Source of the DNA: Devosia sp. Root413D1
GTDB lineage: Bacteria > Pseudomonadota > Alphaproteobacteria > Rhizobiales > Devosiaceae
Assembly: GCF_001425235.1 (NCBI RefSeq)
Contig: NZ_LMEA01000009.1
Span: 356,327-420,326 of the forward strand
Length of the DNA stretch: 64,000 nt
Direction: 5' to 3'
Shown: positions 1 through 64,000 of the stretch, in pieces
Layout: every line of letters starts with the position of its first letter
Position numbering within the stretch: position 1 is the first letter of the stretch
The notes under the pieces: generated by a model
The model's database searches: none
Told to the model about the DNA's origin: nothing
What the model saw: the letters and a program-made list of their open reading frames with translations, nothing else
Translations under genes and position numbers: made by a program

Positions 1-1512
1 GATGCCGATACCGGCGAGGTGACGCTCGACCAGAGCCGCGCCGTCGTGCACGACGATCCGGACGATGACGAAGAGAGCGGCTCACCCGCTCAACTGGCGG
101 CTGCCAACCTCGTCACCCTGACCGCTACCGCCCATGACGGTGACGGCGATCATGATGATGCCGTCGCTGACATTGGCCTCGCCTTCAACTTCGAGGATGA
201 TGGGCCGTCGATCGATCGCAACCAGGTCGAGGTTCCGGCCCTCACGGTCGACGACAGTGACTTCGCCACCAACGACTCGGCCGACTTCTCGGTCGTGTTC
301 ACCACCGCCTTCGGTAATGACGGGCCGCTCGATGCCGACGACGATGACGTGGCCGATGCCGATGCCATCACCTACGAGCTCGGGATCAATGCCGGAGCCA
401 GCGGTCTCACCGACACGCTGACCGGCGACGCTGTCGTGCTCAGCATGGATGGTGCCGCGGTTGTCGGCATGGTCGGCACCGAGGAGGTGTTCCGCATCAC
501 CGTCGATGCCGATACCGGCGAGGTGACGCTCGACCAGAGCCGCGCCGTTGTGCACGATGATCCGGACGATGACGAGGAGAGCGGCTCACCCGCTCAGCTG
601 GCGGCTGCCAACCTCGTCACCCTGACCGCCGTCGCCGTTGACGGTGATCTTGACCACGATGACGCCGTTGCCGATATCGGCCTCGCCTTCAACTTCGAGG
701 ATGATGGGCCGTCGATCGATCGCAACCAGGTCGAGGTTCCGGCCCTTACGGTCGACGACAGTGACTTCACCACCAATGACTCGGCTGACTTCTCGGTCGT
801 GTTCACCACCGCCTTCGGCAATGATGGCCCTCTCGATGCCGACGATGACGACGTGGCCGATGCCGATGCCATCACCTACGAGCTCGGGATCAATGCCGGC
901 GCCAGCGGTCTGACCGACACACTGACCGGCGACGCTGTCGTCCTCAGCATGGATGGCGCCGCGGTTGTCGGCATGGTCGGCGCCGAAGAGGTGTTCCGCA
1001 TCACCGTGGATGCCGATACCGGCGAGGTGACGCTCGACCAGAGCCGCGCCGTCGTGCACGACGATCCGGACGATGACGAGGAGAGCGGCTCACCCGCTCA
1101 GCTTGCCGCAGCCAACCTCGTGACCCTGACCGCCGTCGCCGTTGACGGTGATCTCGACCACGATGACGCCGTTGCCGATATCGGGCTTGCGTTCAACTTC
1201 GAGGATGATGGCCCGTCGATCGACCGCAACCTGGTCGAAGTTCCGGACCTGGTGGTTGACGAGTCGGCATTCGGCAGCGTCTTCGCCGATTTCTCGAGCC
1301 TGTTCACCACCGCCTTCGGCAATGACGGGCCCAAGGACACCGACGACAACGACATCGCCGACGACGATGCGATCACCTATGCCGTGACGATCAGCAATGC
1401 CGGCGACGACACCGGTCTCGTCGACTCGCTCACCGGCGAGGCGGTGGTGCTCGGCGTCAGCGGCCTCGACGTGATCGGCGTTACCGAGATCGGCGGGCTG
1501 GAGGTGTTCCGC
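1..1512 (+). repeat. Tandem 504-bp coding repeats
   Basis: The motif beginning GATGCCGATACCGGCGAGGT starts at 1 and again at 505, and a variant starts at 1009, giving an exact 504-bp (168-codon) period. Units one and two are almost identical at DNA level. The third unit starts identically, then diverges from about base 1230. This points to recent duplication or gene conversion, probably continuing upstream of the window. Confidence 0.9.
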
Positions 1513-2883
1513 GTCTCGGCCGACGGGGAGACCGGCGTGGTCACCCTGACGCAGAGCCGGGCCGTCAAGCATGACGATCCGGACGATCCCGATGAGTCCA
1601 GCTCGCCCGCCACCTTCACCTCGACCAACCTGGTGAGCCTCGTGGCGACGGCCTATGACGGGGATGGCGACCACGACAGCGCCACCCTCGATATCAGTGC
1701 GACGTTCCTGTTCGAGGACGACGGCCCGGCGATCGGTCCGATCTCCGGCGGCATGGTGGACTTCGTCAGCGGCGATACCGTCTCCCACCTGCTTGGAGCG
1801 GTTCCCGGTGCCGACGGCGCCAATGCCAAGATCACCGACTTCACCGAGAGTTTCGATTTCGGTTTCGGCGAAGTGATCGGGGTGCAGGAAGGCGACCAGA
1901 CGGTCACCTACTACCTGGACGAGAACGGTGACGGCTCGATCGGCGCCGACGAGGATACGGCGTTCTTCCGCCTGAGCCTCGATACCACCGCCACCAATCC
2001 GGCGAACTGGAGCTACCTGTTCGAGACGCTTGAGGATCCGGAACCGGCCAGTATCGAGTTCAACTTTGACGAGCTGCCTTCGGGTGCGAACCTGTTCGGC
2101 GTGGTCGGCGAGTCCTCCTCTGATCCGGCGATCCTCGTCTTCGGCAAGAAGACCGTCGTCAATGCCGCCGGCAACTACACCAACAAGAGCGATGTGATCC
2201 ATACCTCGCAGGGCGGCACCGGAGCGACCATCGGTGTGAACAACCAGATGTTCGACCCCGGCGAAGGCGCCTACTTCGTCTACATCGACGACCCGGTGGC
2301 CAACTACCTGTCGGGCGTGCCCGGCGGGCTGAGCCCAACCGAAGCGGACGATGCCGACAACGTGCAGTACACCGGTGGCACCGTGGACGTGACCACGGCC
2401 TCGATCACCATCTCGCAGATGCAGGGCAACAAGGGTGCATCGATGAAGCTCACGACCTTCCTCGGCACCGCCGAGCAGGGCCGCGACATGGTGCTGACCC
2501 CGAACGGGACTTCGCCCAACATCATCGAGGTGCGCATCATCAAGCCCGACGGGACGGTCTATGAGTTCGACTCCGACTCCGACCCGGCGATCGGCTTCAT
2601 CGATGTGACGGGCCTGGGTGGCACCTCGGTGGTCGTTACCGGCCTCGACAAGGGCTACACCGTCGAATGGGATACTGACACGCTTCATAACCGCGTTCTG
2701 GTTGAAGGCGTCGCCGGCAAGTTCGACGTCGGCAAGTTCAGCATCGGCGAAACCGGGACGACACCGGACGGCCAGCTCGACTTTGAGGTGACCATCGAGG
2801 ACTTCGACACCGCGGGTGACACGGCAGTAGCCGACTTCACCATCGGCATCGATGGTGACCTCGACGGGGTGATCACCATCTAG
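1..2883 (+). CDS. Type I secreted giant repeat protein (T1SS-143/DUF5801-type repeats), 3' part
   Basis: This is the C-terminal 960 residues of a large extracellular protein whose start lies upstream of the window; the reading frame is open from base 1. It opens with two nearly identical 168-residue units (1-504 and 505-1008, 5 residue differences) and a divergent third unit. Each carries FEDDGPSID and is rich in Asp, as in the T1SS-143/DUF5801 repeats of type I secretion substrates; the acidic loops probably bind calcium. A non-repetitive C-terminal region of about 390 residues follows, which should hold the secretion signal and ends in an acidic, hydrophobic tail. No GGxGxD RTX nonapeptides are visible in this part. 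The PrtD/HlyD-type exporter genes lie directly downstream on the same strand, so this is very probably their substrate. An adhesin or biofilm role is inference. Confidence 0.85.
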   Translation, partial: DADTGEVTLDQSRAVVHDDPDDDEESGSPAQLAAANLVTLTATAHDGDGDHDDAVADIGLAFNFEDDGPSIDRNQVEVPALTVDDSDFATNDSADFSVVFTTAFGNDGPLDADDDDVADADAITYELGINAGASGLTDTLTGDAVVLSMDGAAVVGMVGTEEVFRITVDADTGEVTLDQSRAVVHDDPDDDEESGSPAQLAAANLVTLTAVAVDGDLDHDDAVADIGLAFNFEDDGPSIDRNQVEVPALTVDDSDFTTNDSADFSVVFTTAFGNDGPLDADDDDVADADAITYELGINAGASGLTDTLTGDAVVLSMDGAAVVGMVGAEEVFRITVDADTGEVTLDQSRAVVHDDPDDDEESGSPAQLAAANLVTLTAVAVDGDLDHDDAVADIGLAFNFEDDGPSIDRNLVEVPDLVVDESAFGSVFADFSSLFTTAFGNDGPKDTDDNDIADDDAITYAVTISNAGDDTGLVDSLTGEAVVLGVSGLDVIGVTEIGGLEVFRVSADGETGVVTLTQSRAVKHDDPDDPDESSSPATFTSTNLVSLVATAYDGDGDHDSATLDISATFLFEDDGPAIGPISGGMVDFVSGDTVSHLLGAVPGADGANAKITDFTESFDFGFGEVIGVQEGDQTVTYYLDENGDGSIGADEDTAFFRLSLDTTATNPANWSYLFETLEDPEPASIEFNFDELPSGANLFGVVGESSSDPAILVFGKKTVVNAAGNYTNKSDVIHTSQGGTGATIGVNNQMFDPGEGAYFVYIDDPVANYLSGVPGGLSPTEADDADNVQYTGGTVDVTTASITISQMQGNKGASMKLTTFLGTAEQGRDMVLTPNGTSPNIIEVRIIKPDGTVYEFDSDSDPAIGFIDVTGLGGTSVVVTGLDKGYTVEWDTDTLHNRVLVEGVAGKFDVGKFSIGETGTTPDGQLDFEVTIEDFDTAGDTAVADFTIGIDGDLDGVITI

Positions 2884-2898
2884 CGGCAACAAGCCTTA

Positions 2899-2932
2899 GC
2901 CGGCCGGGGGCAAACCCCGGCCGGCGTCTTTT
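2899..2932 (+). terminator. Intrinsic terminator after the secreted repeat protein
   Basis: A perfect 11-bp GC-only stem (2899-2909 paired with 2915-2925) closes a 5-nt loop and is followed by GTCTTTT. It lies 15 bp after the stop codon and 30 bp before the exporter ATPase gene. It should end or attenuate transcription between the abundant substrate and its exporter. Confidence 0.8.
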
Positions 2933-2961
2933 GCGGCGCGTTCCTTGCCAAGGCGGTTGTC

Positions 2962-4695
2962 ATGCCCAAGACCCTCTACGAAACCATCATCGATCGCGTC
3001 CGGAACGAGCTTCCGGCGCTCATCCTGTTCAGTTGCCTCGTCAACCTGCTGCTGCTCGTCACCGTGTTCTACATGCTGCAGGTCTATGATCGCGTGCTGT
3101 CGACCGACTCGCTCGACACGCTGATCTGGCTGACCCTCGGCACGCTCGCCGCCATCATCGTCTACGGCATCATCGAGCATGCCCGGCGGCTGATGCTCAC
3201 TCGCACCGGCGCCTGGCTCAATCTCGAGCTCACCGGCCCGGTGATCCGCCGCGCCATGGAAGCCCGGCTTGCCGGCGCCGGCCTCGAAGCCGGACCGCGC
3301 GATGTTTCGGACCTGCGCGCCTTCTTCGATGGCGACGGTCCGCTCGCCTTGCTCGATGCGCCCTGGGCCATCGTTTTCATCGCTTTCATCTGGCAGCTGC
3401 ATCCGGCGCTCGGCCTCATCGCCATCGGCGGCGCCCTGGTGCTGTTCGGCCTCGCTGTCGGCAATGACATCGCCACCCGGCCGGCGCAGAAGCGCTCGAC
3501 GGCCGAGCTGCGCGCCAACCACGACGCGGCGCTCCGCTACATCGACGGCGGCGAGACGCTGGCGCCGCTCGGCATGGCGCAACCGATCATCGAGCGCTGG
3601 CAGGAACGCGAGCAGCTCGCCACCGATCGCCAGCAGCGCCTCGCCGAAGACACCGCCACCGTCGTCAGCATCTCCCGCGCCATTCGCATGGCGCTGCAGG
3701 TGCTGATCCTCGGCACTGGCGCCTACTACGTGCTGCAGGGCCAGCTCACTGGTGGCGCCATGATCGCCGCATCGATCGTCCTCGCCCGGGCGCTCTCGCC
3801 CATCGAGCGTTCGATCAGCGCCTGGCGCCGGCTGCTCGCCGCCGCCGCGGCGCATCGCAATCTCAAGGCCCTGTTCAAGGGCTCTGCTTCTGACCACGAG
3901 GCGGTGCAGCTGCCACGGCCGCTCGGCCGCCTGTCCGTCGAGGCGGTGAGCTTTGCCGCGCAGGCTCGGCATGAGCCGATCCTCTCCAATGTCAGCTTCG
4001 GCCTCGAGCCCGGCACCAGCTGCGCCATCGTCGGCCCATCGGGGGCGGGCAAGTCGACCCTCTGCCGCCTGCTGGTCGGCGCCGCGCGCCCCAGCTTCGG
4101 CCATGTGCGCATCGACGGCGCCGATGTCTTTGCCTGGGATTCCGACGATCTGGGCCGCCACCTCGGCTACCTGCCGCAGCAGGTCGAACTGTTCCCCGGC
4201 ACCGTCGGCCAGAACATTGCCCGCTTCCGACCCATCGACAGCGATAAGCTGGTCGAGGCGGCCCAGCTGGCCGGCGTGCACCAATTGGTGCTGGGCCTGC
4301 CCGGCGGCTACGAGACCGATATCGCGGCGGCCGGTAACCGGCTGTCGCAGGGCCAGCGCCAGCGCCTCGGCCTCGCCCGCGCCGTTTACGGCGATCCGCC
4401 GCTGCTGGTGCTCGACGAGCCCAACGCCAATCTCGACAGCGATGGCGACCTCGCACTCACCAAAGCGCTCGCCGAGCTCCGGCGCCGCCGGCGCACCGTG
4501 GTGATCGTCACCCACCGGCCGGTCGACCTGCAGGCCGTCGATAAGATCCTCATCATGCGCAACGGCACCGTCACCCGCTTCGCCGACCGCGACGGGGTGC
4601 TGCGCCCCTCCGGCGTTCCGGTCGAGGGCGAAGAGCCGCGGCGCATCCCGCAGCCCGCGCGCAAGCTCCCCAGAGCAAACGCCCCAAGTCATTGA
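2962..4695 (+). CDS. prtD: Type I secretion ABC ATPase/permease, PrtD family
   Basis: Inner-membrane ABC exporter of a type I secretion system (577 aa, usual PrtD length). The N-terminal half is a transmembrane domain with hydrophobic segments near residues 20-40, 55-75, 130-170 and 235-265. There is no N-terminal C39 peptidase. The C-terminal ATPase has Walker A GPSGAGKST (358-366), signature LSQGQ (461-465), Walker B LLVLDEP (481-487) and the switch histidine H518. It sits between its probable substrate gene and an HlyD-family adaptor. No outer-membrane TolC partner is in the window. The ATG at 2962 is preceded by a modest AAGGCGG ribosome site. Confidence 0.92.
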   Translation: MPKTLYETIIDRVRNELPALILFSCLVNLLLLVTVFYMLQVYDRVLSTDSLDTLIWLTLGTLAAIIVYGIIEHARRLMLTRTGAWLNLELTGPVIRRAMEARLAGAGLEAGPRDVSDLRAFFDGDGPLALLDAPWAIVFIAFIWQLHPALGLIAIGGALVLFGLAVGNDIATRPAQKRSTAELRANHDAALRYIDGGETLAPLGMAQPIIERWQEREQLATDRQQRLAEDTATVVSISRAIRMALQVLILGTGAYYVLQGQLTGGAMIAASIVLARALSPIERSISAWRRLLAAAAAHRNLKALFKGSASDHEAVQLPRPLGRLSVEAVSFAAQARHEPILSNVSFGLEPGTSCAIVGPSGAGKSTLCRLLVGAARPSFGHVRIDGADVFAWDSDDLGRHLGYLPQQVELFPGTVGQNIARFRPIDSDKLVEAAQLAGVHQLVLGLPGGYETDIAAAGNRLSQGQRQRLGLARAVYGDPPLLVLDEPNANLDSDGDLALTKALAELRRRRRTVVIVTHRPVDLQAVDKILIMRNGTVTRFADRDGVLRPSGVPVEGEEPRRIPQPARKLPRANAPSH

Positions 4696-4701
4696 TTATG
4701 T

Positions 4702-4745
4702 CGCGCTTTCGAACCGGAAAAGTCTGCAACTTTTCCTGAAAGCAC
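4702..4745 (+). repeat. 44-bp palindromic repeat, copy 1
   Basis: An imperfect palindrome centred on AAAAGTctgcAACTTTT fills the gap between the exporter ATPase and adaptor genes. Its reverse complement recurs at 6257-6300 and shares the core AGGAAAAGTTGCAGACTTTT. The two copies flank the adaptor gene in opposite orientations. It may act as a hairpin between the two cistrons. Confidence 0.75.
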
Positions 4746-4762
4746 TCCAGGAGGTCGCTGCC

Positions 4763-6256
4763 ATGTTCGAGAACCCCACCAAGCTCTGGCAGATGGCGTT
4801 GGACTGGTGGCAGGCCGAGGCCCTGCCGCTGGTCGATCGGGCCTGGATCGCCACCCGCGACGCCGGCCTCTCCCCCGAAGGCGTGCTCACTGCAGCCGCC
4901 ACCGTGGTTGCACTGGGCATTCTGCTGCTCATGCTCGGGGAGCGCCACCGCCGCATCAAACCACGGGTCGAACTCTCCCGCGCCACCCGTGGTCCGCGCT
5001 GGCTCGGCTACGTCGCGGCGCTGCTGCTGGTCGGCGGCTTCGGCACCTGGGCCTATGGCGCCCGGCTCGCCAGCGCCGCCATCGCATCGGGCGTGGTGAG
5101 CCCCGACGGCTACCGCAAGACCATCCAGCATCTCGAAGGCGGCATCGTCCGCACCATTCACGTCAAGGAGGGAGATGTGGTCGCCGCCGGCGACCCGCTG
5201 GTCACCCTCGACGACACCCAGGCCCTGGCCCGTCGCCAGGAGCTGCGCGACCGCTACATTGACCTGCGCGCCCTCGAGGCGCGCCTCCTCGCCGAGATGC
5301 AGGGGCGCGATGCCATCACCGTCCCGGCCGAGCTGCTTGCCTTCCCGGCGGCTGACTATGCCAGAGCCATCGACGACCAGCGTGCCCTGTTCACGAACCG
5401 CCGCGCCTCGCAGAACGGCCGTGAACAGATTCTCGACCAGCGGGTGAAACAGGTGGACGAGCAGATCGCCGGCCTGACCGAGATGATCGCCGCCGAGGAC
5501 GAACAGATCGGCCTGCTCGAACAGGAAGCAGCGAACGTCAAGCAACTGTACGACAAGGGCCTCGAGCGCCTGCCGCGCCTGCTCGAGCTGCAGCGCGAGG
5601 CGGCCAGCGTCGAAGCCCAGCGCGCCGCCAACCGCGCCGCCATCGCGCAGAACCGCCAGTTGATCGGCGAAACCCAGATGCAGCTCTTCGCGCTGCGCGA
5701 CGAAATCGTCGAAAGCGTCAGCGAGGACCTCAGCAAGGTCCGCGGTGAGCTCGCGGAACTGGCGAGCCAGTTGGCTTCGCGCGAGGATGTGCTGGCCCGC
5801 ACCGTGGTCACTGCGCCGATCGCCGGCACCGTCATGCATGTACGGGTCACCACCGTTTCCGGCGTGGTGAAATCCGGCGAGCCGATGCTCGAGATCGTGC
5901 CGGAGGGCTCGAAGCTGGTGATCGATGCGCGGCTCAGGCCGCTCGATATCGATACCGTCCATCCCGGCATGCCGGCGCGCGTTGTCCTCACTGCTTTCCG
6001 GCAGCGCAACCTGCCGCAGATCCACGGCGTGCTTCGCTCGATCTCGGCCGACAGCCTCATCGACGAGCGCACCGGCAGCGCCTATTTCCTCGCCAAGGTC
6101 GAAGTCGACCGGGCGAGCCTCGACGCGCTGGGCGAGGGCATCAGGATGCTTCCCGGCATGCCGGCCGAGATCATGCTGCTGGGCGACGAGCAGACTCTCC
6201 TGGACTATCTGGTGAGCCCGATCACCACGTCGCTCGACCATAGCTTCCGGCAGTAG
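4763..6256 (+). CDS. prtE: Type I secretion periplasmic adaptor, HlyD/PrtE family
   Basis: Membrane-fusion protein linking the PrtD-type exporter to an outer-membrane channel (497 aa). The ATG follows a strong GGAGG site at good spacing. The core is typical of HlyD: a transmembrane segment (about 78-100), the first lipoyl half-motif QHLEGGIVRTIHVKEGD, a long coiled-coil hairpin (about 160-345), the second lipoyl half (TAPIAGTVMHVRV) and a C-terminal beta domain. Unusually, about 60 extra residues precede the core and contain a second hydrophobic segment (about residues 36-56), whereas HlyD proteins normally have one. Ends 186 bp before an unrelated dehydratase gene. Confidence 0.9.
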   Translation: MFENPTKLWQMALDWWQAEALPLVDRAWIATRDAGLSPEGVLTAAATVVALGILLLMLGERHRRIKPRVELSRATRGPRWLGYVAALLLVGGFGTWAYGARLASAAIASGVVSPDGYRKTIQHLEGGIVRTIHVKEGDVVAAGDPLVTLDDTQALARRQELRDRYIDLRALEARLLAEMQGRDAITVPAELLAFPAADYARAIDDQRALFTNRRASQNGREQILDQRVKQVDEQIAGLTEMIAAEDEQIGLLEQEAANVKQLYDKGLERLPRLLELQREAASVEAQRAANRAAIAQNRQLIGETQMQLFALRDEIVESVSEDLSKVRGELAELASQLASREDVLARTVVTAPIAGTVMHVRVTTVSGVVKSGEPMLEIVPEGSKLVIDARLRPLDIDTVHPGMPARVVLTAFRQRNLPQIHGVLRSISADSLIDERTGSAYFLAKVEVDRASLDALGEGIRMLPGMPAEIMLLGDEQTLLDYLVSPITTSLDHSFRQ

Positions 6257-6300
6257 AGCGCGATCAGGAAAAGTTGCAGACTTTTCCGGTTCGATCGCGC
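6257..6300 (-). repeat. 44-bp palindromic repeat, copy 2 (inverted)
   Basis: Begins immediately after the adaptor stop codon. It is the reverse complement of the element at 4702-4745 through the core, with GCGCGAT...ATCGCGC outer arms that extend the palindrome. It could fold as a 3'-end hairpin of the secretion operon, though no T tract follows. Confidence 0.75.
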
Positions 6301-6442
6301 GACCAAGCAAAGACTCTCGCGGCATACGACTTTCAGCCTACTCCTCGTTGCCCGATCGGCGGTTGCCAACGCTGCCTCGGGCTGTAACCTGACGTACGTC
6401 CCTCGGGGAGGATCGGGGGACAAATAACGAGGGAGAGGCGAC

Positions 6443-7597
6443 GTGAAGATCACTTCGGTGAAGACGGCGGCAACGAGCGGCCATTGCATGCATCTATGGG
6501 TCCGCATCGAGACCGACGCCGGCATCACCGGGCTCGGTGAATGCGTGCATGGCGGCTACCAGGCCATTGCCATCATCAAGGAGCTGGAAGAGCGCCTGAT
6601 CGGCCGCGACCCCTTCGCCATCGATGCGATCTTCGAGGAGACCCGCCGCAGCCTGGTGTTCGAAGGCGGCTTCGCCGGCGCGCTGATCACCGCGCTCACC
6701 GGCATCGAAATCGCGCTCTGGGACCTGAAGGGCAAGGCGCTCAAGGTGCCGATCTATGAGCTGATGGGCGGCAAGTTCCGCGACGACATCCGCGTCTATT
6801 GCGATTGCGAAGTCTCGCCCGGCATGAACATGGACGAGGTGCAGGCCGAGGTCGACAAGGTGCTCGAGGCCGGCTTCTCCGCGCTGAAGGTCGATCTCGA
6901 TATCCGCGCCTATGGCCACACCGGATCGGAGACCGGCTGGTACGAGAAGGACAGGTTCAACATGACTCCCAACAAGTGGGAGCATGACCGGATGGTGCAG
7001 CTGGCCGAGATGGTGGTGAAGGCCGCCGGTAAAGAGGTCGAGGTCGCTTGTGACCTGCATACCAGGCTCGACAAGCACTCCGCCATCCGCCTCGCCAAGG
7101 ACCTCGAACATCTGCAGCTGATGTGGCTGGAAGAGCCGATCCCGCCCGAGAACATCGACGCCATGGCCGAGATCACCCGCTCGACCAGCGTGCCGATCTG
7201 CGGCGGCGAAAACCTCTATCTGCGTCACGGCTTCCGAAAGGTGTTCGAGCAGCAGGCGCTCGACATCATCATGCCCGACATTCCGAAATGCGGCGGGCTC
7301 TCGGAGTGCCGGAAGATCGCCGAGATGGCCGACCTCTATTCCATCCCCTTCGCCCCGCACAATGTCAGCTCGCCCATCGGCACCATGGCCTCGGCCCAGG
7401 TCTGCGCCACGGTGCCGAACTTCCTGGTGCTGGAGTTCCACTGGTTCCACCGCGACTACTGGAAGACCATCACCGATGGCGGCGAGATCATCCAGAACGG
7501 CCGCATCAAGCTGACCGATCGGCCGGGCATTGGTCTGGAGCTGAACGAGGACGTGGCACGGCAGCACCAGTATCCGGGGACGACCTGGTTTGCGTGA
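6443..7597 (+). CDS. Enolase-superfamily sugar-acid dehydratase (mandelate racemase/galactonate dehydratase-like)
   Basis: Cytosolic member of the mandelate racemase/muconate lactonizing family (384 aa). Such enzymes abstract a proton alpha to a carboxylate and typically dehydrate aldonates. The visible active site is K149 (ALKVDLD), D204 and H206 (CDLH), E230/E231 (LEEP), E256 (GGEN) and H306 (APHN). The Asp-x-His pair and late His resemble D-galactonate dehydratases and related mannonate dehydratase-like proteins; exact substrate cannot be read. The GTG start at 6443 has GGGAGAG upstream. The gene is alone on this strand and convergent with the glucarate dehydratase gene. Confidence 0.85.
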   Translation: MKITSVKTAATSGHCMHLWVRIETDAGITGLGECVHGGYQAIAIIKELEERLIGRDPFAIDAIFEETRRSLVFEGGFAGALITALTGIEIALWDLKGKALKVPIYELMGGKFRDDIRVYCDCEVSPGMNMDEVQAEVDKVLEAGFSALKVDLDIRAYGHTGSETGWYEKDRFNMTPNKWEHDRMVQLAEMVVKAAGKEVEVACDLHTRLDKHSAIRLAKDLEHLQLMWLEEPIPPENIDAMAEITRSTSVPICGGENLYLRHGFRKVFEQQALDIIMPDIPKCGGLSECRKIAEMADLYSIPFAPHNVSSPIGTMASAQVCATVPNFLVLEFHWFHRDYWKTITDGGEIIQNGRIKLTDRPGIGLELNEDVARQHQYPGTTWFA

Positions 7598-7631
7598 GGG
7601 GGACGGCCACGATGCTCTGAGCGTGTGGCCA

Positions 7632-7767
7632 CCCCCACCCTTGATCCCTCCCCACAAGGGGGAGGGAGACGCGTACTGAAGCTGCGGTTCTGGCTCTCCC
7701 TCCCCTTGATGGGGAGGGCAGCGCAGCTTGGCGGCTCTGCCGCCTAGCGCAGCTGGGTGGGGCGGGG
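7632..7767. repeat. C-rich intergenic palindromic repeat, copy A1
   Basis: Two arms (CCTCCCCACAAGGGGGAGG and CCTCCCCTTGATGGGGAGG) lie in a larger inverted arrangement between two convergent dehydratase genes. It includes an AGCGCAGCTTGG segment seen again inside the gene at 51237-53102. It is one of eight intergenic copies of this family and could serve as a bidirectional terminator. Confidence 0.75.
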
Positions 7768-7786
7768 CGGTAAGATCGGAGCTGTG

Positions 7787-9112
7787 CTACCGCACCAAAG
7801 CCGGCCGCTTCGCGTCAAACGCCCACCCACCGATCAGATACTGCATCGCCGCCGCATCGTTGCGGCTGCCTGCCGGCAGCGAGCGATACCGGGCATGCGC
7901 CGCCTCGAGCTGCGCCTCGTCGATCTCCACCCCGAGGCCCGGCCGTTCCGGCACGGCGACGTGCCCGTCGCGGATCAGCGGCGGCTCCACCGTCAGCCGC
8001 TGCCCGTCCTGCCAGATCCAGTGCGTGTCGAGCGCGGTGATCGTCCCTGGCGCCGCGGCGCCGACCTGGGTGAACATCGCCAGCGAGATATCGAAATGGT
8101 TGTTCGAGTGGCTGCCCCAGGTCAGCCCCCAGCGCTGGCAGAGTTTTGCCACGTCGATCGAGCCGCGCGGCGTCCAGAAATGCGGATCGGCCAGCGGGAT
8201 ATCGACGCTGCCCAGCGTGATGGCGTGTCCCATCTGCCGCCAGTCGGTGGCGATCATGTTGGTCGCGACCTTCACCCCGGTGCGTAGCCGGAACTCCGCC
8301 AGCACCTCGCGTCCGGAAAAGCCGGCCTCGGCGCCGCACGGGTCCTCGGCATAGGCGAGGATCGGCTTCAGCCGGCCCGCGAGCTTCACCGCTTCCTCGA
8401 GCGACCACGCCCCGTTCGGATCGACCGTCAGCCGCGCCGCGGGGAAGCGCTCGGCCAGCGCCTCGATCGCCTCGGCTTCGGCCTCGCCGGCCAGCACGCC
8501 GCCTTTCAGCTTGAAATCGCGAAACCCGTAACGCGCCTCCGCCGCCTCGGCGAGCCGGACGATGGCGGCGGGCGTCAGCGCCACCTCGTCGCGCAGCCGG
8601 TCCCAGTCATCGCCACGCGTCGCGGCGCGATAGCCGAGCGGCGTTATGCTGCGGTCGCCGACATAGAACAGGTAGCCCAGCATCTCGACCCGGTCGCGCA
8701 CCTGGCCGTCGCCGAGCAGCTCGGCCATCGGCACCCCGAGGAACTGTCCCATCAGGTCGAGCAGGGCGCATTCAAGTGCTGCCACCGCATGGATGGTGAT
8801 GCGCAGATCAAAGGTCTGCGCCCCGCGTCCGCCCGCGTCCCGGCTGGCGAAGGTCTCGCCCACCTGCCGCAGCACCGAGCGATAGGCGCCGATCTCGCGT
8901 CCGACCACCAGTTCGCGGCTATCCTCCAGCGTTTTCGCGATCGCCTCGCCCCCCGGCACCTCGCCCAGTCCGGTCCGGCCGGCGCTGTCGGTGAGGAGCA
9001 CGATGTTGCGGGTGAATAGTGGCCCATGCGCGCCGCTCAGGTTGAGCAGCATGCTGTCCTCGCCGGCCACGGGCACGACGCGGAGGGCGGTGATGATGGG
9101 GGTGGCGGTCAC
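7787..9112 (-). CDS. gudD: Glucarate dehydratase
   Basis: Converts D-glucarate (often also L-idarate) to 5-keto-4-deoxyglucarate, an enolase-superfamily reaction in the cytosol. The sequence follows E. coli GudD nearly end to end: [23 protein letters not shown] (catalytic Lys region), [11 protein letters not shown] and EDPCGAE (metal ligands), [12 protein letters not shown], and [14 protein letters not shown] (catalytic His). I chose the GTG at 9112 (441 aa, family about 446) because GAGG lies 6 nt upstream and homology begins there; an in-frame ATG at 9148 would extend into the adjacent repeat. The upstream fused permease and binding protein are on the same strand, suggesting one aldarate or uronate unit. 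Confidence 0.93.
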
Positions 9113-9143
9113 GTTTGCCTCAAGACAAGCTGGTGCGTGGGGC

Positions 9144-9246
9144 TCCACCCCACCCTTGATCCCTCCCCATCAAGGGGAGGGAGACATTGTGGCGCGGGCC
9201 GTGGTTCTCCCTCCCCCTTGTGGGGAGGGATCAAGGGTGGGGGTGG
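9144..9246. repeat. C-rich intergenic palindromic repeat, copy A2
   Basis: The arms CCACCCTTGATCCCTCCCC and its near-exact reverse complement at 9220-9246 enclose about 60 bp. It lies between gudD and the fused permease gene, so it is carried on their common transcript and could form a long hairpin there. Confidence 0.75.
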
Positions 9247-9269
9247 GCAACACGCACCGATCGAGCGAA

Positions 9270-11225
9270 CTACCCCTTCACCGCCCCGACGGTCAGCCCA
9301 CCGACCAGGAAGCGCTGGGCGTACATGTAGAGCACCGCCACCGGGATCGCAGTCAGCAACGAGGCCGCCATCAGTTCGCCCCAGGGCAGGATGTCGCCCA
9401 CCACCATCGATTGCAGGCCAATCGGCAAAGTCCTGAGCGATTCCGAGGTGATGAACACGAAGGCGAACAGGAACTCGTTCCATGCGTTGGTGAAGGCGAA
9501 CAGCGCCACCGACAGCAGTGCCGGCGCCGCCAGCGGCAGGGTGATGCGGATGAAGGCATAGAGCCGGCTCGCCCCGTCGATCATCGCCGCTTCTTCAAGC
9601 TCCACCGGGATCGAGCGGAAATAACCGATCAGCACCCAGGTGGCGAAGGGGACGAGGAAGGTTGGGTAGGTGGTCAAGAGCGCGCCATAGCTGTTGATCA
9701 ACCCAAGGTCGCTCAGCGTCTGGTAGAGCGGGATGAAGATCAGCGTCCCGGGCAGCAGGTAGGTGATCAGGATCGCCGTGGTCAGCAGCCCGGCGCCGAG
9801 GAATTTGAGCCGGGTCAGCGCATAGGCGGCGAGCGCCGCGATCGCCACCGAGATGATGGTGCTCAATGCGGCAATCAGGATCGAGTTGCCCAGCCAGTGC
9901 AGGAACGGCGAGCCGAACAGCAGCTCCTGGTACTGGTTGAGGGTCGGCGGGTTCGGCCAGAAGATCGATTGCCGCTGGCTGATCTGTGTCGTGGTTTTGA
10001 ACGAGGTGATCAGCACCCAGTAGAACGGGAACAGGACGAACGCCATGATCGGCAACAGGATCAGGATGCGGATGCCGATCCCCATGCGTTCGCGGCCCTG
10101 CGGCTTGAACACCGGCTTTTCGGTCGAACCGGTCATCCGCTTGCGCAGCGCCTTGCCCAGCACCTCGATGCCGCGGTTCAGCATGTCGAACGGCCAGAAG
10201 AAGACATCGAGCACGAAGCTGAACAGCCCGCCGAAGAACTTGCCGATGCCGAGCCCCTTCTTCTGCACCCCGGCGGCACGCTCGTCGTGGCGCATGTACT
10301 TGGAGAGCAGGTAGATCAGGAACGCCATCAGCGGCGCGACGGAAAGCGCGATGGCGCTGCCGGGGCCGTATTGCAGCGAGCCGATCGCCTTTTCATACGC
10401 GAGGATCGAGTAGAGGCGGGTGGCGCCGCTCGGTCCGCCGCCGGTCATCAGGAAGATCAGCCCGAACTGGTTGAAGGTGGAAATGAAGCTCAGCAGCAGC
10501 ACCACGAGGATGACGTAGCGCATCCCCGGCAGCGTGATGTAGCGGAAGCGCTGCACCGCATTGGCGCCGTCGACCTCGGCCGATTCATAAAGCTCGGTAT
10601 CGATCGCCTTGAGCCCGGCGAGCAGCAGCAGGGTGAAGAACGGGATGCCCTTCCAGACGTTCACCGCGATGACGCTGCCCAGCGCGAGGTTCGAGTCCGA
10701 CAGCCAGCCCAGCGGCTTGTTGATGATGCCGGCGCCCTGCAGGATCGGGTTGAGGCCACCGAACAGCGGATCGTAGATCGACTTCCAGGCCAGCGCCGTG
10801 ACGATCTCGGGCACGATCCAGGGCAGCAGCATGATCGCCGACATCAGGTTGCGCCATGGCAACTTGGAATGCAGAATCATGGCGATGGTCATGCCGGTGA
10901 CGAACTTGATGCTGAGCGACCAGAAGGTGAAGTTGATCGTGTTAGAGAGGCTCAGCAGGTAGTCGGAATTGGTGTAGAGCCGCTGGTAGTTCCTCAGGCC
11001 CACCTGCACCGTCTCGCCGGTGTTGAAATTGAATGTCGTCATCGACATCAGGATGGCGCTGATGAACGGCCAGAAGATCAGCCCGGCCATCAGCAGCACC
11101 ATGGGCAGCACGAACAGGTAGGCGATCCTCCAGTCGCGGCCCAGGATGTTCTTGAGCTTGAACCGCGGACGCGCGGCAGTGGTGGTGCCGCCGATGGGCA
11201 TGTCGAGAGAGATGCGCTTGTCCAA
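9270..11225 (-). CDS. Fused carbohydrate ABC permease (MalF-MalG type in one chain)
   Basis: Inner-membrane channel of a CUT1 sugar importer in which both permease halves form a single 651-residue protein. The first half (about 25-310) has a MalF-like fold with EAA loop ESAEVDGANAVQRF at about 214-235. The second (about 380-651) is MalG-like with EAA loop EEAAMIDGASRLY at about 544-565. The 70-residue linker contains an extra hydrophobic stretch (about 329-361). A TTG start at 11225 is preferred because GGAAGGAGG lies 7 nt upstream; the in-frame ATG at 11318 would take in the intercistronic hairpin region. Follows its binding-protein gene; no ATPase gene is nearby. Confidence 0.85.
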   Translation of the reverse strand: MDKRISLDMPIGGTTTAARPRFKLKNILGRDWRIAYLFVLPMVLLMAGLIFWPFISAILMSMTTFNFNTGETVQVGLRNYQRLYTNSDYLLSLSNTINFTFWSLSIKFVTGMTIAMILHSKLPWRNLMSAIMLLPWIVPEIVTALAWKSIYDPLFGGLNPILQGAGIINKPLGWLSDSNLALGSVIAVNVWKGIPFFTLLLLAGLKAIDTELYESAEVDGANAVQRFRYITLPGMRYVILVVLLLSFISTFNQFGLIFLMTGGGPSGATRLYSILAYEKAIGSLQYGPGSAIALSVAPLMAFLIYLLSKYMRHDERAAGVQKKGLGIGKFFGGLFSFVLDVFFWPFDMLNRGIEVLGKALRKRMTGSTEKPVFKPQGRERMGIGIRILILLPIMAFVLFPFYWVLITSFKTTTQISQRQSIFWPNPPTLNQYQELLFGSPFLHWLGNSILIAALSTIISVAIAALAAYALTRLKFLGAGLLTTAILITYLLPGTLIFIPLYQTLSDLGLINSYGALLTTYPTFLVPFATWVLIGYFRSIPVELEEAAMIDGASRLYAFIRITLPLAAPALLSVALFAFTNAWNEFLFAFVFITSESLRTLPIGLQSMVVGDILPWGELMAASLLTAIPVAVLYMYAQRFLVGGLTVGAVKG

Positions 11226-11324
11226 GGTCAAGCCTCCTTCCAGCTGAAGCACCCGAGAAAGCTGGGTGCAGGAGTTGGGCACGGCCTGGCAGCACGAACT
11301 GGCTGCCTTGGCCGGCACGGGGAT

Positions 11325-11354
11325 GGCTGAGGACGGCGGTGGCCGCCCTCAGCC
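11325..11354 (-). terminator. Intercistronic stem-loop after the binding-protein gene
   Basis: GGCTGAGG (11325-11332) pairs perfectly with CCTCAGCC (11347-11354), and an inner CGGC/GCCG stem closes a GGTG loop. It begins 17 bp after the binding-protein stop. No T run follows, so it more likely protects the 3' end or attenuates than terminates fully. Confidence 0.6.
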
Positions 11355-11370
11355 AGGAAGCATCGCGGCC

Positions 11371-12780
11371 TTAGGGCTGCATGATTCCACCTTCTTCGAA
11401 CAGGTCGCGCATCTTCTGGTGCGCGTCCTTGACGGCATCGGCGGGCGCCATGCGCCCCGAGATGACGTTGCCGACCGACTGCTCCAGCACGCCCTGGGCG
11501 CGGATGGCGTCGACGCCGGCGTTCGGGTTCGCCGGCCACGACTGGCCAAGGAACGGATCCTTGACGTCAACCGCCTGCTTGATCGTCGCCAGGTTTGGTT
11601 CGGCAGCAAGCAGTTCCGGGGTCCACAGGTTCTGGTAGGCCGGGGTGAACAGCACGCTGCCCAGAGCTGCGATCTTGCCGAAGTTGGCCGGGTCGAGCAG
11701 GTTGAGCGCCAGTTCCTTGGCGAGCGCCGCGTTCGGTGCACCCTTGAACACGGTCATCCAGCCGCCGACGTTGCCGCCGTCGCGGCTGTCGCCGTTGATC
11801 GCCGTCGGCGCCTGCAGCAGCAGCGTGTTCGGATAGACCGGGTTGGCGTCACGCTTCGACTGAGCGTAGATCGAGAAGGCGTTCTGGGTGAACCCGATTT
11901 GCCCGGCGAGCCAGGCCTCGTTGTTGCCGGTGTCGTTCCAGCTCTCGACGCCCGGCGGCAGCATGGCGGCATACTTGCCGTTGCGGTCGTAGGTTTCGCG
12001 CAGGAACTCGAAGGCGGCCACCGTCTCCGGCGAGTCGAAGGTAACGACCTGGCCGGTCTCGTCGGTGAAGTGGCCACCGAAGGCCTGCACCGTGGCGATC
12101 AGGAAGCCGAAGCCGTCACCGGACTGGTTGGGCGTAAAGCCCCAGCCGTAGAAGTCGGGACCCGAGATGGCGAGCGCCGCTTCGCGGCGGTCGACGATGG
12201 TCTTCAGGGAAGCAGGATCGATGCCCTTTTCCTTGAGCTTGTCGCCACGCGCATAATAGCCGGTGGTCGTGCCGATCAGCGGAACGGCCCACCACTTGCC
12301 GTCAAGCTGCGCGGTCTTGGCAGCGTTCAGGCCGGGCATGATGTCGCCGTAAAGCTTGACCGCTTCGTCGACCACGTCGGTCACATCCTCGACCAGGTCG
12401 AGCAGGTGCAGTTGCGAGATCGAGACGTTGGATGTGTAGGCGAAATCCGGCGGGTTGCCGGCTTTCACCGCCGCCGTCATCTTTCCCATGAAATCGCCGA
12501 ATGACTCGGGGTTCGTGGTCGAGATGTCGAGCTGGACCCCCTTGCCGTCGGCAAAGGCCTGCACTGTGTCGCGGAACGCCGTCTGGGCCGCCTCGAAATA
12601 CTCGGTGCGGTGAATGACGGTGAGCTTTCCCGAACCGCCGACCGGCAGCGGTGCGTCCGGCTTGGGTGCTGCGGCGTCCTGCGCAAAAACCGGAAGGCCG
12701 CTCCCCGCGGCGATAAGTCCGGCGCCGGTAGCAACGGTCCCCCTCAGGACGTCGCGACGGCTCAACTTCTTGATAGTCAT
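11371..12780 (-). CDS. Sugar ABC transporter substrate-binding protein, Tat-exported
   Basis: Periplasmic family 1 (MalE/UgpB-type) solute-binding protein, 469 aa. The N-terminus MTIKKLSRRDVLRGTVATGA is a twin-arginine signal (SRRDVL), with cleavage expected near VFAQ-DAA. The mature part shows the usual two-lobe pattern, including an AGNPPDFAY segment. The ATG follows GAGGAGA. It is first in a unit with the fused permease and gudD, which suggests an aldarate, uronate or related oligosaccharide ligand; the ligand itself is inference. Tat export is less common for this family than Sec export. Confidence 0.88.
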   Translation of the reverse strand: MTIKKLSRRDVLRGTVATGAGLIAAGSGLPVFAQDAAAPKPDAPLPVGGSGKLTVIHRTEYFEAAQTAFRDTVQAFADGKGVQLDISTTNPESFGDFMGKMTAAVKAGNPPDFAYTSNVSISQLHLLDLVEDVTDVVDEAVKLYGDIMPGLNAAKTAQLDGKWWAVPLIGTTTGYYARGDKLKEKGIDPASLKTIVDRREAALAISGPDFYGWGFTPNQSGDGFGFLIATVQAFGGHFTDETGQVVTFDSPETVAAFEFLRETYDRNGKYAAMLPPGVESWNDTGNNEAWLAGQIGFTQNAFSIYAQSKRDANPVYPNTLLLQAPTAINGDSRDGGNVGGWMTVFKGAPNAALAKELALNLLDPANFGKIAALGSVLFTPAYQNLWTPELLAAEPNLATIKQAVDVKDPFLGQSWPANPNAGVDAIRAQGVLEQSVGNVISGRMAPADAVKDAHQKMRDLFEEGGIMQP

Positions 12781-12850
12781 CGTAGTTTCTCCTCCTCGTC
12801 GTTGGGCAGTCTCTCCTAGTCACGGCTCGTTGGTGGCTCTCGTGTCCACC

Positions 12851-12861
12851 TTGTATGACAA
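12851..12861. promoter_or_regulatory. TTGT-N3-ACAA inverted repeat upstream of the sugar-acid unit
   Basis: TTGTATGACAA lies 70 bp upstream of the binding-protein start. TTGT-N3-ACAA sites are typical of FadR-subfamily GntR regulators of uronate and aldarate genes. A second imperfect inverted repeat (GTGCAGCA at 12865-12872, TGCTGC at 12890-12895) lies further upstream. No GntR gene is in the window, so the call rests on the site alone. Confidence 0.35.
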
Positions 12862-13023
12862 CACGTGCAGCATTGAACAGATTTCGCTCTGCTGCAACAC
12901 GTACCTCACGGTTCGGCTGTCCAGCCCTTGCAGGCCCCCCGTCCATTGCCTACCTTGTGCACAGGCATCGTGCCCGGCAAGAGGCCCGGCGCCCGCCTGT
13001 TTCCGCAACACCAGGACAAGAGC

Positions 13024-13929
13024 ATGGATATCGATCCGACCTTGCGGTCAGTCGTGGCCGTCCGATCCACCATCCCCGACGACGCCTTCACCGCGGCCGG
13101 CCTCGGCACGCTGCGCGAAGGCAGCGGCGTAGTGATCCGCGAGAACGGCCTGGTGCTGACCATCGGCTATCTGATCACCGAAGCCGAAGAGGTGTGGTTG
13201 ACCACCAGCGACGGCCGCGTCGTCGCCGCACATGCCCTCGCCTATGACCAGGAAACCGGTTTCGGCCTGGTGCAGGCGCTCGGGCCCCTCGACCTGCCGG
13301 CGCTCGAACTTGGTAATTCTGCCGACGCCCAGTTGGGCGATGCCGTGGTCTTCGCCGACGGCACCGGTCGTTCCATCCGCGCCACTATCGTCGCCAAGCA
13401 GGAATTCGCCGGCTACTGGGAGTACCTGCTCGACGAAGCCATCTTCACCGCCCCGGCGCATCCTTCGTGGGGCGGCGCGGCGCTGATCGGCGCCGACGGC
13501 AAGCTGCTCGGGGTCGGTTCGCTCCGCCTGCAGATGATGCGGGCCGGCGAGACCGCCGACATTAACATGGTGGTCCCCATCGATCTGCTCCGCCCCATCC
13601 TCGATGACCTGCTCACCCGCGGCGAGGCCAACCGCCCGCCGCGTCCGTGGCTGGGCGTATTCTCCGCCGAGAGCGACGGTGAAGTGGTGGTGATGAGTGT
13701 CGCCGATGGCGGCCCGGCCGCGCAGGCGGGGCTGCGCCAGGGCGATGTGATCTCCGACGTGCGCGACAGCGAGGTCGAAAGCCTCGCCGATTTCTATCGC
13801 AAGGTCTGGAGCAGCGGCCCGGCCGGCGCCGAGTTCCCGATGCGTGTCGTACGCGACGGCCGCGACACCTGGGTCCGCATCAAATCCGCCGACCGCAACA
13901 GCTTCCTGCGCAAACCGCATTTGCAGTAG
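13024..13929 (+). CDS. HtrA-like PDZ protein with degenerate protease site
   Basis: About 301 aa: a trypsin-like fold (about 1-200) followed by a C-terminal PDZ domain (about 210-295, PAAQAGLRQGDVI). The fold is recognisable from GSGVVIRENGLVLT and the GG-A-LIG turn. However, the HtrA triad is absent: Y49 replaces His in LTNxHV, G79 replaces Asp in the TDLA segment, and W149 replaces Ser in GNSGGP. It should therefore be inactive, perhaps a PDZ-mediated binder. I chose ATG 13024 (AGGA upstream, fold starts at once); the longer in-frame ATG 12928 adds 32 low-complexity residues. No signal peptide is seen, so a cytosolic location is likely. Confidence 0.8.
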   Translation: MDIDPTLRSVVAVRSTIPDDAFTAAGLGTLREGSGVVIRENGLVLTIGYLITEAEEVWLTTSDGRVVAAHALAYDQETGFGLVQALGPLDLPALELGNSADAQLGDAVVFADGTGRSIRATIVAKQEFAGYWEYLLDEAIFTAPAHPSWGGAALIGADGKLLGVGSLRLQMMRAGETADINMVVPIDLLRPILDDLLTRGEANRPPRPWLGVFSAESDGEVVVMSVADGGPAAQAGLRQGDVISDVRDSEVESLADFYRKVWSSGPAGAEFPMRVVRDGRDTWVRIKSADRNSFLRKPHLQ

Positions 13930-13957
13930 GGCGCTTCAAAAGTACCTGTCACAGGAC

Positions 13958-14088
13958 GGTGCGGGAAGATCACCCCCACCCCTGTCCCCTCCCCGCAAGG
14001 GGGAGGGAGACCAAAACACCAGCGCCGGTACGAGCGTCTCCTCCCCCCTTGCGGGGGAGGGACAGGGTGGGGGGTGTCTTCCCGCACT
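13958..14088. repeat. C-rich intergenic palindromic repeat, copy A3
   Basis: A very long inverted repeat: GTGCGGGAAGA plus CCCCCACCCCTGTCCCCTCC on the left, and the matching reverse complement ending near 14088, each arm with an internal GGGGAGG palindrome. It separates two convergent genes and could act as a bidirectional terminator. Confidence 0.8.
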
Positions 14089-14121
14089 GACGGTCGCAGA
14101 CGAAAGCGCAACAAACACAGG

Positions 14122-17100
14122 TCAGTTGATGGTCGGGAGCTTCGGCCGCAAGGGCTCGAGTTCCAGGATCTGCCCTGCCGTGCAAGCCCCCGGCTTGCCG
14201 GTCAGCGGCGGGATGCAGACGCATTGACCGCGGCGCAGGCGGCTGTCGTCCGGGCAGGCCGGGGTCTGTTCCTCGACGATATCCGGCCGGCAGTTGCCGG
14301 GCTCGCCGCTGGTGCCGGGCAGGCAGACGCACTGACCGCGGCGCAGGCGGCTATCGTCGGGGCAGCTCGGCTCCTCGATCACCTCGGGCCGGCAATTGCC
14401 CGGCTTGCCGAGTGTGCCCGGCAGGCAGACGCATTCGCCGCGGCGCAGGCGGCTGTCATCCGGGCAGCTCGGCTCCTCGATCACCTCGGGCCGGCAATTG
14501 CCGGGCTTGCCGAGCGTACCCGGCAGGCAGACGCATTCGCCACGGCGCAGCCGGCTATCGTCCGGGCAGGTCGGTTCTTCCACCACGTCCGGCCGGCAAT
14601 TGCCCGGCTTGCCGTGGGTGTCCGGCAGGCAGACGCATTCACCGCGACGCAGGCGGCTGTCGTCGGGGCAGACCGGCTCCTCGACCACATCAGGCCGGCA
14701 CTTGCCGGGGTTGCCATGCGTGCCGGGCTTGCAGACGCACTCGCCATTGACCAGCCGGCTGTCGCGGAAGTCGCAGCTTGGCGTCGACTGGTTGGGTTCG
14801 CACTCGCCCGGATCGCCATGGGTCCCCTTGTCGCAGACGCAGGCGCCGCTATCGGTCAGGTGGCTGTCGGCGGGGCACTTCGGCGCCGTCGGGCGCGGCG
14901 TGGCGCATTGCTTGCCGTTCCACTGCGTGCCCGCTTCGCAGCAGTCGCCATTCGGCATCACCTGCTTGACCGGGCATTGCTCGGGCTCGGGCTCCGCGCC
15001 CGGCCGGCAGACGCTGGCCGGCAGCTGGGCTGCGGCCGAGGCGGTGTACTGCACCCCCTCGTCGCTGTGCAGCACGGCGGCCGAGATCGACGCATTCACC
15101 GTGTTGACGATATTGCACTGACCCGCCACCGCCACATCGGTCGGGATGTGGATGGTGATGGTCATCTCGGTGTATTTGCCCACCGGGATGGTCTTGAACG
15201 TCGACGAGCAGTGCATGTCGTTGTCGGTCGTCGGGACGCACGTCCAGTTGCTGGAGGACACAAAGCTCGTGCCGTCCGGCAGCAATTCGTCGACTTCGAC
15301 CGTGCCGATATAGGGGTCGGGTCCGGTCGATGTGGCCCTGACGGTGAAGGTCGCGTCGTAGCCGTCGCCGGCCTTGACGGTCTTGATCGCCGTCTTGGTC
15401 AGCTTGAGGCTTGGCGGGTCGCAATACACCGCGACCGGGCCGGGCCCCAGGTTGATGAACAGCTGCGGCACCTTCTGGGTGGCCTGGGCGAGGTAGCCCG
15501 GGTCGCCGCCGGAAGCCGGATTGGTGATCAGCACGGTGTTGATCACGTTGCAGTCGGCTAGCGTCACGCTGTTGGGATTGACGTGCGACGTCGCCTGGAA
15601 AGTCCAGTTCGACAGCGCCGGCAATGCCGCCGGACGGGTGCAGAGCCACTGATCCACCCCCGAAGGAACGCAAGCGGCGCCCGAGAAGGTCGTGGGCTTG
15701 TCGTTGAAATCCTTGACCTGGATCGGTCCCGGCTGCGGGCCACCGCCATAGTTGAACACGGTGATGTCGAAATCGCAGAGCCAGTCCTCGCTGGATGGAT
15801 CCGACGCACAGCCGGTGGCGGTCTTTTGGATGTTGAGCTTGGGCAGGCCCGGCGCGATGCAGGCAGGATTGGGCAGCGCCTGGCCGACCGTGTCCGAGTC
15901 GTTGCCACCGGGATTCTGTGGTGAACCCGGGTTCGGCGCCAGGATCGACAGGTTGTTGGTCACCGAGCAGACGCCCGGCCCATCCGGAATGAAGGTGTGG
16001 AACGGCACGACGATCGGCGTTCCCGGATTGACCCCCACCGCTCCCGGCGGCGTACAGGTGGTGACCGCCGCCCCGGTGCAGAATGGGTACATCAGGGTGA
16101 GGAAGTTGGTGGTCACCCCCGCCGAGCTGTCAACGAAGGACAGCGGCCCCAGATAGGGCGTGGTGCCGACATTGCTGATCGTCATCCGCCATTGGCAGAG
16201 ATAGCCATTCACCCCGTAGAAGAAGGGCGAACAGCCGAGCGCCGTCTTCTGCATCTTGAGGTCGGTATCGAGCGCCGGTCCGGCACAGGCCGGATCCGGG
16301 ATCGGCGCGGTGACCGCGTCGAAGTCGTTGCCGGCGACGAGGTTGGTCGGCGAGCCCCCGGCGGGCGCGCTGATATTGGCCTTGTTGTCGAGGCCGCAAA
16401 GCGCCGGCAGGATGCCCTTGGGGACATGCGAGGTCACGAGGAACCCCGAGGTCCAGCCGGGCGGCACGTTGACCGGTGGCGCGACGATATTGCAGGTCAG
16501 CACCGGGCCGGCCTGGACGCAGGCCCAGGGGCCCAGCGTCGTCGCCGGAGCGTTGATACCGAGCGTGTCGGTGACGGTGATCGGCCCGGAATAATTGCCC
16601 GGCCCGGCATTCTGCACCAGCACCACGTACGAGCAGTTCCAGGTCGCGCCGGCGTCGGCGCAACTCGGCGCGGCGATCTTTTCGAGCAGCAGGTCGCTGC
16701 CGGGTGCCGCAAAGCAACCGGGCGCCTTGATGCCCGCCACGCCGATGTTGAAATCGTCGCTCGGATCGTCGTCATTGCCCCAGAACCAGTCGAGTTCGGC
16801 TGCGTTGGCGAGGTGGCAATAGTTCACCAGCGCCTTGGGCAGCTTCACCACCTCGTGCAGCACCACCCCGTCGCCGGGATAGAGCAGCACCGGGCCGGTG
16901 ACGCACTGATAGGCGGTCGGTCCGGTCGGGCCGCACGACCATGGCGGCTGCGGCCAGAAGCTCATGCTGGCGCCCGGATTGTTGGCCGGCAGGTGATCGT
17001 TGACCACCACCGGACCCCAATAGGGCACGCTGCCGGTGTTCTCGACCCGGATGGTGAAGTTGCACCACCAGTTGGCGCCGCCATCGACGCAGAAGAACGG

Positions 17101-18747
17101 CTTGGCCCATTTTTCCAGCGTCAGATTGCTGTACTCGGGCTCGTCGGGTTCATCGGGTTCGTCCTCGTCCGGCTCATAGCTCGGCGGCAGGTAATCCGGC
17201 GGCGGGAAGGCCGGCGGCGGGACGTAGGTAGCCGGTGCGCTCTCGCACACCTGCCAGATGGTGACCGCGCCGACATGGCCCTGCGCCGTCGCCTGGTCAT
17301 CATCGGTATTGCCGTCATAGTCGGCAAAGAAGGCCAGCGTCGGCGGCTCGTTCTGCGGCCGCACCAGCGCCGCGGCATTGCCCTGCAGGCCATGCACCTG
17401 GGTCGGCGGATCGAGCGGCGCATCGACGTTCAGATTGTCGCGCAAGGCATCGCCGGTCGACCACAGATAGGCGCTGCAGGCGCCGCTGAGCGTGCCGGCC
17501 TCGTCGTCGAAATCCGGGCCGAGCGCGATGCCGCCCGAGGCGTTGCTGCCTTCCGGCGCCATGCCGATGGCGTAGCTCTGGGGTGTCTCCACCCAAGTGC
17601 CCGGCGTCGTCGGGTCGTCCGGGAACTCGCGCTCGTAGCGCACCACCGACGAGGTCAGCGGCGTGGCAAACACCGAATAGTCATAGCTCCCCACCGGCGC
17701 GCCGCGCTGCGCGAGGAGCATCCGGCCCTGCGGGTCGAAGACGATGCTGGCGATCTCGTTGCTGGAGGGCAGGTCGGCAATATCGAGTTCCCAGCGTGCC
17801 GTGCCGAAGCTGCCGTCGGCATTGATGCGCACCGACCAGATCTGCGCGGCGACGGCGTAGAACAGCCGCCCGCCATTGACCGCGAGGCCGAACACCTTGC
17901 GCTCCGGCTGGGTGAAGCCCCAGGTCGCCGGATCCTCGCTGTTGAACGCCGGATCGGTGACCGACATGGTGCTGCCGTCGTCGGCGACGGGTTCGAGCTC
18001 GTGCGTCGGTCGTCCGGCGACGCCATGGTCGAAGGTGTCGATGATGACGCCGTCCGCCGCCAGCCGGTAGACGAGGCCGGTATCGAGATCGGAAACGAAG
18101 AACTGCGCGCTGGCCGGGTCGAACACCAGGTTGCCCAGCCCCGCGCCGCTATTGGCCGCGATGGTGGTGAACAGCGAGATCTCTCCGGTGCTGCCATCGA
18201 CTTTCCAGATCGAGCCGGGATAGCCCGCCGTCCCGCCGGCCGTGCCCCACTGGCCCGCCATGAAGCTCGCCTCGGGCGCGCCGAGCTTGCTGCGTACCGG
18301 ATTGCCATCGGCATCCGGCACGACGATGTTGAGCCCGAAGGCCGAGGTGGCCGCGAGATAGATATTCGGCGCTGCGGCGCCGCTGAACTCGGGAGCATCG
18401 TCGAGCGCCACCCCGAAGGTCTGCCCGACATCGGCTGCGGTTGCCGAGAATACCGGTTCGGCCGGGATCAGCTGACCGGTCGGCGGTCCATCCGGCTGCA
18501 GCTGCTGGATCACCATCGACGCGCCGGCCGGATCGATGAAGGTGTAATCGAGCGGCTCGCCGCTGGCCGGGGGTGTCGCCGGCGGCACCACGCCCGAGAA
18601 GCCGGTGACGACAGGCTCGCCGGGAGCAAAGATCGCCTCGTCCGCCGCCAGGGCGAACGATGTCAGGAGTACCGTGGAAGCAATAACAGTCGCGACAAGT
18701 GCGCCGACGAACTGACCCGGGGTCCGCAGACCGAAATACGACGCCAT
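14122..18747 (-). CDS. Large secreted cysteine-rich protein with propeller-like, DUF11-like and EGF-like repeats
   Basis: A 1541-residue extracytoplasmic protein of unknown function. Visible parts in order are: a Sec signal peptide (hydrophobic 13-34, cleavage near ALA-AD); a region with propeller-like segments (about 35-510, e.g. YPGSIWKVDGSTGEISLFTT); a Pro/Asp/Glu-rich linker (about 520-555); about five DUF11-like beta domains with paired cysteines (about 556-1230); and seven cysteine-rich repeats of 34-36 residues (1291-1522) with four or more Cys each (CPDDSRLRRGECVC). The tail is short and non-hydrophobic, with no LPxTG or autotransporter domain seen. Surface or matrix attachment is inference. 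Stands alone, convergent with the PDZ protein gene. Confidence 0.8.
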   Translation of the reverse strand: MASYFGLRTPGQFVGALVATVIASTVLLTSFALAADEAIFAPGEPVVTGFSGVVPPATPPASGEPLDYTFIDPAGASMVIQQLQPDGPPTGQLIPAEPVFSATAADVGQTFGVALDDAPEFSGAAAPNIYLAATSAFGLNIVVPDADGNPVRSKLGAPEASFMAGQWGTAGGTAGYPGSIWKVDGSTGEISLFTTIAANSGAGLGNLVFDPASAQFFVSDLDTGLVYRLAADGVIIDTFDHGVAGRPTHELEPVADDGSTMSVTDPAFNSEDPATWGFTQPERKVFGLAVNGGRLFYAVAAQIWSVRINADGSFGTARWELDIADLPSSNEIASIVFDPQGRMLLAQRGAPVGSYDYSVFATPLTSSVVRYEREFPDDPTTPGTWVETPQSYAIGMAPEGSNASGGIALGPDFDDEAGTLSGACSAYLWSTGDALRDNLNVDAPLDPPTQVHGLQGNAAALVRPQNEPPTLAFFADYDGNTDDDQATAQGHVGAVTIWQVCESAPATYVPPPAFPPPDYLPPSYEPDEDEPDEPDEPEYSNLTLEKWAKPFFCVDGGANWWCNFTIRVENTGSVPYWGPVVVNDHLPANNPGASMSFWPQPPWSCGPTGPTAYQCVTGPVLLYPGDGVVLHEVVKLPKALVNYCHLANAAELDWFWGNDDDPSDDFNIGVAGIKAPGCFAAPGSDLLLEKIAAPSCADAGATWNCSYVVLVQNAGPGNYSGPITVTDTLGINAPATTLGPWACVQAGPVLTCNIVAPPVNVPPGWTSGFLVTSHVPKGILPALCGLDNKANISAPAGGSPTNLVAGNDFDAVTAPIPDPACAGPALDTDLKMQKTALGCSPFFYGVNGYLCQWRMTISNVGTTPYLGPLSFVDSSAGVTTNFLTLMYPFCTGAAVTTCTPPGAVGVNPGTPIVVPFHTFIPDGPGVCSVTNNLSILAPNPGSPQNPGGNDSDTVGQALPNPACIAPGLPKLNIQKTATGCASDPSSEDWLCDFDITVFNYGGGPQPGPIQVKDFNDKPTTFSGAACVPSGVDQWLCTRPAALPALSNWTFQATSHVNPNSVTLADCNVINTVLITNPASGGDPGYLAQATQKVPQLFINLGPGPVAVYCDPPSLKLTKTAIKTVKAGDGYDATFTVRATSTGPDPYIGTVEVDELLPDGTSFVSSSNWTCVPTTDNDMHCSSTFKTIPVGKYTEMTITIHIPTDVAVAGQCNIVNTVNASISAAVLHSDEGVQYTASAAAQLPASVCRPGAEPEPEQCPVKQVMPNGDCCEAGTQWNGKQCATPRPTAPKCPADSHLTDSGACVCDKGTHGDPGECEPNQSTPSCDFRDSRLVNGECVCKPGTHGNPGKCRPDVVEEPVCPDDSRLRRGECVCLPDTHGKPGNCRPDVVEEPTCPDDSRLRRGECVCLPGTLGKPGNCRPEVIEEPSCPDDSRLRRGECVCLPGTLGKPGNCRPEVIEEPSCPDDSRLRRGQCVCLPGTSGEPGNCRPDIVEEQTPACPDDSRLRRGQCVCIPPLTGKPGACTAGQILELEPLRPKLPTIN
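14182..14877 (-). repeat. Seven tandem repeats of about 102 bp encoding Cys-rich units
   Basis: Encodes seven consecutive units at residues 1291-1522; the four central ones (residues 1360-1497) are nearly identical in protein and DNA. Consensus features are CPDDSRLRRG, then [EQ]CVCLPGT, then GKPGNCRP. The near identity implies recent expansion and makes the copy number prone to change. Confidence 0.85.
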
Positions 18748-18893
18748 GGCCTCTCCTCGCCATTAACGCCCCTAAGCTCACGCGTCCCCTTCGCGTGCAC
18801 TCCGCATGAGTACAATACCACGCCACCACGCTGTCGGCACTGCTAATCTTGTGCCGGCGGCAAACGATGCTGCCGCCGGCCTTCGGATGACTT

Positions 18894-19250
18894 TCAACCG
18901 CGATGACTTTTGAAGATCTTCAGCGCCACCACCGCCGCAGCGAGCGCAATGGCGAGGCCCATTGCGGGGTGCAGCATTGAGGACATGCTGGCCTCGGGAT
19001 CAGTGCGCAGCAGGTACTGCACGAACGGGATGGCGTAGAGCAAGGCGGTGAGCCCGCTCCACCAGCGCAGCGCCCGAACGCGCCTGTCGGTCCAGGTGCC
19101 CCAAGTCATCAGCGCCACGGGCACGGCGGCGATGAAGGCCCAGCCGGTCAGCACCAGCACGGGGGCGACGATGGCCGACCAGGTGAGGTAGTTCGGTGCA
19201 AGCTTCTGCGACTTGTCCTGGCGCGGGGCGGCGAAGTTATCGGTGGTCAT
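18894..19250 (-). CDS. Small integral membrane protein, unknown function
   Basis: 118 aa with about three hydrophobic segments (about 25-48, 60-78, 88-110) and a short Lys/Arg-rich C-terminus (KIFKSHRG). I do not recognise a family. The ATG at 19250 has AAGGAG at good spacing. It lies 60 bp downstream of the efflux pump gene on the same strand and is probably cotranscribed with it, so an accessory role in efflux is possible but unproven. Confidence 0.65.
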   Translation of the reverse strand: MTTDNFAAPRQDKSQKLAPNYLTWSAIVAPVLVLTGWAFIAAVPVALMTWGTWTDRRVRALRWWSGLTALLYAIPFVQYLLRTDPEASMSSMLHPAMGLAIALAAAVVALKIFKSHRG

Positions 19251-19310
19251 ATCAGCTACTCCTTGGGTTAGGGGAAGGGCACCGGCGCGGCGTCGCGCCG
19301 GCGCCGGGTG

Positions 19311-20738
19311 TCACTTGCGGGTGGCGACGGCGGCGATCAGCGCGGCCAGCAGCGCCAGCCCGGCGGCGCCGAGATAGGCGGCCGAGTAGCCACGGGCGAG
19401 CGCGGTGATCTCGTCTGCACCACCGGCGCTGAGGCTGCTGGTCAGCGTCGTCGCCAGTGTGAACAGCACGGCCAGCCCGAGGGCGCCGCCAATCTGCTGG
19501 CTGGTGTTGACCAGCCCGCTGGCGAGCCCGCTATCGGCTTCGCTGACGCCCTGCACCGCGAGTTCGGTGCCGGCGATGAACGCGCCGCCCAGACCGGCGC
19601 CGATGATGATTGTCGGGCCCAGCAGGTGCAGCACGAAATCCGCCCCGACCGGCGCCAGAGCCAGCCAGACGAGGCCGATTGCGAGACCAACCAGCGACAC
19701 CGCCAGCGTCCGCGCCGAGCCGACCTTCGCCATCACCGGCGGCAACACCCCGGCCGTGACGATCAGCGCCAGCGCCAGTGGCACCTGGGTCAGGCCGGTC
19801 AGCATCGCGTCATAGCCGAGGACGTTCTGCATATGCAGCGACAGGACGAAGAACAGCCCGACCACCGCGCCGCCGATCAGCAGCACCACCAGGTTTCCCA
19901 GCGTCACTGCACGGTTGGCAAAGATCGCGAACGACACCAGCGGGTCGCGCGAGCGGAGCTCGATCACGGTGAACAGCCCGAGCAGCACCACGCCGGCTGC
20001 CCCGAGGCCGAGCGTCACCGGCGACAGGAAGCCGACCTCGAGCACCATCGAGAACGCCGCCACCAGCGCCACCACGCCGAGCGTGATGGTGATGGCGCCC
20101 CAGAGGTCGAGACGCGCCTGGCTCTGCGCCACGTCGCGGCTCAGCAGTGAGGGGATCGCGGCGAGCACCACGAGGCCCACCGGCACGTTGATGAAGAAGA
20201 TCGCCGACCAGCCGATGCTGGCGGTCAGCACGCCACCGAGCAGCACCCCGGCAACACTGCCGAGCCCTGCCACCGCGCCCCAGATGCCGAGCGCCTTGGC
20301 CCGCCCGTCGGTCACCGGGAACAGCTGCATCAGCAATGCCAGTGCCGCCGGCGCGAGGAGCGCTGCCGAGGCGCCCTGCACGGCGCGCGCCACGAGCAGC
20401 ATCGGCCCATTGATCGACAGCCCCGCTGCCAGCGAAGCCACGATGAAGCCGGACACCCCGGCGAGGAACACCCGGCGGTGCCCATAACGATCGGCCAGCC
20501 GCCCGCCCAGCATCAGCAGCCCGCCGAACGGCAGCACATAGGCGGTGATCACCCAGGTGAGGAGGTTGTGGTCGAGCCCCAACCCGGCCCCGAGGCTGGG
20601 CAGTGCGATGTTGACGATCGAGGCATCCAGCACCACGAGGAACTGCGCCAGCGCCAGGATGGTGAGGGCCAGCCAGCGATTGCGGCTGCGCTCGGTCGGT
20701 GGTGCTGCCTCGGCAGCGGTTGCGATCACGGTGGTCAT
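19311..20738 (-). CDS. MFS drug efflux transporter, DHA2 (EmrB/QacA) type
   Basis: 475-residue major facilitator with a predicted 14 membrane segments, the DHA2 pattern. It has LDASIVNIALPSL near residues 38-50 (motif D1), GGRLADRYGHRRVF (motif A, about 79-92) and PALLSRD-type loops. Such pumps export hydrophobic or cationic drugs by proton antiport; the substrate is not predictable. GGGAGA precedes the ATG. A perfect 16-bp palindrome lies 22 bp upstream and matches a site upstream of the adjacent TetR gene, so the pump is most likely repressed by that regulator. Confidence 0.9.
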   Translation of the reverse strand: MTTVIATAAEAAPPTERSRNRWLALTILALAQFLVVLDASIVNIALPSLGAGLGLDHNLLTWVITAYVLPFGGLLMLGGRLADRYGHRRVFLAGVSGFIVASLAAGLSINGPMLLVARAVQGASAALLAPAALALLMQLFPVTDGRAKALGIWGAVAGLGSVAGVLLGGVLTASIGWSAIFFINVPVGLVVLAAIPSLLSRDVAQSQARLDLWGAITITLGVVALVAAFSMVLEVGFLSPVTLGLGAAGVVLLGLFTVIELRSRDPLVSFAIFANRAVTLGNLVVLLIGGAVVGLFFVLSLHMQNVLGYDAMLTGLTQVPLALALIVTAGVLPPVMAKVGSARTLAVSLVGLAIGLVWLALAPVGADFVLHLLGPTIIIGAGLGGAFIAGTELAVQGVSEADSGLASGLVNTSQQIGGALGLAVLFTLATTLTSSLSAGGADEITALARGYSAAYLGAAGLALLAALIAAVATRK

Positions 20739-20759
20739 TGCTGTTCTCCCATATCAATA

Positions 20760-20775
20760 GAGTGACTAGTCACTC
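20760..20775. promoter_or_regulatory. TetR-type operator upstream of the efflux gene
   Basis: Perfect palindrome GAGTGACTAGTCACTC ending 22 bp before the pump start codon. Its half-sites (GAGTGA, 4-bp spacer, TCACTC) recur with one mismatch at 21456-21471, upstream of the TetR gene. Shared half-sites point to one repressor controlling both. Confidence 0.7.
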
Positions 20776-20878
20776 ACCGGTTGGTTTCAAGAAATGGCGC
20801 CTTTGTTCCCGCGCTTGAGCGGGTGAGGGCGCCACGATGGACGTCGTCATAAATCGCCGGGGGGATGCCCCGGCCGGA

Positions 20879-21448
20879 TCAGATCGCCGGCACGTGCCGG
20901 ATGCCGCGCGCCACCAGGCGGGCCCAGTCCTCACCGAGCTCGTCGATATCGGTGGTGGTGATCAGGTGGCAGAGCTGGCCGAAGGCGATGAAGCGCTGCA
21001 CGGCTTCGTCGCTGGCGCCCGTACGCTGCTTCACATAGGTGACGATCCGCTTGAGCCCGCCTCGCATGGTGGCGCGGATCGCCGGAACATCCGAGGCACT
21101 TTGCGCATGCACCTGGATCATCAGGATGCTGCGGTCGGCAATCAGGCTCGCATAGCCGTCGCCCATCGCATAAAGGATCGCATCGGCATCGCCGTTGCTG
21201 ACCGTCTGGGCGCTCTTTTCCAGCGTCTCCTCGATCCGGGTGAAGCAGCGCTCCACCGCGGCGATGAACAGCTCTTCCTTGGTGGGAAACAGCTTGAACA
21301 CATAGGCCTGGCTGATCCCGGCCCGGACAGCGACCGCCGTTACCGGCGTCGCCTGAAACCCCGCATCGGCAAACGCCACCAGCGCCGCCTCGACAATGGC
21401 TTCTCTTCGGGTGTCCGCATCGGACAGGTTGGTGCGCGTGTGCTTCAT
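20879..21448 (-). CDS. TetR-family transcriptional repressor of the efflux unit
   Basis: 189 aa. The N-terminal helix-turn-helix reads TRREAIVEAALVAFADAGF, then VTAVAVRAGISQAYVFKLFPTKEEL, standard for TetR/AcrR. The C-terminal helices should form the ligand pocket and dimer interface. I chose ATG 21448; the longer open frame upstream (to 21628) runs through the operator and is not TetR-like. Located 140 bp upstream of the MFS pump on the same strand, with matching palindromes before both genes, which implies repression of pump and autoregulation. Confidence 0.88.
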   Translation of the reverse strand: MKHTRTNLSDADTRREAIVEAALVAFADAGFQATPVTAVAVRAGISQAYVFKLFPTKEELFIAAVERCFTRIEETLEKSAQTVSNGDADAILYAMGDGYASLIADRSILMIQVHAQSASDVPAIRATMRGGLKRIVTYVKQRTGASDEAVQRFIAFGQLCHLITTTDIDELGEDWARLVARGIRHVPAI

Positions 21449-21455
21449 GGTGAGT

Positions 21456-21471
21456 GAGTGAATACTCACTT
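21456..21471. promoter_or_regulatory. TetR-type operator upstream of the repressor gene
   Basis: GAGTGAATACTCACTT: same half-sites and 4-bp spacer as the operator at 20760-20775, one mismatch. It ends within 8 bp of the TetR start codon, so repressor binding there would block its own expression. Confidence 0.6.
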
Positions 21472-21563
21472 GCACTAAGCATGTCAATGGCCAAACAATC
21501 TCCGAGCCCTTGGCATCGAAACCGCCCCTCCGGCCGTTTGGCCATCTCAACGAGGGTGCCCCC

Positions 21564-21899
21564 ATGTCCAGCAACGACATCGCCGACCGCCTCAACCACT
21601 TCGGCAGGAACATCGAACGATGGCGCACCGAAGCGGCGCGCCTGACCCTGCTCGCCGCCCAGGCCCGGGAGCAGAAGCCCGACGAAGCGCAACTGATCCA
21701 TCTCGAAGAGACGGCAACAGCCGTCTACACCGACATCACCGAGTTTCAGCGCACCGTCGAGGAAATCGCCACCACCAGCCCCGCTGCCGCCGCTGAACTC
21801 GCCCCGGTCGGCGACGCCATCCACCTGGTGCTGCTGGAGATCACCGAACTCGGGATCAAGCTCTACAGCTCTCGCACCGAGCTGCCTGAGGTGACGTGA
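21564..21899 (+). CDS. Conserved-looking small soluble protein, unknown function
   Basis: 111 aa, largely alpha-helical by composition, acidic, no signal peptide or membrane segment, no cysteine. The ATG at 21564 follows GAGGGTG. An in-frame ATG at 21510 would add 18 residues but lacks a ribosome site. I do not recognise a family. It stands alone, divergent from the TetR gene and convergent with the AGE-type isomerase gene. Confidence 0.55.
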   Translation: MSSNDIADRLNHFGRNIERWRTEAARLTLLAAQAREQKPDEAQLIHLEETATAVYTDITEFQRTVEEIATTSPAAAAELAPVGDAIHLVLLEITELGIKLYSSRTELPEVT

Positions 21900-21928
21900 C
21901 TTCGCCTCGGCAAGGAGCCGTGCAGTTG

Positions 21929-22098
21929 GGATACCCTCTCCCGCTTGCGGGGGAGGGGGGACCGCGCGAAAGCGTGGTGGGAAGGGGGTGCCCCACGCAC
22001 GAATGGTAGGCGGACTGGGCAGAGGCCAGTGTTTGCGGCACCCCCCTCCCACCAGCCTTTCGGCTGGTCCCCCCTCCCCCGTAAACGGGAGAGGGTGC
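21929..22098. repeat. C-rich intergenic palindromic repeat, copy A4
   Basis: A long inverted repeat: GGATACCCTCTCCCG on the left and CGGGAGAGGGTGCGCC on the right, with inner arms CCGCTTGCGGGGGAGG and GTGGTGGGAAGGGGGTGCC matched at 22038-22080. It fills the gap between convergent genes and probably terminates both. Confidence 0.75.
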
Positions 22099-22112
22099 GC
22101 CGACTGCAGGCC

Positions 22113-23351
22113 TCAGTGGCCCGAAATCTCCGCCAAGATCCCCTTGGTCAAACTCCCGGTCGCTGGGTACAGCGGGATCAGACACGCCTGCAGCGCGTGG
22201 TAGATGTCGCCCTTGCCGCCGAACAGCGTGTAGCTCGGCTGCAGGTCCTCGGTCAGCTGCTCGTGCCAGCCGCCGTTCTGCTCGTCGATGAACGAACTCG
22301 CGATCACGTCCCAGATGTGGCGGTACCACTCCTCGTGGAAGGCGCTCGGCCGGTGCTCGCAGAGGAACGCCGCGGCGCCGATGCCCTCGGAGGCCGGCCA
22401 CCAGAGCTTGTCGCGCATGTCCGGCTTGTCGTTCCAGTCGAGGTTGTAGAAGAACCCGCCCTTAGCCTTGTCCCAGCCGAGTGCGATCGACTGGGCAAAC
22501 AGAGCTTCGGCCGCATCGGGCATCCAGGCGTGCTGTTTGCCGCCCAGCGCCCAGAGCTGCAGCACCAGGCGCGACCATTCCAGCCAGTGGCCGGGCGTGG
22601 TGCCAGGCGGCCGGAACATCTGGTCGCCGAGATAGCCCTTGTCGACCTGCCAGTTGCCATCGAAGTGCTCGGCCACGCGAAAACCGTTCTCGCCGGCCTT
22701 GCGCCGGATGATCAGGTCGGCGATGCGCTCGGCCTTGTCGAGATAGCGGCGCTCGCCGGTGGCCTCGAACGCTGCCATCAACGCCTCGGTCAGGTGCATG
22801 TTGGAGTTCTGCCCATGATAGGGCGCGATCACCGACCAGTCGGCGTTGAACTCTTCGGCAATGGCGCCGTGCTGCTCTTCCCAGAATTTGGTCTCGAGGA
22901 TCTCGGTCACATCGGCCAGCATCTTGTCGGCCAAGGGGTGCCCGACCAGCTTGGCGCTCGAGGAGGCGAGCAGCACGAAGGCATGGCCATAGCCTTGCTT
23001 CCGCCCGTCGCGCGGCCCGTTATCGTCCACCGTCCAGAAATAGCCGCCGGCCTTGGTATCGCGATGCCGCTCCCACAGGAACTTCATGCCGTGGTCGACG
23101 ATCAGGTCCGAGCCCGGCCGGCCGAGCAGGCTGCCGATGGCGAAGCAGTGCACCATGCGCGCCGTCGAGTGGATGCCGCGCACCGGATTGGCGGCGTTCA
23201 GCGGCTTGCCGGTCGCATCGAGGTCGAAGAACCCGCCCTTCGGGTTGAAGGCCCGATTCTGGAAGAACCCGAACAGCGCGTCGGCCTGCTCCAAGAGCCA
23301 GCGCCGATGATAGCTACGGTTGCGCCAGGGTTGGGTGGTCGTCGCCGGCAT
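22113..23351 (-). CDS. AGE-family aldose-ketose isomerase (YihS/mannose isomerase-like)
   Basis: 412 aa, an (alpha/alpha)6 barrel of the N-acylglucosamine 2-epimerase superfamily. TARM (R65), TPGHWLEWSRL (H255) and KGDIYHALQ (H385) match the catalytic Arg and two His of YihS-type enzymes, which interconvert mannose, fructose and glucose or sulfoquinovose by keto-enol chemistry. The substrate cannot be chosen from sequence. It lies 71 bp downstream of the adenosine deaminase gene on the same strand and may be the last gene of that operon, although its sugar chemistry does not obviously fit nucleoside salvage. Confidence 0.85.
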   Translation of the reverse strand: MPATTTQPWRNRSYHRRWLLEQADALFGFFQNRAFNPKGGFFDLDATGKPLNAANPVRGIHSTARMVHCFAIGSLLGRPGSDLIVDHGMKFLWERHRDTKAGGYFWTVDDNGPRDGRKQGYGHAFVLLASSSAKLVGHPLADKMLADVTEILETKFWEEQHGAIAEEFNADWSVIAPYHGQNSNMHLTEALMAAFEATGERRYLDKAERIADLIIRRKAGENGFRVAEHFDGNWQVDKGYLGDQMFRPPGTTPGHWLEWSRLVLQLWALGGKQHAWMPDAAEALFAQSIALGWDKAKGGFFYNLDWNDKPDMRDKLWWPASEGIGAAAFLCEHRPSAFHEEWYRHIWDVIASSFIDEQNGGWHEQLTEDLQPSYTLFGGKGDIYHALQACLIPLYPATGSLTKGILAEISGH

Positions 23352-23422
23352 GTTCAGCTCCCTTTTTGCTGCGCCAGTTCTACCCAGCGGGCAGCGCAGC
23401 GTCGAGGGCTACCATACGAGCA

Positions 23423-24412
23423 TCAGGCCTCGAGCCGCGCCCGGATCGCCGCCTTGGTCGCGTCGTCGGCGAAGGCTCGCCCGATCGCCGCGAGGTTGGC
23501 CGCCCGGAACCGCGCCGTGTCCCAGCCGAACACCTGCTGCAGCCGGCCATACTCCTGGGTCAGCGTCAGATCGGTCGGCCCGCGCGCGTCGGTATTGACC
23601 CCCACCGACACGCCGCGCCGCACCAACTTGTCCACCGGGTGATCTTCATAGCGGTCGAACACATCGATCTGGATGTTGCACGACGGGCAGACCTCGAGAT
23701 GCACGTCGCGCTCGAGCAGCAGCGCGATCACTGCGTCATCCTCGATCGAGCGCACCCCATGCCCGACCCGCCGCACGCCCAACTGCTCCACCACTTCGCG
23801 CACCTTCTCGGCGCCGCCTGCCTCGCCGGCATGCGCCGTGACGTTGAGCCCGCGCTCGGCGGCCTTGCGAAACACCGGGATGTGCTCGCCGAGCCCATAG
23901 CCGGTCTCGTCACCGGCGAGGTCGACACCGCCGACCCCCTGGTCCCGATAGGTCTCGGCGATGCGCACCAGGTCGAGCCCCTGCGCCGTATCGTCGGGCC
24001 TGAGGGTGCAGAGGATCAGTCGCGCTTCGACCGGATAGGTCTTTCGCCCCTCGACCAGCGCTGCCAGCACCGTCTCCACCACGTCGTCGGTGGTGAGCCC
24101 GGTCTGTCGGTGCAGCTGCGGCGCGAAGCGGATTTCGGCATAGACCACGCCATCCTCGGCCAACTGGCGCAGCAGGTCGATGGTCGACACCGTCAGCGCC
24201 CGACGGCTTTGCAGCAGCGCCAGCGGCGGCGCCAGATAGCGGAAATAGTCGACGAGGTTCACGCACTTCTGCGGCGCGAGGAACTCGGCCCGATAACGCT
24301 CCGGCGTCACGCTGGGGTCGAGTGCGTTCACCGAGTCAAAGCTCATCGAGCAATCGAGGTGGAGGTGCAGCTCGACCTTGGGAATCGCCCTGAGTTCGTC
24401 GCGAGTCATCAT
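23423..24412 (-). CDS. add: Adenosine deaminase
   Basis: 329 aa metal-dependent hydrolase that deaminates adenosine (or a related purine) to inosine. Zinc ligands and catalytic residues are visible: HLHLD (H16, H18), HAGE (H194, E197), GHGVR (H218) and NTDARG (D275). The start ATG overlaps the TGA of the upstream permease by one base (TGATG), implying translational coupling. With the importer genes and nucleoside hydrolase it makes a purine nucleoside uptake and salvage operon. Adenine deaminase activity is an alternative that sequence alone does not exclude. Confidence 0.88.
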   Translation of the reverse strand: MMTRDELRAIPKVELHLHLDCSMSFDSVNALDPSVTPERYRAEFLAPQKCVNLVDYFRYLAPPLALLQSRRALTVSTIDLLRQLAEDGVVYAEIRFAPQLHRQTGLTTDDVVETVLAALVEGRKTYPVEARLILCTLRPDDTAQGLDLVRIAETYRDQGVGGVDLAGDETGYGLGEHIPVFRKAAERGLNVTAHAGEAGGAEKVREVVEQLGVRRVGHGVRSIEDDAVIALLLERDVHLEVCPSCNIQIDVFDRYEDHPVDKLVRRGVSVGVNTDARGPTDLTLTQEYGRLQQVFGWDTARFRAANLAAIGRAFADDATKAAIRARLEA

Positions 24413-25269
24413 CAACCCTTGATACCAGCGCTCGCCAGGCCCTGCACGTAGTAGCGCTGTAGCGGCAACAACAGGGCGATCGGGATCAGCGCGGTGATCA
24501 CCGATACTGCAAAAAGCTGGTTCCAGATCGTCTGGTACTGCTGCTGGAACGCCGCCATGCCGACCTGGATCACCTTGAACTGCTGGGAGGGCATGGCGAG
24601 CAGCGGCCACAGGAACGCCTCCCACTGGAACACGAAGAGGAGCAGCCCGGCGCTGATGCAGGTGGGGATCGAGAGTGGCACATAGATGCGAACGAGGACA
24701 TCGAACCAGTTGGCGCCATCGAGCTTGGCCGCCTCGAGGTAGTCCTTCGGGACTTCCTTGAAGAACTGGTAGAACAGGAACACCGCCAGCCCGTTGGCAA
24801 CACTGGGAACGATCAACGCTGCCACGTTGTCGAGCCAGCCCAACTGCAGCGTGACGGTGTAGAGCGGCAGCGCGATCGCTTCGAAGGGCAGCATGAAGCT
24901 GATGATGATCAGCGTCAGAATGGCGTTCTTGCCCTTGAAGTCGAACACCGCGAAAGCAAAGCCGGCCATGCCGTTGACGATCAGTCCGCCAATCATCGTG
25001 ACGATCGCGACGAACATCGTGTTGGCGATGATGATGCCAAAGCCGCGGTCGAACACGCCCTGGTAGGCCTCGAGCGAGAATGGCGAGGGGATCAGCGCCT
25101 TGGCGGTGAACGGGAAGATATCGGCGAAGACTTCGGTGTTGGGGCGGAGCGACGAGACGATCGCCCACCACAGCGGCAAGACGAAGATGAACGCAATGGC
25201 GATGTAGGCGACGTGCTTCAAACCGAAGCCGATGCCCTTGCGGAGCGCGTGCGGGGTGCTTTGCATCAC
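24412..25269 (-). CDS. CUT1 ABC importer permease, MalG type
   Basis: 285 aa with about six membrane segments and the EAA loop EAAKLDGANWFDVLVRIYVP that contacts the ATPase. It pairs with the MalF-type permease encoded just upstream; the two genes overlap by four bases (ATGA). Family homology says carbohydrate import, but the operon (nucleoside hydrolase, adenosine deaminase) suggests a nucleoside or nucleoside-like substrate. No ATPase gene accompanies it. Confidence 0.88.
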   Translation of the reverse strand: MMQSTPHALRKGIGFGLKHVAYIAIAFIFVLPLWWAIVSSLRPNTEVFADIFPFTAKALIPSPFSLEAYQGVFDRGFGIIIANTMFVAIVTMIGGLIVNGMAGFAFAVFDFKGKNAILTLIIISFMLPFEAIALPLYTVTLQLGWLDNVAALIVPSVANGLAVFLFYQFFKEVPKDYLEAAKLDGANWFDVLVRIYVPLSIPTCISAGLLLFVFQWEAFLWPLLAMPSQQFKVIQVGMAAFQQQYQTIWNQLFAVSVITALIPIALLLPLQRYYVQGLASAGIKG

Positions 25270-26135
25270 TTCTTCTCCGGCTTGCCGTTGAGCAGCCGGA
25301 ACTGCAACCCGACGATGACGAGGAGGATCGCGACCACCACGACGATGATCGCCATCGCCCGGCCCATGTCGCCGAAGATGAAGCCCGACTTGAAGGCCTC
25401 GTACATCAGCACGTTCGTGCTGTCGGCCGGCCCGCCCTGGGTGATCATGAAGATGGGCGCGAACAAGAGGAAATTGATTGAGACATCGGCCACCAAGACG
25501 AAGAGCAGCGTCGGCCGCAGCAGCGGGATGGTAATGAAGACCAGGCGCTGCCAGGCGCGCGCGCCGTCGATCTTGGCCGCGTCATAGATCTCGGGCGAAA
25601 TGTTCTGCAGCCCGCCGATGATGAAGATCATCCAGTACGAGATGCCCTTCCAGGTGGCGATGGCGATGATCGAATAGAGCGCCAGGCTCTCCGAGGTCAG
25701 CCATGGCTGCCCGGGAATGCCGGCAATGTTGAGCACGCCGTTGGCGAGCCCATCCGGGCTCAGCATGATGCGCCAGATGATCACCGCGGTGGGCAGCGAC
25801 ACCCCGATGGGGATGAGGAACAGCACCCGGTAGAACGCCACGCCCTTGAACTTCTGCACGTAGAGCAGCGCCAGCCCGAGCGCGAGGGCGATCTGGATCG
25901 GGTTGATCAACAGGTTGAACCACAGCGTCACCTGCAGCGATTTCCAGAACGCGGAATCGGTGAACAGCGCGACGTAGTTGTCGAGCCCGACAAACACCTG
26001 GTTGCCGCGCAGCATGTTGAAGAAGCTGTCGCTGACCGCCAAGGCGATCGGATAGAGGCGGAACACCACGAGGCCGACCAGCGCCGGCGCCAAGAGCACC
26101 GCGAGCAGGAAGAGGGGAGTCTTGCTTCTGACCAT
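25266..26135 (-). CDS. CUT1 ABC importer permease, MalF type
   Basis: 289 aa, about six membrane segments, EAA loop DAAKIDGARAWQRLVFITIP. It forms the heterodimeric channel with the MalG-type protein that follows. It is separated from its binding-protein gene by a 274-bp gap filled by a palindromic repeat, which could lower its expression relative to the binding protein. Confidence 0.88.
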   Translation of the reverse strand: MVRSKTPLFLLAVLLAPALVGLVVFRLYPIALAVSDSFFNMLRGNQVFVGLDNYVALFTDSAFWKSLQVTLWFNLLINPIQIALALGLALLYVQKFKGVAFYRVLFLIPIGVSLPTAVIIWRIMLSPDGLANGVLNIAGIPGQPWLTSESLALYSIIAIATWKGISYWMIFIIGGLQNISPEIYDAAKIDGARAWQRLVFITIPLLRPTLLFVLVADVSINFLLFAPIFMITQGGPADSTNVLMYEAFKSGFIFGDMGRAMAIIVVVVAILLVIVGLQFRLLNGKPEKK

Positions 26136-26187
26136 CTAGAGCGGTTCACCTAGTGGAGAGTCACGGGCACGATTGCTTCGGTGATCG

Positions 26188-26369
26188 CTTTCTCCCCTTG
26201 TGGGAGAAGGTGGCCGAAGGCCGGATGAGGGGGCCGCGCAACGAAGTGTAGCGCGATCCGAGCGTAAGCGAGGAGCGACCGAGTACGCGGAGAGATACCC
26301 CTCATCCGCCCTTCGGGCACCTCCGGGCGAGGGCTGCGCCCTCGTCCCGCGCCCACAAGGGGAGAAGGC
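26188..26369. repeat. Palindromic repeat, copy A5 (CTCCCCTTGTGGGAGAAGG variant)
   Basis: CTTTCTCCCCTTGTGGGAGAAGG on the left and CCCACAAGGGGAGAAGG on the right flank GGCCGAAGGCCGGATGAGGGG and its partner CCCCTCATCCGCCCTTCGGG. It lies inside the nucleoside operon between the binding-protein and permease genes, so it is transcribed and can fold into a long hairpin. Confidence 0.75.
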
Positions 26370-26409
26370 GCTCCGTCGATTGGCCGGCGACTGGGTCGCC
26401 GAAGACAGA

Positions 26410-27726
26410 CTACTGCGCGACGCGCGCTGCCGCGGATTCGAACTTCTGCACGGCGCTCGCCAGTGCATCCTTCACCGCCACGCCATTCGCCATGTCGATG
26501 AAGGCAGTGCGGAACGCGTCCTGCAGCTGGCCATAGGCCGCGGTGACCGGACGGGCCTTGGCGGTGTTGAGCGAGTCGTAGACGCCCAGCCGGAACACGT
26601 TATTGGGGAAGGCATCGAAATCGGCTGCGGTGCTGATTTCGTCGAGCAAAGGCTTGCTCACCGGCAGCTGGTTCAGCGCCTTGAACCAGACGCGTGTGCC
26701 TTCGTCCGAGGTGGTCAGGAACTTGGCGAAATCGAACGCTTCGGCCTGGTTGGTCGAGGCGGCGCTGACGCCGACATACCAGCTCCCGGTCGGGGTCAGC
26801 ACCTTGCCGCCCTCGAAATACGGGAACGGCGCCACGCCGAAATCGACGCCGGTCTGCGCGAGGATCGGCAGGTTCCAGGTGCCGCCAGCAAACATCGCCA
26901 GCTGGCCATTGCCGAACAGCGAGGCCGCTTCGCCATAGCCGAGGCTCTTCGGGCTCACTGCCCATTCATTGTAGAGGTTGGCCCAGTAGGTGCCGGCTTT
27001 GGTCCAGGCCTCGCTGTCGAGGTAGCCCTTGGCGGTCACCCCATCGGGCGCGATCACGTCGGTGCCCAGCGATTCCCCCAGCGGCTGCAACTGGTAGAGC
27101 TCGCCGAACTGCTCGACCGTAAAGCCGTACTGCGTGGTACGGCCGCCATCTTTGACCGTCAGCTTCTGCGCCGCGTCCGCCACCTGTTCCCAGGTCCAGC
27201 GCTTGGTCGAGCCGAGCGCATCGACTTCCGCCTGCGTGGCGTTCTGCCCGGCGGTCAGCCCTTCCGGCGCGGTGATGCCGGCATCGGCGAACAGCTTCTT
27301 GTTGTAGAACAGCACCTGCGCCGAATTGTTGATCGGCAGCGCGAACTGCGTCGCATCATACTTGCCGGCATCGATCGCCGCTGGCACCAGGCTCGACGTA
27401 TCGATGCTGGCGTCAACAGGCGCGAGGAAGCCGCGCGACGCGTAGCTCGCAACCAGCGGCGCATCGACATAGACGAGGTCGATGCCGGCGTCCTTTGAAC
27501 GCAGCCGCAGCTCCGCCACCTGGAAGAACTGCGCGAACGGATAGGGCTGCAGGTTAATCTTGGTGCCCGGATGCGCCGCCGTATAGGCATCGACGACGGC
27601 CTGCATGGCCGTGGTGTCGCCGCCTTCGATGACGATCATGTTGAGCGTCTTGTCCTGCGCCAGCGCCGGTGCCGCGGTCATCGCCGCCACCACGCTGATC
27701 GCCAGAGCCGTGTTCCACATCTTCAT
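26410..27726 (-). CDS. ABC importer substrate-binding protein (family 1) of the nucleoside operon
   Basis: 438 aa periplasmic binding protein with a Sec signal MKMWNTALAISVVAAMTAAP, cleaved near ALAQ-D. The mature part has the MalE-like pattern (GTWNLPILAQTGVDFGVAPFP; TSDEGTRVWF). The ATG at 27726 has AAGGGTG upstream; the longer frame to 27774 has no matching signal. Lies 31 bp after the nucleoside hydrolase gene. A nucleoside-type ligand is inferred from operon context only; the fold family normally binds sugars. Confidence 0.87.
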   Translation of the reverse strand: MKMWNTALAISVVAAMTAAPALAQDKTLNMIVIEGGDTTAMQAVVDAYTAAHPGTKINLQPYPFAQFFQVAELRLRSKDAGIDLVYVDAPLVASYASRGFLAPVDASIDTSSLVPAAIDAGKYDATQFALPINNSAQVLFYNKKLFADAGITAPEGLTAGQNATQAEVDALGSTKRWTWEQVADAAQKLTVKDGGRTTQYGFTVEQFGELYQLQPLGESLGTDVIAPDGVTAKGYLDSEAWTKAGTYWANLYNEWAVSPKSLGYGEAASLFGNGQLAMFAGGTWNLPILAQTGVDFGVAPFPYFEGGKVLTPTGSWYVGVSAASTNQAEAFDFAKFLTTSDEGTRVWFKALNQLPVSKPLLDEISTAADFDAFPNNVFRLGVYDSLNTAKARPVTAAYGQLQDAFRTAFIDMANGVAVKDALASAVQKFESAAARVAQ

Positions 27727-27757
27727 ATTACGCACCCTTCTCTTGTAGCTGAAGAAA

Positions 27758-28741
27758 TCAGGACTTTGCCGCAAACCGCCTGGCGCCCCAGACGAGGCCA
27801 GGGGTCACCAGTTCCGTGAACCGCCTCGCATCGACCGTCATCGCGACGCCGACATTCTTGCTGCGCGTGTCATGCTTTGGGTCCTGCGGACGGAAATCGA
27901 TCAGCGTCTGCCCGTAACCCGGGCCATCGCCGATGATCACCTCGCCCGGCAACTGCGCGACGCCGAAGATTGTCGGGTCGATCAGGTAGGCCACCGCGCA
28001 GGGGTCGTGCAGCGGTGCGCCCGGCTTGTCCTCGCCGGCAAAGGCGTAATACGTGCCGCAATAGAACGTCATGATGTCGGCCACCGGATTGTCGCCGGCC
28101 ACCGCGGCGCGCACTTCGGCGATGTCGGCGCGGCTCAAGAGCGTCTGGTGCGTCAGGTTCAGCCCGAACATCACGAGCTTGGCGCCCGACTTGAAGACGA
28201 TCCGCGCCGCTTCCGCATCGGCCCAGGTGTTGAACTCGGCCGCCGGGGTCACGTTGCCTTCGGTGGCCGAGCCGCCCATGAAGACGATCTGCTTGAGCTT
28301 CTGCGCCAGGTCAGGCCGCAAGGCCAGCGCCAGCGCAACATTGGTCATCGGCCCGATCACCACCAGGGTGATCTCGCCCGGGTTGGCGTCGGCCTTGGCG
28401 ATGATCGCCTCGACGGCGCCGACCGCATCGGCCTTGCGCTCGGTCTGCGGCAGCTCGACGCCGGCGCTGTCCATGCCCGACGGGCCATGGAACGCCGCGG
28501 GGAACTCGTAGCGGTGCAGCAGCGGCAGCACGGCGCCGGCATGCACCGGCACGTCGAGCCCGAACGCGTCGACTATCCGCAGCGCATTGCGCGTGGTGTT
28601 CTCGAGCGACGCGTTGCCGCACACCGTGGTGATCGCCTCGATCCGGATCGCCGGGTGCGATGCCGCGAGCAGGATCGCCGCCATGTCGTCATGGCCGGGA
28701 TCGCAATCGATGATGATGCGGTGGGGAGTCGAAACGGACAT
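27758..28741 (-). CDS. Inosine-uridine-preferring nucleoside hydrolase
   Basis: 327 aa calcium-dependent N-ribohydrolase splitting nucleosides into base and ribose. The DxDPGxDD calcium motif is present (IDCDPGHDD, residues 11-19), with CGNASLENTTRNALRI, VFMGGS and a second metal Asp in HDPCAVAYL (about 249). No signal peptide, so cytosolic. It is first in an operon with the CUT1 importer and adenosine deaminase. The start is divergent from a LysR regulator gene, which probably controls the operon. The ribosome site before ATG 28741 is weak (AGAGCAAG). Confidence 0.92.
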   Translation of the reverse strand: MSVSTPHRIIIDCDPGHDDMAAILLAASHPAIRIEAITTVCGNASLENTTRNALRIVDAFGLDVPVHAGAVLPLLHRYEFPAAFHGPSGMDSAGVELPQTERKADAVGAVEAIIAKADANPGEITLVVIGPMTNVALALALRPDLAQKLKQIVFMGGSATEGNVTPAAEFNTWADAEAARIVFKSGAKLVMFGLNLTHQTLLSRADIAEVRAAVAGDNPVADIMTFYCGTYYAFAGEDKPGAPLHDPCAVAYLIDPTIFGVAQLPGEVIIGDGPGYGQTLIDFRPQDPKHDTRSKNVGVAMTVDARRFTELVTPGLVWGARRFAAKS

Positions 28742-28921
28742 AAGAAATCTTGCTCTAGGGAGTGAAAGAGGACGTCGCCGTGCGTGGATCCGGACACGAG
28801 GGCGCCAGGCTTCGAAACCTGGAGAGGGAGGAACCCGGTTCCGGCGGCCTGGCGCCTCGCATCCGAGCCAAAACACTAGGCTGGACGGGCCTCGGCCAAC
28901 AATTTACAAATCGGCCGTTCG

Positions 28922-28938
28922 ATTGAGTTTTCGTCAAT
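28922..28938. promoter_or_regulatory. Possible LysR box overlapping the LysR start codon
   Basis: ATTGA-N7-TCAAT contains the T-N11-A core of LysR-type sites and overlaps the regulator's own ATG. It sits in the 195-bp gap between the divergent regulator and nucleoside hydrolase genes. The fit is generic, so this is only a candidate autoregulatory site. Confidence 0.3.
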
Positions 28939-29812
28939 GGTTGAGACTGGCCACCTGCTGAATGCCCTGCGCGCCTTCGAGGCGGCGGCCCGGCTCGGCA
29001 GCGTCAAGAAGGCGGCGCAGGACCTGAGCGTCACCGATGGCGCCGTCAGCCGCCAGATCAAGCATCTCGAGGATGCGCTGGGGGTCGAACTGTTCGAGCG
29101 CGGCAACCGCTCGATCCGCCTCACCCCGGCCGCCGCCGAGTATGCCGCCACCATCTCCGAGGCCTTCGCCTCGATTGCGCGCGGCACCGAGCAATTGCGC
29201 CACGCCCATAACCGCCAGACCATCATGCTTACCGCGCCCGATGCGTTCCTGCTCCGCTGGCTGGTGCCGCGGCTGCAGAGCCTCGAGGCGCTGCTCGACG
29301 GCACCTCGGTGCGCCTCACCACCTGGAGCCGCGAGATCAACCCGGCCGATCGCTCCATCGATATCTATATCGGCGTCGGCCCCGTGCCCGAGATTCCCGG
29401 CATGACCGTTGCCACCGTGGCGCCCGAAACCTTCGGTCCGGTGGTCAGCCCGATGCTGATGAAGGGCCGCGAGGCCGATCTCGAGCATCTGTGGAGCCTG
29501 CCGCGCCTCGATACCGTCTGGCCGCCCTACATGTGGTCCAACTGGGCCCGCGAGGCCGGCGTGACGCTCGAGCCGCGCGAGTTCATCTCCTACGACCTGT
29601 TGTTCTACACCCTGCAGGCCGCCGAAGCCGGCCTCGGCGTCACCATCGGGCCCGGTCCCGCTGTTTCCGATGCCATCAAGCAGGGCCGCATGCTGGCTCC
29701 GCTCGGCCTCGTCACCCGCCCCGGCTCCTGGTACCTCGCCTGGCGCAACGATCGCTCGATCCGCGTCATGAACCTGGTGAAGCGCTGGTTCGAACGTGAG
29801 TTCGCCGAGTGA
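28937..29812 (+). CDS. LysR-family transcriptional regulator (GcvA-like)
   Basis: 291 aa. The winged helix-turn-helix is at the N-terminus (LNALRAFEAAARLGSVKKAA, then LSVTDGAVSRQIKHLEDALG), followed by a periplasmic-binding-fold effector domain (about 90-290). The spacing and LLNALRAFEAAAR start resemble the GcvA/AmpR group. Divergent from the nucleoside operon and convergent, with no gap, with the peptide-transporter operon; LysR proteins usually act on the divergent neighbour. Effector unknown, possibly a nucleoside or base. Confidence 0.88.
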   Translation: MVETGHLLNALRAFEAAARLGSVKKAAQDLSVTDGAVSRQIKHLEDALGVELFERGNRSIRLTPAAAEYAATISEAFASIARGTEQLRHAHNRQTIMLTAPDAFLLRWLVPRLQSLEALLDGTSVRLTTWSREINPADRSIDIYIGVGPVPEIPGMTVATVAPETFGPVVSPMLMKGREADLEHLWSLPRLDTVWPPYMWSNWAREAGVTLEPREFISYDLLFYTLQAAEAGLGVTIGPGPAVSDAIKQGRMLAPLGLVTRPGSWYLAWRNDRSIRVMNLVKRWFEREFAE

Positions 29813-30730
29813 TCAGACCGCCGCGTAGTGACCGGGGCTGACCTCGGTCCACTGCCCCACCTCCGCCCTCGCCATGCCGCGCACCCGGGCGACTTCCACG
29901 GCGAACGCTGCGGCCGCGGCGCTGTCGCCATCCAGTCGCTCCGACGCATTGGGCACCGCCGACAGCAGCACCCTGGTGTAGGGGTGAACCGGCCGGGCGA
30001 TCACCTCGCGCGATGGCCCCCATTCGACGATCCGCCCGCCGAACATCACCGCCGTCTCTTCGGCGATATAATGCGCCGTGGCGATGTCGTGGGTGATGTA
30101 GAGCAGGCTGAGGCCGCGCTGCGTCTTCAGCCGCGCGATCAGCTCGAGCATCGAGCGGCGGATCGAGACATCGAGCATCGAGGTCGGCTCGTCCGCCACC
30201 ACCAGCTCGGCCCCCACCGCCAGCACCCGCGCCAGGTTCACCCGCTGCCGCTGCCCGCCGGACAGCTCATGCGGGTACTTGTCGAGCGTGTGGTCGGGGT
30301 CGAGCTCGGCCTCCGCAACGATCCCCGCCACCCGTTCGCCGAGCGCCACCCCGCTCAGCCCATGGTGCAGGCGCAATGGCCGCTCCAGGTGATGGCGCAC
30401 CGTATGCGCCGGGTTCAGCGCCGAGAACGGATCCTGGAAGATCATCTGCACGGCGCGACGATGCTTCAGCCGGGCCTTGCGTCCACGGATCGTCGCGATG
30501 TCGCGCCCGCGGAACAGCACCTGGCCCGAACTCAGCGGAAACAGGCCCGTGGCAGCCCGCCCGAGCGTCGATTTGCCCGAGCCGCTCTCCCCCACGATGG
30601 CCAGGGCGCGGCCTTCGTCGAGCTTCAGCGACACCTGCTGCAATGCCGCCACCGACTTCTCGCCGCCGAAGATGTTGCGGATGCGGAAGGTCTTGCTGGC
30701 GGCGACCAGTTCGAGGATGGGCGGGGTCAT
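29813..30730 (-). CDS. dppF: Peptide ABC transporter ATPase, DppF/OppF type
   Basis: 305 aa ATP-binding subunit. Walker A is GESGSGKST, the signature LSGGQRQR, Walker B LVVADEPTSMLD and switch region YITHD. The C-terminal oligopeptide-transporter extension HPYTRVLLSAVP is present. ATG at 30730 overlaps the preceding ATPase gene by four bases (ATGA). It is last in a five-gene operon and pairs with the DppD-type ATPase. Confidence 0.93.
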   Translation of the reverse strand: MTPPILELVAASKTFRIRNIFGGEKSVAALQQVSLKLDEGRALAIVGESGSGKSTLGRAATGLFPLSSGQVLFRGRDIATIRGRKARLKHRRAVQMIFQDPFSALNPAHTVRHHLERPLRLHHGLSGVALGERVAGIVAEAELDPDHTLDKYPHELSGGQRQRVNLARVLAVGAELVVADEPTSMLDVSIRRSMLELIARLKTQRGLSLLYITHDIATAHYIAEETAVMFGGRIVEWGPSREVIARPVHPYTRVLLSAVPNASERLDGDSAAAAAFAVEVARVRGMARAEVGQWTEVSPGHYAAV

Positions 30731-31533
30731 GACAGGGTCTCCAGCCTCGGCATGGCGTCCCACAGCGCCCGCGTATAGGCCTGCTCCGGCGCCTCGACGA
30801 TCTGCTGCGTCGCGCCCACCTCGATGATCCGGCCCTTGAGCATGATGGCGATGCGGTCCGCCAGTTGCGCCATCAGCGCCAGGTCATGGGTGATGAACAG
30901 CAGCGAAAAGCCGAGCCGCGCCTTCAGCGCCATGATCTCGGTGAGGATCTCGCGCTGCACCACCACGTCGAGGGCGGTGGTCGGCTCGTCCATGATGATC
31001 AGCTCCGGCTCGAGCGCCAGCGCCATCGCCAGCACGACGCGCTGCCGCATGCCGCCCGACAGCTGGTGCGGGTAATCGTCGAGCCGCGCCGCGGCGATGC
31101 CCACCAGCTTCATCAACTCCTCAGCCCGCGCCCGCGCCGCCTCGCGGCGCATCCCGGTATGGCCGACCAGCACGTCGCGGAACTGCTCGAAGATGGTCAG
31201 CACCGGGTTCAGCGAGTTCATGGCGCTCTGGAACACCATCGATACCTTGCGCCAGCGCCACCGCCTCAGCGCTTGCGGCGTCAGCGCCAGCACGTCCTCG
31301 CCATCGACCCGGATGCTGCCGCCCGAGATGATCGCCGGCGGCCGGTGCAGCCGCATCAGCGCGAAGGCAATGGTGGATTTGCCGCAGCCGCTTTCCCCAG
31401 CCAGCCCCATCACCTCGCCGCGCCGGATGTCGAGATCGACAGCGTTGACCGCCGTGAACAGCCCCGTCGTGGTCATGAAGTCGACCTTGAGGCCCCGCAC
31501 TTCGACGAGGTTCGATTGCTGATCCATCGTCAT
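30727..31533 (-). CDS. dppD: Peptide ABC transporter ATPase, DppD/OppD type
   Basis: 268 aa; Walker A GESGCGKST, signature LSGGMRQR, Walker B LIIMDEPTTALD, switch FITHD. It is shorter than typical DppD (about 325 aa): it ends soon after the EAPEQAYTRALWDAMP segment and lacks the cysteine-rich C-terminal iron-sulfur extension of many homologues. It overlaps the permease gene upstream and the second ATPase gene downstream by four bases each, so the subunits are translationally coupled. Confidence 0.92.
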   Translation of the reverse strand: MTMDQQSNLVEVRGLKVDFMTTTGLFTAVNAVDLDIRRGEVMGLAGESGCGKSTIAFALMRLHRPPAIISGGSIRVDGEDVLALTPQALRRWRWRKVSMVFQSAMNSLNPVLTIFEQFRDVLVGHTGMRREAARARAEELMKLVGIAAARLDDYPHQLSGGMRQRVVLAMALALEPELIIMDEPTTALDVVVQREILTEIMALKARLGFSLLFITHDLALMAQLADRIAIMLKGRIIEVGATQQIVEAPEQAYTRALWDAMPRLETLS

Positions 31534-32444
31534 GCCTCCGGCGCCGTCGCATCGACCCGCGCCCGGTCGATAGCGCGCTGCGCCTTCGCCGCCTTGGCGA
31601 CGGTGCCGAGCGTCCTCAGCCGTGGGTTGGAGATCTCGTCGATGGCGAAGTTGATCAGCGACAGGCCGATGCCGATCACCGCGATGAAGCTCGCCGGCGC
31701 CGCCACTTCCCACCACGCCCCGATCATGATCGCTGACGAGGTCTGCGCATTGTAGAGCATGGTGCCCCAGCTCACCGCGTTCGGATCGCCGAGCCCGAGA
31801 AACTCCAGCGTCGCCTCGGTGATGATGGTGTAGATGACGCTGCCGATGAAGTTGAAGCCGATGATCGATAACAGGTTCGGCAGCAGCTCCACCGCGATCA
31901 TCCGCCAGGTCGGCTCGCCCGCCAGCTCCGAGGCCTCGATGAACTCGCGTCGTCGCAAACTCATGGTCTGGGCGCGCGTCACCCGTGCGCCCCAGGCCCA
32001 GGAGGTGAGCCCGATGATCAGCGCGATCACCATCGGGCTCGCCTGCCCGACGAAGGCTGCGATGACCAGCAGCAGCGGCAGTTGCGGGATCACCAGCGCG
32101 ATGTTGGTGAAGAAGTTGATCACCTCGTCGACCCAGCCGCCGAGATAGCCGGCGGTGATGCCGAGCGCCACGCCGATCACCGTGACGATCAGCCCGGCGA
32201 GAAAGCCGACGAACAGCGAGGTGCGGGTGCCCCAGATCAGCTGGGTGAACACGTCGCGGCCCATCCGGGTGGTGCCGAGCAACTGGTCCATCGAGGGCGG
32301 CTGATGCGGCCGCCCCACCCGCTGCATCGGCGCATGCTCGGTGATCCAGGGCGCTGCCACGGCGATCGCCACATAGGCGAGGACGATGGCGAGGCCGACC
32401 ACCGCCTTCTTGTTGCGGAAGATGACTTCGAAGGAACCGCTCAT
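31530..32444 (-). CDS. dppC: Peptide ABC transporter permease, DppC/OppC type
   Basis: 304 aa inner-membrane protein with about six membrane segments, an N-terminal OppC segment (residues 1-60) and the EAA-like loop REFIEASELAGEPTWRMIAVELLPN. GGAGGG precedes the ATG, which lies one base after the DppB-type gene. Confidence 0.92.
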   Translation of the reverse strand: MSGSFEVIFRNKKAVVGLAIVLAYVAIAVAAPWITEHAPMQRVGRPHQPPSMDQLLGTTRMGRDVFTQLIWGTRTSLFVGFLAGLIVTVIGVALGITAGYLGGWVDEVINFFTNIALVIPQLPLLLVIAAFVGQASPMVIALIIGLTSWAWGARVTRAQTMSLRRREFIEASELAGEPTWRMIAVELLPNLLSIIGFNFIGSVIYTIITEATLEFLGLGDPNAVSWGTMLYNAQTSSAIMIGAWWEVAAPASFIAVIGIGLSLINFAIDEISNPRLRTLGTVAKAAKAQRAIDRARVDATAPEA

Positions 32445-32445
32445 T

Positions 32446-33423
32446 TCAGGCCCTCCTCAGACGCGGGTCGAGGAACACATAGGCGAGGTCGACGGCGAGA
32501 TTGGCGGTCAGCATGGCCAGCGTCATGACCAGCAACTGCCCCTGGATCAGCGGGTAATCGCGGGCGACGATCGCGACATAGAGGGTGCGGCCGAGGCCGG
32601 GATAGTTGAACACCACCTCGGTCACCAGCGAGCCGCCCATCACCGAGCCGATGGTCAGCGCAAAGGCGGTGACGCTGGGCAGGAGCGCGTTGCGCGCCGC
32701 ATAATTGTAGCGTACCCGCCGGTCGCTCAGCCCCTTGGCCAGCCCCATCACCACATGATCCTCGCCGAGCTGGCCGATCATGTTGTTGCGCATGGTGACG
32801 AGGTAGCCGCCGATATGGACGAAGGCCAGCGACACCACCGGCATGATGGCGCTGTGCGCCACGCTGCCGATGAATTGCGGGCTCCAGCCGGGGTCGAGCT
32901 TGGGATCGAACGCATAGCCGGTGGGCAACCATTTGAGCGCCACGCCGAAGACGAACAGCGCCGCCAGCGCCACCACCACCGCCGGGATCGCCTGCACCGC
33001 CAGCGCCAAAGGCGATGCTACCGAGTCGAAGGCGCCACCGCGCCGCCAGGCGGCGAGGATGCCGGTGATCGAGCCGACCGAGAAGGCGAGGATCGCCGAA
33101 GTGCCGGCGAGGAACACCGTCCAGGGCAGGGCATAGCCCAGCACCTGGGAGACGGTGAGCGGATAGAATTTCACCGAGTAGCCGAGGTCCCAGGTGAAGA
33201 CGCTCCTGAGATAGGCGAGGAACTGCTCGTGCAGCGGTCCGACGGCAAAGCCGAAGGTCTTCAAGAGCGCGGCGCGCGCTTCCGGCGGCAGCGTGTTCTC
33301 GGCCTTGGCGAACATGAAGTCGATCGGATCGCCGGGCATCAGCCGCGGGATCAGGAAGTTGATCACCGCGGCAGCGCAGAATGCCACGATGTAAAAGCCG
33401 ATGCGGCGCAGCACGAACGGCAT
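32446..33423 (-). CDS. dppB: Peptide ABC transporter permease, DppB/OppB type
   Basis: 325 aa; residues 1-30 are the first membrane helix, followed by a large periplasmic loop and about five more segments. The ATG is preceded by GGGAGGG. It follows the binding-protein gene after an 86-bp gap holding a 12-bp stem-loop. Confidence 0.92.
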   Translation of the reverse strand: MPFVLRRIGFYIVAFCAAAVINFLIPRLMPGDPIDFMFAKAENTLPPEARAALLKTFGFAVGPLHEQFLAYLRSVFTWDLGYSVKFYPLTVSQVLGYALPWTVFLAGTSAILAFSVGSITGILAAWRRGGAFDSVASPLALAVQAIPAVVVALAALFVFGVALKWLPTGYAFDPKLDPGWSPQFIGSVAHSAIMPVVSLAFVHIGGYLVTMRNNMIGQLGEDHVVMGLAKGLSDRRVRYNYAARNALLPSVTAFALTIGSVMGGSLVTEVVFNYPGLGRTLYVAIVARDYPLIQGQLLVMTLAMLTANLAVDLAYVFLDPRLRRA

Positions 33424-33448
33424 GCGAACCCTCCCCCGTCGGTTACGA

Positions 33449-33488
33449 GATCCAGGCGGCGCCGCGTGGGGAGCGTGCCGCCTGGATC
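33449..33488 (-). terminator. Intercistronic stem-loop between binding-protein and permease genes
   Basis: GATCCAGGCGGC (33449-33460) pairs perfectly over 12 bp with GCCGCCTGGATC (33477-33488), with a 16-nt loop. No T run follows. The position, right after a binding-protein gene, fits an attenuator or mRNA-stabilising element that lets the binding protein be made in excess of the permeases. Confidence 0.65.
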
Positions 33489-33509
33489 AGGCTCTGGTCG
33501 TCTCGAGGC

Positions 33510-35168
33510 CTAAGGTGTCACTGGCCTGAGGGCCAACAGGTGCAGCACGCGCTCCGGCACGCCGCCATAGACCACCGGCCGCGCCACCGGATTGTCGGCG
33601 TTGAACCAGCCGGTGAAGCGCTTGGTCGAGTACTCGTACCAGAGCGGGTTGTTGAACACCGCGACATAGGGCAGGTCACGGCCGACGATCTCCTGGATCT
33701 GGTCCATGAGCTTGCGCTGCTCGGCCTCGTCGCTGGTCTGGTAGAAACCATCCAGCAGCTTATCGAGTTCGGGGTTCGAGTAGTGCGAGGCGGCCTGCCG
33801 GGTCTTGCCGACATTGGCTGAATAGAGCGCCAGGTCGAACATGAAGTGCGGGGTGACGCCGCCGCGGATCGAGTTGATGCCCACATCAAAGTCGCCGGAC
33901 TTCAGCATGTTGTCCCACGGCCCTTCCTCGGGGGTCGACAGGCGGGCTTCGATGCCGACCTGAGTCAGCCCCTCGACGGCGAGCTGCACGCTGTTGACCC
34001 AGTCGGTCCAGCCGTTCGGCACGATGATGTCGAAGCTGATCTTCGAGCCGTCAGGATTCTCGACGAAGCCGTCGCCGGTCACGTCCTTGTAGCCGCTGTC
34101 GGCCAGCAATTGCTTCGCCGCATCGAGGTTGTATTTCGAGAACTGGCCATACTCGGTGTCGACCTTGGGGTTGTTCCATGAATGGAAGGCCGCCCCGAGC
34201 CCCGACGGATATTCGTTGAGCGTCGGATAGCCATAGCCGGCGATATCCACCATCGCCTGCCGGTCCATCGCCATCGAGAAGGCGCGGCGGAAGTTGATGT
34301 CGTTGAAGGCCGCCTTGTTGCCGGCATTCTTGGTCTGCTGGTTGAGGTTGAACACCACCATCGAGCCGCCCGGGAACCAGTAGGCGTTGTGGTCGGGGTC
34401 GAGCCCCACATAGGTCTTCTCGATATCGGGCAGGAAGGCGCCGAACCAGTCGAGCTCGCCCTTGGTGACCTCGGTCAGCGTCTGGTCGTTGCCGGCGATC
34501 TGCGGGAAGCGCAGGCAGTCGACGAAGAGGTTCGCGGCATCCCAGTAGTTGGGGTTGCGGCACTGCATGTATTCCTGCGGGGTGAAGCGCTCGATCTCGG
34601 TCATCGGCCCCGAGCCCACCGGCTTCTCGTTGGTGAAGGTCGCGGGGTCCGCAACGTCCTTCCAGGTGTGCTCGGGCACCACATAGACCTGCACCAGCTT
34701 GTAGATCAGGCCCGAATTGGCGGCATTGTAGGCGATGGTGACGTTGTTGCCGTCGACCTCGACGCTCTTGATCTGCGTCCAGATCGCATTGAGGTCGAGC
34801 TCCGGATGCACCTTCAACAGGTTGAAGGTGAACAGCACGTCGTTGGCGGTGAACGGCTGGCCGTCCGACCACTTCACCCCGTCGCGGATCTTGAAGGTTA
34901 CCGCCGTCAGGTCGTCATTGTAGGTGAAGCTCTCGGCCAACCGGTACTCGGGCTTGCCGCCCTGCAGCACGTTGAAGATCACCAGCGGCTCGTACATGAA
35001 GTCCTCGACCGTCGACAGCCGCGTCGAGGTGTTGAACGGATTGAAGTTGGCGACGAACGCCGTGGTTTCGGTCGGAAACGCCGTCAGGATGGCCTTGGCC
35101 TCGACCGTGGCGGGCGCTCCCAGCGCCGCTGCCACGAGGACGAGGCTGAACGTCGTCGATCTCATCAT
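33510..35168 (-). CDS. dppA: Peptide ABC transporter substrate-binding protein (family 5)
   Basis: 552 aa periplasmic solute-binding protein of the DppA/OppA family. A Sec signal MMRSTTFSLVLVAAALGA is cleaved near VEA-KA, with no lipobox. Family features include FTFKIRDGVKWSDGQPFTANDV-like sequence near residues 85-105 and a C-terminal IVGRDLPYVAVF segment. The GGGAG site favours ATG 35168; the frame open to 35279 has no signal. First gene of the dpp-type operon. Ligand could be a peptide or, in this family, an oligosaccharide or opine. Confidence 0.9.
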   Translation of the reverse strand: MMRSTTFSLVLVAAALGAPATVEAKAILTAFPTETTAFVANFNPFNTSTRLSTVEDFMYEPLVIFNVLQGGKPEYRLAESFTYNDDLTAVTFKIRDGVKWSDGQPFTANDVLFTFNLLKVHPELDLNAIWTQIKSVEVDGNNVTIAYNAANSGLIYKLVQVYVVPEHTWKDVADPATFTNEKPVGSGPMTEIERFTPQEYMQCRNPNYWDAANLFVDCLRFPQIAGNDQTLTEVTKGELDWFGAFLPDIEKTYVGLDPDHNAYWFPGGSMVVFNLNQQTKNAGNKAAFNDINFRRAFSMAMDRQAMVDIAGYGYPTLNEYPSGLGAAFHSWNNPKVDTEYGQFSKYNLDAAKQLLADSGYKDVTGDGFVENPDGSKISFDIIVPNGWTDWVNSVQLAVEGLTQVGIEARLSTPEEGPWDNMLKSGDFDVGINSIRGGVTPHFMFDLALYSANVGKTRQAASHYSNPELDKLLDGFYQTSDEAEQRKLMDQIQEIVGRDLPYVAVFNNPLWYEYSTKRFTGWFNADNPVARPVVYGGVPERVLHLLALRPVTP

Positions 35169-35425
35169 GTCCACTCCCTGTTTCGCCCGGGCCGTCGCCG
35201 GCCGGGACCCCTCGAGACATGCGCACCGCTTGCCGCATCCACCCCACGTCCCTTGCGGCAACCACATCAGCCTTGCCACCCGCCTCCCGTCACCCGGGCA
35301 AAAGCGTGCAATTCGTCACGCAAGATCGTCAAAATCGGCAAAATCCCGGGTTAGACGAAAGTGGTATTCTTGCGTCCCGGCGGAAAATTATCCGACAATA
35401 GGCTGCGCATTGCAGAGGGCTGGGG
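35169..35425. promoter_or_regulatory. Divergent intergenic region, peptide importer versus hybrid kinase
   Basis: 257 bp between two divergent genes, with a more AT-rich central part (35310-35400) that probably contains both promoters. I could not assign convincing -35/-10 boxes or a clear palindrome. Confidence 0.4.
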
Positions 35426-38400
35426 ATGGGACGTCTGCGACTCGTGCCTAATGGCTTTCGCGGCCGGCTGCTGCTGATCTTCCTGTTGATCAGCACGTTG
35501 CCGCTGGTGGCGACCGGCTTTGCCTTTTTTGCCATCCTCAGCGCCAATGTCGAAGCCCAGACCTTCGGTAAGCTCGGCTTCGTGCGCGACGCCAAAAAGA
35601 GCGAGATCGAGCAATATCTGGGCTTTGCCGAGCGCCAGGCAGCGAGCCTCGCCCGCTCCAACGCCGTGCGCTACGCCATCGGCGATTTCTACGGCTTCAG
35701 CTACGCCTTCCGCCAGATCGACGGCTCACCCGAGCGCGCCACGGCGCTGCTGCAGCAGATCTTCGCCGTCAGCGACCAGGCGGCCGATCACCAGCAGCCG
35801 GTGGATGACGATCAACTGCTCAGCCAGGCGCTCGAATATGCCAACGCCCATGTCCAGTTCCACGAGGATTTCGCCAGCTTCGTTCGCACCTCCGAGTTCG
35901 ACAATGTCTACCTCGTCACCCCGGAGGGCCGCGTCGTCTACTCGATGCTGAAGGACCGCTATCTCGGCCGCGACCTGAGTCTCGGCTTCAGCGGCACGCC
36001 GCTCTCCGAACTCATCGAGCGCTCCCGGCTCGCGGCGCCGGGCGCGCCCCCGCTGGTCAGCGATTTCGACCGCGATCCGATCACCGGGGTGTTTGGCGCC
36101 TATGTGGCGGTGCCAGTCGAATTCTACCATAAGTTCCGCGGCACCGTGGTGCTGCGACTGCCGACTGCCGGGCTCGACCGCCTGACCCAGGCGCAGAACA
36201 GCGAGACGGCGCAGCTCTATTTGCTGAGCGCCCATCACGCCCTGGTCTCGGCGCCGACCGGCGCCAGCGCAGTGATCGGTATCCCGACCCAGGCGGCAGC
36301 GGCCGCCGGCGCACCGCGGGCCGCCATCGTCGCGGCGGGGCTTGGCGGCGCGCCGGCCCTGTCGGCCTCCGTCCCGGTGCAGTTCGGCGACCTCGCCTGG
36401 ACTCTCGTTGCCGAAGTGCCGACGGCGCTGGCCTTCGCCAATGCCGACGAGCTGAAGCGCGTGCTGATCATCGTCGCCGGCATCTCGCTGCCGCTGCTGG
36501 TGTTGATCGTCGTGCTGCTGTCGCGCACCATGACCGCGCCGATCGTGCGGCTCACTGGCGTCGCTGAGGCCATCGCCCGCGGCGATCTCGATCGCGACAT
36601 GCCGGCCATCGCCTCACCCCGCGAGCTCAGCCGGCTGGCCACGAGCTTCCGGCGGATGCGCGATGCGTTGCGCAGCCAGCTGTCGCTGGTCGGCCAGAAG
36701 AATGCCGAGCTCGAGCAGCAGGTGCGGGTCATCGCCGAAAAGAACAGCGCGCTGGAGCTGGCCGATCGCCACAAGGATACCTTCCTTGCCAATACCTCGC
36801 ACGAACTGCGTACCCCGCTGAACGGCATTATCGGCATCGCCGAAACCCTCGCCGGCGGCGTCGTCGGCAAGCTCAGCGGCCCGCAGCGCAGCCAGCTCGA
36901 CCTCATCACCTTCAGCGCCCGGCGGCTGTCGCGCATCGTCGACGACCTGCTCGACCTTTACCGCATTCGCCAGGGCCGCATGCGGCTCGATATCCATCCG
37001 GTGCATGTGGCGACCAGCGTCCGCAACGTGCTGCAGCTGTGCGAGCCGATGCTGCGCGGCGAGCCGGTGATCCTCACGGTCGACATTCCCGACGACCTCG
37101 GCTTCGTCCTCGCCGACCCGGTGCGGCTCGAGCAGATCCTCTACAACCTCATCGGCAACGCCATCAAATACACCGACCAGGGCGCCATCGCGATCAGCGC
37201 CGAGGCGACGCCGGAGGGCACGGTGCTGATGCATGTCGCCGACAGCGGTCGCGGCATCTCGGCCGGCAGCCTCGAGCGGATCTTCCAGCCGCTCGAACAG
37301 GTGGATGGCTTTGATACCGCCCGCCAGTCCGGCGGCACCGGCCTCGGCCTCACCATCGCCCGCCAACTGGCGCACCTGCTCGATGGCGAAATCCTGGCGC
37401 AGTCGGCGGAGGGGCAGGGCTCGCGCTTCACCCTCAGGCTGCCGCGCGCCACCCCCGCTGCGGCCACTGACCTGTTGGCCGATGCGGACCTCACCGGCCT
37501 TCACTCGGCGGTCGATCACGCCCTCGACGCCCCGATGTTCCTCGCCCAGGACGGTGACGATGCCGCCCCGCAGATCCTCGTCGTCGACGACGAGCCGATC
37601 AACATCCAGGTGCTGCGCAACGTGCTGCAGCCGCAGGGTTACGTCGTCCGTACCGCCGATAGCGGTCGCGCCGCGCTCGAGGCGGTGGAGCGGCACGCTC
37701 CCGACCTCGTCATCCTCGATGTGATGATGCCCGATATCGGCGGGCTCGACGTGGCGCGGCAGCTGCGCCGCACCCACAGCCTGCTCGACTTACCGATCAT
37801 CATGATCACCGCTCGCAGCCGCACCCGCGATACCCTCGCCGGCTTCGAAAACGGCGCCAATGACTATGTGATAAAACCCTTCGTCAAGGAGGAGCTGCTG
37901 GCCCGCATCGCGACCCTGCTGGAGGCCCGCCGGGCCCGCGGCACGGCGCGCGAAAACCTCGACCTGCGCCAGGAGATCGACCGCCGCGTGCTGGTCGAGG
38001 ATGCGCTGCGGCTGTCGCAGCAGCGGCTGGCGCGCCTGCTCGACGCGCTCAATGCCGGCCTCGTCTGCGTCGCTGAGAACGGCGCCATCACCTATGCCAA
38101 CCATGCGGCCTCGACCCTCATGGCGCGGCGGATCGAGCCGGGCGTCACCGCCTTCGCCGATGTCATTCCGGCGGCGACGGCTGCCACGGTGATCGGGCTG
38201 GTGCGCGCCGACGGCAAGGCAATGCTCGAGGCGGTGCCGCTCGATCCCGGGCGGCCGCCGGTGCGGCTCAGCGCCTTCGAGCTCGAGGCCGATGCCGGCG
38301 GCGGCATCGCCTGCGTCTTGACCGCCGATACCGGCGAAAGCTTCGCCCAGACCGAGGGGCTGGTCCGCGGCCTCCGCGCCGCCATCGACACGGTCGGGCC

Positions 38401-38824
38401 CGCCCTCACCAACCCAGCGCCGCTACCGGCCACCGCGTCTCCGCTCGATGACGGCGACGATTACCGCCGCATCCTCGTCGAGGTGACCAGCGCCAGCCTC
38501 AGCCTGTGGCGCCGCGTCACCGGTCGCTCCAAGATCGATTTCGCCGAAGCCAGCGGCATCTGGCGCGCCAGCTTCGATCGCTCGTCGCTGCAGGTGCGCA
38601 CCCTCGACAAGTACCTGCTGATCGAAACCCTGCCGGCCAACCCGCGCTGGCGCGACGTGGTGCAGACTGCCGAGTTCGTGCTCGGCGACACCGAGGCAGC
38701 GGCCGCCGATCCGGCCATCGCGGCCCTTCGCGCCGAGCTGTCCGAGCGGCTGACGGTGCTGCGCACCCACCTCAAGCTCCACCTCCGCCGCGTCCCCCAG
38801 GGCGAACCCGCCGGCCTCGCCTGA
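35426..38824 (+). CDS. Membrane hybrid histidine kinase with receiver and PAS-like domains
   Basis: 1132 aa sensor kinase. Order: TM1 (about 12-34); an extracytoplasmic sensor domain, Cache-like (about 35-345); TM2 (346-367); HAMP (about 368-420); HisKA with phospho-accepting H459 ([12 protein letters not shown]); HATPase (about 560-690; N box LIGNAIKYT, then DSGRGI and GGTGLGL); a receiver (about 713-830) with D765 in LDVMMPD; a PAS-like segment (about 860-960); and a unique C-terminal region of about 120 residues that I cannot assign. The H-to-D relay points to an external output, and a cognate regulator is not adjacent. Followed 22 bp later by an SDR gene. Confidence 0.9.
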
Positions 38825-38846
38825 CACCTCAGCCAAGAAGAAGCAC

Positions 38847-39620
38847 ATGACCGATCTGCCCAGCTACGACCTCACCGGCAAGACCGCGCTCGTCACCGGC
38901 GCCGCCCGCGGCCTTGGCCGCGCCATTGCGCTGGCCCTCGCCAATGCCGGCGCCGACATCGCGCTCGGTCTTCGCGACAAAGCCTCCAGCGCCGAGGTCA
39001 TCGCCGAGATCGAGGCGCTCGGCCGCCGCGCCGTGCCGTTGCAGATGGACGTGATGGATCTGCCCCAGGCCTATACTGCGGTCGATGCCGCCATCGCCGC
39101 GCTCGGCCACCTCGATATCCTCGTCAACAATGTTGGCGGCGGCACCGAGGGGCCGATCGAGGATTTCACCGAGGACGAGTTCGATTTGACCATCAACCTC
39201 AACGTCAAGGCGAGCTTCTTCATCGCCCAGCGCGTTGCCCGCCACATGATTGCTCGCGGCCAGGGCGGCGCCATCGTCAACATGAGCTCGCAGGCCGGCT
39301 TCATCGCGCTGCCCGGCGAAGCCATTTACTGCCTCTCCAAGGCCGCCGTCGCCCACATGACCAAGTGCATGGCGGTCGAGTGGGGCAAGTATGGCATCAC
39401 CGTCAACGCCGTCGCCCCCACCTTCATCGAGACCGACGGCACCGCCGAGGCGCTCGGCCGCCCCGGCTTCCGCGACGACGTGGTGGAGCGCATCGCCGCG
39501 CTGCATCGCGTCGGCCAGCCCCGGGAAGTCTCCGGCGCCGTCGCTTTCCTCGCTTCGCCGGCCGCCTCTCTGATCACCGGCCAGACCCTCATCATCGATG
39601 GCGGCTGGACCTCGCGCTAA
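38847..39620 (+). CDS. Short-chain dehydrogenase/reductase
   Basis: 257 aa classical SDR. Cofactor loop TGAARGLGR (18-26), NNVGG for adenine-ring binding, catalytic S148 (MSSQ), Y161 and K165 (YCLSK). These enzymes reduce or oxidise sugars, steroids or acyl-carrier substrates; the specificity is not evident. The R21 in the glycine-rich loop is compatible with NADP(H). Its start is 22 bp after the hybrid kinase stop, so it may be cotranscribed, an odd pairing that may have no functional meaning. Confidence 0.88.
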
Positions 39621-39623
39621 GCT

Positions 39624-39639
39624 TTGACCAGCCGGTCAA
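39624..39639. other. Small inverted repeat after the SDR gene
   Basis: TTGACC-AGCC-GGTCAA lies just after the SDR stop codon. A CTAAGCTTTG word occurs at 39617-39626 and again at 39657-39666. It could be a weak terminator or a protein-binding site; nothing here decides between them. Confidence 0.3.
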
Positions 39640-39753
39640 CTTCTCGCGCCCGCCACCTAAGCTTTGCCGAGCAAATACAAATCAGTAACCACGCGTAACA
39701 TCGCCAGCGGGCCGCTACGCAGTTTTTGATATTGTTAACTCGGGCCCGCTTAG

Positions 39754-40839
39754 GTGCTGTGGTCCAACCGCCGCTTTGGGGCTCAGCCGGTGCGTGTGCT
39801 TATCGTCGATGACTCGCGTTCGAGCCTGGCCTTCATCAGCCATGTGATCGGCGCCCTCGAAGATGTCGAGATCGCCGCCTCGCTGCTGCCGAGCAAGGCA
39901 TTGGCGCTCGCCGCCACCACGCAGTTCGATCTCGTCCTCGTCGATCACGTGATGCCCGAGATGGATGGCGTCGAGCTGACCCGGCGCCTGCGCGCCGAGG
40001 AGGCCTACCGCCTGGTGCCGATCGTCATGGTCACCTCCGACAACGCTCCGGCTTTGCGGGTCCGCGCCATCGCCGCCGGCGCCACCGATTTCGTCAATAA
40101 GCCGTTCGATTCCACCGAGCTGCAGGCCCGTGTCCGCAACCTCCTCGCCCTGCGCCGGTCGCAGAGCGAACTCGCCGACCGCGCCGCCTGGCTCGCCCGC
40201 GAGGTCGAAAGCGCCACCCGTCATTTGGTCGAGCGCGAGGAAGAGATCATCTGGCGCCTCGCCCGCGCCATCGAGTATCGCGACGGCGATACCGGCGAGC
40301 ATGTCTCGCGCGTCGCCCAGGTCTCCTCGATGATCGCCGCAGCCATCGGCTTGAGCCCCGAGCGCTGCCGCATGATCTACCTGGCAGCGCCGTTGCACGA
40401 TATCGGCAAGATCGGCATCGCCGACGCCATCCTCAGTAAGCCCGGCAAGCTGACGCCGGACGAGTTGCGCGTCATGCGCACCCACGTTTCGATCGGCGCC
40501 CGCATTCTCGAACACGGCTCGTCCGAGGTCATCCGGACTGCCGAGCTGATCGCCCAGAGCCATCACGAGCGTTGGGACGGCACCGGCTATCCCGATCGTC
40601 TCTCCGGCACCGATATTCCGATCGAAGCGCGCGTCGTCGCCATCGCCGATGTGTTCGATGCCCTCTGTTCCGAGCGTCCTTACAAGCGCGCCTGGCCGAT
40701 CGAAGAGGCCTATCGCGAGATCCTGTCGCTCGCCGGCACGCATTTCGACCCTGCCTGCGTGGCCGCTTTCGAGGCCCGCTGGGCGGAAATCCTCGCCCTG
40801 ATGCTGGCCGTCCCCGAGGACACCCGCCTCGCCGGCTGA
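39754..40839 (+). CDS. Response regulator with HD-GYP phosphodiesterase domain (RpfG-like)
   Basis: 361 aa. Receiver domain residues 12-130 with acidic pocket D19/D20, phosphoacceptor D64 (VDHVMPEMDG) and K116. A coiled linker leads to an HD-GYP domain (about 160-345) with H183, HD at 215-216 (HDIGKIGI), H244 (MRTHV) and intact GYP (278-280). It should hydrolyse cyclic-di-GMP when phosphorylated. The start is uncertain: GTG 39754 or the in-frame GTG 39790; neither has a strong ribosome site. Stands alone between the SDR gene and chemotaxis region. Confidence 0.9.
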   Translation: MLWSNRRFGAQPVRVLIVDDSRSSLAFISHVIGALEDVEIAASLLPSKALALAATTQFDLVLVDHVMPEMDGVELTRRLRAEEAYRLVPIVMVTSDNAPALRVRAIAAGATDFVNKPFDSTELQARVRNLLALRRSQSELADRAAWLAREVESATRHLVEREEEIIWRLARAIEYRDGDTGEHVSRVAQVSSMIAAAIGLSPERCRMIYLAAPLHDIGKIGIADAILSKPGKLTPDELRVMRTHVSIGARILEHGSSEVIRTAELIAQSHHERWDGTGYPDRLSGTDIPIEARVVAIADVFDALCSERPYKRAWPIEEAYREILSLAGTHFDPACVAAFEARWAEILALMLAVPEDTRLAG

Positions 40840-41318
40840 ACCGGGCTCCTTCCCCGCAAGTCATCGTAATCCGGCGACGGCTGGGCTCGCCCGACGAGAT
40901 CAGGCACTTCGCCGTGCGGACATCTGTCGAACGCCTCCAATTCCTGAGTATCGGCAGTATTGGCTGTCAGGCGCAGGTCGCCGATGACTCCCGGCAAGCA
41001 TCCGGCGACTCGATCAGAGTCGCGTGACGATTCTTGTGAGTCATGACAGCGGGTTCGGCTGACTCAATACGCCGCACGCAATACTTGCGATTACTTCATC
41101 GCCATAATTCTACCAAATACTGCTTAGCGGTAATTGAGACTTAACAAATAGCGCTGATCATCGTGGTCATCAGGGGCAAACAGCAATTCCGTGGACGCGG
41201 GGACTGTTTTCGGGCTGGGGCGACAGAACCGTCGTTCCCGCCGAGGTCGCGGTTTTGCCTCTGAAAACAAGACGTTACGTATCGCAGAAGCATACTTGTC
41301 CGGGGCCAGAACGAAGCC
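40840..41318. other. 479-bp intergenic region upstream of the chemotaxis operon
   Basis: No plausible gene on either strand. It has a GANTC-dense block (40986-41065), a perfect 7-bp stem GCGACTC-GATCA-GAGTCGC (41005-41023) and an AT-richer stretch (41070-41150) that most likely holds the chemotaxis promoter. I cannot place -35/-10 boxes with confidence. Confidence 0.55.
40986..41065. promoter_or_regulatory. Cluster of six GANTC (CcrM-type) sites
   Basis: GANTC occurs at 40986, 41007, 41017, 41029, 41038 and 41061, six sites in 80 bp. CcrM methylates GANTC in alphaproteobacteria, and methylation state can control promoters through GcrA and CtrA. Two of the sites form the arms of the GCGACTC/GAGTCGC stem. 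The regulatory role here is inference. Confidence 0.55.
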
Positions 41319-41651
41319 ATGTCGCGACCATCAGCGCACCCGCTCCATTTGAGCGGCGACCTTTCCCTACGCAATATTTCCGAACTCCATACTCGCATCA
41401 AGCAAGCTTTGGCCGAGCATCGGGCTGTCGACCTCGACATCGCCGCCGTTGAGAGCGTCGATGTCGGCACGCTGCAGCTGCTGGTTTCGGCCACCAAGAG
41501 CGCTGCCGCCGACGATCGCACCCTCAGCCTTGCTGCCGATGCTGCGACGCCGATGGGCCGCGCTCTGGTGCGCGCCGGCTTCTTCACCGCGGCCGGCCGG
41601 CCACTGGTGACAACCCTTTCCTCCTGGACCCTGACGCGCGAGGCGGCATGA
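41319..41651 (+). CDS. STAS-domain protein, first gene of the chemotaxis operon
   Basis: 110 aa STAS (anti-sigma-antagonist-like) domain: alternating beta/alpha with VDLDIAAVESVDVGTLQLLV (about 36-55), the region that in SpoIIAA-like proteins carries the phosphorylatable Ser. Here that position reads VDVGTLQ, so a Thr, not a Ser, follows. STAS proteins often open alphaproteobacterial chemotaxis operons; their role is not settled. Its TGA overlaps the CheY start (ATGA). Confidence 0.8.
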   Translation: MSRPSAHPLHLSGDLSLRNISELHTRIKQALAEHRAVDLDIAAVESVDVGTLQLLVSATKSAAADDRTLSLAADAATPMGRALVRAGFFTAAGRPLVTTLSSWTLTREAA

Positions 41652-42016
41652 GCAAGACCATCCTCACCATCGATGATTCCGCCTCCATCCGGCAGATGGT
41701 CGCCATGACGCTGAAGAGCGCCGGTCTCACCGTGCTCGAGGCCGGCAACGGGCTCGAGGGCTACAACAAGGCCACCACCGAGACGGTGCACGCGGTGGTC
41801 ACTGATCTCAATATGCCGGTCATGAACGGCCTGGAATTCCTGAAGAAGTTCCGGCAGCACCCCGCCGGTAAAGGCATCCCGGTGATCCTGTTGACCACCG
41901 AGTCCGACGAGGAGCTGAAGCGCCAGGCCCGCGAGGCCGGCGCCACCGGCTGGATCGTCAAGCCGTTCAAGCAGGACCAGCTCTTGGCCGTGATCAGGAA
42001 GGTGACTGGCGCATGA
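41648..42016 (+). CDS. cheY: Chemotaxis response regulator CheY
   Basis: 122 aa single receiver domain. Phosphoacceptor D53 (TDLNMP), acidic D9/D10, T83 (LLTTES) and K105 (IVKPF) are present. It accepts phosphate from CheA and, when phosphorylated, either controls the flagellar motor or serves as a phosphate sink. Overlaps both neighbours by four bases. Confidence 0.95.
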   Translation: MSKTILTIDDSASIRQMVAMTLKSAGLTVLEAGNGLEGYNKATTETVHAVVTDLNMPVMNGLEFLKKFRQHPAGKGIPVILLTTESDEELKRQAREAGATGWIVKPFKQDQLLAVIRKVTGA

Positions 42017-44058
42017 GCTCCGACCCCACCGACACTTTCCGGCAGGAAGCCCGCGAACTGCTCGAGCAGCTCGAGCAGGGCCTGCTCGATCTCGAGCAGA
42101 ACCCTGGCGATGCCGACCTGGTCAATTCCGTGTTCCGGGCGCTGCACACCATCAAGGGCTCGGGCGCCATGTTCGGCTTCACCGATGTGGCGGCGTTCGT
42201 CCACGAGTTCGAGACCGCCTTCGACAAGGTGCGCAAGGGCCTGTCGCCGATCACTCCCGAGCTGGTCGCCGTGGCGCTCGACGCCAAGGACCATGTGCAT
42301 CACCTGATCGAGACCCCCGACGCCGCGACCGATGCCGGCGACGCCATCCTGGCTGCCCTCCGCGGCATCGTCGAACCCGACCGCTTCCCGGCCGCGCCGA
42401 TGGCGCAGAGCGCCACTGTTGCTGCCAATGTCGCGCCTCAGGTAACCGGCCGCTGGCGCATCCGCTTCAAGCTGCCCGAGGATGCGCTGGTGCACGGCAC
42501 CAACCCGCTGCTGCTGCTCGGCGAAATCGCCGACCTCGGTTCCTGCGAGGTCACGGCGCTTATCGACAGCGTCCCCACCCTCGATGTGCTCGATCCCGAA
42601 GCCTGCCACCTCGGCTGGCAGGTCGACCTCGCCCATCCCGACCCCACCGCTGCACTCGACGATGTCTTCCTGTTCCTGAAGGACGGGATGGAGCTATCGA
42701 TCGAACCGCTCGCGGCTGTCGTCGCGCCCGAGCCGATATCTTCGCCGGTGCTCGACATCCTCGCTGAGGATGTACCGGTGCTTGAGGCCGACGAACCCAT
42801 CGCTGACGCCGCCCCGGTCCGCACCCAACGCGAGCCGAGAGAACCGAAGACCGAAACCGCCGAGCGCGCCCCGACGTCCTTGCGCGTGCCGGCCGAGCGG
42901 CTCGACGAACTGATGGATCGGGTCGGCGAGCTGGTCATCGCTCAGGCGCGCCTGTCGCAGATGGCGGCGCAGAGTTCAGACGGCAATCTGAAAACCATCG
43001 CCGAGGAGCTGGAGCGCCTGAGCTCCGGCCTGCGCGACACCACCATGGGCATCCGTATGGTGCCGATCGGGTCGCTGTTCTCGCGCTTCCGCAGGCTCGT
43101 GCACGACCTGAGCCGCGATCTCGACAAGGAAATCGAGTTCATCACCACGGGTGAGGACACCGAGCTCGACAAGACCATGATCGAGCGGCTCGCCGACCCG
43201 CTGGTCCACCTGATCCGCAACTCGGTCGATCACGGCCTCGAGACCGCCGAGCAGCGCATCAGGGCGGGCAAGCCGGTGAAAGGCACCGTGCGCCTCTCCG
43301 CCGTCTATGCCGGCGCCGAGGTGGCGATCTCGGTCACCGATGATGGCGCTGGGCTGAACGCCGCCCGTATCCGGGCCAAGGCGGAAGAGCAGGGGCTGCT
43401 GACGCCGGAGTCGCGCATTGCCGACCACGATCTGTTCCAACTGATCTTCGCGCCCGGCTTCTCGACCGCCAAGGAGGTGACCTCGCTCAGCGGCCGCGGT
43501 GTCGGTATGGATGTGGTCAAGCGCACTATCGATGGCCTCCGCGGCAAGATCGAGCTCTCCACCAGGCCTGGCGAAGGCACCACGGCGACGCTCCGCCTGC
43601 CGCTCACCCTGGCCATTATCGAGGGCATGCTGGTCCGCGTCGGCAATGGCCGCTACTCGATCCCGCTCTCGGCGGTCGAGGAGTGCGTCGAGCTGCCGGC
43701 CGAAGTCGCGACCCATTCGCGCGGGCGCAACTTCCTCGATATCCGCGGCAGCCTGGTGCCGTTCCTGCGGCTGCGCGACCTGTTCAACACCCCGGGTGAC
43801 GCCGATACCCACCAGAAGGTGGTGATCATCTCGTCAGGCGAGGGCCGGGCCGGCCTGGTGGTCGACCAGATCATCGGCAACAACCAGACCGTCATCAAGC
43901 AGCTCAGTAAGCTCCACACCGACCTCGAGACCTTCTCGGGCGCCACCATCCTTGGCGACGGCACCGTGGCGCTGATCCTCGATACCTCGCGGCTGGTCTC
44001 CTACGGCCAGGCGCATGAGGAGAAATATCGCAATACCGAGGGGAGGGCCGCGGCATGA
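42013..44058 (+). CDS. cheA: Chemotaxis sensor histidine kinase CheA
   Basis: 681 aa. HPt domain (about 1-110) with phospho-accepting H45 (RALHTIKGSG), a variable P2-like part (about 130-230), an acidic linker, dimerisation helix (LDELMDRVGELVIAQARL), ATPase domain (N box HLIRNSVDHGLE; GRGVGMDVVK) and a CheW-like domain at the C-terminus (about 545-670). It phosphorylates CheY and CheB in response to receptor state. ATGA overlaps at both ends. Confidence 0.96.
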   Translation: MSSDPTDTFRQEARELLEQLEQGLLDLEQNPGDADLVNSVFRALHTIKGSGAMFGFTDVAAFVHEFETAFDKVRKGLSPITPELVAVALDAKDHVHHLIETPDAATDAGDAILAALRGIVEPDRFPAAPMAQSATVAANVAPQVTGRWRIRFKLPEDALVHGTNPLLLLGEIADLGSCEVTALIDSVPTLDVLDPEACHLGWQVDLAHPDPTAALDDVFLFLKDGMELSIEPLAAVVAPEPISSPVLDILAEDVPVLEADEPIADAAPVRTQREPREPKTETAERAPTSLRVPAERLDELMDRVGELVIAQARLSQMAAQSSDGNLKTIAEELERLSSGLRDTTMGIRMVPIGSLFSRFRRLVHDLSRDLDKEIEFITTGEDTELDKTMIERLADPLVHLIRNSVDHGLETAEQRIRAGKPVKGTVRLSAVYAGAEVAISVTDDGAGLNAARIRAKAEEQGLLTPESRIADHDLFQLIFAPGFSTAKEVTSLSGRGVGMDVVKRTIDGLRGKIELSTRPGEGTTATLRLPLTLAIIEGMLVRVGNGRYSIPLSAVEECVELPAEVATHSRGRNFLDIRGSLVPFLRLRDLFNTPGDADTHQKVVIISSGEGRAGLVVDQIIGNNQTVIKQLSKLHTDLETFSGATILGDGTVALILDTSRLVSYGQAHEEKYRNTEGRAAA

Positions 44059-44552
44059 CCGCCTTCACCGAACCGATGCGCGCCCTGACCCTCAGGCTCG
44101 ACGACGAACTCTTCGCCATCGAGGCGCGGAGCGTCCGCGAGATCCTCGATCTGGTGCCGGTCACCGAGGTGCCCAACGCCTCGCCTTTCGCCGCCGGCCT
44201 GATCAACGTGCGCGGTCGCGTCGTGCCGCTCACCGATCTGAAGGTGGCGTTCGGCATGCAGAGCGCCGAACCCGACCAGGACACCCGCATCGTCGTCATC
44301 GAAACCGAGATCGAGGGCGAGCCGAGCGTTGTCGGCATTCTTGCCGACAAGGTCTACGACGTCACCGATATCGAGCCTGCCGCCATCGAGGAGGCGCCGC
44401 GCGTCGGCATGCGCTGGCGGCCCGACTACGTGCGCGGCATCGGCAAGCGCCGGGGCGAGTTCATCATCATCCCCGACATCCACCGCATCTTTGAACTAGA
44501 GGGCCGCAGAAGCGGCTCGCCTAACGCATCAGAAGAAAGGGCCGCATCGTGA
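44055..44552 (+). CDS. cheW: Chemotaxis coupling protein CheW (first copy)
   Basis: 165 aa CheW fold linking receptors to Che[22 protein letters not shown]-like start, [14 protein letters not shown] (the conserved RG loop, about 53-66) and a terminal IPDIHRIF. Overlaps cheA (ATGA) and the following receptor gene (GTGA), so the core signalling complex is coupled in translation. A second CheW lies at 48603-49055. Confidence 0.94.
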
Positions 44553-46648
44553 GGCTAACTATCAAGGCAAAGCTGGCGGCCGTGTTCGGTGCCGTCATCG
44601 TCATGTCGGGCGTCAGCATGCTGATCGCGCTGCAGAACCTCGACAGGCTGAACCAGTCGCTCGACACAATCGTCAACGTCCGTGCCGCCAACACCATGGC
44701 GATGATGGAGGTGCAGACCCACCTCGAGTCGATCGGCTCGCGCCTGCGCGCCATGATCATCAGCGATGATGCCGCCGAGATCGCCGACTATGTGGAGAAG
44801 ATCGGTGAGGATGGCGCCGAGATCGAGAAGTACTCGGCCTTCCTCAACGACAACGTCAAGGATGCCCAGGTCCGCGAGAGCCTCGATGAGTTCGCCGCGC
44901 AGACTGCGGCCTACAAGGTCGGCGCGCAGAAGGTGATGGATCTCGCCTCGCTCAACACCGATACAGAGGCGCTCGAGATCACCACCACCGATGGCAGCAG
45001 CGCGCTCGGCACGCTCGAGGAGGCGATGACGGCTCTCGTCACCGGCCTCTCCAACCGCGTCAGCGCTGGCGACCTCTCGGCCTTTCCCGCCTTCAAGGCG
45101 GCGTCCGAGGCCTTCATGACCATCACCGATGCTTTCCGCCAGCAGCGCAACGTGCTGCTCGCCTCCTCGCTCCCGGCCAAGCAGGACGAGTGGTATGCCG
45201 ACTACAAGGCCGGCATCGAAGGCCTGGCCCAGCTGTTCCCCACCCTCGAGCGCACCGTTCCCGCGACGGAAGCCGGTCTGCTGAAAACCGCTCACGAGGC
45301 TTATGACGGCCTGGTCATAGCCATGGACAAGGCGGTCGGGGTCTCGATCCAGCGCGGCGATTACAACGCCCTGTTGGCTGCCAATGAAGCGGCTGAACTG
45401 CGCCGGGTTGCCAATGCGGCGATCGACACAATGATCGTGCGCAACAAGGAGCTGCTCAACGCCGCCGACGATGAGGCCCGCCAGCTCTATGAGGGCGCAA
45501 TGACCCTGCTGATCGGCCTGCTCATCGGCTCGGCCGTCATCGCCATCCTCGCTGCCCTGTGGATCGTCTTCTCGATCTCGAAGTCGCTCGGCGCCGCGCT
45601 TGGTCTCGCCAATGCGGTCGCCGGCGGCGATCTAAGCGCCGAAGCCAAGGTCAAGTCGAACGACGAGATCAAGGATGTGATCGACGCGCTCAACCTGATG
45701 ACGCAGAAGCTGCGCGAAGTGGTGAGCGAGGTCACTGCTGCGGCCCGCAACGTCGCTTCCGGCAGCCAGGAGCTGTCGGCTACCGCCGAGCAACTGAGCC
45801 AGGGCGCCACCGAGCAGGCCTCCTCGACCGAAGAGGCGTCCGCCTCCATGGAAGAGATGGCCTCGACCATCAAGCAGTCGGCCGACAACGCCAGCCAGAC
45901 CGAGAAGATCGCCCGCCAGTCGGCCGCCGATGCCAATGCCTCCGGCGAAGCCGTCGGCAATGCCGTCACCGCCATGCAGACCATCGCTGAAAAGATCATG
46001 GTGGTGCAGGAGATCGCCCGCCAGACCGACCTGCTCGCGCTCAACGCCGCGGTGGAAGCCGCCCGGGCCGGCGAACATGGCCGGGGCTTCGCGGTGGTAG
46101 CCTCCGAGGTGCGGAAACTCGCCGAACGCAGCCAGGCTGCCGCCGCCGAGATTTCCACCCTCTCGGTCGACACGGTGAAGGCGGCGCGCTCGGCCGGCGA
46201 CATGCTGAGCAAGCTCGTGCCCGATATCCGCCGCACGGCCGAACTGGTGGAAGAGATTTCCGCCGGCTCGCGTGAGCAGAATGCCGGCGCGGCGCAGATC
46301 AACACCGCCATCCAGCAGCTCGACAAGGTCACCCAGCAGAATACCTCGGCGGCCGAGGAAATGTCGGCCACCTCCGAGGAGCTGGCCAGCCAGGCCGAGC
46401 AGTTGCAGAGCGCCATCAGCTACTTCCGCATCGACCAGGGCCAGCTGGCCCGCGTCGATGCCGCCAACGACCGCGCCCCGCAGCGCGCCCGTCGCACCGC
46501 CCAGTTGCAGGAAGAGATCCTCAGCAAGGCGCCGCACCTGACGCGCAAGAAAACTCCGGCCCGCGCCACCGGCGGCGGCTTCGACCTCGAGCTCGATGAC
46601 ATCGGCGACGATCTCGACAGCGAATTCACCCGCCGCGGCACTGCCTGA
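44549..46648 (+). CDS. Methyl-accepting chemotaxis protein (receptor 1)
   Basis: 699 aa. TM1 (about 9-27), a long helical periplasmic ligand domain (about 28-317), TM2 (about 318-344), HAMP (about 345-395) and a signalling hairpin with tip [20 protein letters not shown]; Gln/Glu-rich methylation-type helices flank it. The GTG start overlaps the CheW stop (GTGA). The C-terminus carries a 60-residue linker and a conserved tail GFDLELDD...DSEFTRRG shared with receptor 2; it is not the NWETF-type CheR tether. Confidence 0.93.
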
Positions 46649-46667
46649 TCCGACACCGACTGAGTCC

Positions 46668-46693
46668 GGCCGGGGTGTTCGCTCGCCCCGGCC
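46668..46693 (+). terminator. Stem-loop after receptor 1
   Basis: GGCCGGGG (46668-46675) and CCCCGGCC (46686-46693) pair perfectly with a 10-nt loop. It starts 20 bp after the receptor 1 stop. No T run follows, so it is probably a stabiliser or attenuator. Confidence 0.5.
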
Positions 46694-46736
46694 AATCGCA
46701 GAACGCCGATCTTACTGACTGCAGATTTTGGGCAGA

Positions 46737-46754
46737 GGACCGCAGAAGCGGTCC
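46737..46754 (+). promoter_or_regulatory. Leader hairpin before receptor 2
   Basis: GGACCGC-AGAA-GCGGTCC: a perfect 7-bp stem with a tetraloop, ending 22 nt before the ATG of receptor 2. It could affect translation or mRNA stability of receptor 2. Confidence 0.4.
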
Positions 46755-46776
46755 GTGGGCTAGGGGGCCACGCCAA

Positions 46777-48591
46777 ATGAGATTGACCATCAAGACCAAG
46801 CTGATCGCGGCCTTCGCCACGGTCATCGTGCTCAGCGCCATCAGCATGGCCATTGCGCTGCTGAACCTCGGGGCGCTCAACAGCTCGTTCAACGCCGCCA
46901 TGGAAGGCAACGTCAAGCGCATCCAGCTCGCTGCCGAGCTGGAGACCTCGACCCTCAAAGTGGCGCGCGACGAAAAGAACCTGATCCTCACCCAGGACCC
47001 CGGCGCCATCACCGCGCTGGTCACCCAGATGGACGCCGAGATCGACGCCGTCGACGCCGATACCGCGAGACTGCGCGAACTCTCCAGCGAGGTCGGCAAG
47101 CCACTGGTCGACAAATTCGGCGCCGATTATGACGCCTACCTGGTCCAGCACGCCGAAGTGCGCCGCCTCTCGACCCTCAACCTCGATGCCGAAGCCTTCG
47201 CGCTCGCCGCCGGCAAGGCCGCCGAAGTCCGTGCGGCTTCGGTGGCCCGCCTCGATGAGATCGTCGCGCTCAACGACACCCAGCTCGACGAAGCCATCGC
47301 CAACGCCGAAGCCCTCTACGGCTCGTCTTCGCTGCTGCTGACCGCGCTGCTGGTCGGCTCGACCATCATCGCCATCAGCGCTGCCGCCATGATCATCATC
47401 GGCATCAGCCGCGGCCTCGGCAAGATCAGCCAGGTGGTCAGCGCCGTCGCTCTTGGTGATCTCGACCAGAACATCGAGATCAAATCCAATGACGAAATCA
47501 AGGATCTCGTTGCGACCGTCAACGTGATGACCGCCAACCTCCGCGCCACCGCCGCCATCGCCGACCGCATCGCCGATGGCGACCTCACCGTCGAGCCGCA
47601 GCCACTCTCCGACCGCGACACGCTCGGCCTCGCGCTGCAGCGCATGGTCGAAAAGCTGCGCGATGTCATCGCCGAAGCCATCACCTCGGCCAACAACGTC
47701 TCCGCCGGTTCGCAGGAGCTCTCCGCCACCGCCGAGCAGTTGAGCCAGGGCGCCACCGAACAGGCCTCATCCACCGAAGAGGCGTCCGCCTCGATGGAAG
47801 AGATGGCCGCCACCATCAAGCAGTCCGCCGACAACGCGCTGCAGACCGAAAAGATTGCCCGGCAGTCCGCTGCCGACGCCATCGCTTCGGGCGCCGCGGT
47901 CAACGACGCCGTCGCCGCCATGCAGACCATCGCGCAGAAGATCATGGTGGTGCAGGAAATTGCCCGGCAGACCGACCTGTTGGCGCTCAACGCAGCGGTG
48001 GAAGCTGCGCGCGCCGGCGAGCATGGCCGCGGCTTCGCCGTCGTTGCCTCCGAGGTACGCAAACTCGCCGAGCGCAGCCAGGCTGCCGCCGCCCAGATCT
48101 CGACCCTCTCCGACACCACGGTGAAGACCGCCCAGTCGGCCGGCGAGATGCTGACCCGCCTGGTCCCCGACATCCAGCGCACGGCCGAGCTGGTCGAGGA
48201 GATCACCGCCGGAGCGCGCGAGCAGAATGCCGGCGCCAGCCAGATCAACACCGCCATCCAGCAACTCGACAAGGTCACCCAGCAGAACACCTCGGCGGCC
48301 GAGGAAATGTCGGCCACCTCGGAGGAGCTGGCGAGCCAGGCCGAGCAGTTGCAGAACGCCATCAGCTACTTCCGCATCGAGGCGAGCCGCGAGGTTGCTG
48401 CCGAAGCCACCAAGAAGCCGGCGGCAAAGCGCAGCAACGCCATCCGCAGCGAGATCATGGCCAAGGCCCCACACCTGAAGCCGCGGCCCCGTTCGGCCGG
48501 CAAGCCGAGCAGCAATGGCGGCTTTGATCTCGATATCGACGATGCCGGCGACGAGCTCGACAGCGAGTTCACCCGCCGCGGCGCAGCCTGA
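46777..48591 (+). CDS. Methyl-accepting chemotaxis protein (receptor 2)
   Basis: 604 aa. TM1 (about 8-28), four-helix-bundle-type periplasmic domain (about 29-185), TM2 (about 186-211), HAMP region and a signalling hairpin almost identical to receptor 1. It ends in the same tail pattern, GFDLDIDD...DSEFTRRG. The start is ATG 46777; the frame is open further upstream but TM1 begins here. The periplasmic domain is shorter than in receptor 1, so the pair probably senses different ligands while sharing output. Confidence 0.93.
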
Positions 48592-48602
48592 GGAGAGCCG
48601 CG

Positions 48603-49055
48603 ATGGCCGAGAGAGCCCAGTACGTGACGCTCGGGGTCAATGGCGAGTTGTTCGCCGCCCCGGTGGACAAGGTCCAGGAGATCCTCGAGATGCGTCCGGT
48701 GGCGCGCCTGCCGCAGGCCCCCGCCAACCTGCTCGGGATGACCGATGTGCGTGGGCAGGGCATCCCGGTGCTCGACCTGCGCCTGACCCTCGGGCTGCCG
48801 GAAGCCGAGGACACCGAGAACACCCGTATCGTGGTGCTCAATGTCAGCGGCGGCGCCGGCCCGATGACCGTCGGGCTGCGCACCGACCGGGTCTTCGAAG
48901 TCACCGTGCTCGACGCCGCAGAGCTCGAACCGCCCCCGGCCATTTCGGGCAACTGGCGCGGCCACGCCGTCGCCGGCATCGGCCGCCGCAACGGCAGCTT
49001 CGTCACCGTGCTGGATCTCGACCGGTTATTGGGCAGCGTGGCTGAGGCGGCGTGA
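48603..49055 (+). CDS. cheW: Chemotaxis coupling protein CheW (second copy)
   Basis: 150 aa CheW fold: YVTLGVNGELFAAPVDKVQEIL start, MTDVRGQGIPVLDLRL (conserved RG loop) and a C-terminal VLDLDRLL. GAGGAGAG precedes the ATG, 11 bp after receptor 2. It differs clearly from the first CheW in sequence, so it may serve a particular receptor or the array edge. Confidence 0.93.
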   Translation: MAERAQYVTLGVNGELFAAPVDKVQEILEMRPVARLPQAPANLLGMTDVRGQGIPVLDLRLTLGLPEAEDTENTRIVVLNVSGGAGPMTVGLRTDRVFEVTVLDAAELEPPPAISGNWRGHAVAGIGRRNGSFVTVLDLDRLLGSVAEAA

Positions 49056-49070
49056 TGTTGGGATTGACTG

Positions 49071-49192
49071 CCACCCCCCTCCCAACCTCCCCCACAAGGG
49101 GGGAGGTGCCCGCCAGTGCGCTGGGCACGACCGAGCCACACGCTCAACTCTTCACCTCCCCCTTGATGGGGGAGGCCGGGAGGGGGTGGGGC
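49071..49192. repeat. C-rich intergenic palindromic repeat, copy A6
   Basis: CCACCCCCCTCCCAACCTCC on the left matches GGAGGCCGGGAGGGGGTGG on the right, with inner CCTCCCCCACAAGGGGGGAGG and CCTCCCCCTTGATGGGGGAGG. It lies inside the chemotaxis operon between the second CheW gene and cheR and is probably transcribed. Confidence 0.75.
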
Positions 49193-49223
49193 AGCGCGCG
49201 CCAGAACTCTCCGAGGGCGTCCA

Positions 49224-50093
49224 ATGCCTAACCTCGCCCAGAAGCCCCAGCCCGACGACGCCGACGATCATCTCAGCGCGCTCGATTTCGGCCGTATTGC
49301 CAAGCTCATCGAAGGCGAGGCCGGTATCAAGCTGCCGCCGGGCAAGCGCCTGATGGTCGAGGGCCGGCTGCGCAAGCGCATGCGAGCGCTCGGTCAGCCC
49401 GATTTCGCCAGCTATTGCAGCTTCCTGTTCAAGCAGGGCGGGCTCGAGCGCGAACTCACCCATCTGATCAACGCCGTCACGACCAACAAGACCGACTTCT
49501 TCCGCGAGGCCGAGCACTTCGATTTCCTGGTCGAGCACATGGTGCCCGCCCTGCTCAAGACCCGCGAGCGCAACCCGCTGCTGAAGATCTGGAGCGCCGC
49601 CAGCTCCACCGGCGCCGAGGCCTATACCCTCGCCATGGTGCTCGACGACTTCGTGGCCCAGCGCAACGACTTCCGCTTCGCCATCCTCGGCACCGACATC
49701 TCCACAGCCGTGCTGGCGCAGGGGCGTCGTGCCGTCTACCCGGCCGAAATGATCGCGCCGGTGCCGCCCGAAATGCAGGCGCGCTACCTCATGCATGCGC
49801 GCCGCCCCGGCGCCCGTCGCGAGGTGCGCATGGTGCCCGAGCTCCGCCGTCAGGTGCGCTTCACCCATCTCAACCTGATGGACCAGAGCTATCCGTTCGA
49901 TCGCGATGTCGACGTGATTTTCCTCCGCAACGTGCTGATCTATTTCGAGAAGGCCGATCAGGATGCCGTCGTCGCCCGCCTCGTCGATCACCTCCGCCCC
50001 GGTGGCTACATCGTGCTCGGGCATTCGGAGTCGATGATCGGCACCTCGCTCGCCGTGCGGCAGGTCGCCCCCGCCGTGTTCCAGAAGCTCTGA
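49224..50093 (+). CDS. cheR: Chemotaxis receptor methyltransferase CheR
   Basis: 289 aa SAM-dependent methyltransferase acting on receptor glutamates. N-terminal helical domain (about 15-95), then the methyltransferase fold with [15 protein letters not shown] (SAM site, about 127-141), ILGTDIS and [13 protein letters not shown] 49224 follows a GAGGGCG site. Between the second CheW and CheB genes, as expected for an adaptation pair. Confidence 0.94.
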
Positions 50094-50103
50094 GATCCCC
50101 CCG

Positions 50104-51240
50104 ATGTCCGCCTCCGCTGAGCCCGACCGCAAGATCCGTGTGCTGATCGTCGACGATTCCGCCGCCGTGCGCACCACGCTCTCGGACATCATCTCGTCCG
50201 ACCCCGAGCTCGAAGTGATGGCGACGGCGGCTGACCCCTATATCGCCGTCGAGCGGATCCGCGCCGAAGTGCCCGATGTCATCATCCTCGATATCGAGCT
50301 GCCGCGCATGGATGGCATCACCTTTCTCAGGAAGCTGATGTCGCAGCGTCCCATCCCGGTGGTGATCTGCTCGTCGCATGCCGGCGAGGGCAGCGACACG
50401 CTGATCGAGGCGCTGGAAGCGGGCGCCGTCGATGTGGTGCAGAAGCCGCGCGTCGATACCGCCCAGTTCCTGCACGATTCCCGCGTCCGCATCTGCGAAG
50501 CGGCCCGCTCCGCTGCCCATGCAAGGCTCAAAGGGCGCGTCCGTCCCCCGGCGCCGAAACTCGCAGTCGAAAAGAAACTCACCGCCGACGCAGTGATCCC
50601 GCAGCGCTCCGCTGCCCGCGCCGCCTCGGCTGCCGCCTCGATGCCCACCACGGCGCCGGTGATCTGCATCGGCGCCTCCACCGGCGGCACCGAGGCGCTG
50701 CGCGATGTGCTCGAGGCGCTGCCCGCCACCACACCCGGCATCGTCATCGTCCAGCACATGCCTGAGCGCTTCACCGCCGCCTTCGCCCGCCGCCTCAATG
50801 GCCTCTGCCAGATGGAGGTGAAGGAAGCCGAGGATGGCGATGTGGTCGAACCCGGCCGCGTGCTGATCGCCCCGGGCAACCACCATATGTCGCTGCAGCG
50901 CTCGGGGTCGCGCTACACCGTCAGCATCGTCGACGGGCCGCACGTGTCGCGCCATCGCCCTTCGGTCGACGTGCTGTTCCGCTCCGCTGCCTATGCCGCC
51001 GGCAAAAACGCGCTCGGCATCATTCTGACTGGCATGGGCGACGACGGTGCCCGCGGCCTGCTCGAAATGAAACAGGCCGGCGCCGCCACGCTCGCCCAGG
51101 ACGAAGAGAGCTCGATCGTCTTCGGCATGCCCAAGGAAGCCATTGCGCTCGGCGCCGCCGACAAGGTGGTCTCGCTCCGCCGCGTCGCCACCGAAATCAC
51201 CACCTACGCCGCCCGTGCCCCGCAAAAGGACACCGCATGA
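50104..51240 (+). CDS. cheB: Chemotaxis receptor methylesterase CheB
   Basis: 378 aa. Receiver (about 10-130) with phosphoacceptor D63 ([10 protein letters not shown]), an Ala/Pro-rich linker, then the methylesterase with catalytic S192 (GASTGG), H218 (QHMP) and D314 (GMGDDG). It removes receptor methyl groups when phosphorylated by CheA. Its stop overlaps the start of the next gene (ATGA), coupling it to the coiled-coil protein. Confidence 0.95.
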
Positions 51241-53102
51241 CCTCGTCCCCTGCCACTGAGCTCTCCGTTATCCTCTCGCGCGTGGCGGGGGAGGGGGCCC
51301 ATGCAGAGCATGGGGGAGGGGGCGGACAGACTCTCAGTAGTGCTGACGCAGATCTCCTCTCGCCCCGCATTCTCACCCTCGCCGCCGACCTCGCGGCCCC
51401 CCGCGACGCCATCGATGGCGCCTTCGTCGCCGTTGGCGGCCGGCTTGCCGAGTGCGCCGAGATCCTGTCGCGCCTCACCGACACCTTCGAAACCCTGCCG
51501 GTCGATCTCGAAGGTCCGGACCTCGCCGAGGCCACCGATCGCCTCGCCGTGGTCGGCCGCCGTGCCGGCGAGATTTCCGTCACGCTCGGCGCCGAGCAGG
51601 CCGATCTCAACCGCCTCGTCGACGCGCTGCGCGGCGCTTCGCACCCGATCTCGGAGCTGCGCCGTACCGTCAAGATGATGGGCATCGTCGCCATCAATGC
51701 CCGCGTCGTCGCCGCCAGCGTCGTCACCGACACCGAGGATTTCGGCGTTTTCACCACCGACATCGCGCAGCTGTCGGACTCTGCCACGACCACCATCCAG
51801 CGCTTCTCGCGCACCTATGAAGCGCTCAGCATCGTCGTCGGCGAAGCCGCCACCGCCCGCGCCAGCTTCGAGCAGGCGCACCGCGATACGCTCTCGACTC
51901 TCGCCACTGAGCTCGAGCGCGACCTCGCCGAAGTCACCGAGCAGCGCCTCACCTCGGTCCGCTCCAGCGCCGTCACCGGCCAGATGTCCCGCGCCATCGC
52001 CGACAAGGTCGCCACCACCGTCATGGCCCTGCAGGTCGGCGACGCCACCCGCCAGCGCGTCGAACACGTCGAAGCCGCCCTCCGCGATCTCTCCACCCTT
52101 ACCCTCCCCCGCGGGGCGGGGGAGGGGGCCCACGCTGAGCATGGGGGAGGGGGGAGCTCGACACTGAGTGACCCCATCACCGAACTGCAGCGCCAGCAGC
52201 TCGCCGGCGCGCGCGAAACCCTCGTCTTCGAAATGGCCTCTGGCGCCGAGGCGCTCACTCAGCTGGCCGACGACGTCGAAGCGGTGCTCGAGCATGCGCG
52301 CCAGGTCTACGGCTCTGCCGAGAACCGCTCGGCCCTCTCCGAACTGCACAGCGCCGTGCGCCGCGCCGTCACCGTGCTGCGCGATTGCGAAAGCGAGCGC
52401 GAAAAACTCGATCGCGTCGCGGTCGCCGTCTCGGAGACAGTCGGCGTCCTGCTCAACCACGTCGAGGCGGTGCAGGAGATCGAGTACAAGATGCGCCTCG
52501 TCTCGCTCAATGCCGCGGTCAAATGCGCCCAGCTCGGCCCGCGCGGCCGTGCTCTCGACGTCATCGCCCAGCAACTCAGGACCCTCACCGGCGAGACCGT
52601 GGTTTCGGCGCATGAGGCGGTCGAACGGCTGAACGAAGCTGCCCGCTTCTCCGCCGCCTTCACCAACGCCACCGGCGCCGGTGCCGGCCGCGTTGGCGAT
52701 CTGGAGCGCGAGGCCGCGGCCTCGCTCACCCAGCTCGAAACCGTCGGCATGCGGATGAAGAAGGCGCTGGTCGAACTCTACGACGACGGCCCCAAGGTCG
52801 CCGACCGCCTGCACCAGGCCGTCGACAGCCTCGCCAACCACGGCGCCATCTCGGAAGCCCTGAGCGATATCGAACTGGGGATTGCCGCTCTTATCCTCCC
52901 TCGCGGGGCGGGAGAGGGCGACCAAGCGCAGCTTGGTGGAGGGGAGCTCCCCTCCATCGAACTGACCGAGTTCCTCGCCACCCTGCGCAAGCGCTACACC
53001 ATGGACGCCGAGCGCCGCGTCCACGACGCCTTTACCGGCATCGAAATCGCCCCCGAACCCGCCGCCGACACCGACGCCGCCCTGGACGACCTGTTCTTCT
53101 GA
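51237..53102 (+). CDS. Coiled-coil chemotaxis protein with CheZ-like motif and in-frame repeat insertions
   Basis: 621 aa, mostly helical, no membrane segment. Two MCP-like hairpin segments are visible ([11 protein letters not shown] around 148-158; [12 protein letters not shown] around 421-432). [14 protein letters not shown] (265-278) resembles the catalytic D-x-T-x-Q region of CheZ phosphatases, and the C-terminus ALDDLFF resembles the CheY-binding tail of CheZ. It is translationally coupled to CheB, so an adaptation or CheY-dephosphorylation role is plausible but inferred. Three short segments (about 12-30, 288-307, 552-570; [14 protein letters not shown] type) are translated palindromic repeats found elsewhere between genes. 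Automatic annotation may call it MCP-like. Confidence 0.75.
51269..51324 (+). repeat. In-frame intragenic palindromic repeat, copy B1
   Basis: About 56 bp including GGCGGGGGAGGGGGCCCATG, coding residues of the type [17 protein letters not shown] near the N-terminus. Aligns with B2 and B3 in the same reading frame. Confidence 0.8.
52100..52155 (+). repeat. In-frame intragenic palindromic repeat, copy B2
   Basis: About 56 bp: CCCTCCCCCGCGGGGCGGGG followed by GAGGGGGCCCACGCTGAGCA, coding [17 protein letters not shown]. Placed between two helical parts, just after the D-x-T-x-Q helix. Confidence 0.85.
52890..52947 (+). repeat. In-frame intragenic palindromic repeat, copy B3
   Basis: About 58 bp: TATCCTCCCTCGCGGGGCGG then GAGAGGGCGACCAAGCGCAG, coding [17 protein letters not shown]. 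The AAGCGCAGCTTGG part also occurs in the intergenic copy at 7632-7767. Confidence 0.85.
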
Positions 53103-53344
53103 ACGATTGCGTCCAGGTCAGGACGCTCGGCCCCCACACCCACCTTGGATGACATCGCGTGTGGGGTGATAGCTGCGATCAGCTCGACCACCGGTACTCC
53201 CAAGCCTCCCGCTGGTCCACACCCGGGGAGATCACCGTCCAACATGTGATTTGACGTAGCGGGAACTGGTCCGACATATATGCGTTTACACGTATACAGG
53301 GGCGGCGGGCCTATCGTTACGTGAGTCTGTCGGGGGCCAATCCG
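53103..53344. other. Intergenic region between chemotaxis and LacI units
   Basis: 242 bp. GCGTCC-AGGTCA-GGACGC (53109-53126) forms a 6-bp stem just after the chemotaxis gene and may end its transcript weakly. The region 53260-53310 is more AT-rich and may hold a promoter for the small gene that follows. No other feature is seen. Confidence 0.4.
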
Positions 53345-53563
53345 ATGAATGACTTGGATAACCATGAGCTCGTCGAGCTCCTGGCGATGTTGCGCCGCAG
53401 CGACGAGAACGTCGATACGCAGCGCCTTACCAACTTCTCAGATGCGACGCTGCTCGCGGTCATCAACCCGTTGGGCGACGACCGGCTGGTGACCAACGTG
53501 CCGAGCTTCGTCGCAGTCCGCGCGGAACTGCGTCGTCGCGGCCTCTTACCGCGCGACCACTGA
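53345..53563 (+). CDS. Small hypothetical protein
   Basis: 72 aa, soluble, charged, two or three predicted helices and no cysteine; sequence starts MNDLDNHELVELLAMLRR. A GTG at 53321 would extend it by 8 residues; the ATG at 53345 has a GGGGG stretch upstream. Unrecognised family. Codon use resembles its neighbours, so it is probably real, but it is short. Confidence 0.45.
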   Translation: MNDLDNHELVELLAMLRRSDENVDTQRLTNFSDATLLAVINPLGDDRLVTNVPSFVAVRAELRRRGLLPRDH

Positions 53564-53654
53564 CAAAAACTCATGGCCGGTCAGCAGGCTGGCGCCGGCG
53601 ATGAGCACCAAAATCCACGCATCCTGGGCCATCTAGACTCCGGCGTTAACTTCC

Positions 53655-53666
53655 GGTAACGTTCCC
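53655..53666. promoter_or_regulatory. LacI-type operator upstream of the LacI gene
   Basis: GGTAACGTTCCC, one mismatch from a perfect 12-bp palindrome with the AACGTT centre typical of LacI-family operators. It ends 32 bp before the LacI start, and a perfect version lies at 54792-54803. Likely autoregulatory. Confidence 0.55.
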
Positions 53667-53698
53667 AATAGATGCCGGGAACGGCACGGGAGGGTTGC

Positions 53699-54742
53699 AT
53701 GGGCAGACGGCCCACCATCATTGATGTGGCAAGGCTTGCCGGCGTGTCGAAGAGCACTGCCGCACGCGCCCTCTCCGATTCCCCTGATGTCAACGACGCC
53801 ACCCGGGAAAAGGTGCGCAAGGCCGCCATCGCCAGCGGCTACGAGCGCAACCACCTTGCGGTCGGCATGCGGTCCGGCCGCTCGGGCCTGTTCGGCCTCG
53901 TCATCCCCGATATCACCAACCCGTTCTGGGCCGAGGTCGCCCGCGGCGCCCAGGATATCGTCGGCGAGAACGGCGCCTCGCTCTTGGTCTTCTCATCGGA
54001 CTGGGACCACGATCGGGAAGCCAGCCACCTGCGCGCCTTGCGCCAGGCCCGGGTCGAGGGCGCCATCGTCAACCCGGTGTCCGACAATGCCGAAGATTTC
54101 GGCCGCTTCGGGGTGCCTTTTTCACTGATCGGCTCCAGCGCCGAGCGCTTCCCCGATACCCCAAGCATCGGCTCGGACATCCGGCAGGCCGTGCGGCTCG
54201 GCCTCGATCATCTGGTCGCCCGCGGCCACGCCGCGCCCGCCCTGATCCTTGGTCCGAAATCCCGCCTGGCTCGGGCCCGCTTCCTGCGTTCGGTGCATGA
54301 GCACTGCCTCGAGCGTGATATCGACCCGGCCGTGCTGCTGGTCGAAGATGGCGACTATACCTTCGAGGGTGGCCATGCCGCCATGCAGCGGCTGATGGCG
54401 CGCCAGCGCAGCGGCCACCTCACGGTGTTCTGCGCCAACGACCTGATGGCGCTCGGCGCCATGCTGGCAGTGCGCGAAGCCGGCCGCGAGTGCCCGCGCG
54501 ATGTCTCCATTCTCGGCTTTGACGGGGTGCCGGCCGGCGCCTTCTCCTGGCCCGGTCTCACCACCATCGAGAAGCCGGCGCGTGAGCTTGGCCGCCGCGC
54601 TGCCCAGGCGCTGTTCGATGAAATCGCCGGTCGTCCGCAGGATGGTCGCACCTATTTGCCGTGCCGCCTGATAGAGCGAGGCTCACTCGCCGATCTGACG
54701 GTACAAACGCCCCTGCGCGTCGCAGGAGCGGGGAGGAGCTAG
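53699..54742 (+). CDS. LacI-family transcriptional regulator
   Basis: 347 aa. The N-terminal DNA-binding domain reads RRPTIIDVARLAGVSKSTAARALS (helix-turn-helix plus hinge), followed by a periplasmic-binding-like ligand domain. ATG 53699 follows GGGAGG at good spacing; ATG 53672 has no site and adds nine non-family residues. It opens an operon of sugar importer, hydrolases and CoA-handling enzymes and presumably represses it; the effector is likely a sugar or sugar derivative. Confidence 0.9.
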   Translation: MGRRPTIIDVARLAGVSKSTAARALSDSPDVNDATREKVRKAAIASGYERNHLAVGMRSGRSGLFGLVIPDITNPFWAEVARGAQDIVGENGASLLVFSSDWDHDREASHLRALRQARVEGAIVNPVSDNAEDFGRFGVPFSLIGSSAERFPDTPSIGSDIRQAVRLGLDHLVARGHAAPALILGPKSRLARARFLRSVHEHCLERDIDPAVLLVEDGDYTFEGGHAAMQRLMARQRSGHLTVFCANDLMALGAMLAVREAGRECPRDVSILGFDGVPAGAFSWPGLTTIEKPARELGRRAAQALFDEIAGRPQDGRTYLPCRLIERGSLADLTVQTPLRVAGAGRS

Positions 54743-54746
54743 AAGC

Positions 54747-55703
54747 ATGTCGAGCGTCGAGCAAAACGCGACGGTCATTGCACGCGTCACCGGGAACGTT
54801 CCCAGATCGCAGCGCTTCGCCAATAGCGTTCGTCGCTGGTGGCCCTACTACGTCATGCTCGCCCCCGGCCTGCTGTTCTTCCTCGTCTGGCACTATTTCC
54901 CGATCTGGGAAGCCAAGATGGCATTCGAGCAGGTGCGCATCATCCCGCCCAATCTCTGGGTCGGGCTGAAGCACTTCCAGACGCTGTTCGCCTCGCCGGT
55001 GTTCTACCAGGTACTGGCCAACACGCTGATCATCTCGACGCTGAAGATCCTCTTCGTCTTCCCGGTGCCGATCATCGTCGCGCTGCTCCTGAACGAGGTG
55101 CGGAGCGGGCGGCTCAGAAAATTCGTGCAGTCGGCGATCTACTTGCCGCACTTTCTGAGCTGGGTGGTGATCGCCGGCGTGTTCATCGCCATCCTGTCGC
55201 CGTCCGATGGCGCGGTGAACCAGATCACCGGCTTCTTTGGCGCCAAGCCAGTGGCCTTCATGACCGATGGCAACTCCAGCCGCTGGGTGCTGGTGTTCTC
55301 CGAGATCTGGCGTTCTGCCGGCTGGGACAGCCTGCTCTATCTCGCCGCCATCATCGGCATCGATCAGTCGCTCTACGAGGCCGCCGAGCTCGATGGCGCC
55401 AACCGCTGGCAGAAGGTCTGGCACGTCACCATCCCCGGGATCGTCCCCACCATCGCGACGCTGTTCATTCTCAACATGGGCATGTTCCTGTCGGCCGACC
55501 TCAACCAGGTCATCAACTTCCTCAACGACGTGAACCGCGGCCAGATCGATATCCTCGATACCTATGTCTACCGCATCGGTTTGCGCACCGGCGAATACTC
55601 GCTCGCCACGGCCGCCGGCCTGTTCAAGGCGGTGTTCGGCATGATCCTCATCCTCTCTGCGCATTTCGTTTCGAAGCGCCTCACCGGCAAGGGAGTCTGG
55701 TGA
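54747..55703 (+). CDS. lplB: ABC sugar transporter permease, LplB type
   Basis: 318 aa inner-membrane permease with about six segments; EAA loop YEAAELDGANRWQKVWHVTIPG. The N-terminal soluble stretch (about 1-28) and overall pattern fit the LplB/YesP group. GGAGG precedes ATG 54747, four bp after the LacI gene. A perfect LacI-type palindrome lies within its first 20 codons. It pairs with the overlapping LplC-type gene. Confidence 0.9.
   Translation: MSSVEQNATVIARVTGNVPRSQRFANSVRRWWPYYVMLAPGLLFFLVWHYFPIWEAKMAFEQVRIIPPNLWVGLKHFQTLFASPVFYQVLANTLIISTLKILFVFPVPIIVALLLNEVRSGRLRKFVQSAIYLPHFLSWVVIAGVFIAILSPSDGAVNQITGFFGAKPVAFMTDGNSSRWVLVFSEIWRSAGWDSLLYLAAIIGIDQSLYEAAELDGANRWQKVWHVTIPGIVPTIATLFILNMGMFLSADLNQVINFLNDVNRGQIDILDTYVYRIGLRTGEYSLATAAGLFKAVFGMILILSAHFVSKRLTGKGVW
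54792..54803. promoter_or_regulatory. LacI-type operator inside the 5' end of the permease gene
   Basis: Perfect 12-bp palindrome GGGAACGTTCCC in codons 16-19 of the permease gene. It matches the site before the LacI gene except for one base. A roadblock or looping operator within the operon is possible; both sites are about 1.1 kb apart. Confidence 0.5.
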
Positions 55704-56614
55704 TGGCCGCGCCCCGTGGCACCGCGATCCGTCGCACCCCGCTCGAGCGCATCGAGTACGCCATCATCGTCACGACCCTGCTGGCGATGGTGGTGGTGAT
55801 GCTGCAGCCGATCCTCAACTTGCTCGCCGTGTCATTCTCCGATCCGAGCCGGGTCGCCGGCAAGAGCGGCCTCGACATCTGGCCGTCGGGCTTCTCGCTC
55901 GATGTCTGGATGCTGCTGCTGCAGCACCCCAACGTGCAGCGCGGTATCCTCAACTCGATCTTCATCACCGCCACCGCGACCTTTATCGGCGTCGTCGGCA
56001 CGGCGCTGATGGCCTGGGGCCTGAGCCGGCCGAACCTGCCCGGCCGGCGGGTCATCTTTCTGCTGGTCCTCGTCACCATCGTGTTCGAGCCAGGCATCAT
56101 TCCCGACTACTTCCTGATGAAGCGGATGGGCCTGCTCGACAGCTACTGGAGCGTCATCCTCTACAAGGCGGTGAACGCCTGGTACCTGATCATCCTGGTG
56201 CGCTTTTTCGAGGAGATCCCCGAGGAGCTGCTCGAGGCCGCCGAACTCGACGGCGCCAATGCCTTTCAGATCTTCTTCCAGGTGGTGCTGCCGCTGGCCA
56301 AGCCCGCTCTGGCGACCATCGCCCTGTTCTACCTGGTCTTCCACTGGAACGAGTTCTTCCGGGCGATGATCTACCTCAACGACCAGACCAAGTACCCGCT
56401 GCAGGTGGTGCTCAGGCAGTTCGTGGTCGAAGGCGACAAGCTCGCTATCGTCGGCGCCGACAACGCCGCCAACAATATCGGCGTGGCGCAGATCAACCTG
56501 AAGGCGCTGAAGGCCGGGATGATCATCATCACCATCCTGCCGATCCTCGCCATCTACCCGCTGATCCTGAAATTCTTCACCAAGGGCACCATGTCGGGAG
56601 CGCTGAAGGGATGA
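55703..56614 (+). CDS. lplC: ABC sugar transporter permease, LplC type
   Basis: 303 aa, about six membrane segments, EAA loop LEAAELDGANAFQIFFQVVLP. The last residues (FFTKGTMSGALKG) are typical for LplC/YtcP permeases. ATG overlaps the LplB stop by one base (TGATG). Confidence 0.9.
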   Translation: MAAPRGTAIRRTPLERIEYAIIVTTLLAMVVVMLQPILNLLAVSFSDPSRVAGKSGLDIWPSGFSLDVWMLLLQHPNVQRGILNSIFITATATFIGVVGTALMAWGLSRPNLPGRRVIFLLVLVTIVFEPGIIPDYFLMKRMGLLDSYWSVILYKAVNAWYLIILVRFFEEIPEELLEAAELDGANAFQIFFQVVLPLAKPALATIALFYLVFHWNEFFRAMIYLNDQTKYPLQVVLRQFVVEGDKLAIVGADNAANNIGVAQINLKALKAGMIIITILPILAIYPLILKFFTKGTMSGALKG

Positions 56615-56680
56615 TGGATTGCGCTGTCATTGTCGGCCGAAATCGGGTCATCCTGCCGCTCGAGGGCAAGGGAGAGCCGC

Positions 56681-56989
56681 ATGACCGATACCGCGGTACG
56701 CCCGAAGACGCCCTGGCTGCGCAATACGATCTTCGTCCTCACCGGGCTGCAGATCGCCCTGTTCATCATCATCGAGGCCGACTTCCTGTTGCGCGCCCCG
56801 CAGATGGAACTGATCACCCGTTCGATGAGCCAGGGTTTCTCCCTCATGCTCATCGTGCCCTTCGTGATGATGACCATCCCGGCGCTGGTGCTCGCCATCC
56901 TGCGTCGCTGGCTGGTGCTGGCGCTGATCCTCGCGGTGCTGCCGATCCTCGCGGTATCGGGACTGCTCGCCCTCATCCACTTCCGCTAG
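56681..56989 (+). CDS. Small three-helix membrane protein in the sugar operon
   Basis: 102 aa with three hydrophobic segments (about 14-36, 50-73, 76-100) separated by short charged loops. AGGGAGAG precedes ATG 56681. It sits between the permease and binding-protein genes, same strand. I do not recognise the family; an accessory or stabilising role for the importer is possible. Confidence 0.65.
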   Translation: MTDTAVRPKTPWLRNTIFVLTGLQIALFIIIEADFLLRAPQMELITRSMSQGFSLMLIVPFVMMTIPALVLAILRRWLVLALILAVLPILAVSGLLALIHFR

Positions 56990-57018
56990 CCGCGAGCGCC
57001 ATCTCGTCAAACCCACCG

Positions 57019-57098
57019 GCCCCCACCTCCCCCTTGATGGGGGAGGCAAGCGAAGCTTGTCGCGTCAGCGACTTAGCGAAGCTCGGAGGGGGTGGGGC
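57019..57098. repeat. C-rich intergenic palindromic repeat, copy A7
   Basis: CCCCACCTCCCCCTTGATGG with a matching GGAGGGGGTGGGG about 60 bp on, and GCAAGCGAAGCTTGTCGCG in the middle. Lies between the small membrane protein and binding-protein genes, hence within the operon. Confidence 0.7.
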
Positions 57099-57157
57099 CG
57101 ACGCACTGGCCCAACCGCCATCCCATGAACAACAACAAGCATAACGGAGGAGAATCC

Positions 57158-58579
57158 ATGCTTAAGACCCTGCTTCTGACCACCACGGCGCTGGCGCTCA
57201 GCCTGTCGCTGGCCATGCCGGCCAGCGCCCAGACGGTGATCCGCCTGGTATCCAAGGACCTGCTCTCGACCAACCCGCCCGACGTCGCCCATATCGAGCG
57301 CATCGAAGCGGCGCTGAAGGCCCAGGGCACCGATCTCGACATCCAGATCGTCGACCTGCCGTCTTCGGGCTACGCCGACGCACTCGGCGTCATGCTGCTT
57401 TCGGGCGATATCCCCGACCTGATCTACTTCCAGGGCGGCGATGCCAAGATGGCCGACCAGGGCATCCTCGAAGACTTGAACCCCTGGATCGAGAAGTCGC
57501 CCAACCTCAAGGCGGCGCTCTGGCCGCACAATGTCGAGCGCCTGAAGAACTACCCCTATCTGCTCTATGTCTATCCGCCGCGCGCCCCGCAGCCGGTGAT
57601 CCGCAAGGATTGGCTGGAAAAGCTTGGCATCCCGGCCCCGACCACCGTCGATGAGTACGAGGCCTTCTTCAAGGCCATCCACGATGCCGATCTCGATGGC
57701 GACGGCACCCCGGGCAACACTTTTGGTGTCACCACCGCCGACAACACCAATGAGCTCGACTCGATCTTCAACCAGGCCTTCGGCATCACCGGCACCTGGA
57801 TGAAAGACGCGGCTGGCGAGTGGGTGAGCTCGCGCATCACCGATGCCGAAAAGGCCAAGCTCACCTGGTACGCCAAGCTCGGCGCCGAGGGTCTCTACGA
57901 CAAGGAATATGTCACCTCGAAGTTCGACGTGAAGGAAGACAAGTTCTACACCGGCAAGGCCGGCGTGATCTTCGGCTCCTCGGCAGAAGTCATCGACATC
58001 TATGGCGGCAAGATGCGCCAGGCACATCCGGAAACCCCGATCGAGCTGGCGCTGCTGCCGATCCCGTCGGGTCCGGGCGGCCAGGGGCTCTCGGCCACTG
58101 ATGTCTCGAAGGAAAGCCGCGGCTTCGCCATCTCGACCACCTCTGAGCACAAGGAAGAAGTCGCAAAACTCCTCGACTTCATGGCGTCGACCGAAGGCCA
58201 GATGATGGACCGGATGGGCTTCGAGGGCGAGGAATACACCAAGTCCGGCGACACCTACACCATCACCGACAAGATGAGCACCTGGTACGCCCGCTTCTTC
58301 GCTGCCGCCAACTTCGTGCCGCCGGTGGAGTGGAAGTCGACCGCCGCCCAGGAGTCGCTGAAGAACATCACCACCTGGTTCAAGCCGGACAACGCCTTCG
58401 TCTGGCCGTCCGACTACGCTGCTGACCTCGACGCGACCGAGAACGTCTACCGCGCCTGGGTCTACAAGTTCATCTCCGGCGAAGCCTCGATGGACCAGTG
58501 GGATGCCTTCGTCGCCGAATGGAAGGCCGCCGGTGGCGACCGCCTCAACGAGTACGCCCGGACCAAGCTGAACGGCTAA
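57158..58579 (+). CDS. lplA: ABC sugar transporter substrate-binding protein, LplA type
   Basis: 473 aa periplasmic binding protein with a Sec signal (residues 1-25, cleaved near ASA-QT) and no lipobox. YPPRAPQPVIRKDWLEKLG (about 145-163) and DLDGDGTPGNTFGVT (a calcium-loop-like turn) are typical of the LplA/YtcQ group. A strong GGAGGAG ribosome site precedes ATG 57158. Ligand unknown; the following ADP-ribosylglycohydrolase-family genes suggest an N- or O-glycoside. Confidence 0.9.
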   Translation: MLKTLLLTTTALALSLSLAMPASAQTVIRLVSKDLLSTNPPDVAHIERIEAALKAQGTDLDIQIVDLPSSGYADALGVMLLSGDIPDLIYFQGGDAKMADQGILEDLNPWIEKSPNLKAALWPHNVERLKNYPYLLYVYPPRAPQPVIRKDWLEKLGIPAPTTVDEYEAFFKAIHDADLDGDGTPGNTFGVTTADNTNELDSIFNQAFGITGTWMKDAAGEWVSSRITDAEKAKLTWYAKLGAEGLYDKEYVTSKFDVKEDKFYTGKAGVIFGSSAEVIDIYGGKMRQAHPETPIELALLPIPSGPGGQGLSATDVSKESRGFAISTTSEHKEEVAKLLDFMASTEGQMMDRMGFEGEEYTKSGDTYTITDKMSTWYARFFAAANFVPPVEWKSTAAQESLKNITTWFKPDNAFVWPSDYAADLDATENVYRAWVYKFISGEASMDQWDAFVAEWKAAGGDRLNEYARTKLNG

Positions 58580-58589
58580 GCCCGGACCA

Positions 58590-58635
58590 CCGCGTCCCGC
58601 CCGTGGCGTCCTCCCACGACCACGGGCGGGTGCGG
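58590..58635 (+). terminator. Intercistronic stem-loop after the LplA-type gene
   Basis: CCCGCCCGTGG (58596-58606) pairs perfectly with CCACGGGCGGG (58620-58630), and outer CCGC/GCGG extend it. It begins 10 bp after the stop and has no strong T tract. Same position as the stem-loops after two other binding-protein genes in this window. Confidence 0.65.
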
Positions 58636-58667
58636 TGACAGATTTAGACAAGCGGAAGTAGACCATC

Positions 58668-59858
58668 ATGCCCACCTCACTTCGCGGCCGCGTCCGCGCC
58701 ATGCTGCACGGCATCGCCCTGGGCGACGCGCTCGGCGCCCCGGTCGAAAAGCTCTCGGCTGCCGATATCCGGGCCCGCTATGGCCGGGTCACCTCGCTCG
58801 AGGCGCGCTGGCACAAGATGGATCTGCCGCCCGAGCAGCGAAATCACCGCATCCGCGGCAACGGCATCGTCACCGACGATACGCTGATGACCCTGGCGCT
58901 GATGGATATCTACGCCGAAACTAACCATCACCTCGACGCCTGGGACATGGCCGACGGCATGGTGCGCCAGATCGCCTGGACCCCCCGCTGGATTCCGGAG
59001 ATGCAGCGCGAGGCCAACCTGATCGACCGCCTGTTCTACCCCGAAAAGTGGATCTTCCAGCGTCACCAGCTGGCCAATTGCGACCCCCGCCAGGGCGGCA
59101 TCGGCAACATGGTCAACTGCGGCGCCGCCATGTACATCGCCCCGGTCGGCGTGGTGAATGCCTGTGATCCCAAGGCCGCCTATGACGAGGCCATCGCCTT
59201 CGCCCAGGGCCACCAGGAGAGTTTCGGGCTCGAAGCCGCCGGCGCCTTCGCCGCTGCCGTCGCCGCCGCCTTCACCCCAGGTATCGGCATTGAAGAGATC
59301 GTCGAGCGGGTCATTGCCCTCAGCAAGGACGGCACGCGCGAGGCGATCCGCGCCATCGCCGAAGTCGCTTCGCGGCTCAAGGGTGCCGAGCACGCCGAGG
59401 TGGTCGCCGCCTTTCACGCCGCCATCGCCCCGTTCTCGCCGATGGGCGACGACGTGAACCACACCAAGGCCCGCGCCGGCCGGCTCTCAATGGCTTACCA
59501 GCCGTCGCGGCTGGGCTCGATCGAGGAATTGCCGCTGGCGCTCGGCTTCGCCCTGGTCAATGGCGGCGACTTCCGCACTGCCATCGAGGACGGCATCAAT
59601 TCCGGCCGCGACACCGACTCGATCGGCGTCATGGCCGGCGCCATCCTGGGCGCGCTGCACGGCGAGAGCGTCATCCGCGATGCTGACCGCCAGACCCTCG
59701 ACAGCGCCAACCGCCTCGATCTCACCGCCGCTGCCGATCGCTTCACTGCGACCGTCACCGATATCCTTCTCGCCGACCGGCGGGCCCGCGAAGCTGCCGA
59801 ACGCAGCCGCGACAGCCTCCTCGCCGATCTCCCGACCGCCAGCGTCGTCAATCTCTGA
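58668..59858 (+). CDS. ADP-ribosylglycohydrolase-family protein
   Basis: 396 aa, all-helical ARH fold. TDDT (69-72) and GRDTDSIG (313-320) are the two metal-binding motifs that hold the dinuclear magnesium site in this family. Known members remove ADP-ribose from arginine or nitrogenase reductase; others act on unknown ribosyl glycosides. In a sugar-import operon a small-molecule glycoside is a likelier substrate than a protein. GGAAG precedes the ATG. Followed 14 bp later by a second member of the family. Confidence 0.85.
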   Translation: MPTSLRGRVRAMLHGIALGDALGAPVEKLSAADIRARYGRVTSLEARWHKMDLPPEQRNHRIRGNGIVTDDTLMTLALMDIYAETNHHLDAWDMADGMVRQIAWTPRWIPEMQREANLIDRLFYPEKWIFQRHQLANCDPRQGGIGNMVNCGAAMYIAPVGVVNACDPKAAYDEAIAFAQGHQESFGLEAAGAFAAAVAAAFTPGIGIEEIVERVIALSKDGTREAIRAIAEVASRLKGAEHAEVVAAFHAAIAPFSPMGDDVNHTKARAGRLSMAYQPSRLGSIEELPLALGFALVNGGDFRTAIEDGINSGRDTDSIGVMAGAILGALHGESVIRDADRQTLDSANRLDLTAAADRFTATVTDILLADRRAREAAERSRDSLLADLPTASVVNL

Positions 59859-59872
59859 CCACCGGACCGTTC

Positions 59873-61972
59873 ATGCCCCTGACCACTACCGAAATCTTCG
59901 ATCGCATCTATGCCGGCTTCATCGGCAAGGCCATCGGCGTCCGCCTGGGCGCGCCGGTCGAGCCGACCATCTGGAGCTATGACCGCATCCGCAACACCTA
60001 TGGCGAGGTCACCCAGTACCTGCGTGACTTCAAGAATTTTGCTGCCGACGACGATACCAATGGCCCGGTCTATTTCATCCGCGCGCTGCGCGATTACGGC
60101 TTGAAGGCCACCGCTGCCGATGTCGGCCGCACCTGGCTGAACTATGCCGCCGAGGAACACGGCATGTACTGGTGGGGCGGCTTCGGCAATTCCACCGAGC
60201 ACACCGCCTACAAGAACCTCAAATCCGGCATGGAGGCGCCGGAGTCCGGCTCCATCGCCACCAACGGCACCACTGTCGCCGAGCAGATCGGCGGCCAGAT
60301 CTTCATCGACAGCTGGGGCTGGGTGAACCCGGGCAATCCGACGCGTGCCGCCAAGATGTCGGCCATGGCGGCTTCCGTCGCCCATGACGGCGACGGCCTC
60401 AACGGCGCCCGCTTCTGCGCCGCCGCCATCGCCCAGGCCTTCGTCGCCAAATCCATCGACGAGATCGTCGAAACCGGCCTCTCGACCATCGATGCCAGTT
60501 CGACCTACGCCCGCGTCGCCCGCGCCGTCATCGACTTCCACAAGGCCAACCCGACCGACTGGCGCCTTTGCCGCGACATGCTGACCGCCGATTGGGGCTA
60601 TGACCGCTATCCCGGCGTCTGTCACATCATCCCCAATGCCGGCGTCACCGTGATGGCCATCCTCTACGGCGCGGGCGAACTGACCCGTACCGCCGAGATC
60701 GCCACGATGGCCGGTTGGGACACCGATTGTAACGCCGGCAATGCCTGCGCCATCGTCGGTACCTTCCAGGGCGTACAGCCGAGCTGGGACAAGTATCGCA
60801 AGCCCATCAACGACTTCGTCATCGCCTCCGGCGTCATCGGCACGCTCAACGTCGTCGATATCCCGAGCTTTGCCCGCGAGCTCACCGTCCTCGCCCTCCG
60901 CCTCGACGGCAAGGAGCCGCCGGCGCCGTGGGTCGAGGATTTCGAGCGCCGTGGCGTGCGCTTCGATTTCGACGCGCCGGGCGCCACGCATGCCTTCCGC
61001 ACCGAGCCGTTCAACCAGATCGAGGTGAAGTCGGCGACCGGCAAGCAGGGCCCCAACTCGCGCGGCGCGCTCGAAGTGCTGCTCGATCGGCTCGAGCGCG
61101 GGCAGGGCGGTCGCATCTTCTGGAAGCCGTTCTACCGTCGTGCCGATTTCGACGACGAGCGCTACCGCCCGATGTTCACTCCGCTCGCCGATGCCGGCCA
61201 GACGGTGAAGTTCAAACTGCAGCTCGACCCCTGGAACGGTGACGGTAACCTTCGCGTCGCCCCCTATGTGCGCCGCGCCATTTCCGGCGAGATCGTCGAG
61301 ACCGGCGCCTGGCACGTCCCGAGCTCCGCGGGCTGGCAGGACTACGAGTTCGTGATCCCCGAGGGCGACGAGGCGATCGACGAGATCGGCGTCTTGGTCG
61401 AGTATTTTGGGCGCCTGAAGTTCCTCGGCCGGCTCTACCTCGCGGAGTTCTCGGTGTCGGGGAAGGGCAGGCTCGCCATCGACCCCAGCACCGAAAAGCA
61501 GGAATGGGGCGGCATCACCCGCTTCACCTGGAACCGCGGCCACTGGTCGCTGCAGGACGGCGCCATCCACGCCCACACCGCCGAGGACGCCGACGCCTGG
61601 ACCGGCAATGGCTATCTCCGCGACGTCACCGTCAGCGCCGACCTGACCCCGCTCGCCGGCAAATCCCACCTCGTCGCCGCCCGCGTCCAGGGCACGTCCC
61701 GCTTCTATGCGGCCGGCTTCGAGAATGGCGAAGCCGTAATCCTGAAGCAGGACCATGGCACGACGGTACTGGCGCGGGCGCCGTTCGCGGCGAAGCCGGG
61801 CGAGGCGCACAAGCTGGCGCTTACTGTGGTGGGCGATAAGCTGACGCTCAGCGTCGACGGCAAGGAGCTCGTTTCGGCGACCGACGGTCAGTTCCGCTAC
61901 GGCCAGGCCGGTTTGCGCATGGCCTCGGCCGGCCGGATGACTGTGGCGCGGCTGGAAGTGGTCGAAGTCTGA
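59873..61972 (+). CDS. ADP-ribosylglycohydrolase-family protein with C-terminal beta domains
   Basis: 699 aa. The N-terminal half (about 5-340) has the ARH metal motifs DDDTNGP (59-65) and GWDTDCNAGN (281-290). A beta-rich middle region (about 345-560) and a C-terminal lectin-like part (about 580-699, FTWNRGHWSLQDGAIHAHT to the end) follow; these look like carbohydrate-binding or concanavalin-type folds. The double size is unusual for the family, normally about 300-400 aa. No signal peptide, so cytosolic. A glycoside substrate is inferred. Confidence 0.8.
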   Translation: MPLTTTEIFDRIYAGFIGKAIGVRLGAPVEPTIWSYDRIRNTYGEVTQYLRDFKNFAADDDTNGPVYFIRALRDYGLKATAADVGRTWLNYAAEEHGMYWWGGFGNSTEHTAYKNLKSGMEAPESGSIATNGTTVAEQIGGQIFIDSWGWVNPGNPTRAAKMSAMAASVAHDGDGLNGARFCAAAIAQAFVAKSIDEIVETGLSTIDASSTYARVARAVIDFHKANPTDWRLCRDMLTADWGYDRYPGVCHIIPNAGVTVMAILYGAGELTRTAEIATMAGWDTDCNAGNACAIVGTFQGVQPSWDKYRKPINDFVIASGVIGTLNVVDIPSFARELTVLALRLDGKEPPAPWVEDFERRGVRFDFDAPGATHAFRTEPFNQIEVKSATGKQGPNSRGALEVLLDRLERGQGGRIFWKPFYRRADFDDERYRPMFTPLADAGQTVKFKLQLDPWNGDGNLRVAPYVRRAISGEIVETGAWHVPSSAGWQDYEFVIPEGDEAIDEIGVLVEYFGRLKFLGRLYLAEFSVSGKGRLAIDPSTEKQEWGGITRFTWNRGHWSLQDGAIHAHTAEDADAWTGNGYLRDVTVSADLTPLAGKSHLVAARVQGTSRFYAAGFENGEAVILKQDHGTTVLARAPFAAKPGEAHKLALTVVGDKLTLSVDGKELVSATDGQFRYGQAGLRMASAGRMTVARLEVVEV

Positions 61973-61983
61973 TGCTGGTGCGT

Positions 61984-62113
61984 GCGGCCACCCCCCTCCC
62001 AACCTCCCCCACAAGGGGGGAGGTGTCTGCCGGTGCGTGGGGCACCGTCGCGCCAACAACTCGATCGGCACCTCCCCCCTTGTGGGGGAGGTTGGGAGGG
62101 GGGAGCCACACGC
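61984..62113. repeat. C-rich intergenic palindromic repeat, copy A8
   Basis: CCACCCCCCTCCCAACCTCC matches GGAGGTTGGGAGGGGGGAG on the right; inner arms CCTCCCCCACAAGGGGGG and CCCCCCTTGTGGGGGAGG. Its right arm is purine-rich and ends just before the GTG of the CoA-transferase gene, so it probably supplies the ribosome site. Confidence 0.8.
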
Positions 62114-62114
62114 T

Positions 62115-63299
62115 GTGACCCTGCAGTTCAACCCCCTCGCCACCGGCCCGCTCGATGGCATCCGGGTCATCGATCTCAGCCGCCTCGTCGCCGGCAACAT
62201 GCTGTCGCTGCAGCTCGCCGATTTCGGCGCCGACGTCATCAAGATCGAGCCGCCGCAGGGTGATCCGTTGCGCGAGTGGCGCGATGACGGGCACTCGCTC
62301 TACTGGAAGACCTACGGCCGTAACAAACGCTCGGTGCAGCTCAACCTGCGTGAAGCCCCGCACATGGCAGCGCTCAAGGCGCTGCTCGCGACCGCCGACG
62401 TCTTCATCGAGAATTTTCGCCCCGGCACGCTCGAGGAGATGGGCCTCGCGCCCGACGCGCTGCTTGTCGCCAACCCCAACCTCATCGTCGTCCGTATCTC
62501 CGGCTTCGGCCAGACCGGCCCCTACGCGCAATTCCCCGGCTTCGGCACCATCGTCGAGGGGATGAGCGGCTTTGCCTACCGCACCGGCTTTCCGGATCGC
62601 GAACCGGTGCTGCCGCCGCTGGCGCTGGCCGATATGATCGCCGGGGTCTACGGCGCCAACGCCACCGTCACGGCGCTATTCGCGCGCTTCCGGGGCAAGG
62701 CCAAGGGGCAGGTCATCGATCTCAGCCTGCTCGAACCGATGTACTCGGTGCTCGGTCCGGAAGCCGCGATCTTTCAGGTGACCGGCAAGGTCAAGGAGCG
62801 TTCCGGCTCCGCCTCCAACACCGCCTCGCCGCGCAACGTCTATCGCTGTTCCGACGGCAAGTATGTCGCGCTCTCGGGCTCCACCCCGCAGGTCGCCCGT
62901 CGCATCTTCGAGGTGATCGGCAAGCCCGAAATGAACAGCGACCCGCGCTTTGCCACCAACTCCGACCGGGTGAAGCATCGCGACCTCGTCGATGCGGCGG
63001 TCGGCGAATGGTTTCTGCGTTACGGCCATGACGAGGCGCTCGCCATTATGCGCGAGGCCGGCGCCACCGTCGGCCCGATCTATTCGATCGCCGATATCGC
63101 CGCGGACCAGCATTTCATTGACCGTGGCATCATTGTCGATGTCGAAGACAAGGATTTCGGCGCCCTGCCGATGCACAACATCCTGCCGCGCCTCAGCGAA
63201 ACCCCCGGCACCTTCCGCCGCCCGGCGCCCGACCTCGGCGAGCACACCGCCGAAGTGTTGCGCGAAGCCGGCGTCGATCCTGCTACGGTACTTGGATGA
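62115..63299 (+). CDS. Class III CoA-transferase (CaiB/BaiF family)
   Basis: 394 aa. Family III CoA-transferase fold with LDGIRVIDLSRLVAGNM near the start, catalytic D173 (LADMIAG) and PDLGEHTAEVL near the C-terminus. It would transfer CoA from a donor such as succinyl-CoA to a carboxylate. The GTG start at 62115 is chosen because family homology starts a few codons later and the upstream frame is only repeat sequence. The ATGA overlap with the CitE-type gene couples CoA activation to C-C cleavage. Confidence 0.88.
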   Translation: MTLQFNPLATGPLDGIRVIDLSRLVAGNMLSLQLADFGADVIKIEPPQGDPLREWRDDGHSLYWKTYGRNKRSVQLNLREAPHMAALKALLATADVFIENFRPGTLEEMGLAPDALLVANPNLIVVRISGFGQTGPYAQFPGFGTIVEGMSGFAYRTGFPDREPVLPPLALADMIAGVYGANATVTALFARFRGKAKGQVIDLSLLEPMYSVLGPEAAIFQVTGKVKERSGSASNTASPRNVYRCSDGKYVALSGSTPQVARRIFEVIGKPEMNSDPRFATNSDRVKHRDLVDAAVGEWFLRYGHDEALAIMREAGATVGPIYSIADIAADQHFIDRGIIVDVEDKDFGALPMHNILPRLSETPGTFRRPAPDLGEHTAEVLREAGVDPATVLG

Positions 63300-64000
63300 A
63301 GCTCCGCTCCCTCCTCTACGTTCCGGCCCATTCCGAACGCTTCGTCGCCAAGGCGCATGAGCGCGGCGCCGACGCCATTGTCCTCGACCTCGAGGATGCG
63401 GTGCCGGAGGCTGACAAGGATGCGGCGCGGGCCAGCCTCGCGGCCACGGTTCCTGCCGTCAGCCGCAACGGCGCCGCGGTTTTCGTCCGTATCAACTCCG
63501 GTGCTCGCCAGCGCGAGGATACGCTCGCGGCCTGCCGTGCCGGCGCCACCGGCGTGATGGTGGCCAAAGCCAGTTCCTCCGCCGCGCTCGATGCTCTCGC
63601 CGGCGCATTGCGCGCCGAAGAGGCTAAGCTCGGCCGCCCCGCCATGAGCTTCCTGGCCCTGATCGAGGGCGCCGCCGCGCTGCTCGACGCTCGCGTCATT
63701 GCCGCCAATCACCGCGTCATCGGCCTGCTGCTCGGCAGCGAGGATCTCGCCACCGAGCTCGGCGCCACGCCGACGCCCGAGGTCCTGCGTCATCCCAAAC
63801 TGCTGCTGCATTACGCCGCCAAGGCGGAGAAGAAGCTCAGCTTCGGCCTTCTGCAATCGAGCGCCGATTACACCGATCTCGAAGCGCTGGCCGCTGCCGC
63901 CGCCGAGGCCAAGGCGCATGGCTTCGATGGCGCCACCTGTGTCCATCCTTCCGCCGTCGCGGTATTGAACGCTGGTTTCTCGCCGAGCGACGCCGAGCGC
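63296..64000 (+). CDS. HpcH/HpaI-CitE family lyase, 3' end beyond window
   Basis: First 235 residues of a CitE-type enzyme; the frame is still open at the window edge (family about 270-340 aa). RSLLYVPAHSERF (4-16), VLDLEDAV (29-36, metal Glu/Asp), an IEGA segment (family IE[ST]A) and GSEDLATEL are characteristic; a late CVHP motif is present. Such proteins cleave or form malyl-CoA, citramalyl-CoA or related acyl-CoAs. It overlaps the CoA-transferase gene by four bases. Together they suggest a sequence: hydroxy-dicarboxylate to CoA ester to acetyl-CoA plus keto acid, though the actual acid is not known. Confidence 0.85.
   Translation, partial: MKLRSLLYVPAHSERFVAKAHERGADAIVLDLEDAVPEADKDAARASLAATVPAVSRNGAAVFVRINSGARQREDTLAACRAGATGVMVAKASSSAALDALAGALRAEEAKLGRPAMSFLALIEGAAALLDARVIAANHRVIGLLLGSEDLATELGATPTPEVLRHPKLLLHYAAKAEKKLSFGLLQSSADYTDLEALAAAAAEAKAHGFDGATCVHPSAVAVLNAGFSPSDAER

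Follow-up and report, generated by a model that had tools for sequence, protein, structure and literature searches.

A 621-residue open reading frame in Devosia sp. Root413D1 contains one palindrome three times, each time on the coding strand and in the same reading frame. These copies are insertions confined to one Devosia clade and are probably a REP-like mobile palindrome kept as in-frame linkers, with related palindromes tied to genes for DUF559 proteins as the putative spreader. The insertion behaviour is already known; the repeat family and the triple insertion in one gene appear to be new. The association of such palindromes with DUF559 genes is the more important result. The features of the host gene and its surroundings are listed below, numbered within the window (the whole stretch of 64,000 nucleotides that was analysed).

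49224-50093, + strand: cheR (PF01739, PF03705)
50104-51240, + strand: cheB (PF01339, PF00072)
51237-53102, + strand: host gene of the inserts, the ORF after cheR-cheB, 621 amino acids
51252-51341, + strand: insert 1, a complete single element (5' module 51252-51269, core 51270-51326, 3' tail 51327-51341)
52089-52169, + strand: insert 2 (partial 5' module, core 52101-52157, 3' tail ending at 52169)
52893-52949, + strand: insert 3, core alone, with a different type of second hairpin (70.2 bits, covariance model)

The ATG of the host gene overlaps the stop codon of cheB (ATGA), and several orthologues also begin with ATGA. The sequence-only reading had called it a chemotaxis gene. The place after cheR-cheB agrees with that name, but the MCPsignal match is sub-threshold (23 bits against a cut-off of 34.6) and an NCBIfam profile search of the protein returned no matching model; the label is therefore owed to position and to the sub-threshold match.

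The covariance model was built from a seed of ten sequences, inserts 1-3 among them, and scores the two-hairpin cores of inserts 1 and 2 at 76.2 and 73.2 bits. The core of the element (∼57 nt) consists of a first hairpin, a second hairpin and GGAGGGGG; the complete element has ∼90 nt. The first hairpin has an 11-bp stem and a 3-nt loop (TCCTCCCCCGC-nnn-GCGGGGGAGGG). In the second hairpin the sequence varies and the pairing is kept (examples are ACCAGCC-GAA-GGCTGGT, ACCATGC-GCA-GCATGGT and ACCACCC-GAA-GGGTGGT). Extra modules were recognized by eye on genomic copies, GCACCGGCCTCTCCGTG on the 5' side and, for example, CAGACTCTCAGTCGC on the 3' side. Insert 1 has both, with CACTGAGCTCTCCGTT 5' and CAGACTCTCAGTAGT 3' of the core; the module borders of inserts 1 and 2 were set by eye against genomic copies, and a search of the same kind revealed no end modules on insert 3. 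Among the hairpins caught by pattern in the loci examined, the second-hairpin type CCCAYGCNGAGCATGGG was confined to inserts 1 and 2 of the host gene and their orthologues, which hints at an exchange between these two inserts. RNA-fold z values of inserts 1, 2 and 3 are -2.36, -1.38 and -1.38. An Rfam search of positions 49000-54000 gave merely miRNA matches, far under their gathering scores.

The sequence-only reading had placed the segments at 51269-51324, 52100-52155 and 52890-52947, which is correct within a few bases; its lengths of 56-58 bp hold for the cores, whereas the end modules extend segments 1 and 2 to about 51252-51341 and 52089-52169. Their mutual likeness was confirmed. With segment 2 alone as the BLAST query, segment 1 was matched at E 1.9e-14 and the best copy elsewhere in the genome at 7.9e-13 (100 matches in the genome at E ≤10), and the three segments form the direct-repeat family D10 (81% and 65% identity over 74 nt). 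As had also been read, they share one frame and leave the protein uninterrupted.

The expectation that the segments would be missing or variable in orthologues was borne out. In the tree of 21 rows, inserts, whole or decayed, are present in six rows, all from one clade, and 15 rows are without such peptides, as judged by eye; with the insert columns omitted, the six form one clade with ultrafast bootstrap/SH-aLRT values of 99/99. The tree omits L055, L057, L022 (G058), L023 (G003) and L061, which is that fragment again; in L019, where the start codon was misassigned, residues 1-30 were trimmed. Besides the present genome (G000), the insert sites are occupied by intact, diverged or shortened inserts in G013, G011, G014, G015 and G001, of which G013, G011, G015 and G001 appear to be Devosia MAG-137, Devosia sp. 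66-14, ZB163 and an SCN18 MAG. The inserts of G001 are barely recognizable and G015 has none at site 3; insert 2 is near consensus in G015 (83.8 bits) yet decayed in G011; insert 3 is clear in the present genome only, and G013 has it shortened. In D. submarina, D. psychrophila, D. ginsengisoli, Root436 and the other orthologues compared, the linkers are shorter and unrelated or the start codon lies past site 1.

Inserts 1 and 2 are under relaxed selection. Four comparisons among G000, G013, G011 and G014 put their dN/dS at 0.42-1.48 and that of the remaining gene at 0.08-0.14, values that rest on few codons (19 to 26 per insert). Between G000 and G013 it is 0.45 for insert 1, 0.42 for insert 2 and 0.08 for the rest of the gene, and the three comparisons among G000, G011 and G014 gave 0.46-1.48 against 0.13-0.14. 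The difference narrows when G015, a more distant relative, is compared (G000-G015, 0.33 in each insert against 0.26; G015-G014, 0.33 and 0.74 against 0.22). For insert 3 the value is 0.22-1.62, on 15-20 codons and with a doubtful alignment.

An AlphaFold2 model of the 621-residue protein, calculated from an alignment of 14 sequences, is nearly all helix (mean pLDDT 78.6). Among segments of at least three residues, pLDDT falls below 50 solely at residues 1-36, 293-307, 557-571 and 605-621, and three of these four stretches coincide with the inserts; low values are partly to be expected there because few aligned sequences cover those columns. The predicted fold thus agrees with the linker placement proposed from the sequence, and the orthologues, the genomic copies and the model together support the notion of a mobile or spreading repeat tolerated as linker peptide.

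Covariance scoring was applied to the best 150 of ∼10,000 first-look candidates in each of G000, G014 and G011, and to the best 92 per genome in the survey of the genus and beyond, so that decayed intragenic copies could be missed. Among the best 150 in the present genome, model R1 gave 97 matches at E ≤0.01, of which 69 reach 40 bits; an opposite-strand partner lies within 600 bp of 41 of the 69, paired inverted orientation being common. A codon-score scan of the flanks of the 69 copies (in-sample sensitivity 82%; blind to copies with fewer than 15 codons on one side) found coding sequence across inserts 2 and 3 and across one more copy, in the linker of mutL; insert 1 went unscored because the start codon is too near. 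Counting insert 1, four of the 69 copies found are thus in coding sequence, and the host gene is an outlier since it holds three of them. This is the genome-wide count of in-frame copies that had been proposed as a check.

C8:116484-116538, opposite strand: copy in the mutL linker (NCBIfam NF000953, 855.6 bits)

In relatives, an element-like mutL linker was seen by eye, without scoring, in ten of the 17 other rows of the genus; eight are in one reading (PPPxRGGG-like), and G018 and G009 seemingly use another frame (LPRFAGED). None was visible by eye in the remaining genus rows, G010 included, or in G024 and G035 of the family. Among the best 150 candidates each, G014 has 82 copies at E ≤1e-6, with insert 2 of the host gene as the only copy found by the coding scan, and G011 has 60, with the mutL copy as the only one; insert 1 is beyond the reach of the scan in both. 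At E ≤1e-8 and among the best 92 candidates per genome, the family occurs in 17 of the 19 genus genomes and in three of 42 others. A protein search also gave element matches in G012 and G015. A second candidate host gene, a 780-residue open frame at C9:560018, was rejected on codon scores of -0.32 and 0.04.

The sequence-only reading had likened the segments to the palindromes that lie between genes in the window. This holds for copies throughout the genome and for the inverted pair at 21933-22096, the nearest intergenic relative in the window; several other window palindromes (near 7.6, 9.2, 14.0, 49.1, 57.0 and 62.0 kb) belong to different families of similar build. Neither of the refuting cases considered there arose: the segments were not unlike the intergenic copies, and among the orthologues compared no distant genus showed such peptides at these sites.

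7626-9258: another palindrome family, copies on either side of the ORF 7787-9148; matches the flanks of C8:412519 and C9:549659 about equally
13959-14087: palindrome pair; best match, flanks of DUF559 gene C1:524979
21933-21991 (+) and 22038-22096 (-): inverted pair of a sister element type; best match, flanks of DUF559 gene C8:556882
49053-49201: palindrome pair; best match, flanks of DUF559 gene C11:778495
61970-62113: palindrome pair of the C11:778495 type, with one more match at 56996-57047

For inserts 1-3 themselves the best match is to the arms of C11:119900, a DUF559 gene (55, 62 and 58 bits; runner-up 42, 52 and none).

The RAYT domain Y1_Tnp (PF01797) has no match in any of the 19 genomes of the genus, with matches in eight of 61 genomes overall, and RAYT was rejected as the mobiliser on its absence from the genus. 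DUF559 (PF04480) is present in 41 of the 61 genomes, and one inverted palindrome pair in the present genome encloses a DUF559 gene. Arms were tested by reverse-complementing the 200 bp on one flank of a gene and comparing them with the opposite flank, a score of at least 15 counting as arms; from 122 DUF559 matches (summed table), 78 were examined (30 with loci and 48 of the genus) and 75 were testable. Inverted arms were found at 58 of these 75 loci within the order (genus 45/58, family 7/8, order 6/9), but at none of 1094 control positions within them. At class level the count was 19 of 29 (controls 0/630), three loci having 38-50% G+C, and a phylum-wide draw gave 11 of 26 (order 5/13, class 1/1, more distant 5/12; controls 4/598); these two samples are 29 and 26 new loci among the matches listed and are biased to high-scoring domains. 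Other genes had such arms in seven of 523 cases (window 2/44, element-rich loci 4/305, mutL loci 1/75, chemotaxis loci 0/99), one mutL gene apparently being counted twice. Six of 87 other ORFs in DUF559 loci scored, all small and at about the DUF559 position, and are read as shadow ORFs of the DUF559 gene. As a method check, five RAYT loci over 450 bp scored 11 to 20.

Common arms of DUF559 genes read CCTCTCCC-loop-GGGAGAGG, in some cases then with a second hairpin, followed by GGGTGAGGGG. Three dispersed DUF559 paralogues in G014 align arm to arm, from ∼-117/-91 to ∼+374/+440 measured from the gene; outside this span blastn gave no additional match on the same strand at E ≤1e-5, with loci reaching ∼1.6 kb or more on each side. 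The syntenic copies C11:119900 and those in G014 and G011 align well past the arms, as expected. Arm similarity tracks protein similarity (Mantel rho 0.40, p 0.001; 76 of the 77 armed loci, L380 being absent, with 129 syntenic of 2850 pairs removed) and does so within genomes (rho 0.37 over 89 non-independent pairs); common descent beyond synteny may be partly behind the correlation. A genome from a different family of the class, G072, has 17 copies of a single arm type, one pair of which encloses a DUF559 gene; a reversed-pattern control gave none. The protein matches PF04480 at 4.6e-27; in the PDB it resembles 3hrl (6.5e-18) and, at the weak level of 0.037, 3r3p, a mobile-intron protein of the I-Bth0305I homing-endonuclease type. 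Residues E15, D44, E55, D57, H61 and D70 are kept in 75 or 76 of 76 rows. The link between palindromes and DUF559 is statistically firm as an association, and its mechanism is one that we infer; no description of it was found in the accessible text of the open-access literature searched.

RAYTs are thought to act on REPs, and homing endonucleases spread introns. On either model, a DUF559 enzyme acting in trans on the hairpins could copy or insert solo palindromes, and the solo copies, the host-gene inserts included, would be the non-autonomous form of palindrome-DUF559-palindrome modules. Single copies would have entered the host gene in the ancestor of one Devosia clade and been kept because each landed in frame within a disordered linker, out-of-frame or fold-breaking insertions being purged; the second-hairpin pair shared by inserts 1 and 2 and found nowhere else suggests a later exchange between them. 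Several findings count against this explanation. Arms that score are lacking at 17 of 75 and ten of 29 DUF559 loci, and only seven of 18 recognized DUF559 genes scored with ORF borders from our own caller. The phylum-wide counts, in which four of the 598 controls scored as well, and the small dN/dS contrast with G015 likewise weigh on this side. Palindromes and enzyme track each other imperfectly, G006 having four palindrome copies and no DUF559 and G010 three DUF559 genes and no palindromes of the inserts' type. Three insertions in one gene, with mutL as the only other, are more clustered than blind insertion predicts.

DUF559 might instead be a passenger, a selfish nuclease homing into palindromes that spread otherwise, with the arms as landing sites rather than products. 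Its relatives, which include the mobile-intron protein, and a weak match to a homing-endonuclease model fit this idea, as do the great excess of palindrome copies over DUF559 genes and the case of G006; against it, the arms differ among DUF559 proteins and co-vary with them, the window families best match particular DUF559 genes of the same genome and the unit disperses with both arms in G014, and we regard it as the less likely course by a good deal. A slightly smaller chance is given to only one or two insertions, inserts 1 and 2 being related by exchange or copying within the gene: all three inserts share strand and frame, and the CCCAYGCNGAGCATGGG hairpin was met, among those caught by pattern, in inserts 1 and 2 and their orthologues only, but insert 3 is of the other hairpin type with no end modules seen, and inserts 1 and 2 are each equipped with end modules, which could have come along with a copied unit.

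That the inserts are in positive use, as helpful linkers or as mRNA hairpins pacing translation, is improbable. Most dN/dS values of inserts 1 and 2 are under 1, pS of insert 1 against G013 (0.18) is below that of the rest of the gene (0.36) and the folding z values are negative; however, segments 2 and 3 fold only modestly better than shuffled sequence (17 of 200 shuffles are equally good), and inserts diverge or lose pieces in G013, G011, G014, G015 and G001 and are absent from other orthologues. Chance likeness between GC-rich linker codons and palindromes, for which the high G+C content (66%) and Gly-rich linkers could be cited, was rejected as next to impossible on the BLAST matches to separate copies (E 1e-12 to 1e-14) and the end modules in register, with orthologues lacking the inserts. 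Insertion of a REP-like palindrome related to the DUF559 modules thus remains the preferred reading. On balance we also lean, with less assurance, to the wider proposal that DUF559 endonucleases are dedicated spreaders of Proteobacteria-wide RAYT-less palindromic repeats whose solo copies also build protein linkers, as in the host gene and MutL. If this is true, it would be a second, unrelated REP-enzyme partnership, built on a Vsr/homing-type nuclease. A nuclease gene that again and again lies between palindromes of its own type, and that disperses along with them, would open the spread of the repeats to direct experiment. The host gene is a traceable case, in which six related genomes document how three in-frame insertions were kept, diverged and were pruned, and it shows a route from selfish repeat to protein linker.

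REPs inside genes are described for several species, some genes having more than one insertion, often in replication and repair genes, and linker tolerance has been proposed for them (Di Nocera et al., 2013, PMC3733652). The in-frame inserts therefore add one more example to a behaviour already on record; the guess of the sequence-only reading that such elements might be undescribed here stands only in that no description was found for Devosia or its repeat family. The main text of that paper contains no occurrence of Devosia, mutL, chemotaxis or DUF559, although the mutL copy fits its repair-gene trend. Like the GTAG and CGTC REPs treated there, the Devosia element is a short, mostly intergenic palindrome, often in head-to-head pairs, with some intragenic copies, hosts that include DNA-repair genes and more than one site in one gene (two in the published case). 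With 69 copies, four of them intragenic, and 41 in opposite-orientation pairs within 600 bp, it resembles REPs and BIMEs in number, placement and pairing. It differs in stem and loop sizes, and neither end tag was seen. An unpaired GTAG tag was absent by eye, as was the RAYT domain from all 19 genomes; CGTC REPs have a CGTC tag, an 8-9 bp stem with AT pairs at its foot, a loop of 4-5 and, for their superfamily, no known transposase (PMC3733652), compared with the tagless 11-bp first stem and 3-nt loop found here.

The likeness to Rickettsia palindromic elements noted by the sequence-only reading holds as behaviour. Both are in-frame palindromes tolerated in protein-coding genes, read in Rickettsia as added peptide in unrelated proteins (PMC3733652, in part), and both hosts are alphaproteobacteria. 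The Devosia element differs in that all but four of 69 copies were found outside coding sequence. The DUF559 loci resemble REP-RAYT modules (REPtrons) in that, to judge from sequence, a dispersed palindrome brackets a small enzyme gene in inverted orientation and also occurs as many solo copies, and the palindrome type varies with that of the enzyme; the enzyme, however, is a Vsr/PD-(D/E)XK-like nuclease and not a Y1/HUH transposase. A Caulobacter DUF559 protein, VsrA, has been assigned to PD-(D/E)XK (PMC12907096). The DUF559 protein is similar in sequence to Vsr and EDxHD homing endonucleases and its conserved acidic and histidine residues are of the predicted active-site type, but unlike those enzymes it is flanked by palindromes, rather than intronic or beside a methylase.

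Several copies of the REP-like element lie at contig ends or next to runs of N in the genome that carries the studied gene (G000; contigs C14, C12, C8, C3 and C10). The element therefore seems to break this assembly, and its copy numbers in G000 are to be read as lower bounds.

The window also contains the following repeats:

1-1610, tandem repeats with a 504-nt unit, 79-92% alike
4700-4747 and 6256-6303, a 48-nt inverted repeat flanking one ORF on both sides
14162-14774, next to a palindrome pair, direct repeats that recur every 102 nt and are 67-86% alike
45685-47930, two paralogous stretches of 300 nt, 78% alike and 1946 bp apart, in the region upstream of cheR

The 504-nt repeats may, at a guess, encode a repetitive surface protein. 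The 48-nt inverted repeat is of a different kind and has a lower G+C content.

Elsewhere in G000, the linker of mutL holds a decayed copy of the element on the opposite strand (C8:116484-116538; L112). As judged by eye, the linker was element-like in ten of the 17 other mutL rows from the same genus, two of these ten perhaps being read in a different frame.

The DUF559 nuclease gene at C11:119900, the arms of which best match the three inserts, was compared across loci L094, L253, L215 and L285. Synteny was found across G000 and two other genomes of the genus (G011 and G014); the relative of this gene in a further one, G015, has different surroundings. Inverted palindromic repeats bracket DUF559 nuclease genes in many Proteobacteria (loci L289-L414).
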